From NCBI RefSeq assembly GCF_004194535.1, contig NZ_CP025782.1, forward strand, positions 1 to 57,428: a DNA stretch of 57,428 nucleotides, in the 5' to 3' direction. Shown here one piece after another: positions 1 to 57,428 of the stretch. The position numbers and the translations under genes were made by a program. Origin of the DNA: Iodobacter fluviatilis (lineage in GTDB: Bacteria > Pseudomonadota > Gammaproteobacteria > Burkholderiales > Chitinibacteraceae). Within the stretch, counting starts at the first letter, position 1, and each line of letters opens with the position of its first letter. The notes below the pieces were generated by a model. The model did not search any database and was not told the DNA's origin. It saw only the letters and a list, made by a program, of their open reading frames with translations.

Positions 1-262
1 TGGTTTTCGGTGTGCCGCTAGTGCCGTTCTTTATTGTAGTTTGTGGGCTGGTTCTTTTTCTCTGTTTGGTTTTCGTTTTTCTTTATGATTCTTGCGCCAA
101 TTGCAGTTTTTGCAATGCGTCTAATTACAGAAAAAGACGATCAATCATTTAGAATTATCGGTGTTAGTTTATTGCTTGGTGTGCGGCAAAAGCATAAAAA
201 CTTATTGGGATGGTATGCACTCTTACTCTGCTATCAGCAATAAGCGAATCGAGAAGCGTTAA
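1..262 (+). CDS. virB3: VirB3 inner-membrane T4SS protein, left copy: 5' truncated by the window edge and frameshifted
   Basis: This matches the 3' part of the intact 101-residue virB3 at 43023-43328. An extra T in the T-run near 54 and an extra A in the A-run near 195 put the reading frame out, so only 43-243 reads open here and its last residues are wrong. The intact copy shows what the gene really encodes. The damage is best explained as low-quality contig-end sequence rather than a pseudogene. Confidence 0.85.
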
Positions 263-323
263 TCAAAGCTAGGGCGGTGCGTTTAGTGCCGCCCTTGATT
301 TTTAATAACGAGGTAAAAACAAG

Positions 324-2787
324 ATGAACATGCCTATTGAAAAGCACGTTGCTGCTGCAATGGAAGGTGAAACGCTAGACGATTACATTCCGTTTTCGTC
401 GCATTACAATCACAACACAATTAAAACTAAAGACGAATGTTTTATTCGTCTATATCGTTTAGATGGTATCGCGCATGAATCTGCTGATGCTGTCGATATT
501 CAATCACGGATTGAATCGCTACATACATTTTATAAGTCAATTGGTGCGCCTACTGTCGCCTTGTGGCAATACCAGTTGCGCACAAAGCGCCATGATAAAT
601 TGGATGGTGAATTTAAAACTAATTTCACCCGCGACCTTTGCCAAAAATACAATGATAAGATTGGCGAAGAAGAATTGTTTGTAAATGAATTGTATATTGC
701 AATTGTTTACAAGCCTTATCGTGATACTGCATCAAAAATGCGCCTTAAATCATTAAAAGGTAATCGTGAATTATTGATTTCTGAGTTTGAGCAACACATT
801 CAAGCATTAGATGAAATTGGTAACAAATGCCTCCAGTCATTTAAACGCTATGGTATTGAAGAATTAACAACCTATACGCTTGATGAATTTGGCGATAAAG
901 TCGTATTTTCAGAAGGTCTTGAATTCTTCCATTTTCTGCTTACTTTCCAATGGCAACGTGTGCGAGTGCCTAAAAAGCCACTTTATGAGTATTTGAATAA
1001 TGCTCATGTTCTGGCCGGAACTGAAACAATCCGTGTGAGTACGCGCGACAAACTCGATATGCGCAAGCTTTAGATTTTAAAGAATATCCGTCAATGTCTG
1101 AGGCGGGTATTTTGAACATTACAATGTATTTAGCTGCTGAATACATCATGTGCCATTCGTTTACGTTTATGTCGCGTAGTGGCGGTGTTTGAATTTCTCG
1201 AAAAAACACAGCGTCAAATGCAAAACTCAGAAGATGGGGCGCAATCGCAAATTGAGCAATTGAACGAAGCTATTGATGATTGTGCATCCGGTGAAATCCT
1301 GATGGGCGAATATTATTTTAGTATGCTTGTTCTGGCCGATACACCTGAGATTTGCACAATCAACCGCAATGAGATTGCAGCGGCCATTGAAGAATTAGGT
1401 TTTTGTTGTTGCGAAAGTAGATCGCGCAACAATTGCCCCATACCTGGCGCAACTCCCGACAAATTGGAAATATCGCTTACGCAATTGTGTCTTAACAAGC
1501 CGCAATTTCGCTGGCCTTATGTCTTTCCATAACTTTGCAAGCGGCAAGCGCGATAAAAACCCTTGGGGTCAGGCTGTTTTATTGACTGAAAGTGCATCAA
1601 AAAATGCGGTTTATATTAATTTTCACTCAACAAAAGTTGATGAAGATTCAGAAGATAAAAAGCCTCTGGCTCACACAATGTTAAACGGTGCATCTGGTAC
1701 GGGTAAAACCGTTCTTTTGAGTACCCTTTATTGCAATTCGCAAAAATATGAACTGAATTCGCCGGATGGTTTCTCTACTGTGGTCTTTGATAAAGATCGC
1801 GGTATGGAATTGGTTTGTCGTGCGAATGATGCCGAATATTTCCGCTTCCTTGCTGGTGAACCAACAGGTATTAATCCGTTTCAAGGTCTTGAGCCTACGC
1901 CTGCAAATCTTGAGTACCTGAATCGTTTTGTGGCTGGCCTTGTCACTGATGAAGCTAATCCGGTGCTTTTCCCATTGGAAGAACAGCAAATTGATGAAGC
2001 TGTGCGGTCTGTTATGGATATGCCTAAACATCTGCGCCGTTTAACTACGCTTTCACAAAATATTACTGAGGGTGGTAGCAAAGAAGATAAACAGCGTTCG
2101 CTAGTTCGCCGCCTTGAAAAGTGGCTTTATGGTAATCGTTTTGGTTTTGTTTTCGACAATCCAAAAGATACATTGGATTTTAATATTTCATCAAATATTG
2201 CATTTGATGGTACTGAGTTTGTTAATAATAAAAATTATGGCGGTTTGCTTGCCGAACATTTGATTTATCGAATGGAATCAATTATTGATGGTCGCCGTTT
2301 CCAGTGCTATATGGATGAATTTTGGCAATTCCTGCAACACCCGCAATTGCAATATTGGGTATTTGACAAATTAAAAACAATTCGTAAGCGCAATGGTGTA
2401 ATGATTTTTGCAACACAATCGCCAGAAGATTATCTTGATTCTGAAATTGCACCTGCATTGATTCAACAATGCGCAACGCAAATTCTATTGCCGAATCCTC
2501 GCGCAAATCGTGACCAGTACGTTAATGGCCTGAAACTAACGTCTGCTGAATATGATCTTGTTTCTCATTTTGGCGAAGATTCACGCCAATTTCTGTATAA
2601 ACAACAACATTTATCTACTGTTTGCCGTATGAATTACGGGCGTGAATTTGATCGTGAATTATCAATTTTATCTGGCTCGGCTGATTTATTGCCACTAATG
2701 GATGAAGCTATTTCTGAACGTGGTAAAAAATCTGATTTGTGGTTGCCTCGTTTTTATGAGTTGCGCAAGCAACATTTTGGCCGCTGA
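324..2787 (+). CDS. virB4: VirB4 ATPase, left copy, broken by three single-base indels
   Basis: This is the same gene as the intact 820-residue VirB4 at 43392-45854. Here a missing C near 1042, an extra T near 1187 and an extra T near 1400 split it into open stretches 324-1073, 1179-1532 and 1519-2787. The last stretch holds the Walker A (GASGTGKT) and Walker B (MDEF) motifs and is identical to residues 399-820 of the intact copy. The lesions are probable consensus errors at the contig end; do not read them as three genes. Confidence 0.93.
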
Positions 2788-2802
2788 TTAGCGGTGTTCA
2801 AT

Positions 2803-2817
2803 CTTGGAATTTCCAAG
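2803..2817. promoter_or_regulatory. 15-bp palindrome CTTGGAATTTCCAAG (candidate KorB-like operator), virB4-virB5 gap
   Basis: Seven-base arms CTTGGAA/TTCCAAG flank one central T. The site lies in the short gap between virB4 and virB5, 22 bp before the virB5 start. Eight exact copies occur per 43-kb unit, all with the same central base on this strand. A single-base centre is also the form of RK2 KorB operators. Confidence 0.7.
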
Positions 2818-2839
2818 AGTTCATTACCGGAGTAATTAA

Positions 2840-3550
2840 ATGAAAAAATCGCTTATCTCTTTGGTTCTTGTTGCTGCTTTTGCTACTCAACATGCTAATG
2901 CAACAGGTATTCCCGTTGTGGACGTTGCTAACCTTGCGCAAACTGTCCAGCAAGTAATTACCGCAGCAGACCAATTAGCACAAATGAAATCGCAGTTAGA
3001 TCAAATGAAACAGCAATACGATGCTATTTCAGGTATGCGCGGCCTTGGTGATATTTTTAATGACCCTGCTTTGCGTGACGCATTACCTTCTGATTGGCGA
3101 CAAGTTTATGATGGGGTTAAAAATGGTAAGTATCAGGGTATTTCTGGTACTGCAAAAGCAATTAAAGATGCAAACCGAATTTTCGGTTGTGACCAACAAG
3201 GCTTAACAGGCAATCGTTTAGCATTGTGCCAAGAACAAGAAGCGCGTAACGCCCAAAATCGTGACTTAGCGAATCAGGCTTATGATGCGGCATCAAAACG
3301 AATTGACCAAATTACGCAACTTGGTAAACAAATCAATACCACATCAGACCCTAAAGCAATTGCCGAATTGCAAGCGCGTATCACTAATGAAATGAACGCG
3401 ATTCAAAACGAGCAAACCAAGCTGCAATTAATGAAACAAATTGCAGATATTGAAAAAGAAACGTATCGCCAACGTCAGCGTGAAGCGAAAATTCAAGATG
3501 GTCGTAAACAGGTTGTTGTTCAATCTGTTCAACCTCTAACAGTTCAATAA
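2840..3550 (+). CDS. virB5: VirB5 minor pilin / P-type DNA transfer protein
   Basis: VirB5 proteins are periplasmic or pilus-tip components of the conjugative T4SS. The 236-residue product starts with a clear signal peptide (basic MKK, hydrophobic core, cleavage near ANA-TG at about residue 22). The rest is almost entirely Gln/Lys-rich amphipathic helix, with coiled-coil-like stretches at about 30-62 and 140-225, as in the family. It sits between virB4 and virB6, the standard order. GGAGTAATTAA lies just before the ATG. A CTTGGAATTTCCAAG palindrome precedes it, so it may have its own control point. Identical copy at 45907-46617. Confidence 0.9.
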   Translation: MKKSLISLVLVAAFATQHANATGIPVVDVANLAQTVQQVITAADQLAQMKSQLDQMKQQYDAISGMRGLGDIFNDPALRDALPSDWRQVYDGVKNGKYQGISGTAKAIKDANRIFGCDQQGLTGNRLALCQEQEARNAQNRDLANQAYDAASKRIDQITQLGKQINTTSDPKAIAELQARITNEMNAIQNEQTKLQLMKQIADIEKETYRQRQREAKIQDGRKQVVVQSVQPLTVQ

Positions 3551-3559
3551 GGTTAAATC

Positions 3560-4771
3560 ATGGCCTCTGGTGTCTTTGAATATCTTGGTGTGTCAATTAG
3601 TAATTTGACTTCCGCATGGGTAACTACGGCATCCAGCAATGCTGTATCTGCAATTACTCCTGTAGTAATTGCAGGTGCATCACTTTATATTTCTATTTTT
3701 GGCTACATGATTATTGCGGGTCGTGTTCAGAACTCTTTTCAAGAGTTTCTGGTTAAATGCGGAAAGTTAATAATTGTTGCTTCAATGGCTATTAATTTAG
3801 GAATATATCAGGGGAATATCATTCAAATGGCAACCGGACTTCAAGACGGTTTGCCGCAATTATTCGGTATTACCGCACCTGGCGATACTGTATATACCCT
3901 CCTTGATAAAGCGTATTTAGACGGTGTTAATGATGGTGTTCATAAAATGTTTATGAAAGCCGATGAAGCCGATTGGGATGATGTTGGGGGAACAATTGCA
4001 TATTACATAATGGGTTTTACTATGGCGATTGCGCTGATGGTAGTAACTATTATTTCTGCTTCCTACATTATTATTTCTAAAGTCGCTCTTAGTATTATTT
4101 TAGGGGTTGGGCCGATATTTCTTGCTGGTTACGCTTTTCCTCCGACTCAAAAGTTTGGCGATCAGTGGGTAAGTGCTGTAATGAATTATGTTGTAACTGC
4201 ATTTGTCGCTGCTGCTGTAGCTTCGTTGTGCATGACCATATTTGTTAAATACGCGGGTCAAATCACGTTTGATGCTGATGCAACAATGATTCAAATTTTT
4301 TATAACATTCTTTCCATTCTTATCGTTTCTGTTGTTCTTGGCCTATTGGCGCTACAAGCGCCAAGTATTGCATCATCATTAGCGGGTGGCCTTGGCTTAT
4401 CTTCGTTTAATCCTATTTCAATGGCATCTAATGCCGTAAATAGTGTTATGCGTGGCGGTTCAAAAGTATCAAATGCGGTTCAGCGCGGTGCGGCCAATTC
4501 AACAAGGGCAGTTAATTACGCTAAAAATCCTGCATATCGCCAAGCGGTTAATTCAAGAGCCGCTAGAAGTCTCGGTTTTTATAATCGTGGCAAATCGGCT
4601 GGTGACGGAAAAGTAAAACGCAATGATTCAGGCTCTAATGCAAATAAAGCGCAACCAAGCCAAAGTCAAACAGCCAGTGCATACCGTCCAGCAGCAGCAA
4701 AAAATACTGCGGCAATGAATTACCGTCCTCCATCAAGATCAGCCGCAAGTGGTGAAAAAAAGGCTGCTTAA
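3560..4771 (+). CDS. virB6: VirB6 polytopic inner-membrane T4SS channel protein
   Basis: VirB6 forms part of the inner-membrane DNA translocation channel. The 403-residue protein has several hydrophobic segments at roughly 35-60, 70-90, 145-195, 205-235 and 245-275, matching the TrbL/VirB6 topology. A hydrophilic Ser/Ala/Arg/Asn-rich tail follows from about residue 290. The gene begins 9 bp after virB5. About 108 bp separate it from virB8, with no virB7-type lipoprotein ORF in the gap, which holds an operator/promoter instead. Confidence 0.9.
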   Translation: MASGVFEYLGVSISNLTSAWVTTASSNAVSAITPVVIAGASLYISIFGYMIIAGRVQNSFQEFLVKCGKLIIVASMAINLGIYQGNIIQMATGLQDGLPQLFGITAPGDTVYTLLDKAYLDGVNDGVHKMFMKADEADWDDVGGTIAYYIMGFTMAIALMVVTIISASYIIISKVALSIILGVGPIFLAGYAFPPTQKFGDQWVSAVMNYVVTAFVAAAVASLCMTIFVKYAGQITFDADATMIQIFYNILSILIVSVVLGLLALQAPSIASSLAGGLGLSSFNPISMASNAVNSVMRGGSKVSNAVQRGAANSTRAVNYAKNPAYRQAVNSRAARSLGFYNRGKSAGDGKVKRNDSGSNANKAQPSQSQTASAYRPAAAKNTAAMNYRPPSRSAASGEKKAA

Positions 4772-4826
4772 TCCGGTTGCACTAATCAGACAAAGAATTG
4801 AAATATAGACATTCATTAAACCCAAG

Positions 4827-4853
4827 ATTACCAAAATAGTGTAAATTGGTAAT
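4827..4853 (+). promoter_or_regulatory. ATTACCAA-N11-TTGGTAAT operator before virB8
   Basis: This is a perfect 8-bp inverted repeat around an 11-bp centre (AATAGTGTAAA), in the virB6-virB8 gap and 27 bp before the virB8 start. The core ACCAA-N11-TTGGT recurs at 19351, 38120, 38597 and 42625. In two of those the centre contains a TATAAT -10 box. Here the equivalent hexamer is TGTAAA, so the promoter would be weaker. Confidence 0.6.
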
Positions 4854-4879
4854 GTTAAAACTCTCAAAGAGGGAAAAGC

Positions 4880-5671
4880 ATGTTTAGTAAAAAACGAGTC
4901 AGAGAACAAGAAAAAACAACTCAAAAACAAACTGCAAAAGATAAAGACGCTTTCAGTGATGCGCAAGGATGGGAAGTTAGCATTATTGGTGAAGCTGAAA
5001 AATCAAAAATCTTTGCCCAACGAATGGCGGCAAGTTTTGGTGTAATTGCAGCCTTATCTGTTACCGCTCTTTGTTTGCTTACTCCTTTAAAAGAGGTTGT
5101 TCCTTACGTTATTCGCGTAGATAGCTCTACGGGTATTCCTGATATTGTCACAACAATTAAAAACAAATCCGTTCCTCAAGATGAAGTAATGGATAAGTAT
5201 TTTTTGGCTAAATATATTCAACATCGCTATTCCTATGATTGGAATACGATTCAGCTTGATTATGATACAACTTTGCTTTTAAGCGCCCAACAGCCTGCGG
5301 CTGAGTATTTAAAAGAATTTGAAGGTGAAAATGCGCGTGATAAACGCTATGGCAAGCGTCAGCGCGTCTTAACAAACATTATTTCTGTAGTACCAGACCC
5401 AAGCAAAGGAATTGCCACAATTCGTTTTACTGAAACGGTGCAATCTATTGATTCAACGGATAAGAAAGGCGAAACAAAGCAATGGATTGCTACTGTTAGC
5501 TATGAGTATTCGGGCGCTAATGGTATGAGTGAAAAAGATCGTTTAATTAATCCATTCGGTTTCCATGTGTTATCTATGCGCCGTGACCCTGAATTGGTAC
5601 AAATCGCGCCTGCTCCGGTTGTTCCTGCGCCTGCTCCAGCAGCAGAAGCACAACAAGAGGTTGCTCAATAA
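4880..5671 (+). CDS. virB8: VirB8 bitopic inner-membrane T4SS assembly protein
   Basis: VirB8 is a bitopic inner-membrane protein whose periplasmic NTF2-like domain nucleates the channel. The 263-residue product has a charged cytoplasmic head (1-48), one transmembrane helix at about 50-70, and a periplasmic domain of normal size (about 71-235). An Ala/Pro-rich tail of about 20 residues follows, which is an uncommon extension. AGAGGG lies upstream of the ATG. The gene overlaps virB9 at TAATG, indicating translational coupling. Confidence 0.92.
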   Translation: MFSKKRVREQEKTTQKQTAKDKDAFSDAQGWEVSIIGEAEKSKIFAQRMAASFGVIAALSVTALCLLTPLKEVVPYVIRVDSSTGIPDIVTTIKNKSVPQDEVMDKYFLAKYIQHRYSYDWNTIQLDYDTTLLLSAQQPAAEYLKEFEGENARDKRYGKRQRVLTNIISVVPDPSKGIATIRFTETVQSIDSTDKKGETKQWIATVSYEYSGANGMSEKDRLINPFGFHVLSMRRDPELVQIAPAPVVPAPAPAAEAQQEVAQ

Positions 5672-6507
5672 TGAAAAATGGAATTAAAAATATCGTTATT
5701 GCAATGTTAATTGCGGGGGTCATAACCCCTGCAATTCATGCTGCCGAAGTGCCTGTACCTTCAATGCGTGATGCGCGTACAAAACTAGTTCAATACAACG
5801 CTGATGAAGTCTATACGGTAAATACATATCCTGGCATCGCCACACGCATTATTTTGGGTGAAGGCGAAACGGTTACTGATATTGCAACTGGTTTTTCTAC
5901 TGCATGGGAAATTGCAGATCGCGGCAATGTGATTTATGTGAAGCCTAAGCAAGAAAAGGCCGATACAAACATGCTTGTAGTGACAAATAAGCGTGAATAT
6001 CAATTTGACTTGATTATGCCAAATAATCCAAGCAAAACCGCGACGGTATTTCTAAACAATAGAAATATTGCTTATACAATTCGATTCTCATATCCCGAAG
6101 ATGTAAAAGTATTATCAGAAGAAGCATTGAAGCAAGCAACGCTAAAAGAAAAATTAGCTGCTCAACCAATTCCCAAGAATTGGAAGTATTCAATGATGGT
6201 TGCTGAAAATTCATCAGATATTAAACCATCAGAAGCTTTTGATGATGGTCGATTTACATATATCAAATTCGCCGCTGGTCGCTCATGGCCTGCAATTTTC
6301 CAAGTGCAAGACGACAAAACAGAAAAAATTGTTAATAGCAACTCCGAAGGCGAATACATGGTAATTCACAAAATTGGCCGTGAATTCGTTTTACGTCAGG
6401 GTAAACAAGTCGTTGGTCTTTATAACGATGCTTATAACCCTGATGGTGTGCCAACAGCAACGGGCGTTACTGTTGATGGTGTTGAACGTAAAGTTATCGC
6501 GGAATAA
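5671..6507 (+). CDS. virB9: VirB9 outer-membrane core-complex protein
   Basis: VirB9/TrbG/CagX proteins build the outer-membrane core ring with VirB7 and VirB10. The 278-residue product has a signal peptide ending near IHA-AE at about residue 24, the N-terminal beta domain, and a C-terminal domain with the typical 'DGRFTYIKF' strand at about residue 190. It is coupled to virB8 and followed 5 bp later by virB10. No recognisable VirB7 partner lies next to it. Confidence 0.93.
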   Translation: MKNGIKNIVIAMLIAGVITPAIHAAEVPVPSMRDARTKLVQYNADEVYTVNTYPGIATRIILGEGETVTDIATGFSTAWEIADRGNVIYVKPKQEKADTNMLVVTNKREYQFDLIMPNNPSKTATVFLNNRNIAYTIRFSYPEDVKVLSEEALKQATLKEKLAAQPIPKNWKYSMMVAENSSDIKPSEAFDDGRFTYIKFAAGRSWPAIFQVQDDKTEKIVNSNSEGEYMVIHKIGREFVLRQGKQVVGLYNDAYNPDGVPTATGVTVDGVERKVIAE

Positions 6508-6512
6508 AAAAA

Positions 6513-7790
6513 ATGGAAAATACAGCTATCAAAAACATGGAAGGCGAAGCAGAAATTCCATCGCTCAACAAAAAGAAAAATCAAGGTGAATCAAACCGTA
6601 AATTTATGGGCGTTATTTTCGCAGTGGTCGTTTTAGTTATTGGTATTATTGTCACTGTAAAACTTGTGCGCGATTACAAAGCTAAAAAGCACAATGAAGA
6701 AGAACAGGCCGCGCTTGCGGCCAAAAAACCCCAAGCGGTTTCCAATATTGGAAAGCGGGATTTTCTTAAACAGCCTCCAAAAGAAGCTCCAGTTGCACCG
6801 CCCAAATTACCTGAGTCGTCCGGCCTTGCCGGAACACCTGCTGTACCTGCGACTTCTGCCAGCGCCCCCCCTGTAGTTGCTGCGGGTGCGCCTGTAGTGC
6901 CTGCCGTTGGTAATGCTGCTGGCGGTGGCTCTCAACCGATTATGGTAAATGGTTATCCTGCGCACTCTGGCGGTTCAACTGCTGCCGCCTCTGGTGGTCA
7001 GGTCGATGCTAACGGCAAGCCTTTACCAGACCCTAACCTTGTTCGTGCATCTGCAAAATTCTCTGCGCCACTTATGGCTGGAGAAAAGAAAACGCAAGCT
7101 GCTGCTAATGCGCCACAAGTACGCGGTGAGGGTGATTTAGCACAACCTGCCGATTCATCTAACACCCTTGCAAAACAATTGCAAAGCACTGTGATGCCAT
7201 ATCGCACTGCTGGCAATCTTCCAAATCGCAGTTTTTTACTTACTAAAGGCTCATTCATTAATTGCAATTTGCAAACAAAGCTAGATTCAACCGTTGATGG
7301 TATGACAGCTTGCAAAGTGAGCGAAAATATTTATTCAACAAACGGCAAGGTATTACTGATTGAACGTGGTTCATCCGTAACTGGTGAATACCGTAGTTCA
7401 TTAAAACGCGGCTCTGCGCGTATGTTTGTTTTGTGGAATCGAATTGAAACTAAGAATGGCGTGATTATCAATTTGGATTCTCCGGCTACTGGCGATTTAG
7501 GCCAAGGCGGTATTGATGGTTATGTAGATACAAAGTTTTGGGATAGATTCGGCGCGGCCATGTTGTTGTCATTGTTTGAAGATGGTTTTGCAGCTTTAGC
7601 GCAAAAAACATCAAGCAACACAATTACCCTTGAAAATACCCAAGATGGGGCTAAATCAATGGCCGAAGAAGCTTTGAAAGCAAATATTAATATTCCACCT
7701 GTCCTAATTAAAAACCAAGGCGAAACTGTAGGTATTTATGTTGCGCGTGATTTGGACTTTTCAGGGGTTTATAAATTAAATGTCAAATAA
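6513..7790 (+). CDS. virB10: VirB10 energy-sensing channel protein
   Basis: VirB10 (TrbI family) spans both membranes and transmits ATP-driven changes to the outer-membrane pore. The 425-residue product has one N-terminal membrane helix at about 31-50 after a charged head. A Pro/Ala/Gly-rich linker (about 75-180) crosses the periplasm, and a conserved C-terminal domain follows (about 215-425). It overlaps virB11 by 11 bp, so the two are probably translationally coupled. Confidence 0.93.
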   Translation: MENTAIKNMEGEAEIPSLNKKKNQGESNRKFMGVIFAVVVLVIGIIVTVKLVRDYKAKKHNEEEQAALAAKKPQAVSNIGKRDFLKQPPKEAPVAPPKLPESSGLAGTPAVPATSASAPPVVAAGAPVVPAVGNAAGGGSQPIMVNGYPAHSGGSTAAASGGQVDANGKPLPDPNLVRASAKFSAPLMAGEKKTQAAANAPQVRGEGDLAQPADSSNTLAKQLQSTVMPYRTAGNLPNRSFLLTKGSFINCNLQTKLDSTVDGMTACKVSENIYSTNGKVLLIERGSSVTGEYRSSLKRGSARMFVLWNRIETKNGVIINLDSPATGDLGQGGIDGYVDTKFWDRFGAAMLLSLFEDGFAALAQKTSSNTITLENTQDGAKSMAEEALKANINIPPVLIKNQGETVGIYVARDLDFSGVYKLNVK

Positions 7791-8940
7791 TCAAGATGCG
7801 GAACATATTGAAAAGGGCGCGTCAGTCGATCACTGGATGCTGCCTTTAAAAGACTTTATGGCAGACCCTAGCATTACTGAGATTTGCGTAAACCGTCCAC
7901 AAGAGGTTTACGTTGAATCAAACGGTAAATGGATTCAACACACTGTTACGGCTTTATCATTTAAGCATTGCAGATCGTTGGCTACTGCGGTAGCCCGATA
8001 TGCAAATAATGATATTAATGAACTTGTGCCGATTCTATCCGCAAAAATGCCCCACGGTGAGCGTATTCAGGTTGTTATGCCTCCGGCCTGCGAAGATGGG
8101 ACAATCTCTATTACGATTCGCAAGCCAAGCTTTACATTAAAATCACTTGATGAATACGAAGGGGCGGGATATTTCAAGCATGTTCCTGAATTGTCCGGTT
8201 TTAAATTTCCTGTAGAAGAAACCGCGCCTGAAATTACCGTTGAAACGCATTTGCCTGATTCAGAGCATTTGCGAGACTTGCCGCCGCCTTTGCCGAAAAG
8301 TGCTATTCCTTCACATTGGAATAATTACGATCAAGAATTAATGGTATTAGCTCAAAAAGGCGAATGGCGTAAATTCCTTGAATTGGCTGTGAAGTATGAA
8401 AAAGTAATTGTAATTGCTGGTGGTACTGGTTCTGGTAAAACCACATTTATGAAATCATTAATGCAAGTGATACCAGAGCAACAACGCTTAATTTCGATTG
8501 AAGATGTGCCGGAATTGTTTATGCCTAATCATCCTAATCATGTTCATCTTTATTATCCTTCTTCTTCTGGCAAGAATGAATCAACTGTAACCGCTCAAGG
8601 TCTTTTGAAATCATGCCTGCGTATGAAACCAGATCGTATTTTATTGGCTGAATTACGCGGCGATGAAACTTTTGATTTTATCAACGTGGCCTTATCCGGC
8701 CATAGTGGAAGTATTACAAGCTGCCATGCGGGTAATTCTGCGGGTACTTTTGAACGCCTTGCAATGATGTGCATGCAGCATCAATCAGTTGCGGGATTGC
8801 CTTATTCTGTAGTTAAAAACCTGCTTTATATGGCCGTTGATATTGTTGTATGTGTTGATAATGATAAATATCGCGGCAAGGGTCGCCACATTACAGAAAT
8901 TTGGTTTAATCCTGAAATGAAAAACGGCTCTGCTCATTAA
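7780..8940 (+). CDS. virB11: VirB11 hexameric traffic ATPase
   Basis: VirB11 is a cytoplasmic secretion ATPase that drives pilus assembly and substrate hand-over. The 386-residue product has the N-terminal domain (about 15-125), Walker A GGTGSGKT at 214-221, an Asp box around residue 240, and the 'LLAELRGDE' Walker B segment near 287-295. The linker between the two domains (about 130-185) is Pro/Glu-rich and longer than usual, making the protein longer than typical VirB11 of about 340-350 residues. Confidence 0.93.
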   Translation: MSNNQDAEHIEKGASVDHWMLPLKDFMADPSITEICVNRPQEVYVESNGKWIQHTVTALSFKHCRSLATAVARYANNDINELVPILSAKMPHGERIQVVMPPACEDGTISITIRKPSFTLKSLDEYEGAGYFKHVPELSGFKFPVEETAPEITVETHLPDSEHLRDLPPPLPKSAIPSHWNNYDQELMVLAQKGEWRKFLELAVKYEKVIVIAGGTGSGKTTFMKSLMQVIPEQQRLISIEDVPELFMPNHPNHVHLYYPSSSGKNESTVTAQGLLKSCLRMKPDRILLAELRGDETFDFINVALSGHSGSITSCHAGNSAGTFERLAMMCMQHQSVAGLPYSVVKNLLYMAVDIVVCVDNDKYRGKGRHITEIWFNPEMKNGSAH

Positions 8941-8955
8941 TTAAGGAGACATGCA

Positions 8956-11256
8956 ATGCAAAATCAGCCGCCAATTTGGGCTAAAGCAATATTTGTTATT
9001 ATTGTTTTAATTTTACTAACGCTAGGTGCGGTTTATTTGTCTGGTGTTATCTTTATGCTCATGCTTAAAATGAGTCCTAAAGATGCCAACTTAGAAACCA
9101 TTTACCAGTATTGGTATTATTATCGTGACCATGCAATATACGGTAAAAAAATTAAAATAGCATTAATTGGCGGCTTTGCTGTTTGCTATGGTGTGCCTTT
9201 AATGGCGTGGCTTGGTTCTTCCAAGAAGCAACGCTCTTTACATGGTGAAGCGCGTTTTGCCACTGACTTAGAAATTAAAAAATCTGGCTTATTGGGCGAA
9301 GATGGGGTTGTTGTTGGCAAGTACAAAGATCAATACTTAATGTTCCCTGGTCAGCAATTCGTTTTGCTGGCCGCGCCGACTCGATCAGGTAAAGGTGTTG
9401 GTATTGTAATACCGAATTGCTTAACCTATTCGCAAAGTCTAGTTGTAATGGATATTAAGCAGGAAAATTACAAATTAACATCCGGTTTCCGCGCTAAGTA
9501 CGGCCATGAAGTTCATTTATTCAATCCATTTGCAGAAGATGCGCGTACCAGCCGCTTTAATCCACTTGAATATATTTCAACAAATCCGCATTTTACAGTG
9601 GGTGATATTTTAAGTATTGGTTATGCCTTATATCCTCAAGATGCTAAAGACGCTTTTTGGAACGATCAAGCCCGTAATCTCTTTTTGGGGCTTACTCTTT
9701 ATTTGGTTGAAACACCATCATTACCAAGAACGCTTGGCGAAGTCCTCCGGCAATCAAGCGGGAAGGGCAAGCCGATTAAAGAATACATTACAGAAATTAT
9801 TAATACGCGCATTGAATCCGGCAATCCATTATCGAACAATTGCTTAGATGCGCTAAACCGATTTATTAGCAATTCAGACAATACCCTTGCTTCTATCTTG
9901 GCAAGCTTTAATGCGCCTTTGGTCAATTTTGCAAACCCTATTGTTGATGCTGCCACTAGCGCAAATGATTTTGATTTGCGTGAATTGCGCCGTAAAAAGA
10001 TTACAATTTATATTGGCATCACGCCTGATAAATTGGCTGAGTCAGCCTTATTGATTAATCTTTTATTCTCGCAACTGGTGAATCTAAATACAAAAACATT
10101 GCCAGAACAAGACCCAAGCCTTAAATACCAATGTCTTTTACTCATGGATGAATTTACATCAATTGGTAAAGTTGGAATTATCGCAAAATCTGTTAGCTAT
10201 ATGGCGGGTTACAATTTACGCCTTATGCCTATTATTCAATCCCTATCACAGCTTGAATCAGTTTATGGCAAGGAAGATGCAAAAACATTTGTAACCAATC
10301 ATGCAATGCAAATCATTTATTCGCCACGCGAAAATAATGATGCAAAAGAATATTCTGAAATGCTTGGTTATGACACTGTAAAATCAAAGTCTGTTGGCCG
10401 TTCTCGCGGTACAAGCTCTAATAGCTCTAATAGTGGCTCGTCTGAAAATGTATCAGATCAAAGACGCGCATTAATGTTGCCGCAAGAATTAAAAGAGCTT
10501 GGCTTTGAACGTGAAATTATCATTCTTGAAAATGTGAAGCCGATTATTTGCGGCAAAATCATATATCACAAAGATGATAACTTTACAGTTCGTTTACTGC
10601 CAGCAGCAGAGCCTAAAACTCTTGATGTTGATACACATATTGCCAAGGTAGAAAAACGAATTCGTATCGCAACCGTAGAAGATTTATCTGCTATTGAAAG
10701 CGCCGCAATTCTTGGTGTCGATATTTCTGCATTGAAAATGCAGAATGAAGAAAACCCAAGCGAAGAAGATGTTGCACAATACGTTGATGATTTTTTTGCT
10801 CAAATGACCGAATCGGCTGAAATGGCGGGTGCTGATGTTGAAGATTATATTTCCGCGCCTCTCGATGAATCAGAAATTGTATATGATGAAGATCACGAAC
10901 ATATTGATTTTGATGAAGCTGATTCAACTGAGAATCAAGCTGCATCATTTGATGAAACCCAAGCCGCATTTGCTGCAATCACTCAGTTTGAATCATCGCC
11001 AGCAATCAATTCATTGATCGCTGATGCAATTCTTGTTGATACCGATACGGGTGAAATATTCAATCACGATACAAAAAATGATTCTGCCGAAAATGAAGTT
11101 CTTGGAATTTCCAAGAATTCCGTAAATAACTATGCCGTTGCTGATGATGAAGTAAATAGCGCAATTAATGGTTTATTTGGTGGAATGGGATTGGATAGCA
11201 ATACAACATATAGTATTGATGGAATTGACGAAAAACATTCAACAGTAGATAATTAA
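8956..11256 (+). CDS. virD4: VirD4 type IV coupling protein with long acidic C-terminal tail
   Basis: The coupling ATPase delivers the relaxase-DNA complex to the secretion channel. The 766-residue product has two N-terminal membrane helices (about 9-37 and 66-86), Walker A 'PTRSGKGVG' at about 141-149 and Walker B 'LLLMDEF' ending at 400. The ATPase part ends near residue 560. The remaining ~200 residues are strongly acidic and low in complexity (many Asp/Glu/Ser), much longer than in most VirD4 proteins. AAGGAG lies before the ATG. A CTTGGAATTTCCAAG palindrome sits inside the tail-coding region. Confidence 0.93.
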   Translation: MQNQPPIWAKAIFVIIVLILLTLGAVYLSGVIFMLMLKMSPKDANLETIYQYWYYYRDHAIYGKKIKIALIGGFAVCYGVPLMAWLGSSKKQRSLHGEARFATDLEIKKSGLLGEDGVVVGKYKDQYLMFPGQQFVLLAAPTRSGKGVGIVIPNCLTYSQSLVVMDIKQENYKLTSGFRAKYGHEVHLFNPFAEDARTSRFNPLEYISTNPHFTVGDILSIGYALYPQDAKDAFWNDQARNLFLGLTLYLVETPSLPRTLGEVLRQSSGKGKPIKEYITEIINTRIESGNPLSNNCLDALNRFISNSDNTLASILASFNAPLVNFANPIVDAATSANDFDLRELRRKKITIYIGITPDKLAESALLINLLFSQLVNLNTKTLPEQDPSLKYQCLLLMDEFTSIGKVGIIAKSVSYMAGYNLRLMPIIQSLSQLESVYGKEDAKTFVTNHAMQIIYSPRENNDAKEYSEMLGYDTVKSKSVGRSRGTSSNSSNSGSSENVSDQRRALMLPQELKELGFEREIIILENVKPIICGKIIYHKDDNFTVRLLPAAEPKTLDVDTHIAKVEKRIRIATVEDLSAIESAAILGVDISALKMQNEENPSEEDVAQYVDDFFAQMTESAEMAGADVEDYISAPLDESEIVYDEDHEHIDFDEADSTENQAASFDETQAAFAAITQFESSPAINSLIADAILVDTDTGEIFNHDTKNDSAENEVLGISKNSVNNYAVADDEVNSAINGLFGGMGLDSNTTYSIDGIDEKHSTVDN
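11101..11115. promoter_or_regulatory. CTTGGAATTTCCAAG palindrome inside virD4
   Basis: This is an exact copy of the plasmid palindrome within codons for Leu-Gly-Ile-Ser-Lys of the VirD4 tail. Flanking bases extend it to a 19-bp palindrome (TTCTTGGAA-T-TTCCAAGAA). It lies about 230 bp upstream of the next gene. Confidence 0.6.
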
Positions 11257-11345
11257 ACATAAATAGCATTATGATTTACCTTTGAATTATTCAAAGGACA
11301 AGGGCGAGAAATCGCATTTTATGACGTAGTAAAAGAGGCTATTAA

Positions 11346-12212
11346 ATGACACAAGAAAGAACCATCCCAGCTAATGGCAATGCGCCTAAATCTGTAGAAC
11401 CTGGCAAGGTAAATTTTTCAAAAGAAGAAATACCGCCAGAAATTAAAGCGTTTATCAATTCATCGCAATCATCATTGCAAGCAAATGCCAATATCGTACC
11501 AAGCCGACAAAATGCCGGATATAAAGGCGATATTGTTTTGGCTACTGATAAATATCTTGTTCAAGCTGTTGGCAAAGAAAATAAAACTGCTGTTGTTCAT
11601 AAGCGTGAAGATGTTGAATTTGTTTCACAGAATCATAAATTCCGCGCCGAAAATGGTAAACGCCTCGATGGTTTGAGCGTTCAAATTCATTACCCTGCTG
11701 ATACTAGCAAGGCCAAGGCTTATCCGTACTCTGCTGATAAGTCGCCCCAAGAAAAGCAAGAATCATCGCCAGCAAAGCAACCAGAAGCAAAAGTTGATGC
11801 TTATCTTGTCCGTTCAGATAAAACAGAAGCTTGGACTAATGGTGTTGAACAGGCTGTAAAAGAATTTCGTTCGCTCAAGCCCACTGATACCCCGTTTATT
11901 TCGCAAAACAATAAAATTGTTTTGTCAAAAGACCCTGAATCTGGCGGTGCTTTGCTTGTTTCAGATAAAAAGCTTGAAGCTGAATTGAATAAGCAAAGTG
12001 ATAAGGCCATTGCAGAACAAACAGAAAAAGCTGTTCAGTATGCAAAAGGTAATATCTCAAATGCAAATAGCCGCAATACATTTATTAAAAATGTTGAAGC
12101 TATGGCTGTATCGCAAGAATCAAGCTATCGAACTACTGCATATCAGCCAACAAAAGAAGTTGCTAATACCCCAAAACAAGAACCTGCTAAAAATAACGAA
12201 TTAGAGCGTTAA
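11346..12212 (+). CDS. KfrB-domain-like plasmid protein
   Basis: The 288-residue soluble protein has no signal peptide. Residues ~57-125 (Gly-Asp-Ile-Val-Leu-Ala...His-Lys-Arg...Ile-His-Tyr) resemble the KfrB domain found in IncP-type stability proteins and conjugative accessory proteins. Around residues 155-205 there is a second repeat-like region with a 'GVEQAVKEF' helix. The C-terminal third is polar and Gln/Asn-rich. It lies between virD4 and an LPD7-like gene, in the transfer gene cluster. The precise role is unknown. The right copy of this gene is frameshifted. Confidence 0.55.
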   Translation: MTQERTIPANGNAPKSVEPGKVNFSKEEIPPEIKAFINSSQSSLQANANIVPSRQNAGYKGDIVLATDKYLVQAVGKENKTAVVHKREDVEFVSQNHKFRAENGKRLDGLSVQIHYPADTSKAKAYPYSADKSPQEKQESSPAKQPEAKVDAYLVRSDKTEAWTNGVEQAVKEFRSLKPTDTPFISQNNKIVLSKDPESGGALLVSDKKLEAELNKQSDKAIAEQTEKAVQYAKGNISNANSRNTFIKNVEAMAVSQESSYRTTAYQPTKEVANTPKQEPAKNNELER

Positions 12213-12269
12213 TAGCGAAAGGGTAGGGCGCAAAGCCTTACCCAATTTACATTACTAAGGATTGTTACG

Positions 12270-13850
12270 ATGAATACGGAAAATGTAGAAACTCCGGTAG
12301 CTCCAAAGAAAAGTAAAGCTATTGAAGCTGAATTCAGGGTTAAAGATGAAGCAAATGATTTGGTGTATCTGAAAAAGTCATTACCTGATGCAATTGAAGT
12401 GGCTGATAAGATAGGCGTAACTCATTTTCAAAGTTACAGCCCAACATCGCGCAAAATTGCTGATTATGAAAAATCAGAAATTGGCTGGTCACGCAATGGC
12501 AAATCATTTGATATGCCTGTGGCCGAAAAAACAGAAGCTAGTGAACCAAAGCCCGAATCAAACAAAGATCAGACTAAAGCGCAAGGCGCTGAAATCATTA
12601 CTCTTGACGATCGGACTCGCAACCTTCTTTCTCAGGCCAGAAAGCTAGATTCGTTTAAAGCGGGTGGTTCACCTTCCGAAGTGGTGCGTACTGATTTTGA
12701 AGCTGATTCATCCGATGGTTTAACGCCAGCAGCAAGGCGCATGCTGGCTGAGAATCGCGCTTTAGATGCTGTACGCGCTAAATTGGCTCTTGGTGATCGT
12801 GGTGACGCTGAACTGGCCTCAGAATCGAAAGAAAAGGGTGTTGATGTTCGATTGCTGCCCGAACAAGTCCACGCCAAAAAACACGTTGATGAAAAATTTT
12901 ATGTAGTCGCGGGTAAATATCATCATCGCGCTACGCCTGACAAAGTGGCATTTGAGCATGACAAAAACGCACTAGGTAGCGAACGGCTCAAAACGCAAAA
13001 TGCAACAATTGAAGTAGCTAAAGATATGGCCGCTGTTGCTAAGGCCGAAGGCTGGAAGTCATTAACGGTAACAGGCAATGAAGAATTTAAGCGCCAAGTT
13101 TGGCTTGATGCTCAATCATCCGGCATTGAAGTTAAGGGCTATCGCCCAACAGATTTAGATCGGCTTTTGCTTGAAGAAAAAATTAAGGCCAAAGAAAAAG
13201 ACCCATTGAATAACAAGCAATACGGCGAAGTGCAGAAATTAGAATCTGCAAAGGAAAAAGTACCTGGTCAAGACCAACAACAAAACGCCTCTAATGTTGT
13301 TGATTTTAAGAAGAAAGATCAAAGCCATGAAGGTAATGTTGTTGATTACGGCCATGCGCCATATAAGTTTGAAAAAGATGAAAAACCATCATTTTATGTA
13401 ACCCTTAAAACCACTGCGGGTACAAAAACCATTTGGGGAAAAGACCTTGAAAATGGGATTAAGAAAAGCAATGTGCAAAAGGGCGACAATGTAACGCTTA
13501 CAAAATTGGGTGATATGTCCGTAACCGTAACAGCTAAGGAAAAAGATGATATGGGTAAAAAAACTGGTCGTGAAGTGCCTGTAAATACGCACCGCAATGA
13601 ATGGGAAGTAAAACAAAACACCAAGCGGGATAGTTTACTAAAAGGTGCTGAATTAATTGTAGCTGCAACAATTGCCAGCCCAATTGCGCAACAAGCCGCA
13701 TTTAAAGCAATTGCCGAACGGTCACAACAACAAATTAATAATGGCAAAGGTTTACCCGATGTTGCTGTATATGATGCCAAAGCTAAATCTGTTGAACAGC
13801 CTTCGCAAATTCAGACTAAATCGAAAGATTCAGAACGGCAACGTGGCTAA
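12270..13850 (+). CDS. LPD7-domain protein (conjugation accessory, relaxase-tail-like)
   Basis: The 526-residue protein contains a segment at about 225-305 with the pattern 'A..AKAEGW.SLTVTGN..FKRQVWLDA...GIEVKGYRPT..D', which is the LPD7 domain seen at the C-termini of MOBP relaxases and primases. A second region at about 375-425 ('TIWGKDLENGIKKS.V..GDNVTL') resembles the segment that follows LPD7 in such proteins. There is no relaxase or primase catalytic domain. It may be a relaxase tail encoded as a separate gene, fitting the short (~342-residue) relaxase on this plasmid. AAGGA lies before the ATG. Confidence 0.6.
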   Translation: MNTENVETPVAPKKSKAIEAEFRVKDEANDLVYLKKSLPDAIEVADKIGVTHFQSYSPTSRKIADYEKSEIGWSRNGKSFDMPVAEKTEASEPKPESNKDQTKAQGAEIITLDDRTRNLLSQARKLDSFKAGGSPSEVVRTDFEADSSDGLTPAARRMLAENRALDAVRAKLALGDRGDAELASESKEKGVDVRLLPEQVHAKKHVDEKFYVVAGKYHHRATPDKVAFEHDKNALGSERLKTQNATIEVAKDMAAVAKAEGWKSLTVTGNEEFKRQVWLDAQSSGIEVKGYRPTDLDRLLLEEKIKAKEKDPLNNKQYGEVQKLESAKEKVPGQDQQQNASNVVDFKKKDQSHEGNVVDYGHAPYKFEKDEKPSFYVTLKTTAGTKTIWGKDLENGIKKSNVQKGDNVTLTKLGDMSVTVTAKEKDDMGKKTGREVPVNTHRNEWEVKQNTKRDSLLKGAELIVAATIASPIAQQAAFKAIAERSQQQINNGKGLPDVAVYDAKAKSVEQPSQIQTKSKDSERQRG

Positions 13851-13917
13851 GATCACACATTACTATGAGGAATCATTAAATGACTTGAAAAAAAGCAGAC
13901 AATTGACGAAAAATAAT

Positions 13918-13945
13918 TTGCTTTATGTGTGTAACCGGATACAAT
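13918..13945 (+). promoter_or_regulatory. Putative promoter for the 13965 gene
   Basis: A TTGCTT -35 and TACAAT -10 are separated by 16 bp, about 20 bp before the downstream start codon. The gap of about 115 bp after the LPD7 gene and the in-frame stop directly after an upstream ATG argue against another gene in it. Confidence 0.45.
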
Positions 13946-13964
13946 TAAGGCATGAAGGTTGGTA

Positions 13965-14594
13965 ATGACTGATATTTCAAGAATGACTAAGAGCCGAAGA
14001 AACAACCAGAAAAAAGGTGGTTTACGGCTTGAGGCAAACATAAACCAGACTTCAGCTAATGCCTTTCAAATCATATTAGATTTGTTTAAAGGCCGTAAAA
14101 ACAAAAAGCAAATTATTGAAATGTCCATCGCTCAATATGCGGTGAATCTAATAAGGAATCGCACCATGCTTGAAAAGTCTGATTATGTTTCGTTCCCGCC
14201 AAACGCTCTCATTGAAATTGATGATTTCTTTGGTAATTTCCGTAAAGTTGTTGTTGTCGATTTAACTGGCGAATCTTATGTTGAATTGTCGGAAGATCCG
14301 CAAATTGCATGGCCTATTCATGCTTTAGCCAATCCTATTGCGATTGGCGACACAAACGAATGGATTGCAAACTTGCTCCAAACTGAGCCTGAAAGTGCTT
14401 CAAAATTTAACGACTTATACGGTGAGTTATTAAAGCTTGAAGATAGCCCATTTGTTATTTACCGCGCTGCTCATTTTGCATATAAGAACAAGAATTTTGA
14501 TATTCACACTGCGCTAAATGAAGGCAAAAACCAAACAGATTTGGTAATTCAATCTCGACGCATTATTCAAGAGATTGAAGATAGCCAGCACTAA
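13965..14594 (+). CDS. Hypothetical plasmid protein
   Basis: I do not recognise this 209-residue protein. The N-terminus (1-20) is very basic (TKSRRNNQKK), followed by a helical segment with 'GRKNKKQIIEMSIAQYAVNLIR' features reminiscent of small DNA-binding folds. The remainder is acidic and mixed alpha/beta. The ATG was chosen over an in-frame TTG six bases upstream because AAGG lies about 7 bp before it. It stands among conjugation accessory genes and is followed 12 bp later by another unknown gene. The right-end copy is truncated and frameshifted. Confidence 0.55.
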   Translation: MTDISRMTKSRRNNQKKGGLRLEANINQTSANAFQIILDLFKGRKNKKQIIEMSIAQYAVNLIRNRTMLEKSDYVSFPPNALIEIDDFFGNFRKVVVVDLTGESYVELSEDPQIAWPIHALANPIAIGDTNEWIANLLQTEPESASKFNDLYGELLKLEDSPFVIYRAAHFAYKNKNFDIHTALNEGKNQTDLVIQSRRIIQEIEDSQH

Positions 14595-14606
14595 AAAGGG
14601 CTTTAT

Positions 14607-15533
14607 ATGGATGATAAATTACTAGCAATACGGTTTGCACAACAGCAATACCGCGTGAAGGAATTATCTGAACCAACTACGCCTTCAAAAATTAGCGCAG
14701 TCAATCAAGTTGCATTAATGAATGCGATTGTTCAAGTTGCTAAAGAGCATCAATTGAAGCCTTCCGACTTGGCGCAACGCCTTCAAGAACCTGGGCGCGG
14801 CCAAGCTGCCAGTGAATTGATTGCAAGGGGTAAGGCCGGATTAGAACAAGCTTATGGACAGTCCTATCAATCTGTTCAGGCTCAAATTGAGCCTAGAACA
14901 CAAAAGCTTGATGTTCGTAGCGTTGGTATGTCTGACGACATGCGAAAAATGATTGAGCAAGGCAAGCAATTAAAAAACACGATTGTCATTGAAAGCTATA
15001 TGAATCGTGGCCGTGTTGATTATGCAATTCAAGGCTCAAGACAAGATGCGCTAGTTTCTGTAAACGGCAAATCTGACGAAGCCAAAGAAAAGCTTGTTCA
15101 ACACATGCTTAAAATTAATGCTGCTATTGACCACGGCGTAAAAACCGGAACAATCCCCAAAGAAGATGCAAAGTTTCTAGGTGAGCGTTTTAATAAAGAA
15201 ATTTACAGTAATAGCAATCCAGAAAAGAATAACCCTGAGTACAATAAATTTCACGATGCAACAGTTAGAAATGTCCAGTTTGAAGTAAATAAGGCAGTGC
15301 AAGGCCGTGAACAGAAAATGGAAAAGGCCATTGATTTTGCTTATAACAATCCGGCGTTTCAAAAGGTGATTGAACAAGCTGTTAATCAAGCCCCGCAACA
15401 AGTTCAAGGCCGTGTTAAAGAAATTATTGAAGCAAAGGCTGCTGAACGTGCGAACGAACAAAACGCACAAAAAGCGCCCCAAACTCAAGCCAAAGTTGAA
15501 CCTGCCAAAACAAAAGGCGACATAGAACGATAA
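14607..15533 (+). CDS. Hypothetical Gln/Ala-rich helical protein
   Basis: The 308-residue product has no signal peptide or membrane helix. It is predominantly helical and Gln/Ala/Lys-rich, with coiled-coil-like stretches at about 20-95 and 225-300. AAAGGG precedes the start codon. It shares strand and spacing with the 13965 gene, so they are likely co-transcribed. No family is recognised; position suggests a transfer accessory role. Confidence 0.55.
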   Translation: MDDKLLAIRFAQQQYRVKELSEPTTPSKISAVNQVALMNAIVQVAKEHQLKPSDLAQRLQEPGRGQAASELIARGKAGLEQAYGQSYQSVQAQIEPRTQKLDVRSVGMSDDMRKMIEQGKQLKNTIVIESYMNRGRVDYAIQGSRQDALVSVNGKSDEAKEKLVQHMLKINAAIDHGVKTGTIPKEDAKFLGERFNKEIYSNSNPEKNNPEYNKFHDATVRNVQFEVNKAVQGREQKMEKAIDFAYNNPAFQKVIEQAVNQAPQQVQGRVKEIIEAKAAERANEQNAQKAPQTQAKVEPAKTKGDIER

Positions 15534-15534
15534 A

Positions 15535-15549
15535 CTTGGAATTTCCAAG
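15535..15549. promoter_or_regulatory. CTTGGAATTTCCAAG palindrome before the lipoprotein gene
   Basis: An exact copy of the repeated palindrome begins one base after the stop of the upstream gene and ends 23 bp before the lipoprotein start. This is the same arrangement as in the virB4-virB5 gap. Confidence 0.68.
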
Positions 15550-15572
15550 ATTATCTGAAAAGGTAGAAACCA

Positions 15573-15905
15573 ATGATTAAACCTATTATTAAAATGCTTG
15601 TTTTGGCCTCATTGATCGCTGGTTTATCAGCATGCAATGATGAAAAATCAAATCAAGAAACTGCTGAAAAAGTAAAAGAAGTTGCCAAGGAAATTATTAA
15701 AGATGATTTCCCCGTTTCTGATATTGAAGTAGAAAAAATGCCGAATAGCCAATTGCGCAAATATCGGCAACAAGTTTATGAGTACCAAAAGAAATACGCT
15801 AATGATTCAGCCAAGCAACAACGTGCGCAAGAAATGTTAGACCGTATTAAAGCGATTGGCGCAAATAAAACCATTGAAACAACCGAAGTAAAACCTGCGA
15901 GTTAA
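15573..15905 (+). CDS. Small lipoprotein
   Basis: The 110-residue product has a signal peptide with lipobox Leu-Ser-Ala-Cys (Cys about 21), so the mature protein should be acylated and membrane anchored. The remainder is charged and helical. It is followed 3 bp later by a second lipoprotein gene. A VirB7-like or entry-exclusion role is possible, since no virB7 is found in the virB cluster, but nothing in the sequence proves it. Confidence 0.65.
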   Translation: MIKPIIKMLVLASLIAGLSACNDEKSNQETAEKVKEVAKEIIKDDFPVSDIEVEKMPNSQLRKYRQQVYEYQKKYANDSAKQQRAQEMLDRIKAIGANKTIETTEVKPAS

Positions 15906-15908
15906 AAA

Positions 15909-16562
15909 ATGAAGAAAATTCTGATTCCTAGTTTAATGGCATCTGCGATTGCATCTGTAATGCTCTCTGGCTGCATGACTCCACCGCCAGCGCCAACAGT
16001 GGACGGTACAAAGCGTGAAACTGTAAACGCTCCTGAAAGTGTTGAATCGCTTGCTATGCGTTCCCAATTGGCAGAAGCAAAACAACGCTTGCGCCTGCTA
16101 GAAACCGAAGTCAAAGACCTTAAACAGTCTTATGAGGCTAGTGTTGTCGCGTATCAAGAAGCAAAAGAGGCCAGCGGTACGCAAGCCGTTAAACCTGTGA
16201 ATCAGAAAGCAAAAACGGTTTATGTATCTCCTACGCCCCAAAAATTATTTGTAGTGAATTACCCGTTTAATCGTACTGAATTCCGGCCAAACCGTGAATT
16301 GCACAATAACTTGATTCCTTCTGCGCTTGAATCTGACAAAGTAGAAATTCGCGGGTTTACCGATAGCCCTAAGCATGACCCCGCAAACCAGAAAGTAGCG
16401 ATGTTACGCGCCAATGGTGCAAAAGCATTTTTGGTAAGCAAGGGCGTACCATCGGAAAAGATCACGATTTCTTTCCAATCCCACGGTTCATTTATTGCTG
16501 ACTCAACAACAGTTGAAGGCCGCGCACAGAATCGCCGTGTCGAAATTGAAGTAATGGATTGA
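15909..16562 (+). CDS. OmpA-family outer-membrane lipoprotein
   Basis: The 217-residue product has a lipobox signal (Leu-Ser-Gly-Cys, Cys about 22). A helical, coiled-coil-like spacer (about 45-85) leads to a C-terminal OmpA/MotB-like peptidoglycan-binding domain (about 110-217) with 'IRGFTDSP', 'RANGAKAFLVSKGV' and the terminal 'GRAQNRRVEIEV' signature. It probably anchors the outer membrane to the cell wall near the transfer apparatus. It is likely in one operon with the upstream small lipoprotein. Confidence 0.8.
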   Translation: MKKILIPSLMASAIASVMLSGCMTPPPAPTVDGTKRETVNAPESVESLAMRSQLAEAKQRLRLLETEVKDLKQSYEASVVAYQEAKEASGTQAVKPVNQKAKTVYVSPTPQKLFVVNYPFNRTEFRPNRELHNNLIPSALESDKVEIRGFTDSPKHDPANQKVAMLRANGAKAFLVSKGVPSEKITISFQSHGSFIADSTTVEGRAQNRRVEIEVMD

Positions 16563-16603
16563 TAAGGGCTGCGCCTTGCGCTACGCCCCGCATGGTTTAG
16601 CAG

Positions 16604-16636
16604 GGTGGCAAATGCCACTTTGCGCCTTGCGCAAAT
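16604..16636. repeat. Two tandem hairpins after the OmpA-like gene
   Basis: GTGGCA-AA-TGCCAC is followed at once by TTGCGC-CTT-GCGCAA. Neither is followed by a long T-run, so termination is uncertain. The GCGCCTTGCGC core also occurs in the long non-coding repeats at 28.2 and 35.4 kb. Confidence 0.5.
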
Positions 16637-16663
16637 AATTCAACAGCCTTTGAGGTGCTTAAA

Positions 16664-17047
16664 ATGCCTGATAAAGCGTGGTCTTTGGTTTTTGCTTTTA
16701 TGTCTGGTTTGAGCAAAGATCGCCCCCATGAAATTACTAAAGACAAGCTCGATGCACTTGAAAAAATTGCTTTGGTAATCCGTCTTTATCATGGCGAAAA
16801 TGGCGCTCATGGCGTTCATATTTATGAAGCAAACATGAAAGCGGCGGCAATGGGTAAGCCTACCGTAGCCCCAGGCTACGAGTATCAGCTTGCCCCATTT
16901 GCAAAATACATTGAAGCCGCATGCTGGATAATCAACCCTGATTTTATTCAATTACCAGACCGACAAAATGATGAATCCGAACCAGATCAGAAATATTCTT
17001 ATATCCGGCCTGCTCACAGTGGCAGTGAGCAATTTAGCCGGCTGTGA
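16664..17047 (+). CDS. Hypothetical protein
   Basis: The 127-residue soluble protein is of unknown family. The ATG at 16664 has TGAGGTG about 6 bp upstream and is preferred to an in-frame ATG nine bases earlier. Its 3' end overlaps the start of the thermonuclease gene by 80 bp, which may couple their translation. It contains conserved-looking aromatic/His motifs (HGENGAHGVHIYEA) but no catalytic pattern I can name. Confidence 0.55.
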   Translation: MPDKAWSLVFAFMSGLSKDRPHEITKDKLDALEKIALVIRLYHGENGAHGVHIYEANMKAAAMGKPTVAPGYEYQLAPFAKYIEAACWIINPDFIQLPDRQNDESEPDQKYSYIRPAHSGSEQFSRL

Positions 17048-17507
17048 TGCACCAAAGCCGCCATTGCTCGGCACTGAGTCAAACGCGCCAGATACTCTAT
17101 CTGGCGTTGTTCGTGGTGTAATGGATGGTGATACCGTTAAAATATCTGACGGTACAAAAGAGGTAAAATGTCGGTTGGCTCAAATTGATGCCCCTGAAAA
17201 GAATCAACAAGGGGGTAAAGCATCAAAGAAAGCACTTTCTGATTTGATTTTTGGTAAAACGGTTTCGTATATTGTTGTCGATACAGATCAATATAAGCGA
17301 AGTGTTTGTAAGATTTTCTCGCAAGGCGAGGATATTAACGCTGCTCAATTAAAATCCGGTAATGCGTGGGTTTACACTGCGTTTAATAAAGACCCCAACT
17401 ATGTAGACCTGCAAAACCAAGCAAGACAAGCAAGGCTTGGCTTATGGTCAGATCAGAACCCAATTCCTCCTTGGGAATATCGTAAAAGTAATAAAAAATC
17501 TCGTTAG
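16968..17507 (+). CDS. Thermonuclease (SNase-like) lipoprotein
   Basis: Staphylococcal-nuclease-fold enzymes cut DNA and RNA using Ca2+. The 179-residue product has a hydrophobic signal with lipobox-like Leu-Ala-Gly-Cys (Cys about 26), then the TNase domain (about 42-170). Its motifs are 'DGDTVKI', 'CRLAQIDAPE', 'GGKASKKAL' and the C-terminal 'ARLGLWS'. The RK2 ParB protein is a plasmid nuclease of this fold. Here it is probably exported and membrane tethered. The start overlaps the preceding gene; the second Met is an alternative start. Confidence 0.82.
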   Translation: MMNPNQIRNILISGLLTVAVSNLAGCDAPKPPLLGTESNAPDTLSGVVRGVMDGDTVKISDGTKEVKCRLAQIDAPEKNQQGGKASKKALSDLIFGKTVSYIVVDTDQYKRSVCKIFSQGEDINAAQLKSGNAWVYTAFNKDPNYVDLQNQARQARLGLWSDQNPIPPWEYRKSNKKSR

Positions 17508-17532
17508 CACTTAACATTAAGGAATCAAAGCA

Positions 17533-17859
17533 ATGGCTTCATTAGATATTAGCAATCTGTCATACCTTGAATTGGTTGATCTACAAAAACAAGTAGCTCA
17601 TGCAATTAATGAAAAACAAGTTTCAGAACGTGCCGCCTTGATCGCTGATTTCCAGCAAAAGGCTGCGGCCAATGGTTTTACGCTGGCTGAACTTTTACCA
17701 CAATTGACTTCAAAACGCCCTTATGCAAAATCTGCATCTACCGCCCTTTATGCTAACCCTGCCGACAAGACCCAAACCTGGGCGGGTCGTGGTCGTAAAC
17801 CAACGTGGCTAGTTGAAGCTCTTGCTGCTGGCCGGACAGTGGAAGATTTCAAGATTTGA
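17533..17859 (+). CDS. H-NS family nucleoid-associated protein
   Basis: The 108-residue product has an N-terminal helical oligomerisation region (1-60). A C-terminal DNA-binding domain follows with 'YANPADKTQTWAGRGRKPTWL', the betaproteobacterial H-NS signature containing the AT-hook-like Gly-Arg-Gly-Arg-Lys-Pro loop. Plasmid H-NS-like proteins often silence incoming AT-rich DNA and reduce fitness cost. TAAGGAATC lies before the ATG, and a strong bidirectional terminator follows. Confidence 0.88.
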   Translation: MASLDISNLSYLELVDLQKQVAHAINEKQVSERAALIADFQQKAAANGFTLAELLPQLTSKRPYAKSASTALYANPADKTQTWAGRGRKPTWLVEALAAGRTVEDFKI

Positions 17860-17874
17860 TTTTTAGCGCCCAAT

Positions 17875-17909
17875 TAAAAAGCCCTTGCATACTTGCAGGG
17901 GCTTTTTAA
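17875..17909. terminator. Bidirectional Rho-independent terminator
   Basis: An A-run, a GC-rich stem (AAAAAGCCCTTGCA paired with TGCAGGGGCTTTTT) and a T-run lie between the rightward hns-like gene and the leftward genes, so both strands can terminate here. Confidence 0.82.
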
Positions 17910-17927
17910 TTTGAACCTGATGATAAA

Positions 17928-18554
17928 TCAGGTAGCTTTACGATAACCATCAAAAAATACATCTGTAATTGAATTTTCATCCCAAGAATAAAACATCTCA
18001 GCAAGTGAAGTTATAATTCCTTGCAACTCGATTTCAATACTGCAATCATTTTTTGCTAAATCTAAAAAATCTTTAAAAACAGATTTTGGCATCCATCCTG
18101 TCAATAAAGCTTCCCCCTTTATAGTCTGTGAAATACACTGTAAGTCTTTATCGTAGTGGCTGCGATACTCACAATTTAATAGATATGCCAATAAAGTATT
18201 AGTTTGTTCTGGCGTTAATGTTTTAATTGGCGTTACTAGCTCAAAATTACCTTTTTTCAGGCAGTAACCAGAAAAGCTCATTGGCTTATCAAGAGAGATA
18301 TTTTCAATTGAACTTATGATTTCCTTATTATCCAAATAATACTTTGTTCTTAGTGAATTGTTTGCGTAATATGCTGAATTTAATTCAATCAGAAAATCTT
18401 TGTTTGCTTGCAGGCTTTCCATAAGACTTTCTGTTGTTGGTGTTTTTGGCATTGCTTGAACATCTGCAATCATTCTATCTAGCTCTTCAATCTGGCTTTT
18501 AACGCCTGATTTTTCACCGCTTAAAATGTCGCCAATTTGCCGCCACCGTTTCAT
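17928..18554 (-). CDS. Hypothetical protein
   Basis: The 208-residue product starts at Met-Lys-Arg-Trp; an in-frame start 21 bases upstream would add a short hydrophobic stretch. It is largely helical, with a coiled-coil-like region at about 15-60, and acidic overall. No domain is recognised. It is the last gene of a leftward cluster of small unknown genes between 18 and 22 kb. Confidence 0.5.
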   Translation of the reverse strand: MKRWRQIGDILSGEKSGVKSQIEELDRMIADVQAMPKTPTTESLMESLQANKDFLIELNSAYYANNSLRTKYYLDNKEIISSIENISLDKPMSFSGYCLKKGNFELVTPIKTLTPEQTNTLLAYLLNCEYRSHYDKDLQCISQTIKGEALLTGWMPKSVFKDFLDLAKNDCSIEIELQGIITSLAEMFYSWDENSITDVFFDGYRKAT

Positions 18555-18584
18555 AATTACCAATAGACCTACCATTGCAAGCCC

Positions 18585-18893
18585 CTAGCGTGATGCTTCA
18601 ATTGGTTTGACCACTTCGTTTACCTTGTCTTTATTGAGCAAGTCACGCACCTTTAAATCGCCTGCATTGAGTGCTTTCAATTGATCGGCTGCGGGTGGAA
18701 ATGCTTTGTTTACTTCTGCCCCTAAGCCTACCCATTGCTGATGCGTTTTAGGTTTATCGTCCGGTGACAAGGCCGCGTAATCTGCGCGCATTGTTACTTT
18801 GATTGCCTCTGCGGTTGTCAGATCGCCGTTTTTTTCAGCCAAAACACTTACACGGCCTGCATTTTCTATGCCTAGCATTTTTGAAGATGACAT
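18585..18893 (-). CDS. Hypothetical protein
   Basis: The 102-residue soluble protein has no recognised family. It reads as helical, with a Pro-Asp-Asp-Lys-Pro loop in the middle. It begins five bases after the 18899-19297 gene and probably shares its transcript. Confidence 0.5.
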   Translation of the reverse strand: MSSSKMLGIENAGRVSVLAEKNGDLTTAEAIKVTMRADYAALSPDDKPKTHQQWVGLGAEVNKAFPPAADQLKALNAGDLKVRDLLNKDKVNEVVKPIEASR

Positions 18894-18898
18894 TCGTT

Positions 18899-19297
18899 TT
18901 AATTCCTTCTTGAAGTACCGCGTTTTTCACCCAGCGCGGTTTTTACATTGATTTGGTGATAGTTCAAAAGAACCTGTCTTTGCTCAACTGTTACATTCGG
19001 GTCGTTATAACTGGCCTGAATTAATTGAGACTGAAAAAATACCATTTGCCTTGCAAGCTTCTCGCAATCAATATCTTCACGGCCTTGATTTAGCTCTGCA
19101 ACAAGGCTTAAAGAGTCTTTTTTAATACGATATACCACACCTTCAAACAGCATCCGGTTTGATCTGACAGTAGCAAGCTGCTCCTCAGTCAATCGAGTTT
19201 TTCCGTTTGTTGTAGGTACAAATGCGGTTTCAGCTTTAAGGCTTGGCTCTGTAATTGAATTCTTACTACCAAACATCCAACGAATCAGACCAAGCAT
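18899..19297 (-). CDS. Hypothetical protein, first gene of an operator-controlled leftward operon
   Basis: The 132-residue product has a short hydrophobic N-terminus (MLGLIRWMFG) followed by a charged helical body; no family is recognised. A GTATAATA -10-like sequence lies about 35-45 bp upstream on this strand, and the ACCAA-N11-TTGGT operator lies just upstream of that. This suggests control together with the transfer operons. Confidence 0.5.
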   Translation of the reverse strand: MLGLIRWMFGSKNSITEPSLKAETAFVPTTNGKTRLTEEQLATVRSNRMLFEGVVYRIKKDSLSLVAELNQGREDIDCEKLARQMVFFQSQLIQASYNDPNVTVEQRQVLLNYHQINVKTALGEKRGTSRRN

Positions 19298-19350
19298 TTT
19301 GCCCCCCCTATGTATTCAAATAAACACAAAGGTATTATACCGCCAAATGT

Positions 19351-19371
19351 ACCAAAATGGGTAATTTTGGT
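19351..19371. promoter_or_regulatory. ACCAA-N11-TTGGT operator before the 19297 gene
   Basis: A perfect 5-bp inverted repeat with 11-bp centre (AATGGGTAATT) lies in the promoter region of the leftward gene. It has the same arm sequence and spacing as the sites near virB2, virB8, trbM and the 38247 gene. Confidence 0.6.
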
Positions 19372-19381
19372 TGTGTTGTGC

Positions 19382-19693
19382 TTACTTATTTCTACACTTT
19401 GATATTGATAAGATTTCATCAATAAGTGACATACAAGCATTTATGCTTTCATTGGATTCAGCAATTGAAGCCAGTATTGTTCTGGCCTCATTACTTAGCT
19501 CGTTGATTTTGGTGATTTGATTTTTTCGACGCGCCCGATAGTCGCGGTTTGCTTTGATAGCCTGCTGCCTGGCTGCTTCTTTCTTCTGAGTCGGTGTTGT
19601 GTAAATTGCTGGCCTCCCGACTTGAGGCGGTGTAATTCCTGCGAGAAGATCGCCAGTATAAATATCGGCATTTGCTACTGGCTTCTTCTTCAT
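19382..19693 (-). CDS. Hypothetical basic protein
   Basis: The 103-residue protein has a basic central stretch (Lys/Arg-rich, about 37-62, with ARRKNQITK) and a helical C-terminus. It could bind nucleic acid but shows no recognised domain. It is leftward and monocistronic or part of the 18-20 kb cluster. Confidence 0.45.
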   Translation of the reverse strand: MKKKPVANADIYTGDLLAGITPPQVGRPAIYTTPTQKKEAARQQAIKANRDYRARRKNQITKINELSNEARTILASIAESNESINACMSLIDEILSISKCRNK

Positions 19694-19773
19694 TTTTTAA
19701 CTCTGTCTTATATATTTTACAAAATCGCTACTGTAAGTCTTGGGTTGTCAAAATAAAGCAAATAGTTTCTTTA

Positions 19774-20208
19774 TCATTCTGATTTACTCTTCAATGAATT
19801 TTCCATTTCATCAGAAAACAATTGCAGTTCAAAAATCGATTTTTCATAACGACGATTAATACTTGCTTCATTCCTCTTTTCGCGTGTCGTGCTACGTCGA
19901 GAATTTAAGGCAAGTTGTCGTTTTACTGTTAAAGCCGCTTTAAGTGCCTCTGAATTGTTGCACAGCCATGTAGAACAAAAAACAGGGGCATAATTCAACT
20001 TACTTTCAATTTCTGAAATATGATGATCTAACAAGTTTTCCAGCACCTTTGTTGCAAATTGCCCCTGTCGCTTTGCAACCACTAAACCAATGCGGCTAGA
20101 TTGCACGTATTCAATACGACGATTAACAGGGTCAAGTTGCAAGCGAGCAAGAATACGTCGTGTTTTTGATAAAATCGGCATTTTCTTTTTATTCATAAAA
20201 TAATTCAT
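19774..20208 (-). CDS. Hypothetical basic protein
   Basis: The 144-residue, strongly basic protein (many Arg/Lys in 1-45 and 90-125) has no recognised domain. AAGG abuts the first ATG, and an in-frame ATG four codons on has better spacing, so the start is uncertain. Its start lies three bases from the stop of the next gene upstream, so the two share a transcript led by the operator-promoter at 20549-20576. Confidence 0.5.
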   Translation of the reverse strand: MNYFMNKKKMPILSKTRRILARLQLDPVNRRIEYVQSSRIGLVVAKRQGQFATKVLENLLDHHISEIESKLNYAPVFCSTWLCNNSEALKAALTVKRQLALNSRRSTTREKRNEASINRRYEKSIFELQLFSDEMENSLKSKSE

Positions 20209-20210
20209 CC

Positions 20211-20513
20211 TTATGATTTATTAGCCAATGCAGCTTCAAAAAGTGAAACCTGTTTTTTGGCTGCATCTAACTTTCGTTGCATTTCGATTTTGCTAAATTT
20301 AGATCGTTCAATTGCATTTGATTTTTCAACTTCATGCACTTGAGATTCAGCAATCCCTTCGACTATGGCTTTTTCAAGTAACGATGCTACTAGCTCAGAA
20401 ACAGTGCAATCGCGGCCATCGCATAAATCAAAGTATTTCTTGTAAATTTTGGCATCAACTCGCGCAGATATTGGCTGGGTATGATTTGTGGTTGCGCTGC
20501 CTTTAGTGCCCAT
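20211..20513 (-). CDS. Small putative DNA-binding protein (ribbon-helix-helix-like)
   Basis: The 100-residue product has 'SARVDAKIYKKYFDLCDGRDCTVSELVASLLEKAI' at about 16-50, a pattern like a ribbon-helix-helix strand followed by two helices, then a coiled-coil tail (about 60-98). Such proteins often act as plasmid regulators or relaxosome accessories. It is transcribed from a promoter whose spacer is a KorA-like operator. The family call is tentative. Confidence 0.45.
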   Translation of the reverse strand: MGTKGSATTNHTQPISARVDAKIYKKYFDLCDGRDCTVSELVASLLEKAIVEGIAESQVHEVEKSNAIERSKFSKIEMQRKLDAAKKQVSLFEAALANKS

Positions 20514-20548
20514 TAAATTATTCCGAGTAGTGTTGATTCGATAAAATT

Positions 20549-20576
20549 ATTATACCCGTTTAAATGAGTATATCAA
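20549..20576 (-). promoter_or_regulatory. Promoter with KorA-like operator in its spacer
   Basis: On the minus strand, TTGATA (-35) and TATAAT (-10) are separated by 16 bp. The near-palindrome TACCCGTTTAAATGAGTA (plus strand, 20553-20570) fills the spacer. The promoter at 21954-21981 has the same layout. RK2 KorA sites likewise sit between -35 and -10. Confidence 0.7.
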
Positions 20577-20580
20577 ACTT

Positions 20581-20793
20581 TTATTTACCGCTTGTCGGCC
20601 AAGGTGCAGCCGCGCAAATTGCAGCAAACCGTTTGCTTATTCGCACCATCGCATTACGCACACTTTGCTCATTTAGTCCTGTCTGTATTGCAGCATCTTT
20701 GACCGATACACCATTGACCAGCACAAGCCTTGCAGCCTCTGAGCCAGTCGCGCTGCGTCCTGTTGTGCAGCAGTTGAATTGCTCATTCGTCAT
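20581..20793 (-). CDS. TrfB/KorA-like small transcriptional repressor
   Basis: The 70-residue protein has the TrfB-type helix-turn-helix at about 30-52 ('SVKDAAIQTGLNEQSVRNAMVRI'), preceded by 'SEAARLVLVNG', as in KorA-like repressors of IncP-type plasmids. It ends only a few bases from a promoter carrying a KorA-like operator, so local autoregulation or neighbour control is plausible. It is shorter than RK2 KorA (101 residues), lacking a clear dimerisation tail. Confidence 0.7.
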   Translation of the reverse strand: MTNEQFNCCTTGRSATGSEAARLVLVNGVSVKDAAIQTGLNEQSVRNAMVRISKRFAAICAAAPWPTSGK

Positions 20794-20817
20794 TTATTAA
20801 CCCTTTTAAGATTCTAT

Positions 20818-21141
20818 TTACTGCAACCGGAATAAATGTCTACGCATTAATTTCTTTAGTTCGTGCATTGCTGAACTTCTCAGTTTAATTGCATAAACTA
20901 TGAGTGCAAAACCTATGAACATCAGGCACAAAGCAACGTCTACTATGCCAGTCAAAGAGCCAGCAATTAGGCTATTTTTAACAATGTCCAATGAAAGAAC
21001 TAATATATGCACTCCGTATAAAAAACCAGCAATAAGACCAAGACCCAAAAGCTTTATTAATATTACTAAAGCTTCCGCACAAAAGTTTGCCATGCTTTCT
21101 TTAGCTAACATTTGGGTGATTACTCCAAAAAATATTTTCAT
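20818..21141 (-). CDS. Small membrane protein
   Basis: The product is up to 107 residues, with hydrophobic segments at about 25-50 and 62-85 and a basic C-terminus, giving two likely transmembrane helices. The first ATG overlaps the upstream gene by 41 bp. An internal ATG ten codons later has GGAG at suitable distance and may be the true start. No family is recognised. Confidence 0.5.
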   Translation of the reverse strand: MKIFFGVITQMLAKESMANFCAEALVILIKLLGLGLIAGFLYGVHILVLSLDIVKNSLIAGSLTGIVDVALCLMFIGFALIVYAIKLRSSAMHELKKLMRRHLFRLQ

Positions 21142-21412
21142 CTACGACTTTAAAATCAGTACCGCAGTAAGATGCAATTGGCTTAATTACCGTTTCTATT
21201 AACTTCTCGCGGTCAAATATTCGCCCTGTATGCACTACTAAATGACCATCAAAGCCGCTCACATCATAAAAGAATGTCTCTTCACAGAGCTTGCACAGCG
21301 CGTTTCTATGGCCTCCTACTGGCTGCTTTAAATAGCCTTTGTCGTTTTTTTTGGGGATAAGCAATAAAATAGATTCATCCCAAAAATGGGCTAAAACCAA
21401 ATGTGTTTTCAC
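21101..21412 (-). CDS. Hypothetical protein with Cys/His motif
   Basis: The 103-residue product contains 'CKLCEETFFYDVSGFDGH', a CxxC followed by a spaced His that could bind a metal, but the pattern is too short to assign. It belongs to the leftward cluster downstream of the KorA-like promoter at 21954-21981. Confidence 0.45.
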   Translation of the reverse strand: MKTHLVLAHFWDESILLLIPKKNDKGYLKQPVGGHRNALCKLCEETFFYDVSGFDGHLVVHTGRIFDREKLIETVIKPIASYCGTDFKVVDENIFWSNHPNVS

Positions 21413-21425
21413 GCTGCTGGCCTTG

Positions 21426-21614
21426 TCAGATTAGCGCCATAAAAAAATAACCGTCTGGATTTATACGATCTACTAAACCAGTTCGCCAAGGACTTCCGTT
21501 TTTAGCGTCACGGAATGAAATTACTTTACCTAGTGCTGGCTTCGTATTTCCTTTTAAAATCACAAGTGCTGGCTGAGTACCTACTTTGCATGAATGAATC
21601 TTTGCTTTAGCCAT
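21426..21614 (-). CDS. Small hypothetical protein
   Basis: The 62-residue protein is basic and beta-rich, possibly a small SH3-like or OB-like fold, but no family is recognised. It overlaps the end of the upstream gene by 8 bp, indicating coupled translation. Confidence 0.45.
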   Translation of the reverse strand: MAKAKIHSCKVGTQPALVILKGNTKPALGKVISFRDAKNGSPWRTGLVDRINPDGYFFMALI

Positions 21615-21924
21615 TTAGTAATGCTCCATTGCTAGTGATATTCCACCAAGGTGACATTTCAACAATTTCACCATTATCTAGCTTTGCTTCATTCTCAAAA
21701 AAGAATGCCTCATATCGGGCTGAGTGTTCTAAGCAGAATGTTTCAAGTTCATCAATTTTTAAACGTGGAGAATACTTAAAGAATGGGTATTCATCATCCC
21801 AAAGCATTGCCGTTCCATCACCAAACAAATGCAAAGTTGTTCCTGAAAAATCCATCGCTGCTGCTGTAGCTGGAATGGTTCTCAGAAGTTCAAAATTTAG
21901 TACGTTTACTGCATCCTCTGACAT
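21607..21924 (-). CDS. Hypothetical acidic protein, first gene after a KorA-like promoter
   Basis: The 105-residue protein is acidic and of unknown family. I start it at Met-Ser-Glu-Asp because AAAGGA lies just before that ATG. A longer frame running upstream would overlap the promoter and the end of the relaxase gene. It heads a cluster of at least three overlapping small genes. Confidence 0.55.
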   Translation of the reverse strand: MSEDAVNVLNFELLRTIPATAAAMDFSGTTLHLFGDGTAMLWDDEYPFFKYSPRLKIDELETFCLEHSARYEAFFFENEAKLDNGEIVEMSPWWNITSNGALLNG

Positions 21925-21953
21925 GATTTTTCCTTTCAGTTTGCTTGTTTTTG

Positions 21954-21981
21954 ATTGTACCCGTTTAAACGAGTATATCAA
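21954..21981 (-). promoter_or_regulatory. Promoter with KorA-like operator TACCCGTTTAAACGAGTA
   Basis: TTGATA and TACAAT on the minus strand are separated by 16 bp. The 18-bp near-palindrome (21958-21975), with core CGTTTAAACG, occupies the spacer and overlaps the first bases of the -10. It matches the promoter at 20549-20576 almost base for base. Confidence 0.72.
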
Positions 21982-21986
21982 GATAT

Positions 21987-23014
21987 TCATCTTTCTTTGT
22001 CTTTGTCTGTTTGATTTTTGCCAAGCTCGGCATTTATTTTTTTAGGTGTATCTTTAGGCTCTATTGATTTGCTATTCCCACTTGAAGCAAGCGTTGTACG
22101 TTCTTTTAAGAAGCTAACAGTATCAAGAGCCATTTTTTTATCATTGTTGCTGCCTGTCACAGCTAAAGCCTTAGCAACATCTTCATAAAGAGCTTTCATC
22201 CTTATGTTGTTCTTTTCTTCATGCTCTGGCGCTTTAATTCTCGGCTTATCCAACTCGCCTTTATTTTTGATTGCGTGATAACTTCTTGTCCTTCGGCCTC
22301 TGTTGAAATTCCCCCTCGCCCATGTTGGGGTCGCATTTGCATCAATACCACGTTCATTTAATTTTTCAGCGAAGGTTTCTCTCCATCGCTGCAAGTCAGC
22401 TTTACGCGGGTTTAAACGCTCTCCAGTTCGATCTGATACCGCTTTAACTGCAATATGAACATGCGGGTGTTTTTCGTCGTCATGCCTTACGAAAACATAC
22501 TGATGCCCTGCCAATTCTGTTTTTGCAAACTCTCTTGCTGCGTCTTTGACTCCTTGCGGGTCTGTACCTGGGGCATTGATAGAACAATATGAAACGCTGA
22601 TTTTGACCTTGCACCTTCACCCTCCCTTTCGATCTTTGCCCCTTTTTCTGTGAAACGATTGATTGTTTCTTCTGCGTCTACTTCTCGGCCTTCTTCATTT
22701 TCCAGCTTTAATTTATCGTCACGCGATATGTAATCAAGGTGTGCTTTGATCTTTTCAACCGTCTTGCCTGCTCCGGTAATCTTTACCATAACTTCGGGCG
22801 ATTTTTTTAAAGTGCGCCCTAGCTTTGCTTTTGCTTGCTTCGGTGACATTTCTGAACGTATGGCCGCACCGCTCCCGCTTCCTTTGCTTTGTTTGTTCCC
22901 TCCGGTCAGCTTCCCGTTTTTAAATTTAATGTCCTTCCCTTTTTTGCCGCCCTTTCCTTTCCATGAAGTCCTTTCGCCCCATGCAACTAATACACCATCA
23001 ACAGTCCTACTCAT
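21987..23014 (-). CDS. MOBP-type relaxase, split by a one-base C-run deletion
   Basis: The relaxase nicks oriT and pilots the strand. Two overlapping frames (22487-23014 and 21987-22514) together give the protein. The first ends with the 'AFHIVLSMP' motif; the second carries the 'HDDEKHPHVHIAV' metal-binding histidine triad. Adding one base to the run of four G at 22570-22573 (C on the coding strand) joins them through 'GTDPQGVKDAAREFAKTELAGHQY' in register, giving about 342 residues. The catalytic Tyr should lie N-terminally and needs checking. The protein lacks the long tail of many MOBP relaxases; an LPD7-like protein is encoded separately. It overlaps mobC. Confidence 0.85.
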
Positions 23015-23612
23015 TTTTGAATTTCCCCGTTTTTATTTTCCATCTTTTCTGGCATGCCAAAATTGCTTTGCGCGTTACTTCTGTATGCTTATTGATTTCA
23101 ACCGCCAATTTTTCTAGGAAAGGCAATGTTAGTGAATGATGATGTTTAAAAACATCTTCATTGATCGCGTGTGCTATCTGGTTTAAGTTTCTACCGATAG
23201 AAGAAAGCTGATAACTCGCCTCTCCCAAAATATCAATTTCTTTAACCGCAAATTCTGGTGAATCCGCAATCCATGCGCGAGTCAGACTAACTATAAATTC
23301 TTGCTTGGTCAGCCCGTAGAAACTTGATATTGCCTCAACAGCTTCAAGCTCTGATTTTCTTAACCTAACCTCGACTCTACCGCCTCCGGCCTTATCTGAA
23401 ATTGTATCGTCTGCTGATTGACCAGTTTCAAAAACTGGCTTCTGCTTTTCTTGCTTGGCTTTTGCCAACTCTCTTTTTACAAGATCAACCAAAACCGAAG
23501 AAGGTTTGTAGCCTCGCTCCTTGCAATGCTTATCCCAATCTGCCTTTAAATCCCCTAGCCTTAACGCTATTAATTTCCCTGATTCTTTCCCTTTAGCTTT
23601 TTCCAAGTACAT
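23007..23612 (-). CDS. mobC: MobC-like relaxosome accessory protein
   Basis: MobC proteins bind near oriT and help melt it for the relaxase. The 201-residue product has a ribbon-helix-helix-like region at about 75-115 ('RVEVRLRKSELEAVEAISSF') and the MobC signature 'EASYQLSSIGRNLNQIAHAIN' at about 130-150. AAGGGG lies 5 bp before the ATG. It overlaps the relaxase start by 8 bp, and oriT lies immediately upstream. Confidence 0.82.
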   Translation of the reverse strand: MYLEKAKGKESGKLIALRLGDLKADWDKHCKERGYKPSSVLVDLVKRELAKAKQEKQKPVFETGQSADDTISDKAGGGRVEVRLRKSELEAVEAISSFYGLTKQEFIVSLTRAWIADSPEFAVKEIDILGEASYQLSSIGRNLNQIAHAINEDVFKHHHSLTLPFLEKLAVEINKHTEVTRKAILACQKRWKIKTGKFKNE

Positions 23613-23627
23613 CACCCCTTAATGAAA

Positions 23628-23710
23628 TCGCCACTGGCGAAACTGCGAGCGTAAGCCTCGCAAAAAACGTATGTTATACGTTTTTCGGCGTTAGCCTATC
23701 CTGCACTATT
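23628..23710 (+). other. oriT: oriT with P-type nic site
   Basis: Three inverted repeats follow one another: TCGCC-ACT-GGCGA (23628-23640), TGCGAG-N7-CTCGCA (23644-23662) and AAAAACGTAT-GTT-ATACGTTTTT (23663-23685). TATCCTG^C follows at 23697-23704, the IncP/P-type nic consensus. The predicted cut is after 23703 on the plus strand. The transferred strand would therefore run rightward from here, with relaxase and mobC on the trailing side. Confidence 0.82.
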
Positions 23711-23728
23711 TAATTATCGCCTCTGAAT

Positions 23729-23743
23729 CTTGGAATTTCCAAG
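23729..23743. promoter_or_regulatory. CTTGGAATTTCCAAG palindrome beside oriT
   Basis: An exact copy of the plasmid palindrome, 25 bp from the predicted nic site on the leading side. Confidence 0.66.
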
Positions 23744-23750
23744 CTTTTTC

Positions 23751-23884
23751 GTACTTGCTTTGTTTTTTCCGCTCTAAAATTCGCTTCATCCGGTTTTCTT
23801 TGGTTTTGCTTCGTTCTTCCGTACTTGCTTTGGTTTTTTCGCTCTAAATTTCGCTTCATCTGGTTTTCTTTGGCTTTGTTAGTT
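23751..23884. repeat. Two ~65-bp direct repeats, period 70, in the oriT-proximal leading region
   Basis: Units begin at 23751 and 23821 with GTACTTGCTTTG and contain CGCTCTAAA, TTCGCTTCATC and GGTTTTCTTTGG with few mismatches. The region is non-coding on both strands. An 8-bp inverted repeat (CCCGAAAC-CTA-GTTTCGGG, 23899-23917) follows. With oriT and the terminator this accounts for the 440-bp gene-free stretch. Confidence 0.65.
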
Positions 23885-24016
23885 TTTTATTCTTTAAACC
23901 CGAAACCTAGTTTCGGGAAAACCAAAATCAGGGCAATCAGAAAAGGGGGTAGGTAAAAATCATCACCACTGATACCTGAACCATCACGGCCAGAACTCAC
24001 AGCCTATTTTTGCCTT

Positions 24017-24047
24017 GCAAAAAAAAAACCCAACATACACTGTTGGG
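24017..24047 (-). terminator. Rho-independent terminator of the 24054 gene
   Basis: On the minus strand CCCAACA-GTGTA-TGTTGGG is followed by ten T residues, just after the stop codon of the Cro-like gene. Confidence 0.85.
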
Positions 24048-24053
24048 CTATTT

Positions 24054-24482
24054 TCATTTTCCGGTTTTACTGCCTTCAAACTCCGATTCTAAAAACCTCT
24101 GTCGCCTATTAAATGCAATATCAGATATGGCCTTGTGTAAATCCCCTGCAATTCCCTGGCTGTTGTTCCCATACTCAAGATTCTGAAAATAAATTTTCAT
24201 GTTTAGCTTATGTTCCGCTTCTTGTGCATCAATAGGTATGTTCGGGTTTATGTGTCCGTTTTCCTCGTCTGTAATTCCAGTTGCCAGCCAAAAAGCAAAA
24301 CAAGGCCAGCGTCTTGAAATTGCCTCTATCATTGAAATAGTCGGGTTTTGCCTTCCACATAAAACATTACGCCAGCTTGAACTTGGTATGCCTGTTTCTT
24401 CTTCAAGCGTTTTGCTTCTCCTGTTCTCGCTAGTTACTTTTTCAATAATTAGCAAAACACGCTGCGTTACATCACTTTGCAT
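24054..24482 (-). CDS. Cro/XRE-like helix-turn-helix regulator
   Basis: The 142-residue product has a probable helix-turn-helix at about 20-50 ('RSKTLEEETGIPSSSWRNVLCGRQNPTISMIEAIS'), similar to Cro/phage-type regulators, then a Trp/Phe-rich stretch and a helical C-terminus. The start at Met-Gln-Ser-Asp is chosen because a longer frame (to 24635) runs wholly inside the upstream gene. It overlaps that gene by 11 bp and ends at a strong terminator. As the only XRE-like regulator, it is one candidate binder of the ACCAA-N11-TTGGT operators. Confidence 0.55.
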   Translation of the reverse strand: MQSDVTQRVLLIIEKVTSENRRSKTLEEETGIPSSSWRNVLCGRQNPTISMIEAISRRWPCFAFWLATGITDEENGHINPNIPIDAQEAEHKLNMKIYFQNLEYGNNSQGIAGDLHKAISDIAFNRRQRFLESEFEGSKTGK

Positions 24483-24735
24483 TTTTCGCCTCTGCATTTT
24501 TTTTCTTTTCAGTTGGGTAACATTCCGCCTCTTCACGCTCGTACTCTTCAACCCAATCTGTAAGACCTCTAAGAGCCTCCCTAGTCTCTTCATCAAGAGC
24601 TTTAACCTTTTCCACCACCGCCGGATAAAATTCATCCCTTGCGGCCTTGAATTCGATCTTCAAAGGCTTAAAGAACTTGCTAACAATCCGCAGCCTTTTT
24701 TTTGCTCTTTCTGAAAAAACCAGTTCATTACTCAT
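24472..24735 (-). CDS. Hypothetical charged helical protein
   Basis: The 87-residue, highly charged, probably coiled-coil protein has a basic first third and an acidic last third. AAGG lies about 12 bp before the ATG; an in-frame ATG ten codons earlier lies inside the terminator hairpin region and is less likely. It is translationally linked to the following Cro-like gene. No family is recognised. Confidence 0.5.
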   Translation of the reverse strand: MSNELVFSERAKKRLRIVSKFFKPLKIEFKAARDEFYPAVVEKVKALDEETREALRGLTDWVEEYEREEAECYPTEKKKNAEAKNAK

Positions 24736-24748
24736 TTCAGAACACCTT

Positions 24749-24777
24749 AAAAAACGGCCAGTCATTGGCTGGCCGTT
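24749..24777 (-). terminator. Rho-independent terminator of the ssb-korA-parA-korB operon
   Basis: On the minus strand AACGGCCAG-N7-CTGGCCGTT is followed by a T-run, starting 6 bp after the korB-like stop codon. Confidence 0.85.
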
Positions 24778-24782
24778 AAAAT

Positions 24783-26141
24783 TTAATTACCTTCAATAAC
24801 GCCTTCAACTGTCATTTCGGCAACATTGATTTCAACTTCTTCGCCTGAAATTTCAAACTTAACCCAAACACGGCCAAAATCAGCTTTACGTTTCAGCAAT
24901 AACATTGCCTCAAGACCACCAACAGAAACCAGCATTACAGGATTTTTGTACTTATCTAAACCCTCTGTTTTTGCTTCTTTTTCGTTGTTCGGATTGTGAT
25001 AAGGCAAATTTGTTTTTTTAGTCTGGTCGGCAAAACCAGTTACTTTAAAATCGCCGTTACCTTCCTGCTGTTGGGCTTCGGTTTTATCGCCGTTGCCTTC
25101 CTGCTGTTGGGCTTCGGTTTTATCGCCGTTGCCTTCCTGCTGTTGGGCTTCGGTTTTATCGCCGTTGCCTTCCTGCTGTTGGGCTTCGTTTTTATCGCCG
25201 TTGCCTTCTTGCTGTTGGGCTTCGTTTTTATCGCCGTTGCCTTCTTGCTGTTGGCCTCCGGTTTTATCGCCGTTGCCTTCTTGCTGTTGGGCTTCGGTTT
25301 TGTCGCCCTTGCCTTTCTGCTGTTGGGCTTCGTTTTTATCGCCGTTGCCTTCTTGCTGTTGGCCTCCGGTTTTATCGCCGTTGCCTTCTTGCTGTTGGCC
25401 TCCGGTTTTATCGCCGTTGCCTTCTTGCTGTTGGGCTTCGGTTTTGTCGCCCTTGCCTTTCTGCTGTTGGGCTTCGGTTTTATCGCCGTTGCCTTCTGGC
25501 TTTTTGCCTTTAATCGAATCCCGCAAAGCATCAAGAGTAGGCTTTTTAATGACCACATCAGACGCAAGCCAAGCTTCTACAATTTCGCTGTTTTCTTCAT
25601 AGAGTTTGCACAGTGTATATACATATTTTACTGTGCTTGTCCGTCCGTCTTTGTATGCCTGCATAACGCAATCGGGCGCATTGATGATGGTTTTGTAATA
25701 TGACACTTCACCAGCATCAATACCCAATTGAGCCGCCACAACCTTTGCTGTCAAGCCTTCACCAAGTTTCTTTTGAACGAATCGCGCCATATCCAAGAGA
25801 GAAAGCCCCTTGCGCTTTTCATTTTCAGAAACCTGGGCGAAGTCGTTGATTTCGTGAATCTCAATCGTTGCAGCAATCGCCGTTTCTTTCAAAATGTCTT
25901 TGTGTGCCAAGTAGCGGCAAAACCCAACACGCAAAAGAAAATTACCATCATCAAGAGGGCGCAAAACGATTGGCTGAGTAAGACCAACAGTTTTAATATC
26001 TAAGGCCAAACTTTTGATGTACTCCCAATCAATTTCTGTGCGTGGGTTTTCAGGGTCGGGAATGATTTTTTCAATTTCAACCATGAGCGGCTTACCGTCG
26101 CTCACTTTTTCGCCTATATCCAAAGCCGATAAATCCAACAT
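24783..26141 (-). CDS. korB: KorB-like ParB-family partition and repressor protein with 12-unit repeat linker
   Basis: The 452-residue product has an N-terminal ParB/Srx domain (about 12-100, 'IIPDPENPRTEIDW...GLTQPIVLR...GFCRYLAHK'), a helix-turn-helix DNA-binding region (about 105-215), and a C-terminal ~60-residue domain ('PVMLVSVGGLEAMLLLKRK...VWVKFEISGEEVEI') resembling the KorB SH3-like dimerisation domain. Between them lie 12 tandem 12-residue repeats (GNGDKTEAQQQE type), a long hydrophilic linker absent from RK2 KorB. It follows parA by 2 bp. It is the natural candidate to bind the eight CTTGGAATTTCCAAG sites. Confidence 0.82.
   Translation of the reverse strand: MLDLSALDIGEKVSDGKPLMVEIEKIIPDPENPRTEIDWEYIKSLALDIKTVGLTQPIVLRPLDDGNFLLRVGFCRYLAHKDILKETAIAATIEIHEINDFAQVSENEKRKGLSLLDMARFVQKKLGEGLTAKVVAAQLGIDAGEVSYYKTIINAPDCVMQAYKDGRTSTVKYVYTLCKLYEENSEIVEAWLASDVVIKKPTLDALRDSIKGKKPEGNGDKTEAQQQKGKGDKTEAQQQEGNGDKTGGQQQEGNGDKTGGQQQEGNGDKNEAQQQKGKGDKTEAQQQEGNGDKTGGQQQEGNGDKNEAQQQEGNGDKNEAQQQEGNGDKTEAQQQEGNGDKTEAQQQEGNGDKTEAQQQEGNGDFKVTGFADQTKKTNLPYHNPNNEKEAKTEGLDKYKNPVMLVSVGGLEAMLLLKRKADFGRVWVKFEISGEEVEINVAEMTVEGVIEGN
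25062..25493. repeat. 36-bp tandem repeat array (12 units) inside korB-like gene
   Basis: Twelve in-frame 36-bp units encode G(N/K)GD(K)(T/N)(E/G)(A/G)QQQ(E/K), followed by a partial thirteenth. Variant units (KG at the junction, GG for EA) recur in similar order, suggesting block duplication inside the array. Long open frames also appear in the other frames here only because the unit length is a multiple of three. Confidence 0.92.
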
Positions 26142-26143
26142 GG

Positions 26144-26929
26144 TTAAACCCCCATTTCTTTTGCAATGTGATCAAATACTGGCGCAATTTCTTTATAAGT
26201 GTCTTTTGCGCTCGTTAAATCCAACTTCCAAACTGGCTTACCTTCGGCCTGCGCTCTGGCAATACTGCTGCGCAAAGGAATAAAACAAAATGCCGTTTCA
26301 TTCCGTTTCATCAGCATTTTCCCGCGTTGTGCAATGATGCTTGCAAGGTTCTTTTTCTGAAACGGGGTAGGCTCTACTTTGGTCGGTAACAAGCCAAGAT
26401 GCTGCATAGCCTTGTTTGTTTTCAAGGCCAAAGTAACATCTTGCAAATGGCCTCCAATACCGTCGATACTCTCTTGGTTCAAATCAATAGGGCTGACAAC
26501 ATGCGAACAAACATTTAAACCGATTTGTACGCGAACATCAGGATTAGGGTTTGTATCAATAATGCAAATATCAAACTCATTACTTACCGCGTTCAAGAAA
26601 GCCCGAACATTTACGATAAATTGCGCATGTTTTTCAGCTTGGCTTTCAAGACAAAGCAATTTGTCGTTGTCTGCTGTAACAATCACAAAGCCTGTGTTGT
26701 CCGGCAAAGATTTGCCATTTGCACCATTTGCAATCAGATCACCCGCGCCAAAATTAGCTAGTTTTGCAATGCCGCCTGTTTTATATGCTTTTGACAAATT
26801 GGCCTGATGGTCAAAATCAAGAACCAAAACGCGAAGGCCGCGCTGCAAATGAAGGTGATAACCAAGCTGGCCAGCTACGGCTGATTTACCAACGCCGCCT
26901 TTTCGATTTGTAACCACAAGAGTTTTCAT
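26144..26929 (-). CDS. parA: ParA/IncC-like partition ATPase
   Basis: ParA ATPases move plasmid copies apart together with a ParB/KorB partner. The 261-residue protein begins almost directly with the deviant Walker A 'KGGVGKS' (10-16), followed by 'VLDFDHQAN' and 'DICIIDTNPNPD' (A' and B motifs). There is no N-terminal DNA-binding domain, as in short IncC or type Ib ParA. The gene lies between korA-like and korB-like genes in the RK2 order korA-incC-korB. Confidence 0.92.
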   Translation of the reverse strand: MKTLVVTNRKGGVGKSAVAGQLGYHLHLQRGLRVLVLDFDHQANLSKAYKTGGIAKLANFGAGDLIANGANGKSLPDNTGFVIVTADNDKLLCLESQAEKHAQFIVNVRAFLNAVSNEFDICIIDTNPNPDVRVQIGLNVCSHVVSPIDLNQESIDGIGGHLQDVTLALKTNKAMQHLGLLPTKVEPTPFQKKNLASIIAQRGKMLMKRNETAFCFIPLRSSIARAQAEGKPVWKLDLTSAKDTYKEIAPVFDHIAKEMGV

Positions 26930-26936
26930 TTTTTCT

Positions 26937-27290
26937 TTACCCTAAAAAATTAATTAATTCGGCTTCTGTAATTTCGATACCGGCTTTTTTCAAAAATTGA
27001 AGAATTTGAGAATTTGCGTAACCCGACTCCCGTAGTCGTTTTACTTCACCCTGAAAACTTAAAAGGCTAGGGTGTTTCTTTGTAAATTCTTCAAGCTCTT
27101 GCTTTTTCACCAGCGCCAAAAAAAGCCTTTTAATGTTTGTAACGCGCTGTGGCTTTAGATCAAACTTGGCTGCCGCTTCTTTTGTACCAAGCCCTTCGAC
27201 CAATACGGCAAAGGCACAATCTAAGGCATTGTCAGACCAGCGGCTTGCGCTGGCCTTAGCTTTATCAAAAGCGGCCTTATCAATCGCCAT
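26937..27290 (-). CDS. korA: KorA/TrfB-like transcriptional repressor
   Basis: The 117-residue protein has a TrfB-type domain at about 10-60 ('NALDCAFAVLVEGLGTKEAAAKFDLKPQRVTNIKRLF'), containing the KorA helix-turn-helix. A C-terminal helical region follows (65-117), somewhat like the RK2 KorA dimerisation tail. It overlaps the ssb stop at TAATG and is followed 7 bp later by parA. Candidate target sites are the CGTTTAAACG operators at 20553 and 21958. Confidence 0.78.
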   Translation of the reverse strand: MAIDKAAFDKAKASASRWSDNALDCAFAVLVEGLGTKEAAAKFDLKPQRVTNIKRLFLALVKKQELEEFTKKHPSLLSFQGEVKRLRESGYANSQILQFLKKAGIEITEAELINFLG

Positions 27291-27703
27291 TAGCCTTTGG
27301 CCTGTTGATAAGCATTAGCGCCTGCTGATTGGCTTTGTTCGCCGTTGCTGCTTTGTTGGTTCAGTTGTTTGCGTTTTTCCGCGCCTGCTGCGCCAAACTC
27401 AAATTCTTGCACATTGAAGTTGTAACCAAAAACATCTTCACCGCTGCCGTTTTTGTAATTGTTATTATCAATTGTGTAATTCACGATCAATTGATCGCCT
27501 TTCATGCAATTTTTTGCAATTGCTTCACCGCGACCACGGAAAGCAGTAAATTGCAAAGAAACCGTTTTTTCACGCGCTGCGCCTGAATCATCTTTACCAG
27601 CGTAAACATTTTGAATCAGCGTGAACTTGCATACCGCACGATCACCAGAACCAGAAATAACAGGGGTAGCAGCAAGACGACCGATAAACATATTTGATTG
27701 CAT
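27290..27703 (-). CDS. ssb: Single-stranded DNA-binding protein
   Basis: The 137-residue protein has the OB-fold SSB pattern (N-terminal 'MFIGRLAATPVIS', 'VCKFTLIQNV', 'VSLQFTAFRGRGEAIAKNCMKGD'). It is short and ends in a Gln/Ser-rich tail without the acidic Asp-Asp-Asp-Ile-Pro-Phe tip that recruits host repair proteins, which is notable. It heads the korA-parA-korB operon. SSB genes are typical of the region that enters the recipient first, fitting its place right of oriT. Confidence 0.87.
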   Translation of the reverse strand: MQSNMFIGRLAATPVISGSGDRAVCKFTLIQNVYAGKDDSGAAREKTVSLQFTAFRGRGEAIAKNCMKGDQLIVNYTIDNNNYKNGSGEDVFGYNFNVQEFEFGAAGAEKRKQLNQQSSNGEQSQSAGANAYQQAKG

Positions 27704-27736
27704 TTTGAAGCTCCAGCATCAGAAGAGAGAGATTTA

Positions 27737-27785
27737 ATAATACACACAAAACAAACAGATAGCAAACACAAAACAAACAGATAGC
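27737..27785 (-). promoter_or_regulatory. Promoter of ssb-kor operon with two 22-bp direct repeats
   Basis: Minus-strand TTGCTA and TATTAT are spaced by 17 bp. Two tandem 22-bp repeats (27742-27763, 27764-27785), each containing GCTATCTGTTTGTTTTGTGT, overlap the promoter. The same GTCTGTTTGTTTT motif is arrayed at 28908-28958 and 36138-36230, so it may be an operator or partition site. Confidence 0.65.
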
Positions 27786-27807
27786 ATAAAAGTGTGATTT
27801 TCACCAC

Positions 27808-27825
27808 AAAGGGCTTTCGCCCTTT
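27808..27825. terminator. Weak hairpin after the 27829 gene
   Basis: AAAGGGC-GAAA-GCCCTTT on the minus strand, a GAAA-loop hairpin just past the stop codon. There is no strong T-run, so termination is doubtful. Confidence 0.35.
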
Positions 27826-27828
27826 GCC

Positions 27829-28044
27829 TTAGCGCCGTTTTAGTTTGTTTTCTTTGTTTACCGCATAATCAATACGCGCCGCAATTTCAGCATCAGTTAA
27901 TTGCTCCATTGGAACGATAGCAGTAGCGCCACGACAAACCAGAATGGCTTTAACTCCATCGGTGTGCGATTTGTAATCGTGGTGGGTGTGCTTAAAGATC
28001 AGCGCCAATTTTTCATCACGCGACAACATATCAACGGTTTTCAT
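27829..28044 (-). CDS. Small hypothetical plasmid protein
   Basis: The 71-residue soluble protein has mixed charge and no recognised domain. Its ATGA overlaps the stop of the upstream gene, so the two are translated together. It lies in the leading region between ssb and the first long repeat. Confidence 0.55.
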   Translation of the reverse strand: MKTVDMLSRDEKLALIFKHTHHDYKSHTDGVKAILVCRGATAIVPMEQLTDAEIAARIDYAVNKENKLKRR

Positions 28045-28256
28045 ACATTACCCCCCTTCAAAAGACCACCTTTCACAACAGCGCCAAAAGTCATAAAACC
28101 ACTTACCGCACCGTCAAAATCAACCACGCCATTTGCAACGCGCTTAATTTTTACAGGTTTTCCAGTACGGCCATGAATTACAGTTTCACCGATTTTTAAG
28201 TCCATCATTTTGCTCGGTTCGGTAGTAGAGCGGGAAGTAGAATTTTGATTTTGCAT
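28041..28256 (-). CDS. Small hypothetical protein whose start is supplied by repeat R1
   Basis: The 71-residue frame begins MQNQNSTSRSTTEP, encoded inside repeat R1, and continues into a gene-specific part ('IGETVIHGRTGKPVKIKRV'), which looks like a small beta domain of the KOW/SH3 type. AAGGATG lies before the first ATG. An internal Met-Met at residues 17-18, exactly where the repeat ends, could be the original start. The same 14-residue leader heads two other frames (29334-29849 and 35352-35486). Confidence 0.55.
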   Translation of the reverse strand: MQNQNSTSRSTTEPSKMMDLKIGETVIHGRTGKPVKIKRVANGVVDFDGAVSGFMTFGAVVKGGLLKGGNV

Positions 28257-28940
28257 GGTTTGGCATCCTTTTTTGTAGAGGGTTTGTTATCACTTCACTT
28301 CGGACTGGCGTTTCGCGGTTAGCCCGTTTTGAAGCTGGCCGGATAAGCCAGATTGACAAGGACAAGATCAAAGCCGCATGCGCAAGGCGAAGCCGCGAAC
28401 GGGTGTAGAGCTTGAGCGAAGCGGTACTTGTTAATCAGGCGCGGCCAGCGATAAATCTAGGGCTGCGAAACACCAGCGAATGAAGTAGAACCCGACGAAA
28501 AAGGGGGTTTGCCAAGCCTTGCAAGACCAAAACAAGAGGGCATAGCCCCCAGGCTATGCGGGAAATTGAGCGGGGGAAGCCTGCGCCCCTGCGAACGGGG
28601 AAACCTTGCGGTAGGGGCGGGTAGCCCCTTTGAGCTGGCGCTTTTTAGGCCGCTTTAACAGGGTGTAGGCATGGCCTTGCCATGCTGATAGGTGGGTGGT
28701 TATTTTGGGTGTTAGGGGTGGTTTACAGTCAAAGGCTAGGGGTCGCGCCTTGCGCGTAGCGCCACCGCCAAGGGCGGCTTGGAATTTCCAAGAAATGACA
28801 ATATTCAGTCAGACCAAAAGCCTAAATAAAAACAGATCAAACGCCTTTATATTGTCAGACCATCGGTCTTTTATTAATCAGCTAGGCTGATTCTTTTTTA
28901 TAGTTTGGTCTGTTTGTTTTGTATCCGCTATTCTGTCTTT
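28203..28940 (-). repeat. Long leading-region repeat R1 (hairpin-rich cassette)
   Basis: This is nearly identical to R3 (35433-36170) at a constant offset of 7230, and its first ~430 bp to R2 (29795-30230). It holds many hairpins (GCATAGCC-CCCA-GGCTATGC; GCATGGC-CTT-GCCATGC; GGGGC-GGGTA-GCCCC) and one CTTGGAATTTCCAAG at 28778-28792. Its left end supplies an RBS, start codon and 14 codons to the 28041 gene. It accounts for most of the 800-bp gap to the next gene. No ORF inside looks genuine. Confidence 0.9.
28778..28792. promoter_or_regulatory. CTTGGAATTTCCAAG palindrome in R1
   Basis: An exact copy, 116 bp before the GTCTG array that ends the repeat. Confidence 0.66.
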
Positions 28941-28958
28941 ATATGCTCGCGTAGTCTG
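28908..28958 (+). repeat. 23-bp-phased GTCTG motif array at the end of R1
   Basis: GTCTG/TTCTG occurs at 28908, 28931 and 28954 (spacing 23 and 23), with GTTTG/GTTTT and GTATCCGCTA between. It matches the ssb-kor promoter repeats in inverted orientation and the array at 36138-36230. Confidence 0.55.
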
Positions 28959-29064
28959 GTTGTTTTTTGTCATAAATACAGCGACACAATAAAATCCACT
29001 CAAACCGCAAAAAGGATGATGATAGCGCCTTGGTCGGGCGGGGTTTCCGGCCAAGGCGCGATTT

Positions 29065-29271
29065 TTAGATTTGAGCCTGCGCACCTTCTATCTTTACAGT
29101 CGGCGGGTAATAGAACCCATATTTTGATATGTGCGCGGCTTGATCTTGAACCAGTCGCCACGCTCTACCGCACTTCGGGCATTGGAACTGCCCTAATGGT
29201 AGATTGCCCGTTAAAGTCTTTGTAAAGTCCTCAAAATCGGCGCAATGGCCGCATTTGCAGCTAATTTGCAT
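29065..29271 (-). CDS. Small zinc-ribbon protein
   Basis: The 68-residue product has Cys-Lys-Cys-Gly-His-Cys at 5-10 and Cys-Pro-Lys-Cys-Gly at 31-35, giving a likely single zinc ribbon. It has no signal peptide. TCCTTTCGGG opposite the start gives a GAAAGGA RBS about 8 bp upstream. The function is unknown; two other zinc-ribbon genes sit before topA. Confidence 0.6.
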   Translation of the reverse strand: MQISCKCGHCADFEDFTKTLTGNLPLGQFQCPKCGRAWRLVQDQAAHISKYGFYYPPTVKIEGAQAQI

Positions 29272-29290
29272 TGTTTATGCTCCTTTCGGG

Positions 29291-29324
29291 TTAAAAATAA
29301 GGAAAGGGGCTATAAGCCCCTTTC
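29291..29324 (-). terminator. Rho-independent terminator of the 29334 gene
   Basis: On the minus strand GAAAGGGGCT-TAT-AGCCCCTTTC is followed by CTTATTTTT, about 10 bp past the stop codon. Confidence 0.8.
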
Positions 29325-29333
29325 GCGCATTAA

Positions 29334-29849
29334 TTAATCATCAGAATCGGCAAGCGGTATGCCGTGTTTTTTCTTGATTTCTGCAAGCGGGGTAGGCTCA
29401 AAAAACAAATCTAGCTCTGCACCGCATGACACAATTTCTGTAATGGAAATATAGCCAAGCTCGCCGCAATCGAGCGAATTCACAAAACCAAACGCCTGCG
29501 TAACTCCATCAGTAACGTCTTTTTCTGTAATGTAAAAATCAAAGCCCCCAATGAAATAATGCAAGTAAACAATGGCTGCATCGCCTTTGCCGTCCTGCTC
29601 GTATGTTTTAGGCATATCGAGAACACGAACCGCCATTTCTAGCGACTTATCACGAAAATATTGTCTTTCTTCACGACTACGCAAACCTTCAACCATCGCG
29701 CCCAATTGGGCTTTAGGCATCCACAACTTCAAGCCCATAAGCGCAGCTTGCCAAGGCGTAAAAGTAGGGTGTTTGAATTCAGGCCGTTCAAGTACATCAT
29801 TTTGCTGCGGTTCGGTAGTAGAGCGGGAAGTAGAATTTTGATTTTGCAT
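29334..29849 (-). CDS. DUF2958-like protein with repeat-encoded leader
   Basis: The 171-residue protein begins with the shared MQNQNSTSRSTTEP leader inside repeat R2, then gene-specific sequence. Residues ~95-165 ('YFIGGFDFYITEKD...QAFGFVNSLDCGELGYISITEI...AELDLFFEPTPLAEI') resemble the DUF2958 family common on plasmids. Here R2 has one extra base compared with R1/R3, so the leader is read in frame into the body without the Met-Met start. It is monocistronic, with its own terminator. The biochemical function is unknown. Confidence 0.65.
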   Translation of the reverse strand: MQNQNSTSRSTTEPQQNDVLERPEFKHPTFTPWQAALMGLKLWMPKAQLGAMVEGLRSREERQYFRDKSLEMAVRVLDMPKTYEQDGKGDAAIVYLHYFIGGFDFYITEKDVTDGVTQAFGFVNSLDCGELGYISITEIVSCGAELDLFFEPTPLAEIKKKHGIPLADSDD

Positions 29850-30230
29850 GGTTTGGCATCCTTTTTTGTAGAGGGTTTGTTATCACTTCACTTCGGACTG
29901 GCGTTTCGCGGTTAGCCCGTTTTGAAGCTGGCCGGATAAGCCGGATTGACAAGGACAAGATCAAAGCCGCATGCGCAAGGCGAAGCCGCGAACGGGTGTA
30001 GAGCTTGAGCGAAGCGGTACTTGTTAATCAGGCGCGGCCAGCGATAAATCTAGGGCTGCGAAACACCAGCGAATGAAGTAGAACCCGACGAAAAAGGGGG
30101 TTTGCCAAGCCTTGCAAGACCAAAACAAGAGGGCATAGCCCCCAGGCTATGCGGGAAATTGAGCGGGGGAAGCCTGCGCCCCTGCGAACGGGGAAACCTT
30201 GCGGTAGGGGCGGGTAGCCCCTTTGAGCTG
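29795..30230 (-). repeat. Long leading-region repeat R2 (436 bp)
   Basis: This shares the left ~430 bp of R1 and R3, including RBS, start and leader codons and the hairpin-rich core. It ends abruptly at ...TTTGAGCTG, where a terminator for the next operon follows. It has an extra C/G in the leader (GCTGCGG instead of GCTCGG). Confidence 0.9.
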
Positions 30231-30235
30231 CGCCC

Positions 30236-30264
30236 AATAAAAAACCGCGCATAGCGCGGCTTTT
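30236..30264 (-). terminator. Rho-independent terminator of the 30285 gene
   Basis: On the minus strand CCGCGC-TAT-GCGCGG is followed by six T residues, 20 bp past the stop. Confidence 0.85.
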
Positions 30265-30284
30265 CTTTTTGATTTATTTTGATG

Positions 30285-30827
30285 TTATCCAATTGCTTTA
30301 TCAATGGCTGCGCGTACTTTGGTGATGTATTCATCAGGCAAGTAAGAGCGAAGATCATCAGCAAGAATTGCTTGAGCCACTTCAAGCAATTTAGGGGCGG
30401 CATTAATTAAATTGCTGTTTGGATTGGCGCAAACATCATTAATATAGCTAACATCAAATGTATCTTTGTACCATTGTGCCGCTCTCATATATTGAGCGGT
30501 AATATCGCCAAGTCGTTGCGTGTATGGTGATGATTGGTTATTGGGGTACAAAGCATCAACAATCGTTGTTTTAATTTGGTGACTTAATCTTGCGTTTTCG
30601 CCCATTGCGAAAACAATGTTGTTTAAGCATTTTCGTTTTTGATATGGGTTTGGGTTGTTATTCACAACAGGCATAAAAGACACTGCGGCTAAATCATTAG
30701 TGTGCTTATCTTGAACTTTTAATAAATCAGCCACAAGAGTTATTAACTCTTTTGATTCATCATCTGTGTTAGCAACTACTGTTGCAAGTTTAAAAAGTTC
30801 TTCGTTTTCTTGAATAAAATCACTCAT
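30285..30827 (-). CDS. Hypothetical helical protein
   Basis: The 180-residue soluble helical protein is of unknown family. AAAAGGAATGTAAAGC precedes the ATG. It lies between repA and R2 and has its own terminator. A B-type repeat with hairpins lies directly upstream instead of an obvious promoter. Confidence 0.55.
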   Translation of the reverse strand: MSDFIQENEELFKLATVVANTDDESKELITLVADLLKVQDKHTNDLAAVSFMPVVNNNPNPYQKRKCLNNIVFAMGENARLSHQIKTTIVDALYPNNQSSPYTQRLGDITAQYMRAAQWYKDTFDVSYINDVCANPNSNLINAAPKLLEVAQAILADDLRSYLPDEYITKVRAAIDKAIG

Positions 30828-30873
30828 GCTTTACATTCCTTTTAAAAATAAAATCACATCAAATCAAATTTAC

Positions 30874-30984
30874 AAGCGAACGGAGTTCGCAAGGGAGAGT
30901 GCCGTTAGTGGCCTCCGGCCATCAAGACAAGCTGGCTTGGCTTGACCCGAAGGGCAAGGTACGTGTTGCGTAGCAACCTCCCCC
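30874..30984. repeat. Repeat B1 (~110 bp, hairpin-rich)
   Basis: This shares GCGAACGGAGTTCGCAAG, GTGCCGTTAGTGGCCTCCGG and AAGACAAGCTGGCTTGGC with copies at 36243-36354 and 37995-38099. GCGAAC-GGA-GTTCGC and TGGCC-TCC-GGCCA are internal hairpins. Non-coding. Confidence 0.82.
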
Positions 30985-30996
30985 ATGCTGATAGAA

Positions 30997-31989
30997 TTAA
31001 GCATTATCGCTACGTTCTAAACTGTCATACCAGCGGCAATCACGCTGACCATTAGTTTTTTGTTGTTCAAGTAAATACATAGAAAAACGACGACTATCTT
31101 TACAATAAAAAACCACGTTATCTGATTTTGCATCAAATGCCACATTAAAGTTATTAATTGATTTTGATTTAATAGCTTCTCTTACAGCCTGCCTAGTGAA
31201 TTTAATATCTCGCGCAGACCCAACATTATGATGCAATTTATCAAGACCAATAACAAAAATAGTTTGTGCGCCTAAATGTTTAGAGCCAATTTCTAATAAA
31301 CGACGATCAAAGCCTGATTTCAAATCAAAGAATTGTTCATCTATCGTAAGAGCTTCAACTTTTTCACCTGTCAAATGATTATAAAGCCAATTGCAAAGCG
31401 TAATTTTAAAGCTGCGAATTGATTTAACATCATCAGGCGAAACTAAACCATCATTAGAAGAAGGCTGCTCAATGTCTGACTTTAAAGAAACATCAACTAA
31501 GTCGAACTCAGATATTAATGAGAATTCGCCAATATTAATTGTGCCATTAGAAGGCATATTTGTTTCATAAAAAGTCCGGCGCAAACGAATAATAGTTTTA
31601 AAAATATTAGAGTAAGCGGTAGCACTATCGCCGCGTTTTGCGTAAACAAGAAATTTATGCGTATCAATTAATAAAGTAGGTGAAACGGGTAGGCCGTTAT
31701 CTCGCGCATAAAGTAATTGCGAACATGCGAACATGATTAATTCTTTGTCAAAGATTGTAGCGCAACCGTATTTTTCGCTTGGCGTAACCCGAACGCGATA
31801 CTTTGTAGATGGGTTGAAATAATTACGCGGCTTGAGGTTGTATCTAACGTCTTTGCTAATCGAAAAGAAAGGCGCAATTAAGGTGCTAAGGTCGCTCTTT
31901 GGCGAAAGATCGGTAAAGCAAGCATCAAACAAATCAAGTTGTATAAGACTTTCAGGATTTTCCGCGCTTGTGCTATTATTTGTATTCAT
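30997..31989 (-). CDS. repA: RepA replication initiator (RPA family)
   Basis: The 330-residue protein matches the RPA-type initiator pattern. 'YRVRVTPSEKYGCATIFDKELIMFACSQLLYARDNG' at about 67-102 is the family hallmark, followed by winged-helix-like regions and a C-terminal 'KFTRQAVREAIKSK' helix. It should bind the 13 iterons about 5 kb to the right (GGTATGTGTAGATCGG). No iterons lie at its own promoter, so autoregulation, if any, uses another signal. A plus-strand hairpin with T-run overlaps its leader. Confidence 0.82.
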   Translation of the reverse strand: MNTNNSTSAENPESLIQLDLFDACFTDLSPKSDLSTLIAPFFSISKDVRYNLKPRNYFNPSTKYRVRVTPSEKYGCATIFDKELIMFACSQLLYARDNGLPVSPTLLIDTHKFLVYAKRGDSATAYSNIFKTIIRLRRTFYETNMPSNGTINIGEFSLISEFDLVDVSLKSDIEQPSSNDGLVSPDDVKSIRSFKITLCNWLYNHLTGEKVEALTIDEQFFDLKSGFDRRLLEIGSKHLGAQTIFVIGLDKLHHNVGSARDIKFTRQAVREAIKSKSINNFNVAFDAKSDNVVFYCKDSRRFSMYLLEQQKTNGQRDCRWYDSLERSDNA

Positions 31990-32058
31990 TATTATTTACC
32001 CTAATGATAGTGACGACCCCAAAGCCTGCGCACTCCCGATGCGTGGGCTTTCTTTTTT
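31986..32058 (+). ncRNA. Candidate ~70-nt antisense RNA over the repA leader
   Basis: On the plus strand TTCAGG (31951) and TATTAT (31974) with a 17-bp spacer precede a 12-bp stem (AAAGCCTGCGCA paired with TGCGTGGGCTTT, 32021-32051) followed by TTTTTT. A transcript would begin at the repA start codon and pair with the repA ribosome-binding region. The -35 is weak; this is a prediction. Confidence 0.3.
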
Positions 32059-32467
32059 ATTGCTCTGCTTCGGCCTTAACGCTTAAAGATTTTTTTGCTT
32101 TTTCGCGCTTTTTCAAGGCTTTGCGTAGCAAATCCACATTGACAAGCATTGCTTCAAGATATTTGTCTACCTGTGCCTGCGTATCTGCGTCTGTAGAACT
32201 CACTAATTCAGTAAGTTGCTTGAACTTTTCCGGCGCATTAGAAATAGCAAAAAACTTCATTGAGCGATTGTGAGATGCGGTTTTTTCATTGCCCCATTTT
32301 TCGGCTTCAATTTTTTCATCATCCGTCAGAAGATCAATAATCGAGGACGGAAACGAATTCAAATATGAATCAAAAGAGCCAATCATTTTTTGGCGGCAAC
32401 GCTTCAAGTCTGAATCATAAACTGAGCGAATCACCTGATATTTACGCCCCTGCAATCGAACAATCAT
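32057..32467 (-). CDS. Hypothetical protein upstream of repA
   Basis: The 136-residue basic helical protein begins MIVRLQGRKYQVIRS. This ATG is preferred because GGGG lies about 6 bp upstream and the longer frame (to 32521) would run through the promoter at 32493-32521. The family is unknown. It precedes repA on the same strand with 68 bp between, so both may be co-transcribed. Confidence 0.55.
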   Translation of the reverse strand: MIVRLQGRKYQVIRSVYDSDLKRCRQKMIGSFDSYLNSFPSSIIDLLTDDEKIEAEKWGNEKTASHNRSMKFFAISNAPEKFKQLTELVSSTDADTQAQVDKYLEAMLVNVDLLRKALKKREKAKKSLSVKAEAEQ

Positions 32468-32492
32468 AATTAACCCCATGAGATTTATAGTA

Positions 32493-32521
32493 ATTATATT
32501 GCATAGACTGATTAAAAACAA
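32493..32521 (-). promoter_or_regulatory. Promoter of the 32467 gene (and possibly repA)
   Basis: Minus-strand TTGTTT and TATAAT are spaced by 17 bp, ending about 26 bp before the start. GTCTGCTTGTTTTT and GTCTA motifs overlap it, similar to the arrays in R1/R3 and the ssb promoter. A CTTGGAATTTCCAAG palindrome lies 36 bp upstream. Confidence 0.6.
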
Positions 32522-32556
32522 GCAGACTACACAAATAATTATCAGGAAGTAAAAAG

Positions 32557-32571
32557 CTTGGAATTTCCAAG
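32557..32571. promoter_or_regulatory. CTTGGAATTTCCAAG palindrome upstream of the 32467-repA promoter
   Basis: An exact copy, extended by flanking bases to a 19-bp palindrome (AGCTTGGAA-T-TTCCAAGCT). CAGAC/GTCTG motifs lie on both sides. Confidence 0.68.
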
Positions 32572-32663
32572 CTCTGACAACTATTAATCAGACTATACGC
32601 CAAAAACATAGGAATAGCATGATAAGAAAATATCCGCTAGTCGGATTGTATAAAATCAGACAT

Positions 32664-32852
32664 GCACAGCCCCCAGGCTGTGCGGCTTTCTGCGCGGGAA
32701 GCCTTGCGGCAGGGGCGGCAAGCCCCTTTGAGCTGGCGCTTTTTAGGCCGCTTTAACAGGGTGTAGGCATGGCCTTGCCATGCTGATAGGTGGGTGGTGA
32801 TTTTGGGTGTTAGGGGTGGTTTACAGTCAAAGGCTAGGGGTCGCGCCTTGCG
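32664..32852. repeat. Partial repeat R4
   Basis: This matches the right part of R1/R3 (CCCCCAGGCT ... GCGCCTTGCGC) with an internal deletion and scattered changes. It abuts the stop codon of the next gene. With the palindrome region it fills the 330-bp gap. Confidence 0.85.
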
Positions 32853-33365
32853 CTAAACCAAAGGAATTTTTGCAAAACTGAGTTGGTCATATTTCTTTAT
32901 AAAATACGGCCATGTTTCAATAATGCTTTGTTTCTGCCTGCTATTCAGCTTCAAGAATAAAGACAGCCAATTAATAGCCGCTAAAAATGCGCCATAAACG
33001 GTTTTAAATTGTCCGTTGCTTAAATTTATTTTATGCGTCTGCCTTTTCATGCCTTCGGCCTGCCCGACGACTACACGAATATATACAGTATTTCTATTTT
33101 TAAGATGCTGCACACCAATATAAGAAGGTGAACCATCAGCGCAAATTAAGGTGAATGTCGCAAGAACATCACCTTTTTTATTTTTCGCTTTTTTCGGCTT
33201 TAAGTACCTTGTTGCAAGGCTGGATTCTAGTTTTTCAATTAAGTAATTATTTGCGATAGCTTCGTTTTTTTCACTTGCATACTTGCACAATTCCTTGCCT
33301 TCTCCGGTCACGCGAAAACGAGAAACTTTGTAAGTTCCTTTAATTCGTACTGACTTGTAAAACAT
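32853..33365 (-). CDS. Hypothetical protein
   Basis: The 170-residue basic, mixed alpha/beta protein is of unknown family. The ATG at 33365 lies one base after the stop of the upstream gene and is preferred; an in-frame extension to 33437 would overlap that gene by 70 bp. The gene ends exactly at repeat R4. Confidence 0.5.
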   Translation of the reverse strand: MFYKSVRIKGTYKVSRFRVTGEGKELCKYASEKNEAIANNYLIEKLESSLATRYLKPKKAKNKKGDVLATFTLICADGSPSYIGVQHLKNRNTVYIRVVVGQAEGMKRQTHKINLSNGQFKTVYGAFLAAINWLSLFLKLNSRQKQSIIETWPYFIKKYDQLSFAKIPLV

Positions 33366-33366
33366 A

Positions 33367-33783
33367 TTAATTGTAACGGCCTGCATCGCCGCCAAGTATG
33401 ATTTTTTCAGGTGAAACCGCAAACAACAAAGAATCATAAAACCACATCAGGCCAAACAAAACTACATCAAAACCAAGCATGAAATAAATTACTTTGTTCG
33501 GTGCATCAACAAAGTAAGCCACTGGAATGATGATAAATGATAAACCGATTGCGATATGTGAAACAAAAGTAAGCGGTACGCGCAAAACCATCAAAGAAAA
33601 GAAAATAACATAACGTACAATCTTCAACAGATCACGACCAAAGCCAGCGGCTTTATCAGAAAAACCATTGCTTTTAATTTTGCTTTCTAGTGGTTTATTG
33701 TTAGCCACTGGATTGACGCGCTTTGTAGTATTTGATTTATTCATGTTTTTTCTCGGAAACATTACAACATTACTTGATACCAT
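33367..33783 (-). CDS. Hypothetical inner-membrane protein
   Basis: The 138-residue product has a basic N-terminal 50 residues followed by two or three hydrophobic segments (about 57-75, 78-95, 98-118) and a short tail. It is likely in one operon with the 32853-33365 gene. GAAAGGGG precedes the start. The function is unknown; a leading-region membrane protein could affect surface or entry exclusion. Confidence 0.55.
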   Translation of the reverse strand: MVSSNVVMFPRKNMNKSNTTKRVNPVANNKPLESKIKSNGFSDKAAGFGRDLLKIVRYVIFFSLMVLRVPLTFVSHIAIGLSFIIIPVAYFVDAPNKVIYFMLGFDVVLFGLMWFYDSLLFAVSPEKIILGGDAGRYN

Positions 33784-33864
33784 GATAGACCCCTTTCAAT
33801 TGAAATTATTTACAACTTAATTATAGTAAATAAAAAACAAATAACCGTATTAATTTAATGCTTC

Positions 33865-33878
33865 GTGATATAAATCAC
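33865..33878. promoter_or_regulatory. CRP-like site upstream of the 33783 operon
   Basis: On the minus strand TGTGA-TTTATA-TCACG matches nine of ten conserved CRP half-site bases. It lies about 85 bp before the start codon, with a TATAAT between. A single match of this kind can arise by chance in AT-rich DNA. Confidence 0.35.
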
Positions 33879-33905
33879 ATAACGCCCAATAAACGGCGCT
33901 ATCAA

Positions 33906-35333
33906 TTAAAACAATTCAGCCTGATAAGCCGCATTAGAATTTGATTTAACATGAACATCTTTAAATACATTTTTCAAATTCAACAGGCATTTACCTATCA
34001 ATTCGCCAACAGCTACAAAAGGGGGGTAGCAAATGCTTTGGCCTAATAGCTGATGACCAAAAGTAAGGCTAACATTATCAGAAATTAGCGTTTCTGGAAT
34101 CATTTTGCAACGTGCATGCTCTTTAACTGTGACTTGGCGCATCAAATTTTTATTAACGGGGTGGCGCACTTTGATCTCAGTTGATCTCACTTTGGCATAC
34201 CCTGCGCCGATTGTCGGCACTTTCACGCTTTCAGCATCGCAAACCTGCATCTGAAAACCCTTACCGTCTGCAATGTCTCGCTCTTGCTTTGCAAGCAAAC
34301 CTTTCATTTCAGACCATCTTGAATCATCAAGTGGCACATCATCAAGAATATCACCAAGTCTTTTTTGTTCTTTTTCTGGTCGGCTTAAATCAGATAAATT
34401 AAAATTTAATCCAGAAGATACCGCTATTGCACATAACCGCGAACGGTTTTCAAGTACATTCCAATCATCGGCATTTAAAATTTCTTCGTGTAATGTATAG
34501 CCAAAATCTCTTAATTGATTACGGATAATCCACATACTCGCACTAGATTGATAAGGTACAACATTTTCAATTAATAAAATTGATGGGTTTAATTTTCCAA
34601 TAATAGCCAGAAAAGAAGCGACAAGCCCTCCCACGCTTTCATGTTGTTCAGCGCATGCAGTGCCTTTTTTTGCGCGGCCTGCTACGCTTGCGCCTTGGCA
34701 TGGAATACCTGCCGCTAAAAATAGCGTTTCAGGTAATGCGTTCAAGGTATCAAAATCCCATGCTAATTCTTGCATTGGCATTGCCAGCGATACGGTATTT
34801 TTATCCCATAAAGAATTATGCTCTTGTGCATGCTCTAACATTTCAGCAGAAATATCATTAGCCCATACCAATTTTGTTTTAATTCCTACTGATTCAAAAC
34901 CAGAATGTAAAGCATGGTCTAAAATTCCACCGCCATGACTAATTGAACCGCAAGGGATTGATTGGCCTGATTTAATCAATTCCATCAAGCGCGATTCTCT
35001 TTCAATCCGTTTTTTTTCTGATGGTACGGGTACAATATAAATTGTATCGTTATCAAAAATAACTTTTACCGAATTCATGCCAGAAAAACACTCTAGCAAC
35101 TGACTTGCATTAATATCAATAATTGGCACAACCTTATCGTTCCGTTTTCTCATAGAAACAATGCGCGTACCGTTTTCACATACAGTCAAACGAATTGATT
35201 TTTTTTCATTATCCAGCAAAACATCAAATTGCTTTCCAGCTTCAAAACCTGCGGCTTTTAATGCTCCACCTTCAAGCCAAACGCGAGGGGCATTTCTATT
35301 TTCACCAATTTTTGCAATGTGAACTGATTTCAT
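33906..35333 (-). CDS. DNA cytosine-5 methyltransferase with SymE/AbrB-like N-terminal domain
   Basis: The 475-residue enzyme has a C5-MTase body from about 130 with motif I-like 'GSISHGGGILDHAL', the catalytic 'AAGIPCQGAS' (motif IV Pro-Cys) and 'LLIENVVPY' (motif VI). A C-terminal 'LTFGHQLLGQSI..PPFVAVGELI' region corresponds to motifs IX-X. Residues 1-60 ('RVWLEGGALKAAGFEAGKQFDVLLD') resemble the SymE/AbrB-like fold. ATG at Met-Lys-Ser-Val is chosen for its AGGGG. There is no partner endonuclease, so it is an orphan, plausibly protecting the plasmid from host restriction on entry. Confidence 0.85.
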   Translation of the reverse strand: MKSVHIAKIGENRNAPRVWLEGGALKAAGFEAGKQFDVLLDNEKKSIRLTVCENGTRIVSMRKRNDKVVPIIDINASQLLECFSGMNSVKVIFDNDTIYIVPVPSEKKRIERESRLMELIKSGQSIPCGSISHGGGILDHALHSGFESVGIKTKLVWANDISAEMLEHAQEHNSLWDKNTVSLAMPMQELAWDFDTLNALPETLFLAAGIPCQGASVAGRAKKGTACAEQHESVGGLVASFLAIIGKLNPSILLIENVVPYQSSASMWIIRNQLRDFGYTLHEEILNADDWNVLENRSRLCAIAVSSGLNFNLSDLSRPEKEQKRLGDILDDVPLDDSRWSEMKGLLAKQERDIADGKGFQMQVCDAESVKVPTIGAGYAKVRSTEIKVRHPVNKNLMRQVTVKEHARCKMIPETLISDNVSLTFGHQLLGQSICYPPFVAVGELIGKCLLNLKNVFKDVHVKSNSNAAYQAELF

Positions 35334-35351
35334 TTTCAACACCCCTATCAA

Positions 35352-35486
35352 TTAGAAATAACGAACAACAACAGCAAGAGCCAAAACACAAAAAGACATT
35401 ACGCCTTTATCTGAATTTAAGAATTCAAAGATCATCATTTTGCTCGGTTCGGTAGTAGAGCGGGAAGTAGAATTTTGATTTTGCAT
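35352..35486 (-). CDS. Small ORF (44 aa) with repeat-encoded leader, before the methyltransferase
   Basis: The shared MQNQNSTSRSTTEP leader is encoded in R3, followed by Ser-Lys-Met-Met and a C-terminal hydrophobic stretch (VMSFCVLALAVVV), suggesting a single-span micro-membrane protein. AAGGATG precedes the ATG. Its stop lies 18 bp before the methyltransferase start, so it may serve as a leader peptide coupling that gene to the R3 cassette. Confidence 0.5.
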   Translation of the reverse strand: MQNQNSTSRSTTEPSKMMIFEFLNSDKGVMSFCVLALAVVVRYF

Positions 35487-36170
35487 GGTTTGGCATCCTT
35501 TTTTGTAGAGGGTTTGTTATCACTTCACTTCGGACTGGCGTTTCGCGGTTAGCCCGTTTTGAAGCTGGCCGGATAAGCCGGATTGACAAGGACAAGATCA
35601 AAGCCGCATGCGCAAGGCGAAGCCGCGAACGGGTGTAGAGCTTGAGCGAAGCGGTACTTGTTAATCAGGCGCGGCCAGCGATAAATCTAGGGCTGCGAAA
35701 CACCAGCGAATGAAGTAGAACCCGACGAAAAAGGGGGTTTGCCAAGCCTTGCAAGACCAAAACAAGAGGGCATAGCCCCCAGGCTATGCGGGAAATTGAG
35801 CGGGGGAAGCCTGCGCCCCTGCGAACGGGGAAACCTTGCGGTAGGGGCGGGTAGCCCCTTTGAGCTGGCGCTTTTTAGGCCGCTTTAACAGGGTGTAGGC
35901 GTGGCCTTGCCATGCTGATAGGTGGGTGGTTATTTTGGGTGTTAGGGGTGGTTTACAGTCAAAGGCTAGGGGTCGCGCCTTGCGCGTAGCGCCACCGCCA
36001 AGGGCGGCTTGGAATTTCCAAGAAATGACAATATTCAGTCAGACCAAAAGCCTAAATAAAAACAGATCAAACGCCTTCATATTGTCAGACCATCGGTCTT
36101 TTATTAATCAGCTAGGCCGATTCTTTTTTATCGTTTGGTCTGCTTGTTTTATATCCGCTAGTCTGTTTTT
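35433..36170 (-). repeat. Long leading-region repeat R3
   Basis: This is essentially the same sequence as R1 at a constant offset, with a few substitutions (for example GTAGGCGTGG for GTAGGCATGG). It carries the CTTGGAATTTCCAAG at 36008-36022, the hairpin core, and the RBS/start/leader codons feeding the 44-aa ORF and the methyltransferase. Confidence 0.92.
36008..36022. promoter_or_regulatory. CTTGGAATTTCCAAG palindrome in R3
   Basis: An exact copy in the same position as in R1. Confidence 0.66.
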
Positions 36171-36230
36171 AAATTGTCGTATGGTCTGATTTATTTTTAT
36201 CTGTCGTTCTGTTTTTGTGCTGCAAGTCTG
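36138..36230 (+). repeat. GTCTG array, five units mostly 23 bp apart
   Basis: GTCTG or TTCTG at 36138, 36161, 36184, 36207 and 36226 (spacing 23, 23, 23, 19), each followed by a T-rich stretch. It extends past the R1/R3 shared sequence, so the array is longer here than in R1. Confidence 0.6.
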
Positions 36231-36242
36231 GCTTTGCATTGA

Positions 36243-36354
36243 AAGCGAACGGAGTTCGCAAGAGAGAGTGCCGTTAGTGGCCTCCGGCCAGCAAGACAAG
36301 CTGGCTTGGCTTGACCCATCGGGCAAGGTGCGTGTTGCCGCTAGGCAACCTCTC
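36243..36354. repeat. Repeat B2 (~110 bp)
   Basis: This is a second copy of the B element, starting AAGCGAACGGAGTTCGCAAG and ending in a small hairpin (GTTGCC-GCTA-GGCAAC). Non-coding. Confidence 0.82.
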
Positions 36355-36392
36355 CAAAATCCGAAAAGACAATAATTTTCATAAACTTATGG

Positions 36393-36420
36393 CAAATAAA
36401 AAACCCGCACACGCGGGTTT
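36393..36420 (-). terminator. Rho-independent terminator
   Basis: Minus-strand AAACCCGC-GTGT-GCGGGTTT followed by TTTATTT, directly after a 25-codon ORF. Confidence 0.82.
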
Positions 36421-36423
36421 AAT

Positions 36424-36501
36424 TTATCGTCTGTCTGTTCGATCTGGTATCGGCTCTCTTTGCCTTCTTTCTCGCTCTTGATGTTCGTCTTGCGATTTCA
36501 T
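36424..36501 (-). CDS. Micro-ORF (25 aa), highly charged
   Basis: A 25-codon frame (MKSQDEHQERERRQRE...) has a strong AGGGGG ribosome-binding site 5-10 bp upstream and lies between the 36511 gene and a clear terminator. It is rich in Arg/Glu with no hydrophobic residues. The good RBS and the tight fit before the terminator support translation; the function is unknown. Confidence 0.45.
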   Translation of the reverse strand: MKSQDEHQERERRQREPIPDRTDRR

Positions 36502-36510
36502 TATTTCCCC

Positions 36511-36774
36511 CTAATTAAATTGATTTTCTTTATTTGCTGCAATCAATTCATTGAATATTAAATCTGCATTGTTTCTAAATCTATTTTTATTCATCTTTCT
36601 GGCTTGGTCTATCAATAGTAATAATTCTGATTTGTCAGAATTAAGTTTAATTTCAGGTGAAACACCAAAATTAAATTTGGTGCTTTCATCTGGCGCGTAA
36701 GCGCCCCAAGCCGTTTGCAAAGTAAGATACTTTGCTGATTTAGTTTTTGCAATAAACGTAAAAGCGCACATCAT
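36511..36774 (-). CDS. Hypothetical protein, possibly 5'-truncated by repeat R5
   Basis: The product is about 87 residues from the Met-Met at 36774. 'FTFIAKTKSAKYLTLQTAWGAYAPDE' and a Lys/Asn-rich helical tail look like genuine protein, but no RBS precedes the start. The open frame continues upstream into repeat R5, which is clearly not coding. The gene may have lost its natural 5' end when R5 arrived. Family unknown. Confidence 0.4.
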   Translation of the reverse strand: MMCAFTFIAKTKSAKYLTLQTAWGAYAPDESTKFNFGVSPEIKLNSDKSELLLLIDQARKMNKNRFRNNADLIFNELIAANKENQFN

Positions 36775-36796
36775 GTTTAAATGCTTTGATAATGGC

Positions 36797-36920
36797 AAGA
36801 AGTAGAACCCGACGAAAAAGGGGTTTGCCAAGCCTTGCAAGACCAAAACAAGAGGGCATAGCCCCCAGGCTATGCGGGAAATTGAGCGGGGGAAGCTTTG
36901 CGGTAGGGGCGGGTAGCCCC
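36797..36920. repeat. Partial repeat R5
   Basis: This matches the middle of R1-R3 (GAAGTAGAACCCGACGAAAAAG to GGCGGGTAGCCCC) with an internal deletion of about 24 bp and one missing G. Confidence 0.85.
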
Positions 36921-37167
36921 ACTTAAGCTAAGGTTAATCAAGATGTAGTAAAATGTCTTAAACTCTTAAAACCTGAAACAATAGCTTTAAACTATTAGAA
37001 AATGTAGATAGATATACTAATGCGCAAGGCGCAAGCACTCAGTAAGAAAGCAAACCCTTCGCCTTATCCTAAAAACATTGGTTTTAAATGGTCAATTACC
37101 TATTAAGTATCAGCATGGCAAGGCCATGCCTTCGCGCTGGTGAATGTGCGGTGTTAATAGGATAAGA

Positions 37168-37963
37168 AGATAACAATAGTTGGCAGTTATACGCACGCGG
37201 TTACGGTTTTGTAACCTTTTGAATTAATTACTTATAAATAGCTTCTTGGTATGTGTAGATCGGGTATTTTAGTATGCGTAGATCGGATTTTAGAGTATGT
37301 GTAGATCGGTCTTTGGTATGTGTAGATCGGTAGCTGGTATGTGTAGATCGGTAGATTTTTAAGATTACTTGGTATGTGTAAATCGGTAGTTCAGCTTACT
37401 TATTCAAGGGTTTTCCCTATTGATTTACTTTGCCTGATGATCTTTTTGTAAGGCGTTGGTATTATTTCCTGTGGTCTTTCCTCTTTGGCCTTACTTGATC
37501 TGTTTTTTCTCTGTTTTGCTTAGTTTTTCGGGGTTTTTTCAGGTTAAAAGATAACAATAGTTTTAAAGTTAAACGCATGCGCGGTTACGGTTTTATAGCT
37601 ATATGATTTTATTACATTTTTATGCTGTCTCGGTATGTGTAGATCGGGTTTCATGGTATGTGTAAATCGGGTCTTTTGGTATGTGTAGATCGGGTTTTGG
37701 TATGTGCAGATCGGGTTTCATGTACTTGTTGTGTGGTTTTTTCTGTGAAGTTACCCACAATTTCTAACTGATTGAGTCAGAAAAACAACTGAAATATGCT
37801 TAGTTTTGTAATAATTCGCGCCCTTGCCTCTTCTAAGTGCCTGCTTATCGGCCTCTGGTATGTGTAGATCGGGTCTTGGTATGTGTAGATCGGGGTTTCG
37901 GTATGTGTAGATCGGGTTTCGATCTTTTGCGCAGTAAGAATTAACGCCTAAATCTGTGGATAA
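37168..37963. other. oriV: oriV: 13 iterons in three clusters plus DnaA boxes
   Basis: The iteron is GGTATGTGTAGATCGG (minor variants). Cluster 1 starts at 37248, 37271, 37294, 37315, 37336 and 37371; cluster 2 at 37632, 37655, 37678 and 37699; cluster 3 at 37857, 37878 and 37900; spacing is usually 21-23 bp. A ~45-bp direct repeat (AAGATAACAATAGTT ... GCGGTTACGGTTTT) precedes clusters 1 and 2. A perfect DnaA box (TGTGGATAA) lies at 37955-37963 and a one-mismatch box at 37751-37759. T-rich stretches between clusters are the likely unwinding region. There is no gene from 36.8 to 38.2 kb. Confidence 0.9.
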
Positions 37964-37994
37964 GTTGCTTTTGAGCATTAAGCGGCAGGATGAC

Positions 37995-38099
37995 GCAAGG
38001 GCGAGTGCCGTTAGTGGCCTCCGGCCAGCAAGACAAGCTGGCTTGGCTTGGCTTGGCTTGACCCATAGGGCAAGGTAGGTTTCGCGTAGCGAACGCCCC
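37995..38099. repeat. Repeat B3 with GCTTG slippage tract
   Basis: A third B copy, beside oriV. It contains extra tandem GCTTG units (four in a row) compared with B1 and B2, and shares GTGCCGTTAGTGGCCTCCGG. Confidence 0.8.
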
Positions 38100-38119
38100 A
38101 CAATAAATTATTACCTATT

Positions 38120-38140
38120 TCCAAAATGCCATATTTTGGT
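38120..38140. promoter_or_regulatory. (T)CCAA-N11-TTGGT operator before the 38247 gene
   Basis: CCAA and TTGG arms around AATGCCATATT match the operator family in arm sequence and spacing, about 107 bp before the start codon. CATAAT just after it may be the -10. Confidence 0.5.
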
Positions 38141-38246
38141 CATAATCCAACACCATTTTTAATCATCGCTGATCTAAACTTATAAGCAACTTGTGGCAAG
38201 GAATCTAAAATAACAAGCGCAAACGCGGCAATACAGGGCAAAAAAG

Positions 38247-38606
38247 ATGCTAACTAAATGGCAAGATAAAAAAACAATAACTGATGTTCAATTGGCGAAA
38301 GTCTCTAAAGCGGGGGGAGTCCTTGAATTAAGAATTACTCAACTTGAAAATACTGAATTTGTCGTGGACGCAATAATTTCTTGGACTAGGCATCCTTTGG
38401 CTTTGTGTACTCGTAGAAATCAAAATGAAGCCCGAACATTTGTCGATCTTGACCGAATGTTGAAGCATTTTCGCTCGATCACGCCTGAAATCAGAAAATA
38501 CAAACTGAATATGCACCGCTTTTTTTTCACGCAAGAAGCATCGGAACTAAGTGAACTCCCAACAATACAACTTGTATTTACCCCGCAACAAACGCAACCA
38601 AAATAG
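38247..38606 (+). CDS. Hypothetical protein flanked by transfer operators (possible regulator)
   Basis: The 119-residue soluble protein is of unknown family. Its middle ('HPLALCTRRNQNEARTFVDLDRMLKHFRSI') has a loose resemblance to ParC-type partition-associated proteins. It lies between oriV and trbM, with an ACCAA-N11-TTGGT type operator on each side; the downstream one overlaps its last codons. Autoregulation, with control of the transfer operons, would fit that layout but is only an inference. Confidence 0.45.
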   Translation: MLTKWQDKKTITDVQLAKVSKAGGVLELRITQLENTEFVVDAIISWTRHPLALCTRRNQNEARTFVDLDRMLKHFRSITPEIRKYKLNMHRFFFTQEASELSELPTIQLVFTPQQTQPK

Positions 38607-38617
38607 TATAATTTGGT
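38597..38617 (+). promoter_or_regulatory. trbM promoter with ACCAA-N11-TTGGT operator
   Basis: The 11-bp centre AATAGTATAAT ends with a perfect TATAAT -10, so a protein bound here would cover the promoter. No good -35 is visible, which would fit a need for help or a weak basal level. Confidence 0.62.
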
Positions 38618-38636
38618 AGCAAACCTGATACACTAG

Positions 38637-38665
38637 CGGTTACTTCTTACCTGAGAGAGTAACCG
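38637..38665 (+). promoter_or_regulatory. Hairpin covering the trbM ribosome-binding site
   Basis: CGGTTACT and AGTAACCG pair across a 13-base loop that holds the GAGAG purine stretch, and the stem ends three bases before the ATG. It could limit translation. An analogous AACGGT/ACCGTT stem lies in the virB2 leader (42646-42670). Confidence 0.45.
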
Positions 38666-38668
38666 TAA

Positions 38669-39316
38669 ATGAAGAAACTAGCCGCAATCCTTACAACAGC
38701 CTCACTTCTCGCAGTTCCTTTTGCTCATGCAGACGACTGGGGTTGTGAGGTTCTTTTATGTCTAAGCAATCCCAACGGCGCAACTGCCGTTTCTGAATGT
38801 GTACCCCCAATTAAAAAGCTTTGGAAAGAATTAGCAAAAGGTCATGCGTTCCCAACGTGCGTAATGGGCGGTGCTGGTAATAGTGCCGAACTGTCAAACG
38901 CAGAATATCCGCTTTGTGATGAAGGTTTTGAGGTGCTTCAAAATGGCGCTTATGCGACTACGAAGCAATTATTTGCACAAAACCGCTTACCAAATGGAAA
39001 TGTTAGCAATAACATTCCTGTTTATATGGGAAGTGAATTAAAAGGTGTTTATTCTGGCGGTCAAAATGGGCGAAAAGAATATCCATCAATGATTTGCGTT
39101 AAAAAGCCAGTGTCTGCAACATTTGTTCAAAATTTTTCAATTGTAAAGAATCCAAATTGCGCTAATCAATGCGGTAACAATTCAACATTCATTAATCGAA
39201 CTGTAATGGTTGTTGATGATGTTGTTGTTAAATCGGCGTATCAAGGTGGTTTTACAGTTGATGTAACAATTGAAGGTAAATTGTTCAAACGTGTAAATAG
39301 CAATAGCGAAGATTAA
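38669..39316 (+). CDS. trbM: TrbM/KikA-family conjugation protein
   Basis: TrbM proteins are exported, cysteine-rich accessory proteins of P-type mating systems. The 215-residue product has a signal peptide (cleavage near AHA-DD, about 21) and the family signature 'CEVLLCLSNPNGATAVSECVPPIKKLW' at about 26-52, plus further Cys in 'CVMGG', 'CDEGF' and 'CANQC' that may form disulfides. virB1 begins 2 bp after its stop. Confidence 0.85.
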   Translation: MKKLAAILTTASLLAVPFAHADDWGCEVLLCLSNPNGATAVSECVPPIKKLWKELAKGHAFPTCVMGGAGNSAELSNAEYPLCDEGFEVLQNGAYATTKQLFAQNRLPNGNVSNNIPVYMGSELKGVYSGGQNGRKEYPSMICVKKPVSATFVQNFSIVKNPNCANQCGNNSTFINRTVMVVDDVVVKSAYQGGFTVDVTIEGKLFKRVNSNSED

Positions 39317-39317
39317 A

Positions 39318-40057
39318 ATGGATTTCATGGCCTTGGCGCAACAGTGCGCCCCGATGTTCACCCCCAAACAATGGCGGCTGTTGTTAAGGTCGAATCACAA
39401 TATAACCCTTACGCTATTGGCGTAGTTAAAGGCCGTTTAGAGCGCCAGCCTAAGAATTTAGTTGAAGCGGTAGCTACAGCTAAAGAATTAGAGCGTTTGG
39501 GTTATAATTTTTCACTTGGTATTAGCCAAGTGAACCGCTATAACCTGGCATCGCTTGGTTTGTCTTATGAAACCGCTTTTGATGCTTGTCACAATATGAA
39601 GGGCGGCGGTCGAATTTTGACCGATTGCTATACATCTGCTTCAAAGAAACTCACGCCTAAAGGTGTATCTCAAGACGATATATTAAAGGCCGCATTTAGT
39701 TGCTATTACTCCGGTAATTTCACAACCGGATTAAAGCCCGATTTTAAAGGTCAGCCAGCGTATGCTGATAAAGTCGTTGCTGCGGCCATTTCTGTGACCC
39801 CTACGGCAATTAAAGTGCCGCAAGTGATACCTGTAGCACTCACAGTTAAAGCAAGCCCAAGCTCTGTACCTAATTCAATCCCTGTTTCTGGTCGCCCTAA
39901 ATCAACGGCAAATCAAACTGCGCAAAACAATGCGCCTATCGTTCTTGAATCGGCATCGCCTGTTATGTTGCAAGCGGTACAACCGCAAAGCCAAAGTCAA
40001 GATGATGCAATATTGCATAAGAATTTGCCTGAACAAAAACGAAAATTGGTATTTTGA
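39318..40057 (+). CDS. virB1: VirB1 lytic transglycosylase, 5' end broken by a missing C
   Basis: VirB1 opens the peptidoglycan for T4SS assembly. From 39344 a frame reads through 'TMAAVVKVESQYNPYAIGVV', with the catalytic Glu in VESQ, and 'NFSLGISQVNRYN', the SLT fold. The expected start 'MDFMALAQQCAP' is in another frame from ATG 39318. Adding one C to the CCCC run at 39349-39352 joins them as QQCAP-DVHPQTMA, giving about 246 residues. A Pro/Ser/Gln-rich tail follows the catalytic domain. There is no N-terminal signal, so export may use another signal or need checking. Confidence 0.85.
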
Positions 40058-40059
40058 AA

Positions 40060-40248
40060 ATGAATAGAGTAATCAATAAAGTTGATTATCTTCTTTCCAG
40101 ACATGAATTTAAAGTCGTTATGAATTGCCCTCATTGTTTAACCCGTTTGGTTTGTAAAAATCTAAATCCAAAAGGATTGCAAGGTAACTGCGGTAAATGT
40201 GGTAATTCATTTTCAGTATCGGAAACGGTTTCTTTTAATATTGCATAG
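40060..40248 (+). CDS. Small zinc-ribbon protein 1
   Basis: The product is about 62 residues with Cys-Pro-His-Cys and Cys-Gly-Lys-Cys-Gly pairs, a single zinc ribbon. It begins 2 bp after the virB1 stop (an upstream TTG start is also in frame). It is paired with a second zinc-ribbon gene and the topoisomerase. Confidence 0.6.
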   Translation: MNRVINKVDYLLSRHEFKVVMNCPHCLTRLVCKNLNPKGLQGNCGKCGNSFSVSETVSFNIA

Positions 40249-40256
40249 GTGAATTT

Positions 40257-40442
40257 ATGAGCAATTCAGATTCAACGGTATCTGTATTTAAAGCTAAGGC
40301 TTCGGCTTTGGTTATTGAATGTCCGGCATGCAATGCGGAACAAGAAAACTGGATTAAAGACCCAAGAGGTGATGAACATGAATGTGATGCTTGCGGCAAA
40401 ACATACCGTGTTTCAATCGCTGCTCAGATTGAAATTATTTAA
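40257..40442 (+). CDS. Small zinc-ribbon protein 2
   Basis: The 61-residue product has Cys-Pro-Ala-Cys and Cys-Asp-Ala-Cys-Gly pairs. AGGTG lies 6 bp before the ATG. It resembles the previous gene in size and metal pattern, so the two may be diverged duplicates. A CTTGGAATTTCCAAG site follows its stop. Confidence 0.6.
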   Translation: MSNSDSTVSVFKAKASALVIECPACNAEQENWIKDPRGDEHECDACGKTYRVSIAAQIEII

Positions 40443-40445
40443 TTT

Positions 40446-40460
40446 CTTGGAATTTCCAAG
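40446..40460. promoter_or_regulatory. CTTGGAATTTCCAAG palindrome before topA
   Basis: An exact copy, 4 bp after the second zinc-ribbon gene and 20 bp before the topoisomerase start. Confidence 0.68.
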
Positions 40461-40479
40461 CTCCTAAAGAAAAAGAATC

Positions 40480-42456
40480 ATGCCGAATCTAATGATCGTA
40501 GAAAGCCCGACAAAGGCAAAAAAAATTGGTGCAATGCTTGGTGATGGTTGGGTAGTTCGCGCAAGTCGCGGCCATATTCGTGACTTACCGCAAAGCGGTA
40601 TGGGGATTGATCTAACTAATTTCAAGCCGACTTATCAGGTGTATTCCGATAAAAAAGATATTGTGGCGCGTCTTAAATCTGATGTTGAAAACGCTGATGT
40701 GGTTTATCTGGCGACAGACCCCGATAGAGAAGGGGAAGCGATTTCATGGCATTTGCAACAAGTATTAAAACTTAAAGATAACTATCACCGCATTACATTT
40801 GATGCAATTGCAGAAGATACAATTAAAAAGGCGATTGCATCGCCTAGAAAAATTGATCTTGCAATGTTTGCCGCACAAGAGGCAAGACGATTGGCTGATA
40901 GGCTAATCGGCTATGAAGTATCGCCTTTAATTCAATCCTTATCCGGTGTGCAAAATGCGTCTGCTGGCCGTGTTCAATCGCCTGCGGTACGCCTTGTTTT
41001 AGATCGTGAAAAGGCAATTAGAGCATTTAAAGCGACTAGCCATTATTCGGCAGAAGCTGAGTTTGCCCCAAAGTGGACTGCTGAATTAATTGTTGCAGAT
41101 CACATTGCCGATTCATCGCCATACTTGCTTGACCGCCGCGTTGCAGAGCAAGCGGCATCGGCAAAACAGTTTAAAGTTGTTTCCGTTTCAAGGGGAAAAG
41201 AAGCGCGTAGAGCGCCGCCGCCCCCGTTTTCAACCAGTACGCTTTATCAGGCCGCATCGGTTACGCTCGGTTTCACATCAAACGATAGTGCTGCTTTGGC
41301 GCAAAAATTATTTGAACTTGGCGCGATTACCTATCACCGGACTGATAGCGTAAATTTTGAGCCTGAACAGGCCGAATTGATTAGGGATTTTGCGGTTTCT
41401 AAGGGTTTAGCTGTGCCTGCAAAGCCTCGCCGTTTCAAGTCTAAAGACTCAGCGCAAGAAGCCCATGAAGCGATTAGACCGTATTCAATCAGCGTAATGT
41501 CTGCTGGTGAAGATGAAGATCAAAAGAAGCTGTATCAAATGATCTGGCTTCGTGCCTTAGCTTCGCAGTGCGAAGATGCGGTTTATAGCCTTACCGAAGT
41601 TGTCCTTGAAGCTCAAGGTTTGAATTCGACTTATAGATTTAAGGCCAATGGTCGTAAATTAATTAGTCCTGGTTGGCGAAAAGTAACGCCTAATGATTTT
41701 GATGATGATAATGAAAATGCAGAAGCAAAGGGCGATACTCCTGAAATACCAGAATTGAAAGAAGGCATGATTTTACCTGCAATTAAAACTCGCGTTATGG
41801 ATAAAAAGACAAGCGCCCCTTCGCGCTATACAGAAGCATCATTAATTAAAGCTCTTGAATCTGCGGGTATCGGTCGGCCTTCTACATATCCGGCGATTTT
41901 AAAAGGGTGTTTTGATCGCGGGTATATCGAAGTTAAAAAGAAACTGTTTTATCCTACTCCAGTAGCAGAATTGTTAATGGGGTTTATGATCGGGCGGTTT
42001 ACATTTGTTGAATTGCTATATACGGCCAAACTCGAAGAAGCTCTTGATGCAATTGCAACTGGCAAATTGCAGCAAAACGTAGTTTTAACAGGACTTTATA
42101 ATCGTTTACGCCAAGAAATTGAGCATGTAAAAGCGACTGAAACGGCGGTAATTGCTCACCCATGCCCTGCATGTGGCGCGGCCTTGCGCCGTATGAAGGG
42201 TGAACATGGTCATTTTTGGGGTTGTAGCCGTTTTCAAGAAGGTTGCAAGGTTTCAATGAATGACGAAAAGGGCAAGCCTGTACCCAAACAGCCAAAGGCT
42301 CAAGCTCCGGCCTCTCAAAAGTACGCATGCCCGAAGTGTGCTAAACCCTTGCGACTGATTGACAGCGCCAAGGGCAAGTTTTGGGGTTGTACCGGATATT
42401 CCGAAGGCTGCAAATCATCCTATCAAGATAAAGGTGGTAAGCCAGTTTTTAAATAG
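40480..42456 (+). CDS. topA: Type IA DNA topoisomerase (TopA-like)
   Basis: The enzyme relaxes negative supercoils by a single-strand passage mechanism. The 658-residue product has the TOPRIM start 'MIVESPTKAKKI', acidic 'DPDREGEA' (80-87) and the catalytic Tyr at about 285 in 'GAITYHRTDS'. Two C-terminal zinc motifs end it ('CPACGAAL..FWGCSRFQEGC' and 'CPKCAKPL..FWGCTGYSEGC'). It is TopA-like rather than TopB-like; RP4 also encodes a transfer-region topoisomerase (TraE). It is probably used in replication or transfer, and lies just upstream of virB2. Confidence 0.92.
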   Translation: MPNLMIVESPTKAKKIGAMLGDGWVVRASRGHIRDLPQSGMGIDLTNFKPTYQVYSDKKDIVARLKSDVENADVVYLATDPDREGEAISWHLQQVLKLKDNYHRITFDAIAEDTIKKAIASPRKIDLAMFAAQEARRLADRLIGYEVSPLIQSLSGVQNASAGRVQSPAVRLVLDREKAIRAFKATSHYSAEAEFAPKWTAELIVADHIADSSPYLLDRRVAEQAASAKQFKVVSVSRGKEARRAPPPPFSTSTLYQAASVTLGFTSNDSAALAQKLFELGAITYHRTDSVNFEPEQAELIRDFAVSKGLAVPAKPRRFKSKDSAQEAHEAIRPYSISVMSAGEDEDQKKLYQMIWLRALASQCEDAVYSLTEVVLEAQGLNSTYRFKANGRKLISPGWRKVTPNDFDDDNENAEAKGDTPEIPELKEGMILPAIKTRVMDKKTSAPSRYTEASLIKALESAGIGRPSTYPAILKGCFDRGYIEVKKKLFYPTPVAELLMGFMIGRFTFVELLYTAKLEEALDAIATGKLQQNVVLTGLYNRLRQEIEHVKATETAVIAHPCPACGAALRRMKGEHGHFWGCSRFQEGCKVSMNDEKGKPVPKQPKAQAPASQKYACPKCAKPLRLIDSAKGKFWGCTGYSEGCKSSYQDKGGKPVFK

Positions 42457-42481
42457 AATCCCTGAAGTGCGACGACTTGAT

Positions 42482-42510
42482 AGGCCAGCATTACGCTGGC
42501 CTTTTTTTAT
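42482..42510 (+). terminator. Rho-independent terminator after topA
   Basis: AGGCCAGC-ATTAC-GCTGGCCT followed by seven T residues, separating topA from the virB operon. Confidence 0.88.
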
Positions 42511-42612
42511 TTGTAATTGGATAAAAAAAAGCAAGCGAAAATCTCAATAAATACATGAAAAATATGCGTTTGTGCGGATATGCGACAAATGAAAAGTTAT
42601 GTATCAAGCTCG

Positions 42613-42645
42613 TTGCACATTACGACCAAAATGGTATAATTTGGC
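42613..42645 (+). promoter_or_regulatory. Main virB promoter with ACCAA-N11-TTGG operator
   Basis: TTGCAC (-35) and TATAAT (-10) with a 16-bp spacer; the operator at 42625-42645 overlaps spacer and -10, with centre AATGGTATAAT. A bound repressor would block RNA polymerase directly. The start of virB2 lies about 60 bp further on, after a small AACGGT/ACCGTT stem. Confidence 0.78.
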
Positions 42646-42707
42646 AACGGTCAGGGGAAAGCTTACCGTTTTACGTTGCACTTACTAACTACAGGATATT
42701 TTCATAA

Positions 42708-43019
42708 ATGCGTAAATTTTTCAAAGCTGCAAAAACTAAAGTTCAAAACGTATCAGCAAAAGTTGCGGCAATGCTGGCTGTAGCTGGTGTTTCCGTACAA
42801 GTTCAAGCTGCTGGTGGTTTGGAAAAAGTAAACACGTTTTTGGATAACATTTTAGGCGTGTTAAATGGCGCGTCTATCGCCGTTGTAACGATTGCTATTA
42901 TTTGGGCGGGTTATAAATTCCTGTTCAAAAATGCAGAAAAAGAAGAAATTATCAAAATCGTTTCTGCTGGCTTATTGATCGGTGGCGCTGGTCAATTGGC
43001 TGTATTCCTGTTGGGTTAA
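42708..43019 (+). CDS. virB2: VirB2 major pilin
   Basis: The 103-residue prepilin has a long basic N-terminal signal (cleavage near VQA-AGG, about 36). Two hydrophobic helices (about 50-72 and 83-102) with a short basic loop give the cyclic/linear conjugative pilin form. It is the first gene of the virB2-virB11 block, 3 bp before virB3. Confidence 0.88.
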   Translation: MRKFFKAAKTKVQNVSAKVAAMLAVAGVSVQVQAAGGLEKVNTFLDNILGVLNGASIAVVTIAIIWAGYKFLFKNAEKEEIIKIVSAGLLIGGAGQLAVFLLG

Positions 43020-43022
43020 TTA

Positions 43023-43328
43023 ATGATTCGACAAGACCCGATCTTTAAAGGGGCGACTCGCCCCGCTATGGTTTTCGGTGTGCCGCTAGTGCCGTTCTTT
43101 ATTGTAGTTTGTGGGCTGGTTCTTTTCTCTGTTTGGTTTTCGTTTTTCTTTATGATTCTTGCGCCAATTGCAGTTTTTGCAATGCGTCTAATTACAGAAA
43201 AAGACGATCAATCATTTAGAATTATCGGTGTTAGTTTATTGCTTGGTGTGCGGCAAAAGCATAAAACTTATTGGGATGGTATGCACTCTTACTCTGCTAT
43301 CAGCAATAAGCGAATCGAGAAGCGTTAA
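43023..43328 (+). CDS. virB3: VirB3 inner-membrane T4SS protein
   Basis: VirB3 works with VirB4 and the pilin at the inner membrane. The 101-residue product begins with a short polar N-terminus ('DPIFKGATRPAM', the family pattern), has two closely spaced hydrophobic helices (about 16-36 and 36-56), and a basic cytoplasmic tail. This copy is intact; its left-end duplicate is damaged. A 63-bp gap to virB4 carries GC-rich sequence and AACGAGG. Confidence 0.9.
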   Translation: MIRQDPIFKGATRPAMVFGVPLVPFFIVVCGLVLFSVWFSFFFMILAPIAVFAMRLITEKDDQSFRIIGVSLLLGVRQKHKTYWDGMHSYSAISNKRIEKR

Positions 43329-43391
43329 TCAAAGCTAGGGCGGTGCGTTTAGTGCCGCCCTTGATTTTTTAATAACGAGGTAAAAAACAAG

Positions 43392-45854
43392 ATGAACATG
43401 CCTATTGAAAAGCACGTTGCTGCTGCAATGGAAGGTGAAACGCTAGACGATTACATTCCGTTTTCGTCGCATTACAATCACAACACAATTAAAACTAAAG
43501 ACGAATGTTTTATTCGTCTATATCGTTTAGATGGTATCGCGCATGAATCTGCTGATGCTGTCGATATTCAATCACGGATTGAATCGCTACATACATTTTA
43601 TAAGTCAATTGGTGCGCCTACTGTCGCCTTGTGGCAATACCAGTTGCGCACAAAGCGCCATGATAAATTGGATGGTGAATTTAAAACTAATTTCACCCGC
43701 GACCTTTGCCAAAAATACAATGATAAGATTGGCGAAGAAGAATTGTTTGTAAATGAATTGTATATTGCAATTGTTTACAAGCCTTATCGTGATACTGCAT
43801 CAAAAATGCGCCTTAAATCATTAAAAGGTAATCGTGAATTATTGATTTCTGAGTTTGAGCAACACATTCAAGCATTAGATGAAATTGGTAACAAATGCCT
43901 CCAGTCATTTAAACGCTATGGTATTGAAGAATTAACAACCTATACGCTTGATGAATTTGGCGATAAAGTCGTATTTTCAGAAGGTCTTGAATTCTTCCAT
44001 TTTCTGCTTACTTTCCAATGGCAACGTGTGCGAGTGCCTAAAAAGCCACTTTATGAGTATTTGAATAATGCTCATGTTCTGGCCGGAACTGAAACAATCC
44101 GTGTGAGTACGCCGCGACAAACTCGATATGCGCAAGCTTTAGATTTTAAAGAATATCCGTCAATGTCTGAGGCGGGTATTTTGAACATTACAATGTATTT
44201 AGCTGCTGAATACATCATGTGCCATTCGTTTACGTTTATGTCGCGTAGTGGCGGTGTTGAATTTCTCGAAAAAACACAGCGTCAAATGCAAAACTCAGAA
44301 GATGGGGCGCAATCGCAAATTGAGCAATTGAACGAAGCTATTGATGATTGTGCATCCGGTGAAATCCTGATGGGCGAATATTATTTTAGTATGCTTGTTC
44401 TGGCCGATACACCTGAGATTTGCACAATCAACCGCAATGAGATTGCAGCGGCCATTGAAGAATTAGGTTTTGTTGTTGCGAAAGTAGATCGCGCAACAAT
44501 TGCCCCATACCTGGCGCAACTCCCGACAAATTGGAAATATCGCTTACGCAATTGTGTCTTAACAAGCCGCAATTTCGCTGGCCTTATGTCTTTCCATAAC
44601 TTTGCAAGCGGCAAGCGCGATAAAAACCCTTGGGGTCAGGCTGTTTTATTGACTGAAAGTGCATCAAAAAATGCGGTTTATATTAATTTTCACTCAACAA
44701 AAGTTGATGAAGATTCAGAAGATAAAAAGCCTCTGGCTCACACAATGTTAAACGGTGCATCTGGTACGGGTAAAACCGTTCTTTTGAGTACCCTTTATTG
44801 CAATTCGCAAAAATATGAACTGAATTCGCCGGATGGTTTCTCTACTGTGGTCTTTGATAAAGATCGCGGTATGGAATTGGTTTGTCGTGCGAATGATGCC
44901 GAATATTTCCGCTTCCTTGCTGGTGAACCAACAGGTATTAATCCGTTTCAAGGTCTTGAGCCTACGCCTGCAAATCTTGAGTACCTGAATCGTTTTGTGG
45001 CTGGCCTTGTCACTGATGAAGCTAATCCGGTGCTTTTCCCATTGGAAGAACAGCAAATTGATGAAGCTGTGCGGTCTGTTATGGATATGCCTAAACATCT
45101 GCGCCGTTTAACTACGCTTTCACAAAATATTACTGAGGGTGGTAGCAAAGAAGATAAACAGCGTTCGCTAGTTCGCCGCCTTGAAAAGTGGCTTTATGGT
45201 AATCGTTTTGGTTTTGTTTTCGACAATCCAAAAGATACATTGGATTTTAATATTTCATCAAATATTGCATTTGATGGTACTGAGTTTGTTAATAATAAAA
45301 ATTATGGCGGTTTGCTTGCCGAACATTTGATTTATCGAATGGAATCAATTATTGATGGTCGCCGTTTCCAGTGCTATATGGATGAATTTTGGCAATTCCT
45401 GCAACACCCGCAATTGCAATATTGGGTATTTGACAAATTAAAAACAATTCGTAAGCGCAATGGTGTAATGATTTTTGCAACACAATCGCCAGAAGATTAT
45501 CTTGATTCTGAAATTGCACCTGCATTGATTCAACAATGCGCAACGCAAATTCTATTGCCGAATCCTCGCGCAAATCGTGACCAGTACGTTAATGGCCTGA
45601 AACTAACGTCTGCTGAATATGATCTTGTTTCTCATTTTGGCGAAGATTCACGCCAATTTCTGTATAAACAACAACATTTATCTACTGTTTGCCGTATGAA
45701 TTACGGGCGTGAATTTGATCGTGAATTATCAATTTTATCTGGCTCGGCTGATTTATTGCCACTAATGGATGAAGCTATTTCTGAACGTGGTAAAAAATCT
45801 GATTTGTGGTTGCCTCGTTTTTATGAGTTGCGCAAGCAACATTTTGGCCGCTGA
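43392..45854 (+). CDS. virB4: VirB4 T4SS ATPase (intact copy)
   Basis: VirB4 is the largest ATPase of the mating apparatus and powers pilus assembly and transfer. The 820-residue protein has the N-terminal VirB3/VirB6-interacting domain (about 1-400), Walker A GASGTGKT at 455-462, Walker B 'CYMDEFW' with MDEF at 663-666, and 'IFATQSPEDY' shortly after. The length is typical of the family. A GAGG-like site precedes the ATG. Its 2.4-kb left-end duplicate is split by three indels, confirming which copy is reliable. Confidence 0.96.
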   Translation: MNMPIEKHVAAAMEGETLDDYIPFSSHYNHNTIKTKDECFIRLYRLDGIAHESADAVDIQSRIESLHTFYKSIGAPTVALWQYQLRTKRHDKLDGEFKTNFTRDLCQKYNDKIGEEELFVNELYIAIVYKPYRDTASKMRLKSLKGNRELLISEFEQHIQALDEIGNKCLQSFKRYGIEELTTYTLDEFGDKVVFSEGLEFFHFLLTFQWQRVRVPKKPLYEYLNNAHVLAGTETIRVSTPRQTRYAQALDFKEYPSMSEAGILNITMYLAAEYIMCHSFTFMSRSGGVEFLEKTQRQMQNSEDGAQSQIEQLNEAIDDCASGEILMGEYYFSMLVLADTPEICTINRNEIAAAIEELGFVVAKVDRATIAPYLAQLPTNWKYRLRNCVLTSRNFAGLMSFHNFASGKRDKNPWGQAVLLTESASKNAVYINFHSTKVDEDSEDKKPLAHTMLNGASGTGKTVLLSTLYCNSQKYELNSPDGFSTVVFDKDRGMELVCRANDAEYFRFLAGEPTGINPFQGLEPTPANLEYLNRFVAGLVTDEANPVLFPLEEQQIDEAVRSVMDMPKHLRRLTTLSQNITEGGSKEDKQRSLVRRLEKWLYGNRFGFVFDNPKDTLDFNISSNIAFDGTEFVNNKNYGGLLAEHLIYRMESIIDGRRFQCYMDEFWQFLQHPQLQYWVFDKLKTIRKRNGVMIFATQSPEDYLDSEIAPALIQQCATQILLPNPRANRDQYVNGLKLTSAEYDLVSHFGEDSRQFLYKQQHLSTVCRMNYGREFDRELSILSGSADLLPLMDEAISERGKKSDLWLPRFYELRKQHFGR

Positions 45855-45869
45855 TTAGCGGTGTTCAAT

Positions 45870-45884
45870 CTTGGAATTTCCAAG
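45870..45884. promoter_or_regulatory. CTTGGAATTTCCAAG palindrome (right copy of 2803)
   Basis: Duplicate of the virB4-virB5 site; count it once for the real plasmid. Confidence 0.7.
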
Positions 45885-45906
45885 AGTTCATTACCGGAGT
45901 AATTAA

Positions 45907-46617
45907 ATGAAAAAATCGCTTATCTCTTTGGTTCTTGTTGCTGCTTTTGCTACTCAACATGCTAATGCAACAGGTATTCCCGTTGTGGACGTTGCTAACC
46001 TTGCGCAAACTGTCCAGCAAGTAATTACCGCAGCAGACCAATTAGCACAAATGAAATCGCAGTTAGATCAAATGAAACAGCAATACGATGCTATTTCAGG
46101 TATGCGCGGCCTTGGTGATATTTTTAATGACCCTGCTTTGCGTGACGCATTACCTTCTGATTGGCGACAAGTTTATGATGGGGTTAAAAATGGTAAGTAT
46201 CAGGGTATTTCTGGTACTGCAAAAGCAATTAAAGATGCAAACCGAATTTTCGGTTGTGACCAACAAGGCTTAACAGGCAATCGTTTAGCATTGTGCCAAG
46301 AACAAGAAGCGCGTAACGCCCAAAATCGTGACTTAGCGAATCAGGCTTATGATGCGGCATCAAAACGAATTGACCAAATTACGCAACTTGGTAAACAAAT
46401 CAATACCACATCAGACCCTAAAGCAATTGCCGAATTGCAAGCGCGTATCACTAATGAAATGAACGCGATTCAAAACGAGCAAACCAAGCTGCAATTAATG
46501 AAACAAATTGCAGATATTGAAAAAGAAACGTATCGCCAACGTCAGCGTGAAGCGAAAATTCAAGATGGTCGTAAACAGGTTGTTGTTCAATCTGTTCAAC
46601 CTCTAACAGTTCAATAA
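45907..46617 (+). CDS. virB5: VirB5, right copy
   Basis: Identical to the 236-residue VirB5 at 2840-3550. It follows an intact virB4 here, so this copy shows the true upstream context. Confidence 0.9.
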   Translation: MKKSLISLVLVAAFATQHANATGIPVVDVANLAQTVQQVITAADQLAQMKSQLDQMKQQYDAISGMRGLGDIFNDPALRDALPSDWRQVYDGVKNGKYQGISGTAKAIKDANRIFGCDQQGLTGNRLALCQEQEARNAQNRDLANQAYDAASKRIDQITQLGKQINTTSDPKAIAELQARITNEMNAIQNEQTKLQLMKQIADIEKETYRQRQREAKIQDGRKQVVVQSVQPLTVQ

Positions 46618-46626
46618 GGTTAAATC

Positions 46627-47838
46627 ATGGCCTCTGGTGTCTTTGAATATCTTGGTGTGTCAATTAGTAATTTGACTTCCGCATGGGTAACTACGGCATC
46701 CAGCAATGCTGTATCTGCAATTACTCCTGTAGTAATTGCAGGTGCATCACTTTATATTTCTATTTTTGGCTACATGATTATTGCGGGTCGTGTTCAGAAC
46801 TCTTTTCAAGAGTTTCTGGTTAAATGCGGAAAGTTAATAATTGTTGCTTCAATGGCTATTAATTTAGGAATATATCAGGGGAATATCATTCAAATGGCAA
46901 CCGGACTTCAAGACGGTTTGCCGCAATTATTCGGTATTACCGCACCTGGCGATACTGTATATACCCTCCTTGATAAAGCGTATTTAGACGGTGTTAATGA
47001 TGGTGTTCATAAAATGTTTATGAAAGCCGATGAAGCCGATTGGGATGATGTTGGGGGAACAATTGCATATTACATAATGGGTTTTACTATGGCGATTGCG
47101 CTGATGGTAGTAACTATTATTTCTGCTTCCTACATTATTATTTCTAAAGTCGCTCTTAGTATTATTTTAGGGGTTGGGCCGATATTTCTTGCTGGTTACG
47201 CTTTTCCTCCGACTCAAAAGTTTGGCGATCAGTGGGTAAGTGCTGTAATGAATTATGTTGTAACTGCATTTGTCGCTGCTGCTGTAGCTTCGTTGTGCAT
47301 GACCATATTTGTTAAATACGCGGGTCAAATCACGTTTGATGCTGATGCAACAATGATTCAAATTTTTTATAACATTCTTTCCATTCTTATCGTTTCTGTT
47401 GTTCTTGGCCTATTGGCGCTACAAGCGCCAAGTATTGCATCATCATTAGCGGGTGGCCTTGGCTTATCTTCGTTTAATCCTATTTCAATGGCATCTAATG
47501 CCGTAAATAGTGTTATGCGTGGCGGTTCAAAAGTATCAAATGCGGTTCAGCGCGGTGCGGCCAATTCAACAAGGGCAGTTAATTACGCTAAAAATCCTGC
47601 ATATCGCCAAGCGGTTAATTCAAGAGCCGCTAGAAGTCTCGGTTTTTATAATCGTGGCAAATCGGCTGGTGACGGAAAAGTAAAACGCAATGATTCAGGC
47701 TCTAATGCAAATAAAGCGCAACCAAGCCAAAGTCAAACAGCCAGTGCATACCGTCCAGCAGCAGCAAAAAATACTGCGGCAATGAATTACCGTCCTCCAT
47801 CAAGATCAGCCGCAAGTGGTGAAAAAAAGGCTGCTTAA
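46627..47838 (+). CDS. virB6: VirB6, right copy
   Basis: Identical to the polytopic 403-residue VirB6 at 3560-4771, including the hydrophilic tail. Confidence 0.9.
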   Translation: MASGVFEYLGVSISNLTSAWVTTASSNAVSAITPVVIAGASLYISIFGYMIIAGRVQNSFQEFLVKCGKLIIVASMAINLGIYQGNIIQMATGLQDGLPQLFGITAPGDTVYTLLDKAYLDGVNDGVHKMFMKADEADWDDVGGTIAYYIMGFTMAIALMVVTIISASYIIISKVALSIILGVGPIFLAGYAFPPTQKFGDQWVSAVMNYVVTAFVAAAVASLCMTIFVKYAGQITFDADATMIQIFYNILSILIVSVVLGLLALQAPSIASSLAGGLGLSSFNPISMASNAVNSVMRGGSKVSNAVQRGAANSTRAVNYAKNPAYRQAVNSRAARSLGFYNRGKSAGDGKVKRNDSGSNANKAQPSQSQTASAYRPAAAKNTAAMNYRPPSRSAASGEKKAA

Positions 47839-47893
47839 TCCGGTTGCACTAATCAGACAAAGAATTGAAATATAGACATTCATTAAACCCAAG

Positions 47894-47920
47894 ATTACCA
47901 AAATAGTGTAAATTGGTAAT
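47894..47920 (+). promoter_or_regulatory. ATTACCAA-N11-TTGGTAAT operator, right copy
   Basis: Duplicate of the site at 4827-4853 before virB8. Confidence 0.6.
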
Positions 47921-47946
47921 GTTAAAACTCTCAAAGAGGGAAAAGC

Positions 47947-48738
47947 ATGTTTAGTAAAAAACGAGTCAGAGAACAAGAAAAAACAACTCAAAAACAAACT
48001 GCAAAAGATAAAGACGCTTTCAGTGATGCGCAAGGATGGGAAGTTAGCATTATTGGTGAAGCTGAAAAATCAAAAATCTTTGCCCAACGAATGGCGGCAA
48101 GTTTTGGTGTAATTGCAGCCTTATCTGTTACCGCTCTTTGTTTGCTTACTCCTTTAAAAGAGGTTGTTCCTTACGTTATTCGCGTAGATAGCTCTACGGG
48201 TATTCCTGATATTGTCACAACAATTAAAAACAAATCCGTTCCTCAAGATGAAGTAATGGATAAGTATTTTTTGGCTAAATATATTCAACATCGCTATTCC
48301 TATGATTGGAATACGATTCAGCTTGATTATGATACAACTTTGCTTTTAAGCGCCCAACAGCCTGCGGCTGAGTATTTAAAAGAATTTGAAGGTGAAAATG
48401 CGCGTGATAAACGCTATGGCAAGCGTCAGCGCGTCTTAACAAACATTATTTCTGTAGTACCAGACCCAAGCAAAGGAATTGCCACAATTCGTTTTACTGA
48501 AACGGTGCAATCTATTGATTCAACGGATAAGAAAGGCGAAACAAAGCAATGGATTGCTACTGTTAGCTATGAGTATTCGGGCGCTAATGGTATGAGTGAA
48601 AAAGATCGTTTAATTAATCCATTCGGTTTCCATGTGTTATCTATGCGCCGTGACCCTGAATTGGTACAAATCGCGCCTGCTCCGGTTGTTCCTGCGCCTG
48701 CTCCAGCAGCAGAAGCACAACAAGAGGTTGCTCAATAA
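47947..48738 (+). CDS. virB8: VirB8, right copy
   Basis: Identical to the 263-residue VirB8 at 4880-5671, with the single membrane helix and Ala/Pro tail, overlapping virB9. Confidence 0.92.
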   Translation: MFSKKRVREQEKTTQKQTAKDKDAFSDAQGWEVSIIGEAEKSKIFAQRMAASFGVIAALSVTALCLLTPLKEVVPYVIRVDSSTGIPDIVTTIKNKSVPQDEVMDKYFLAKYIQHRYSYDWNTIQLDYDTTLLLSAQQPAAEYLKEFEGENARDKRYGKRQRVLTNIISVVPDPSKGIATIRFTETVQSIDSTDKKGETKQWIATVSYEYSGANGMSEKDRLINPFGFHVLSMRRDPELVQIAPAPVVPAPAPAAEAQQEVAQ

Positions 48739-49574
48739 TGAAAAATGGAATTAAAAATATCGTTATTGCAATGTTAATTGCGGGGGTCATAACCCCTGCA
48801 ATTCATGCTGCCGAAGTGCCTGTACCTTCAATGCGTGATGCGCGTACAAAACTAGTTCAATACAACGCTGATGAAGTCTATACGGTAAATACATATCCTG
48901 GCATCGCCACACGCATTATTTTGGGTGAAGGCGAAACGGTTACTGATATTGCAACTGGTTTTTCTACTGCATGGGAAATTGCAGATCGCGGCAATGTGAT
49001 TTATGTGAAGCCTAAGCAAGAAAAGGCCGATACAAACATGCTTGTAGTGACAAATAAGCGTGAATATCAATTTGACTTGATTATGCCAAATAATCCAAGC
49101 AAAACCGCGACGGTATTTCTAAACAATAGAAATATTGCTTATACAATTCGATTCTCATATCCCGAAGATGTAAAAGTATTATCAGAAGAAGCATTGAAGC
49201 AAGCAACGCTAAAAGAAAAATTAGCTGCTCAACCAATTCCCAAGAATTGGAAGTATTCAATGATGGTTGCTGAAAATTCATCAGATATTAAACCATCAGA
49301 AGCTTTTGATGATGGTCGATTTACATATATCAAATTCGCCGCTGGTCGCTCATGGCCTGCAATTTTCCAAGTGCAAGACGACAAAACAGAAAAAATTGTT
49401 AATAGCAACTCCGAAGGCGAATACATGGTAATTCACAAAATTGGCCGTGAATTCGTTTTACGTCAGGGTAAACAAGTCGTTGGTCTTTATAACGATGCTT
49501 ATAACCCTGATGGTGTGCCAACAGCAACGGGCGTTACTGTTGATGGTGTTGAACGTAAAGTTATCGCGGAATAA
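48738..49574 (+). CDS. virB9: VirB9, right copy
   Basis: Identical to the 278-residue VirB9 at 5671-6507, with the same signal peptide. Confidence 0.93.
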   Translation: MKNGIKNIVIAMLIAGVITPAIHAAEVPVPSMRDARTKLVQYNADEVYTVNTYPGIATRIILGEGETVTDIATGFSTAWEIADRGNVIYVKPKQEKADTNMLVVTNKREYQFDLIMPNNPSKTATVFLNNRNIAYTIRFSYPEDVKVLSEEALKQATLKEKLAAQPIPKNWKYSMMVAENSSDIKPSEAFDDGRFTYIKFAAGRSWPAIFQVQDDKTEKIVNSNSEGEYMVIHKIGREFVLRQGKQVVGLYNDAYNPDGVPTATGVTVDGVERKVIAE

Positions 49575-49579
49575 AAAAA

Positions 49580-50857
49580 ATGGAAAATACAGCTATCAAA
49601 AACATGGAAGGCGAAGCAGAAATTCCATCGCTCAACAAAAAGAAAAATCAAGGTGAATCAAACCGTAAATTTATGGGCGTTATTTTCGCAGTGGTCGTTT
49701 TAGTTATTGGTATTATTGTCACTGTAAAACTTGTGCGCGATTACAAAGCTAAAAAGCACAATGAAGAAGAACAGGCCGCGCTTGCGGCCAAAAAACCCCA
49801 AGCGGTTTCCAATATTGGAAAGCGGGATTTTCTTAAACAGCCTCCAAAAGAAGCTCCAGTTGCACCGCCCAAATTACCTGAGTCGTCCGGCCTTGCCGGA
49901 ACACCTGCTGTACCTGCGACTTCTGCCAGCGCCCCCCCTGTAGTTGCTGCGGGTGCGCCTGTAGTGCCTGCCGTTGGTAATGCTGCTGGCGGTGGCTCTC
50001 AACCGATTATGGTAAATGGTTATCCTGCGCACTCTGGCGGTTCAACTGCTGCCGCCTCTGGTGGTCAGGTCGATGCTAACGGCAAGCCTTTACCAGACCC
50101 TAACCTTGTTCGTGCATCTGCAAAATTCTCTGCGCCACTTATGGCTGGAGAAAAGAAAACGCAAGCTGCTGCTAATGCGCCACAAGTACGCGGTGAGGGT
50201 GATTTAGCACAACCTGCCGATTCATCTAACACCCTTGCAAAACAATTGCAAAGCACTGTGATGCCATATCGCACTGCTGGCAATCTTCCAAATCGCAGTT
50301 TTTTACTTACTAAAGGCTCATTCATTAATTGCAATTTGCAAACAAAGCTAGATTCAACCGTTGATGGTATGACAGCTTGCAAAGTGAGCGAAAATATTTA
50401 TTCAACAAACGGCAAGGTATTACTGATTGAACGTGGTTCATCCGTAACTGGTGAATACCGTAGTTCATTAAAACGCGGCTCTGCGCGTATGTTTGTTTTG
50501 TGGAATCGAATTGAAACTAAGAATGGCGTGATTATCAATTTGGATTCTCCGGCTACTGGCGATTTAGGCCAAGGCGGTATTGATGGTTATGTAGATACAA
50601 AGTTTTGGGATAGATTCGGCGCGGCCATGTTGTTGTCATTGTTTGAAGATGGTTTTGCAGCTTTAGCGCAAAAAACATCAAGCAACACAATTACCCTTGA
50701 AAATACCCAAGATGGGGCTAAATCAATGGCCGAAGAAGCTTTGAAAGCAAATATTAATATTCCACCTGTCCTAATTAAAAACCAAGGCGAAACTGTAGGT
50801 ATTTATGTTGCGCGTGATTTGGACTTTTCAGGGGTTTATAAATTAAATGTCAAATAA
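49580..50857 (+). CDS. virB10: VirB10, right copy
   Basis: Identical to the 425-residue VirB10 at 6513-7790; the 11-bp overlap with virB11 is preserved. Confidence 0.93.
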   Translation: MENTAIKNMEGEAEIPSLNKKKNQGESNRKFMGVIFAVVVLVIGIIVTVKLVRDYKAKKHNEEEQAALAAKKPQAVSNIGKRDFLKQPPKEAPVAPPKLPESSGLAGTPAVPATSASAPPVVAAGAPVVPAVGNAAGGGSQPIMVNGYPAHSGGSTAAASGGQVDANGKPLPDPNLVRASAKFSAPLMAGEKKTQAAANAPQVRGEGDLAQPADSSNTLAKQLQSTVMPYRTAGNLPNRSFLLTKGSFINCNLQTKLDSTVDGMTACKVSENIYSTNGKVLLIERGSSVTGEYRSSLKRGSARMFVLWNRIETKNGVIINLDSPATGDLGQGGIDGYVDTKFWDRFGAAMLLSLFEDGFAALAQKTSSNTITLENTQDGAKSMAEEALKANINIPPVLIKNQGETVGIYVARDLDFSGVYKLNVK

Positions 50858-52007
50858 TCAAGATGCGGAACATATTGAAAAGGGCGCGTCAGTCGATCAC
50901 TGGATGCTGCCTTTAAAAGACTTTATGGCAGACCCTAGCATTACTGAGATTTGCGTAAACCGTCCACAAGAGGTTTACGTTGAATCAAACGGTAAATGGA
51001 TTCAACACACTGTTACGGCTTTATCATTTAAGCATTGCAGATCGTTGGCTACTGCGGTAGCCCGATATGCAAATAATGATATTAATGAACTTGTGCCGAT
51101 TCTATCCGCAAAAATGCCCCACGGTGAGCGTATTCAGGTTGTTATGCCTCCGGCCTGCGAAGATGGGACAATCTCTATTACGATTCGCAAGCCAAGCTTT
51201 ACATTAAAATCACTTGATGAATACGAAGGGGCGGGATATTTCAAGCATGTTCCTGAATTGTCCGGTTTTAAATTTCCTGTAGAAGAAACCGCGCCTGAAA
51301 TTACCGTTGAAACGCATTTGCCTGATTCAGAGCATTTGCGAGACTTGCCGCCGCCTTTGCCGAAAAGTGCTATTCCTTCACATTGGAATAATTACGATCA
51401 AGAATTAATGGTATTAGCTCAAAAAGGCGAATGGCGTAAATTCCTTGAATTGGCTGTGAAGTATGAAAAAGTAATTGTAATTGCTGGTGGTACTGGTTCT
51501 GGTAAAACCACATTTATGAAATCATTAATGCAAGTGATACCAGAGCAACAACGCTTAATTTCGATTGAAGATGTGCCGGAATTGTTTATGCCTAATCATC
51601 CTAATCATGTTCATCTTTATTATCCTTCTTCTTCTGGCAAGAATGAATCAACTGTAACCGCTCAAGGTCTTTTGAAATCATGCCTGCGTATGAAACCAGA
51701 TCGTATTTTATTGGCTGAATTACGCGGCGATGAAACTTTTGATTTTATCAACGTGGCCTTATCCGGCCATAGTGGAAGTATTACAAGCTGCCATGCGGGT
51801 AATTCTGCGGGTACTTTTGAACGCCTTGCAATGATGTGCATGCAGCATCAATCAGTTGCGGGATTGCCTTATTCTGTAGTTAAAAACCTGCTTTATATGG
51901 CCGTTGATATTGTTGTATGTGTTGATAATGATAAATATCGCGGCAAGGGTCGCCACATTACAGAAATTTGGTTTAATCCTGAAATGAAAAACGGCTCTGC
52001 TCATTAA
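50847..52007 (+). CDS. virB11: VirB11, right copy
   Basis: Identical to the 386-residue traffic ATPase at 7780-8940. Confidence 0.93.
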   Translation: MSNNQDAEHIEKGASVDHWMLPLKDFMADPSITEICVNRPQEVYVESNGKWIQHTVTALSFKHCRSLATAVARYANNDINELVPILSAKMPHGERIQVVMPPACEDGTISITIRKPSFTLKSLDEYEGAGYFKHVPELSGFKFPVEETAPEITVETHLPDSEHLRDLPPPLPKSAIPSHWNNYDQELMVLAQKGEWRKFLELAVKYEKVIVIAGGTGSGKTTFMKSLMQVIPEQQRLISIEDVPELFMPNHPNHVHLYYPSSSGKNESTVTAQGLLKSCLRMKPDRILLAELRGDETFDFINVALSGHSGSITSCHAGNSAGTFERLAMMCMQHQSVAGLPYSVVKNLLYMAVDIVVCVDNDKYRGKGRHITEIWFNPEMKNGSAH

Positions 52008-52022
52008 TTAAGGAGACATGCA

Positions 52023-54323
52023 ATGCAAAATCAGCCGCCAATTTGGGCTAAAGCAATATTTGTTATTATTGTTTTAATTTTACTAACGCTAGGTGCGGTT
52101 TATTTGTCTGGTGTTATCTTTATGCTCATGCTTAAAATGAGTCCTAAAGATGCCAACTTAGAAACCATTTACCAGTATTGGTATTATTATCGTGACCATG
52201 CAATATACGGTAAAAAAATTAAAATAGCATTAATTGGCGGCTTTGCTGTTTGCTATGGTGTGCCTTTAATGGCGTGGCTTGGTTCTTCCAAGAAGCAACG
52301 CTCTTTACATGGTGAAGCGCGTTTTGCCACTGACTTAGAAATTAAAAAATCTGGCTTATTGGGCGAAGATGGGGTTGTTGTTGGCAAGTACAAAGATCAA
52401 TACTTAATGTTCCCTGGTCAGCAATTCGTTTTGCTGGCCGCGCCGACTCGATCAGGTAAAGGTGTTGGTATTGTAATACCGAATTGCTTAACCTATTCGC
52501 AAAGTCTAGTTGTAATGGATATTAAGCAGGAAAATTACAAATTAACATCCGGTTTCCGCGCTAAGTACGGCCATGAAGTTCATTTATTCAATCCATTTGC
52601 AGAAGATGCGCGTACCAGCCGCTTTAATCCACTTGAATATATTTCAACAAATCCGCATTTTACAGTGGGTGATATTTTAAGTATTGGTTATGCCTTATAT
52701 CCTCAAGATGCTAAAGACGCTTTTTGGAACGATCAAGCCCGTAATCTCTTTTTGGGGCTTACTCTTTATTTGGTTGAAACACCATCATTACCAAGAACGC
52801 TTGGCGAAGTCCTCCGGCAATCAAGCGGGAAGGGCAAGCCGATTAAAGAATACATTACAGAAATTATTAATACGCGCATTGAATCCGGCAATCCATTATC
52901 GAACAATTGCTTAGATGCGCTAAACCGATTTATTAGCAATTCAGACAATACCCTTGCTTCTATCTTGGCAAGCTTTAATGCGCCTTTGGTCAATTTTGCA
53001 AACCCTATTGTTGATGCTGCCACTAGCGCAAATGATTTTGATTTGCGTGAATTGCGCCGTAAAAAGATTACAATTTATATTGGCATCACGCCTGATAAAT
53101 TGGCTGAGTCAGCCTTATTGATTAATCTTTTATTCTCGCAACTGGTGAATCTAAATACAAAAACATTGCCAGAACAAGACCCAAGCCTTAAATACCAATG
53201 TCTTTTACTCATGGATGAATTTACATCAATTGGTAAAGTTGGAATTATCGCAAAATCTGTTAGCTATATGGCGGGTTACAATTTACGCCTTATGCCTATT
53301 ATTCAATCCCTATCACAGCTTGAATCAGTTTATGGCAAGGAAGATGCAAAAACATTTGTAACCAATCATGCAATGCAAATCATTTATTCGCCACGCGAAA
53401 ATAATGATGCAAAAGAATATTCTGAAATGCTTGGTTATGACACTGTAAAATCAAAGTCTGTTGGCCGTTCTCGCGGTACAAGCTCTAATAGCTCTAATAG
53501 TGGCTCGTCTGAAAATGTATCAGATCAAAGACGCGCATTAATGTTGCCGCAAGAATTAAAAGAGCTTGGCTTTGAACGTGAAATTATCATTCTTGAAAAT
53601 GTGAAGCCGATTATTTGCGGCAAAATCATATATCACAAAGATGATAACTTTACAGTTCGTTTACTGCCAGCAGCAGAGCCTAAAACTCTTGATGTTGATA
53701 CACATATTGCCAAGGTAGAAAAACGAATTCGTATCGCAACCGTAGAAGATTTATCTGCTATTGAAAGCGCCGCAATTCTTGGTGTCGATATTTCTGCATT
53801 GAAAATGCAGAATGAAGAAAACCCAAGCGAAGAAGATGTTGCACAATACGTTGATGATTTTTTTGCTCAAATGACCGAATCGGCTGAAATGGCGGGTGCT
53901 GATGTTGAAGATTATATTTCCGCGCCTCTCGATGAATCAGAAATTGTATATGATGAAGATCACGAACATATTGATTTTGATGAAGCTGATTCAACTGAGA
54001 ATCAAGCTGCATCATTTGATGAAACCCAAGCCGCATTTGCTGCAATCACTCAGTTTGAATCATCGCCAGCAATCAATTCATTGATCGCTGATGCAATTCT
54101 TGTTGATACCGATACGGGTGAAATATTCAATCACGATACAAAAAATGATTCTGCCGAAAATGAAGTTCTTGGAATTTCCAAGAATTCCGTAAATAACTAT
54201 GCCGTTGCTGATGATGAAGTAAATAGCGCAATTAATGGTTTATTTGGTGGAATGGGATTGGATAGCAATACAACATATAGTATTGATGGAATTGACGAAA
54301 AACATTCAACAGTAGATAATTAA
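52023..54323 (+). CDS. virD4: VirD4 coupling protein, right copy
   Basis: Identical to the 766-residue coupling protein at 8956-11256, with the acidic tail and internal palindrome (54168-54182). Confidence 0.93.
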   Translation: MQNQPPIWAKAIFVIIVLILLTLGAVYLSGVIFMLMLKMSPKDANLETIYQYWYYYRDHAIYGKKIKIALIGGFAVCYGVPLMAWLGSSKKQRSLHGEARFATDLEIKKSGLLGEDGVVVGKYKDQYLMFPGQQFVLLAAPTRSGKGVGIVIPNCLTYSQSLVVMDIKQENYKLTSGFRAKYGHEVHLFNPFAEDARTSRFNPLEYISTNPHFTVGDILSIGYALYPQDAKDAFWNDQARNLFLGLTLYLVETPSLPRTLGEVLRQSSGKGKPIKEYITEIINTRIESGNPLSNNCLDALNRFISNSDNTLASILASFNAPLVNFANPIVDAATSANDFDLRELRRKKITIYIGITPDKLAESALLINLLFSQLVNLNTKTLPEQDPSLKYQCLLLMDEFTSIGKVGIIAKSVSYMAGYNLRLMPIIQSLSQLESVYGKEDAKTFVTNHAMQIIYSPRENNDAKEYSEMLGYDTVKSKSVGRSRGTSSNSSNSGSSENVSDQRRALMLPQELKELGFEREIIILENVKPIICGKIIYHKDDNFTVRLLPAAEPKTLDVDTHIAKVEKRIRIATVEDLSAIESAAILGVDISALKMQNEENPSEEDVAQYVDDFFAQMTESAEMAGADVEDYISAPLDESEIVYDEDHEHIDFDEADSTENQAASFDETQAAFAAITQFESSPAINSLIADAILVDTDTGEIFNHDTKNDSAENEVLGISKNSVNNYAVADDEVNSAINGLFGGMGLDSNTTYSIDGIDEKHSTVDN
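54168..54182. promoter_or_regulatory. CTTGGAATTTCCAAG palindrome inside virD4, right copy
   Basis: Duplicate of the site at 11101-11115. Confidence 0.6.
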
Positions 54324-54412
54324 ACATAAATAGCATTATGATTTACCTTTGAATTATTCAAAGGACAAGGGCGAGAAATCGCATTTTATGACGTAGTAAA
54401 AGAGGCTATTAA

Positions 54413-55280
54413 ATGACACAAGAAAGAACCATCCCAGCTAATGGCAATGCGCCTAAATCTGTAGAACCTGGCAAGGTAAATTTTTCAAAAGAAGAAATAC
54501 CGCCAGAAATTAAAGCGTTTATCAATTCATCGCAATCATCATTGCAAGCAAATGCCAATATCGTACCAAGCCGACAAAATGCCGGATATAAAGGCGATAT
54601 TGTTTTGGCTACTGATAAATATCTTGTTCAAGCTGTTGGCAAAGAAAATAAAACTGCTGTTGTTCATAAGCGTGAAGATGTTGAATTTGTTTCACAGAAT
54701 CATAAATTCCGCGCCGAAAATGGTAAACGCCTCGATGGTTTGAGCGTTCAAATTCATTACCCTGCTGATACTAGCAAGGCCAAGGCTTATCCGTACTCTG
54801 CTGATAAGTCGCCCCAAGAAAAGCAAGAATCATCGCCAGCAAAGCAACCAGAAGCAAAAGTTGATGCTTATCTTGTCCGTTCAGATAAAACAGAAGCTTG
54901 GACTAATGGTGTTGAACAGGCTGTAAAAGAATTTCGTTCGCTCAAGCCCACTGATACCCCGTTTATTTCGCAAAACAATAAAATTGTTTTGTCAAAAGAC
55001 CCTGAATCTGGCGGTGCTTTGCTTGTTTCAGATAAAAAGCTTGAAGCTGAATTGAATAAGCAAAGTGATAAGGCCATTGCAGAACAAACAGAAAAAAGCT
55101 GTTCAGTATGCAAAAGGTAATATCTCAAATGCAAATAGCCGCAATACATTTATTAAAAATGTTGAAGCTATGGCTGTATCGCAAGAATCAAGCTATCGAA
55201 CTACTGCATATCAGCCAACAAAAGAAGTTGCTAATACCCCAAAACAAGAACCTGCTAAAAATAACGAATTAGAGCGTTAA
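54413..55280 (+). CDS. KfrB-like protein, right copy, frameshifted
   Basis: Duplicate of the 288-residue gene at 11346-12212. An extra A in the A-run at 55092-55097 shifts the frame, so it reads open only to 55120; the true C-terminus continues in another frame to 55280. Probable consensus error. Confidence 0.75.
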
Positions 55281-55337
55281 TAGCGAAAGGGTAGGGCGCA
55301 AAGCCTTACCCAATTTACATTACTAAGGATTGTTACG

Positions 55338-56917
55338 ATGAATACGGAAAATGTAGAAACTCCGGTAGCTCCAAAGAAAAGTAAAGCTATTGAAGCTGAA
55401 TTCAGGGTTAAAGATGAAGCAAATGATTTGGTGTATCTGAAAAAGTCATTACCTGATGCAATTGAAGTGGCTGATAAGATAGGCGTAACTCATTTTCAAA
55501 GTTACAGCCCAACATCGCGCAAAATTGCTGATTATGAAAAATCAGAAATTGGCTGGTCACGCAATGGCAAATCATTTGATATGCCTGTGGCCGAAAAAAC
55601 AGAAGCTAGTGAACCAAAGCCCGAATCAAACAAAGATCAGACTAAAGCGCAAGGCGCTGAAATCATTACTCTTGACGATCGGACTCGCAACCTTCTTTCT
55701 CAGGCCAGAAAGCTAGATTCGTTTAAAGCGGGTGGTTCACCTTCCGAAGTGGTGCGTACTGATTTTGAAGCTGATTCATCCGATGGTTTAACGCCAGCAG
55801 CAAGGCGCATGCTGGCTGAGAATCGCGCTTTAGATGCTGTACGCGCTAAATTGGCTCTTGGTGATCGTGGTGACGCTGAACTGGCCTCAGAATCGAAAGA
55901 AAAGGGTGTTGATGTTCGATTGCTGCCCGAACAAGTCCACGCCAAAAAACACGTTGATGAAAAATTTTATGTAGTCGCGGGTAAATATCATCATCGCGCT
56001 ACGCCTGACAAAGTGGCATTTGAGCATGACAAAAACGCACTAGGTAGCGAACGGCTCAAAACGCAAAATGCAACAATTGAAGTAGCTAAAGATATGGCCG
56101 CTGTTGCTAAGGCCGAAGGCTGGAAGTCATTAACGGTAACAGGCAATGAAGAATTTAAGCGCCAAGTTTGGCTTGATGCTCAATCATCCGGCATTGAAGT
56201 TAAGGGCTATCGCCCAACAGATTTAGATCGGCTTTTGCTTGAAGAAAAAATTAAGGCCAAAGAAAAAGACCCATTGAATAACAAGCAATACGGCGAAGTG
56301 CAGAAATTAGAATCTGCAAAGGAAAAAGTACCTGGTCAAGACCAACAACAAAACGCCTCTAATGTTGTTGATTTTAAGAAGAAAGATCAAAGCCATGAAG
56401 GTAATGTTGTTGATTACGGCCATGCGCCATATAAGTTTGAAAAAGATGAAAAACCATCATTTTATGTAACCCTTAAAACCACTGCGGGTACAAAAACCAT
56501 TTGGGGAAAAGACCTTGAAAATGGGATTAAGAAAAGCAATGTGCAAAGGGCGACAATGTAACGCTTACAAAATTGGGTGATATGTCCGTAACCGTAACAG
56601 CTAAGGAAAAAGATGATATGGGTAAAAAAACTGGTCGTGAAGTGCCTGTAAATACGCACCGCAATGAATGGGAAGTAAAACAAAACACCAAGCGGGATAG
56701 TTTACTAAAAGGTGCTGAATTAATTGTAGCTGCAACAATTGCCAGCCCAATTGCGCAACAAGCCGCATTTAAAGCAATTGCCGAACGGTCACAACAACAA
56801 ATTAATAATGGCAAAGGTTTACCCGATGTTGCTGTATATGATGCCAAAGCTAAATCTGTTGAACAGCCTTCGCAAATTCAGACTAAATCGAAAGATTCAG
56901 AACGGCAACGTGGCTAA
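55338..56917 (+). CDS. LPD7-domain protein, right copy, frameshifted
   Basis: Duplicate of the 526-residue gene at 12270-13850. One A is missing near 56545, ending the frame at 56561; the rest is open from 56573 to 56917. The left copy gives the intact product. Confidence 0.75.
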
Positions 56918-57031
56918 GATCACACATTACTATGAGGAATCATTAAATGACTTGAAAAAAAGCAGACAATTGACGAAAAATAATTTGCTTTATGTGTGTA
57001 ACCGGATACAATTAAGGCATGAAGGTTGGTA

Positions 57032-57428
57032 ATGACTGATATTTCAAGAATGACTAAGAGCCGAAGAAACAACCAGAAAAAAGGTGGTTTACGGCTTGAG
57101 GCAAACATAAACCAGACTTCAGCTAATGCCTTTCAAATCATATTAGATTTGTTTAAAGGCCGTAAAAACAAAAAGCAAATTATTGAAATGTCCATCGCTC
57201 AATATGCGGTGAATCTAATAAGGAATCGCACCATGCTTGAAAAGTCTGATTATGTTTCGTTCCCGCCAAACGCTCTCATTGAAATTGATGATTTCTTTGG
57301 TATTTCCGTAAAGTTGTTGTTGTCGATTTAACTGGCGAATCTTATGTTGAATTGTCGGAAGATCCGCAAATTGCATGGCCTATTCATGCTTTAGCCAATC
57401 CTATTGCGATTGGCGACACAAACGAATG
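57032..57428 (+). CDS. Hypothetical protein of 13965, right copy: frameshifted and cut by the window end
   Basis: Duplicate of the first two-thirds of the gene at 13965-14594. One A is missing in GGTAATTTCC near 57301, so the frame closes at 57331; the sequence then runs off the window. Confidence 0.7.

Follow-up and report, generated by a model that had tools for sequence, protein, structure and literature searches.

Candidate single-strand promoters before leading-region genes of a PromA-like plasmid from Iodobacter fluviatilis

Introduction

Among described systems the nearest are Frpo1 and Frpo2 of F and, in ColIb-P9, the Frpo-like repeats (ssi); these form a long hairpin and stand in multiple copies before leading-region genes including ssb. 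Frpo has been reported to prime second-strand synthesis as well. CUP of the IncN plasmids pKM101 and R46 is a repeat of ~445 bp that precedes several leading genes, all on the same strand, and the phiX174-type primosome assembly site, which we take to lie in the F-G intergenic region, is another structured single-strand site. For ColIb, a review (PMC8744291) describes ardA as being expressed before the T-strand turns double-stranded, via 'a Frpo-like promoter'. In IncI plasmids, PMC10104558 attributes the leading region that includes ArdA to ssi1-3, taken here to be the Frpo-like repeats.

Here we analyzed a stretch of 57,428 nucleotides from Iodobacter fluviatilis (NZ_CP025782.1, positions 1 to 57,428; called the window) in which an initial annotation had proposed three repeats, R1, R2 and R3, as Frpo-like promoters of an unrelated family on an IncP-like plasmid.

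Results and Discussion

The contig repeats itself, giving a plasmid of ~43.07 kb. Its gene order (repA..ssb-x-incC-korB-oriT-mobC-relaxase), a VirB-type T4SS and topA identify it as PromA-like and not IncP-like. The 17-bp PromA iteron described in PMC9499019 has exact copies in three of the compared plasmids (L022, L024 and L027) and no match in the window, the closest site showing 3 mismatches, and a scan of genome contigs with IncC gave 51 stretches of which 0 were confirmed. The predicted nic site is borne out by AGCCTATCCTGCA, which is common to the mobC-upstream sites of four PromA plasmids (L012, L020, L021, L022), and by TTAGCCTATCCTGCA, common to three of these four; because of this match the plus strand is taken as the T-strand. 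The following features are relevant:

23697..23704, plus strand: nic TATCCTG^C in the oriT upstream of mobC, T-strand 5' end at 23704
24783..26141, minus strand: korB/parB (PF06613, PF08535)
26144..26929, minus strand: incC/parA, best identity to PromA IncC 48-49%
27290..27703, minus strand: ssb behind R1 (PF00436, E 7e-10), in a putative operon judged from gene order
27829-28044: second small ORF behind R1, following the ORF at 28041..28256
28041..28256, minus strand: 71-aa ORF, first gene behind R1, no family found
29334..29849, minus strand: 171-aa ORF of unknown kind behind R2
33906..35351, minus strand: C5 cytosine DNA methyltransferase behind R3 (PF00145, E 3.5e-24)
35352..35486, minus strand: 44-aa ORF behind R3, its end meeting the start of the methyltransferase ORF

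R1-R3 are thus placed in the leading region, 4.6-11.8 kb into it, before genes for which the T-strand is the template. That all genes from 24.05 to 36.8 kb lie on the minus strand holds in a greedy ORF map for every ORF above 106 aa, but three unsupported plus-strand ORFs of 87-106 aa remain. The description of the ORF at 29334-29849 as DUF2958-like is not supported, as it has no Pfam match at E<=0.01 and its NCBIfam match (E 0.13) is far under the cut-off of that model.

The repeats and the elements discussed below are located as follows:

28191-28900: R1, direct repeat in the same orientation as R2 and R3
28257..28520, plus strand: R1 T-strand hairpin, base adjoining the ATG at 28256, apex 28370-28405, 54.3 bits with the covariance model
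28428..28456, plus strand: R1 candidate promoter TTGTTA-16-GATAAAT on the distal arm, non-template in the fold
29784-30230: R2, direct repeat in the same orientation as R1 and R3
29850..30113, plus strand: R2 T-strand hairpin, base adjoining the ATG at 29849
30021-30026 and 30043-30049: R2 candidate boxes
32696..32853, plus strand: partial R copy, 3' module only
35421-36130: R3, direct repeat in the same orientation as R1 and R2
35487..35750, plus strand: R3 T-strand hairpin, base adjoining the ATG at 35486
35658-35663 and 35680-35686: R3 candidate boxes
36799..36929, plus strand: partial R copy without apex

As proposed, there are three near-identical copies (94-100% by block) in one orientation and directly upstream of genes, with identity extending 42-54 bases into the ORFs. 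All seven matches of R1 in its own genome are on the same contig, and among 100 relatives R1 found only its own plasmid and one match of 45 bp. A DNA search of PLSDB with R1 gave no match at E 1e-5, and R3 (blastn, E<=1) gave one weak match (E 0.07), which corresponds to the apex described below (33.9 bits), lies on the inferred T strand before a minus-strand gene and is an independent sign of membership in the apex family. A pattern search of viral contigs gave no match.

The first 264 nt of each repeat on the plus strand form one long hairpin that starts at the ATG, so that the core described as full of inverted repeats is mainly this single structure (z -6.1; 0 of 200 shuffles equally low), and the three hairpins differ pairwise by only 1, 1 and 0 bases. 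With 20-25 shuffles z ranges from -5.7 to -9.2, and of 487 windows that together cover the circle, those of R2 and R3 take ranks 1 and 2 while R1 takes rank 7; a sliding fold of 150 nt failed to single out the 264-nt hairpin. The T-strand folds better than the other strand (-61 to -62 vs -50 to -51 kcal/mol) with 8 G-T pairs vs 1, and a Frpo-shaped T-strand hairpin abutting the start codons is present as expected. All 7 short non-T copies that were folded likewise favor the motif strand, so this measure marks the motif strand and not transfer.

The hairpins carry a conserved apex, GAAGCCGC..CGGGTG, which R1-R3 have in common with elements of PromA, IncW, Burkholderiales, F-like and IncI plasmids; the link was made only via fold and apex motif and not by DNA search. 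The motif was picked by eye from PromA matches, so its invariance is partly by construction. R1-R3 score 54.3-54.9 bits with an apex covariance model that includes R1 and R2 in its training set and, retaining 5 base pairs, is essentially a sequence profile. Elements of the family often precede antirestriction genes, and members immediately precede ardA in ColIb-P9 and, in F, an antirestriction gene. In PromA plasmids, members of the same apex family occur in those gaps, upstream of ssb, DUF3560/ArdC and methyltransferase genes, that hold the long intergenic repeats, and compared with these the stems of R1-R3 are AT-richer and divergent. The literature searched, which covered papers outside subscription, yielded no account of this apex family; Nomura 1991 may include members as ssi.

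RNAalifold on 29 elements gave only 5 pairs because the stems of distant members fail to align, and a subset of 15 elements was then used, whose alignment also supplied the structure for the covariation analysis. In the 13 PromA-type elements alone 16 cells changed on both sides vs 4.9 +- 1.6 after shuffling (0/500), and together with R1 and R2 the number was 28 vs 9.6 +- 2.4. Of the 35 pairs of the PromA consensus stem the window forms 22, including 6 double changes, and leaves 13 unpaired; the 13 PromA rows form 31-35. The apex lay 95-116 nt and the base of the stem 0-9 nt away from the start codon in 17 of 34 gene/element pairs, R1-R3 among these 17; the 34 pairs were hand-picked and did not comprise the T-type copies L019, L022 (second), L029, L031, L032 (two), L034 (32123), L073 and L075. 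In R1, R2 and R3 alike the stem base is at 0 and the apex at 113 nt. Of the 27 loci that the model detected outside the window, 23 have a start codon on the expected side and 11 have one on the mirror side.

Related plasmids have leading-side elements before T-strand-templated genes, but the non-T strand carries 15 of the 44 apex copies counted in 18 plasmids, these orientation counts being interdependent and covering L013 and L017-L022 only in part. The trailing-side or random orientation that had been named as evidence against the proposal is therefore partly seen. The short non-T copies are mostly not before genes; three lie in the oriT gap and one, in pSB102, in the ssb gap, which also holds iterons. 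For five T-type copies no gene start is annotated nearby on the expected side (L013 7661, L022 36927, L029 26005, L031 1663, L034 32123), folding of gene-adjacent elements is weak in pIPO2 (z -1.6), pYK0422-04 (-0.9) and pMRAD02 (+0.8), and two small MobV plasmids also carry apex copies.

Conventional -10/-35 boxes are indeed poor, with a sigma-70 consensus scan of 27700-37200 giving 19 sites vs 20.3 expected and 0 inside the three hairpins, where the duplex coding strand carries no consensus promoter. The pattern TTG-N15-17-TA...T occurs on the distal arm of 10 of 30 clusters, with 0.48 +- 0.73 after shuffling, and in 0 of the 22 clusters scored for the duplex coding strand, in a test that was framed after inspection, gives the same count (10) with spacings of 13-15 and dropped clusters without a TTG anchor (4/34 distal, 12/34 coding). 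A promoter-like spacing recurs on the folded arm in the family, but the boxes of R1-R3 alone, with a -10 that is not strict TA...T, score 8/12 (p 0.32-0.35), no better than shuffles.

As proposed, the comparisons gave no clear homology of R to Frpo, and likewise none to CUP. R1 vs Frpo2 gives a local score of 42, which the best among 100 letter shuffles also reached; R3 had no Frpo match in the blastn search at E<=1 over PLSDB, which includes F, and the apex model did not match Frpo1/2. The Frpo2 stretch has z -5.0 (folded on the plus strand of the record; T-strand -119.1 vs -111.6), and F and ColIb-P9 possess both families at separate places. Homology to CUP was rejected, since the score of 41 is within the shuffle range (mean 32.6, maximum 47) and there was no match of the apex motif and, in R46, no match to the apex model under E 1 (best 11.5 bits, E 2.9). 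The RA3 repeats DR1/DR2, which are r1/r2/r3 arrays with r3 as putative iteron, were taken as unrelated.

We favor, with somewhat better than even confidence and judging from sequence, that R1-R3 are single-strand promoters. The T-strand fold, the leading-side relatives and the arm spacing argue for this, but the weak boxes of R1-R3 and the non-T copies do not. By its sequence, the plus strand enters the recipient first, from 23704, and each R folds on it over ~262 nt with its base at the start codon. Host RNA polymerase might then use the stem as duplex promoter, the distal arm (TTGTTA-16-GATAAAT) serving as non-template and the proximal arm as template, and start ~65-68 nt before the ATG, which for R1 would be opposite about 28323-28324. 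In this way the small ORFs with ssb-incC-korB, the unknown gene and the methyltransferase could be transcribed before a complementary strand exists, until second-strand synthesis abolishes the fold and with it the promoter. A host factor probably binds the conserved apex, which may in addition prime second-strand synthesis as Frpo reportedly does; the 15 of 44 non-T copies suggest a priming role too.

An exclusive role in priming, in which R would be ssi sites whose apex recruits primosome or primase for multiple second-strand starts in the leading region while the nearness of genes is secondary, is the strongest competitor but rather unlikely. It would account for the short copies on the other strand, for the pSB102 copy in the iteron-holding gap and for the MobV plasmids, and the apex shows a GTGAGG..CGAAGCG likeness to the phiX174-type site. 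This likeness lies between suggestive and chance level, as 1 (window), 7 (L022), 32 (class-2 L022) and 14 (L023) of 200 shuffles scored as high against the F-G region, and is countered by the lack of an nhmmer match in this phiX174 stretch. Moreover, priming alone leaves unexplained why the stem base is fixed at the start codon and why a spacing is kept on one arm. Less likely still would be ordinary double-stranded, regulated promoters duplicated for co-regulation, with the fold incidental or an operator array. The R46 CUP repeats have the same anatomy, and the palindrome TTGGAATTTCCAA, present in R1, R3 and beside nic, is a possible operator. However, the hairpins have no consensus promoter on the duplex coding strand, covarying stems and a folding advantage of one strand would not be expected of a duplex promoter, and CUP, unlike R, shows no single long hairpin in two folds and no consistent T-strand preference in the four elements.

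Two further explanations appear very improbable. An action in the mRNA leader, as attenuator or translation control, would fit the overlap of the hairpin with the likely 5' UTR and SD, but the mRNA corresponds in sequence to the other strand, the one that folds worse, and the G-T pairs are kept on the T-strand. To regard the repeats as functionless debris of recombination or transposition would fit the two partial copies but not an apex conserved across unrelated plasmid groups, covarying stems and a recurring geometry, and hardly deserves more credit.

Returning to single-strand promoters, it is close to an even call whether the apex elements represent a second, widespread and Frpo-unrelated family in conjugative plasmids with R1-R3 as an AT-rich, divergent branch. 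Such a family would be defined by the conserved apex, a covarying stem ending at the start codon and a -10 existing only in folded DNA, and would stand before antirestriction, methyltransferase and other early genes of PromA, IncW, Burkholderiales and other plasmids and, in F and ColIb-P9, alongside Frpo. If true, early expression of anti-defence genes would extend to broad-host-range environmental plasmids with a searchable motif, the long intergenic repeats of PromA plasmids would gain a function, and apex and distal-arm -10 would be a concrete target for studying how RNA polymerase or primosome reads folded DNA in non-enteric hosts. Elsewhere in the Iodobacter genome the strict apex pattern matches 3 times (reversed control 2), and a survey detected the family in at least 19 of 399 genomes, a lower bound given the strict filters and the scoring of no more than 10 candidates per genome.

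Plasmid type and transferred strand

Because 1–14362 recurs at 43069–57428 (99.93% identity, 10 gap positions), the contig represents a plasmid circle of some 43.07 kb whose sequence continues beyond its own end; some ORFs are not alike between the two duplicated ends. The gene order RepA (PF10134), ssb, incC, korB, oriT, mobC and MobP1 relaxase agrees with PromA plasmids, e.g. pTer331, and the transfer families (topoisomerase I, VirB4, VirB8, VirB9, VirB10, VirB11 and coupling protein) are present as in PromA plasmids, with identities to the PromA counterparts of at best 48–49% for IncC and 35–37% for MobC. The AGCCTATCCTGCA of the predicted nic also occurs upstream of mobC in pTer331, pSB102, pK1219-2 and pP33-1, in agreeing orientation. 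The initial annotation had labelled the plasmid IncP-like; gene order and nic point to a PromA-like plasmid instead, a name we use since the PromA iteron was not found in the window and nine other iterons are located at 37.2–37.9 kb. The relaxase at 21987–23014 consists of two overlapping ORFs, each matching MobP1; either the plasmid itself is frameshifted here or sequencing introduced an indel. Between the domains of KorB (24942–25589) lie some twelve repeats of 36 bp (12 aa, EGNGDKTEAQQQ-like).

Given the common AGCCTATCCTGCA and what is established for RP4-type nic sites, the plus strand is the transferred strand (T-strand), entering from 23704 rightwards. Between 24.05 and 36.8 kb the ORFs >106 aa are minus-strand ORFs and thus have the T-strand as their template, so that the earlier proposal of an incoming templating strand is borne out for ORFs of this size. 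The palindrome TTGGAATTTCCAA, a candidate operator of a plasmid-wide repressor, occurs eight times on the circle (2804, 11102, 15536, 23730, 28779, 32558, 36009 and 40447), including one site beside nic, one in R1 and one in R3.

Repeats, genes behind them and replication features:
28191–28900, R1, hairpin on plus strand; behind it two 71-aa ORFs, then ssb, a small ORF, incC and korB
29784–30230, R2, hairpin on plus strand; behind it an unknown 171-aa ORF
35421–36130, R3, hairpin on plus strand; behind it a 44-aa ORF whose stop meets a C5 methyltransferase ORF
30997–31989, repA
37248–37915, nine GGTATGTGYAGATCGG iterons, probable oriV, about 5 kb from repA

Fold of R1–R3

The three copies described initially are real repeats. 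No more than one base separates their hairpins, and identical sequence extends 42–54 bases into three ORFs with the common start MQNQNSTSRSTTEP. Another family of repeats, each about 96 bp long (30874–30969, 36243–36338, 37980–38075), is without the apex, the conserved hairpin tip motif; one copy lies just 5' of the ORF 30285–30827.

Folding of the plus strand, suggested in the initial annotation, predicts for each R a single long hairpin with imperfect pairing, at −61 to −62 kcal/mol (z −6.1; 0/200 shuffles equally low), with z from −5.7 to −9.2 overall. When the circle is cut into 487 windows, the top two ranks go to R2 (−9.2) and R3 (−8.0) and rank 7 to R1 (−6.2), and the exact hairpin stretches give −5.9 (R1), −7.3 (R2) and −5.7 (R3). 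Strong folding also occurs in windows without R, for instance at 36449 (z −7.6) and 32489 (z −6.8); the stretches 32489–32752 and 36449–36888 (z −6.5 to −7.6) lack the apex. The complement of R folds 10–12 kcal/mol worse, with one G–T pair vs eight on the plus strand, an asymmetry of 1.8 to 3.2 sd relative to same-composition shuffles. In control folds, the Frpo2-bearing stretch of F gave z −5.0 (T-strand −119.1 vs −111.6), and four CUP elements, unlike R, showed no consistent strand preference.

Relatives of the repeats

With R as query, blastn against PLSDB gave no match at E 1e-5. In each of the six PromA plasmids examined, ssb and DUF3560/ArdC are preceded by a gap without genes; in two of them a methyltransferase or hypothetical gene has such a gap as well. 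The stretches right before the DUF3560, methyltransferase and hypothetical genes of pK1219-2 and pP33-1 fold like R, with z of −7.0 to −8.9 and an asymmetry of −2.8 to −4.7 sd. The asymmetry is present at weaker z in pIPO2 (−1.6) and, at the element, in pTer331 (−2.8), and neither strong z nor asymmetry was found in pYK0422-04 (−0.9) and pMRAD02 (+0.8). At the ssb gene itself the R-like fold was absent from all ssb gaps examined. R and the PromA elements have in common the stem pieces TTTCGC..GCCCG / TAGGGC..CGAAA and the apex GAAGCCGC-(variable)-[AC]CGGGTG, for which letter shuffles of six plasmids give a strict-motif chance expectation of 0 to 0.05 per plasmid. Three queries found similar DNA in 178, 123 and 305 PLSDB records, mostly covering the apex alone. 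An apex model located the element at 34 places, spread over at least 19 of the order's 399 genomes with the own one counted. As some of these places are on large contigs (genome G219 consists of a single contig), not every one need be plasmid-borne.

The stem structure appears to be under selection. Over 35 stem pairs, 13 PromA-type elements show 16 cells in which both partners have changed and still pair, vs 4.9 ± 1.6 after shuffling (0/500). With R1 and R2 added there are 28 such cells vs 9.6 ± 2.4, and 89.9% of cells are paired vs 83.0 ± 0.8 shuffled and 38–47% in slid controls. The structure tested was derived from this alignment itself, and tests of this kind are inflated by relatedness. 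R1 and R2 fit 22 of the 35 consensus pairs, six via double change; the other 13 are unpaired (PromA rows fit 31–35), so the stem of the window is partly in a different register.

The apex model also matches the ColIb-P9 T-strand 5' of a DUF1281 gene (37.6 bits), ardA (25.3) and an antirestriction gene (23.7), the latter two elements in 98% identical repeats; the other strand has a weaker match (20.1 bits, E 0.045) at the psiB start. In F a 36.7-bit match has its next annotated gene about 1 kb away and a second (24.4 bits, E 0.005) lies before an antirestriction gene, and an Enterobacter F-like leading region has three copies before three genes, one being ardA. Frpo1/2 and the ColIb Frpo-like repeats were not matched and are located elsewhere. 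A passage in a review (PMC8744291) has ColIb ardA expressed early via a Frpo-like promoter. R1–R3 are members of an apex-hairpin family, structured and typical of conjugative leading regions, whose homology to Frpo or CUP is not clear; the evidence so far suggests that they function like Frpo yet are distinct from it.

Proposed promoter or priming function

The initial remark on poor conventional −10/−35 boxes holds insofar as consensus scans of the duplex within the hairpins found no promoter, and the fold-borne pair of R1–R3 (TTGTTA-16-GATAAAT, the −10 AT-rich and partly unpaired) is at chance level when taken alone. On the distal arm, the stem side proposed as non-template, TA...T follows the TTG after the apex at 15–17 nt in 10 of 30 class-1 clusters vs 0.48 ± 0.73 in shuffles (maximum 3 in 500), with anchor and spacing picked post hoc and 13–15 nt also giving 10; the duplex coding strand has it in 0/22 clusters and non-T apex copies in 0/3. 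Of 34 chosen gene/element pairs, 17 have the stem base 0–9 nt and the apex 95–116 nt away from the start codon; in eight the 420 nt next to the annotated start contain no apex, and nine are further or looser. Of 27 loci outside the window, including some near-copies of one another, 23 have a plausible start codon within 420 nt on the expected side and 11 have one on the mirror side; in 12 of the 27 the distance is 92–145 nt. We consider R1–R3 probable, though far from certain, single-strand promoters, priming included or not.

That they serve purely as single-strand initiation sites (ssi) seems rather unlikely to us, even if 15 of 44 apex copies (18 plasmids), 13 of these short PromA copies, are on the non-T strand and speak for it. 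Three of the short copies lie in the oriT gap, two 5' of the other-strand coupling-protein gene and others directly after gene ends, pSB102 having one together with iterons in the same ssb gap; the other two non-T copies are one on a 2953-bp MobV plasmid and a weak one. As such copies exist and the motif strand folds better in 7/7 short ones tested, the apex seems to have a gene-independent role, most simply priming, alongside the promoter function that we favour for R1–R3. In the plasmid records L012 (20119–20255) and L033 (19949–20076) a short apex copy lies in the T4SS region 5' of the coupling-protein gene, which is on the minus strand; the L012 copy is part of a 300-bp repeat that also occurs in the gap before ssb.
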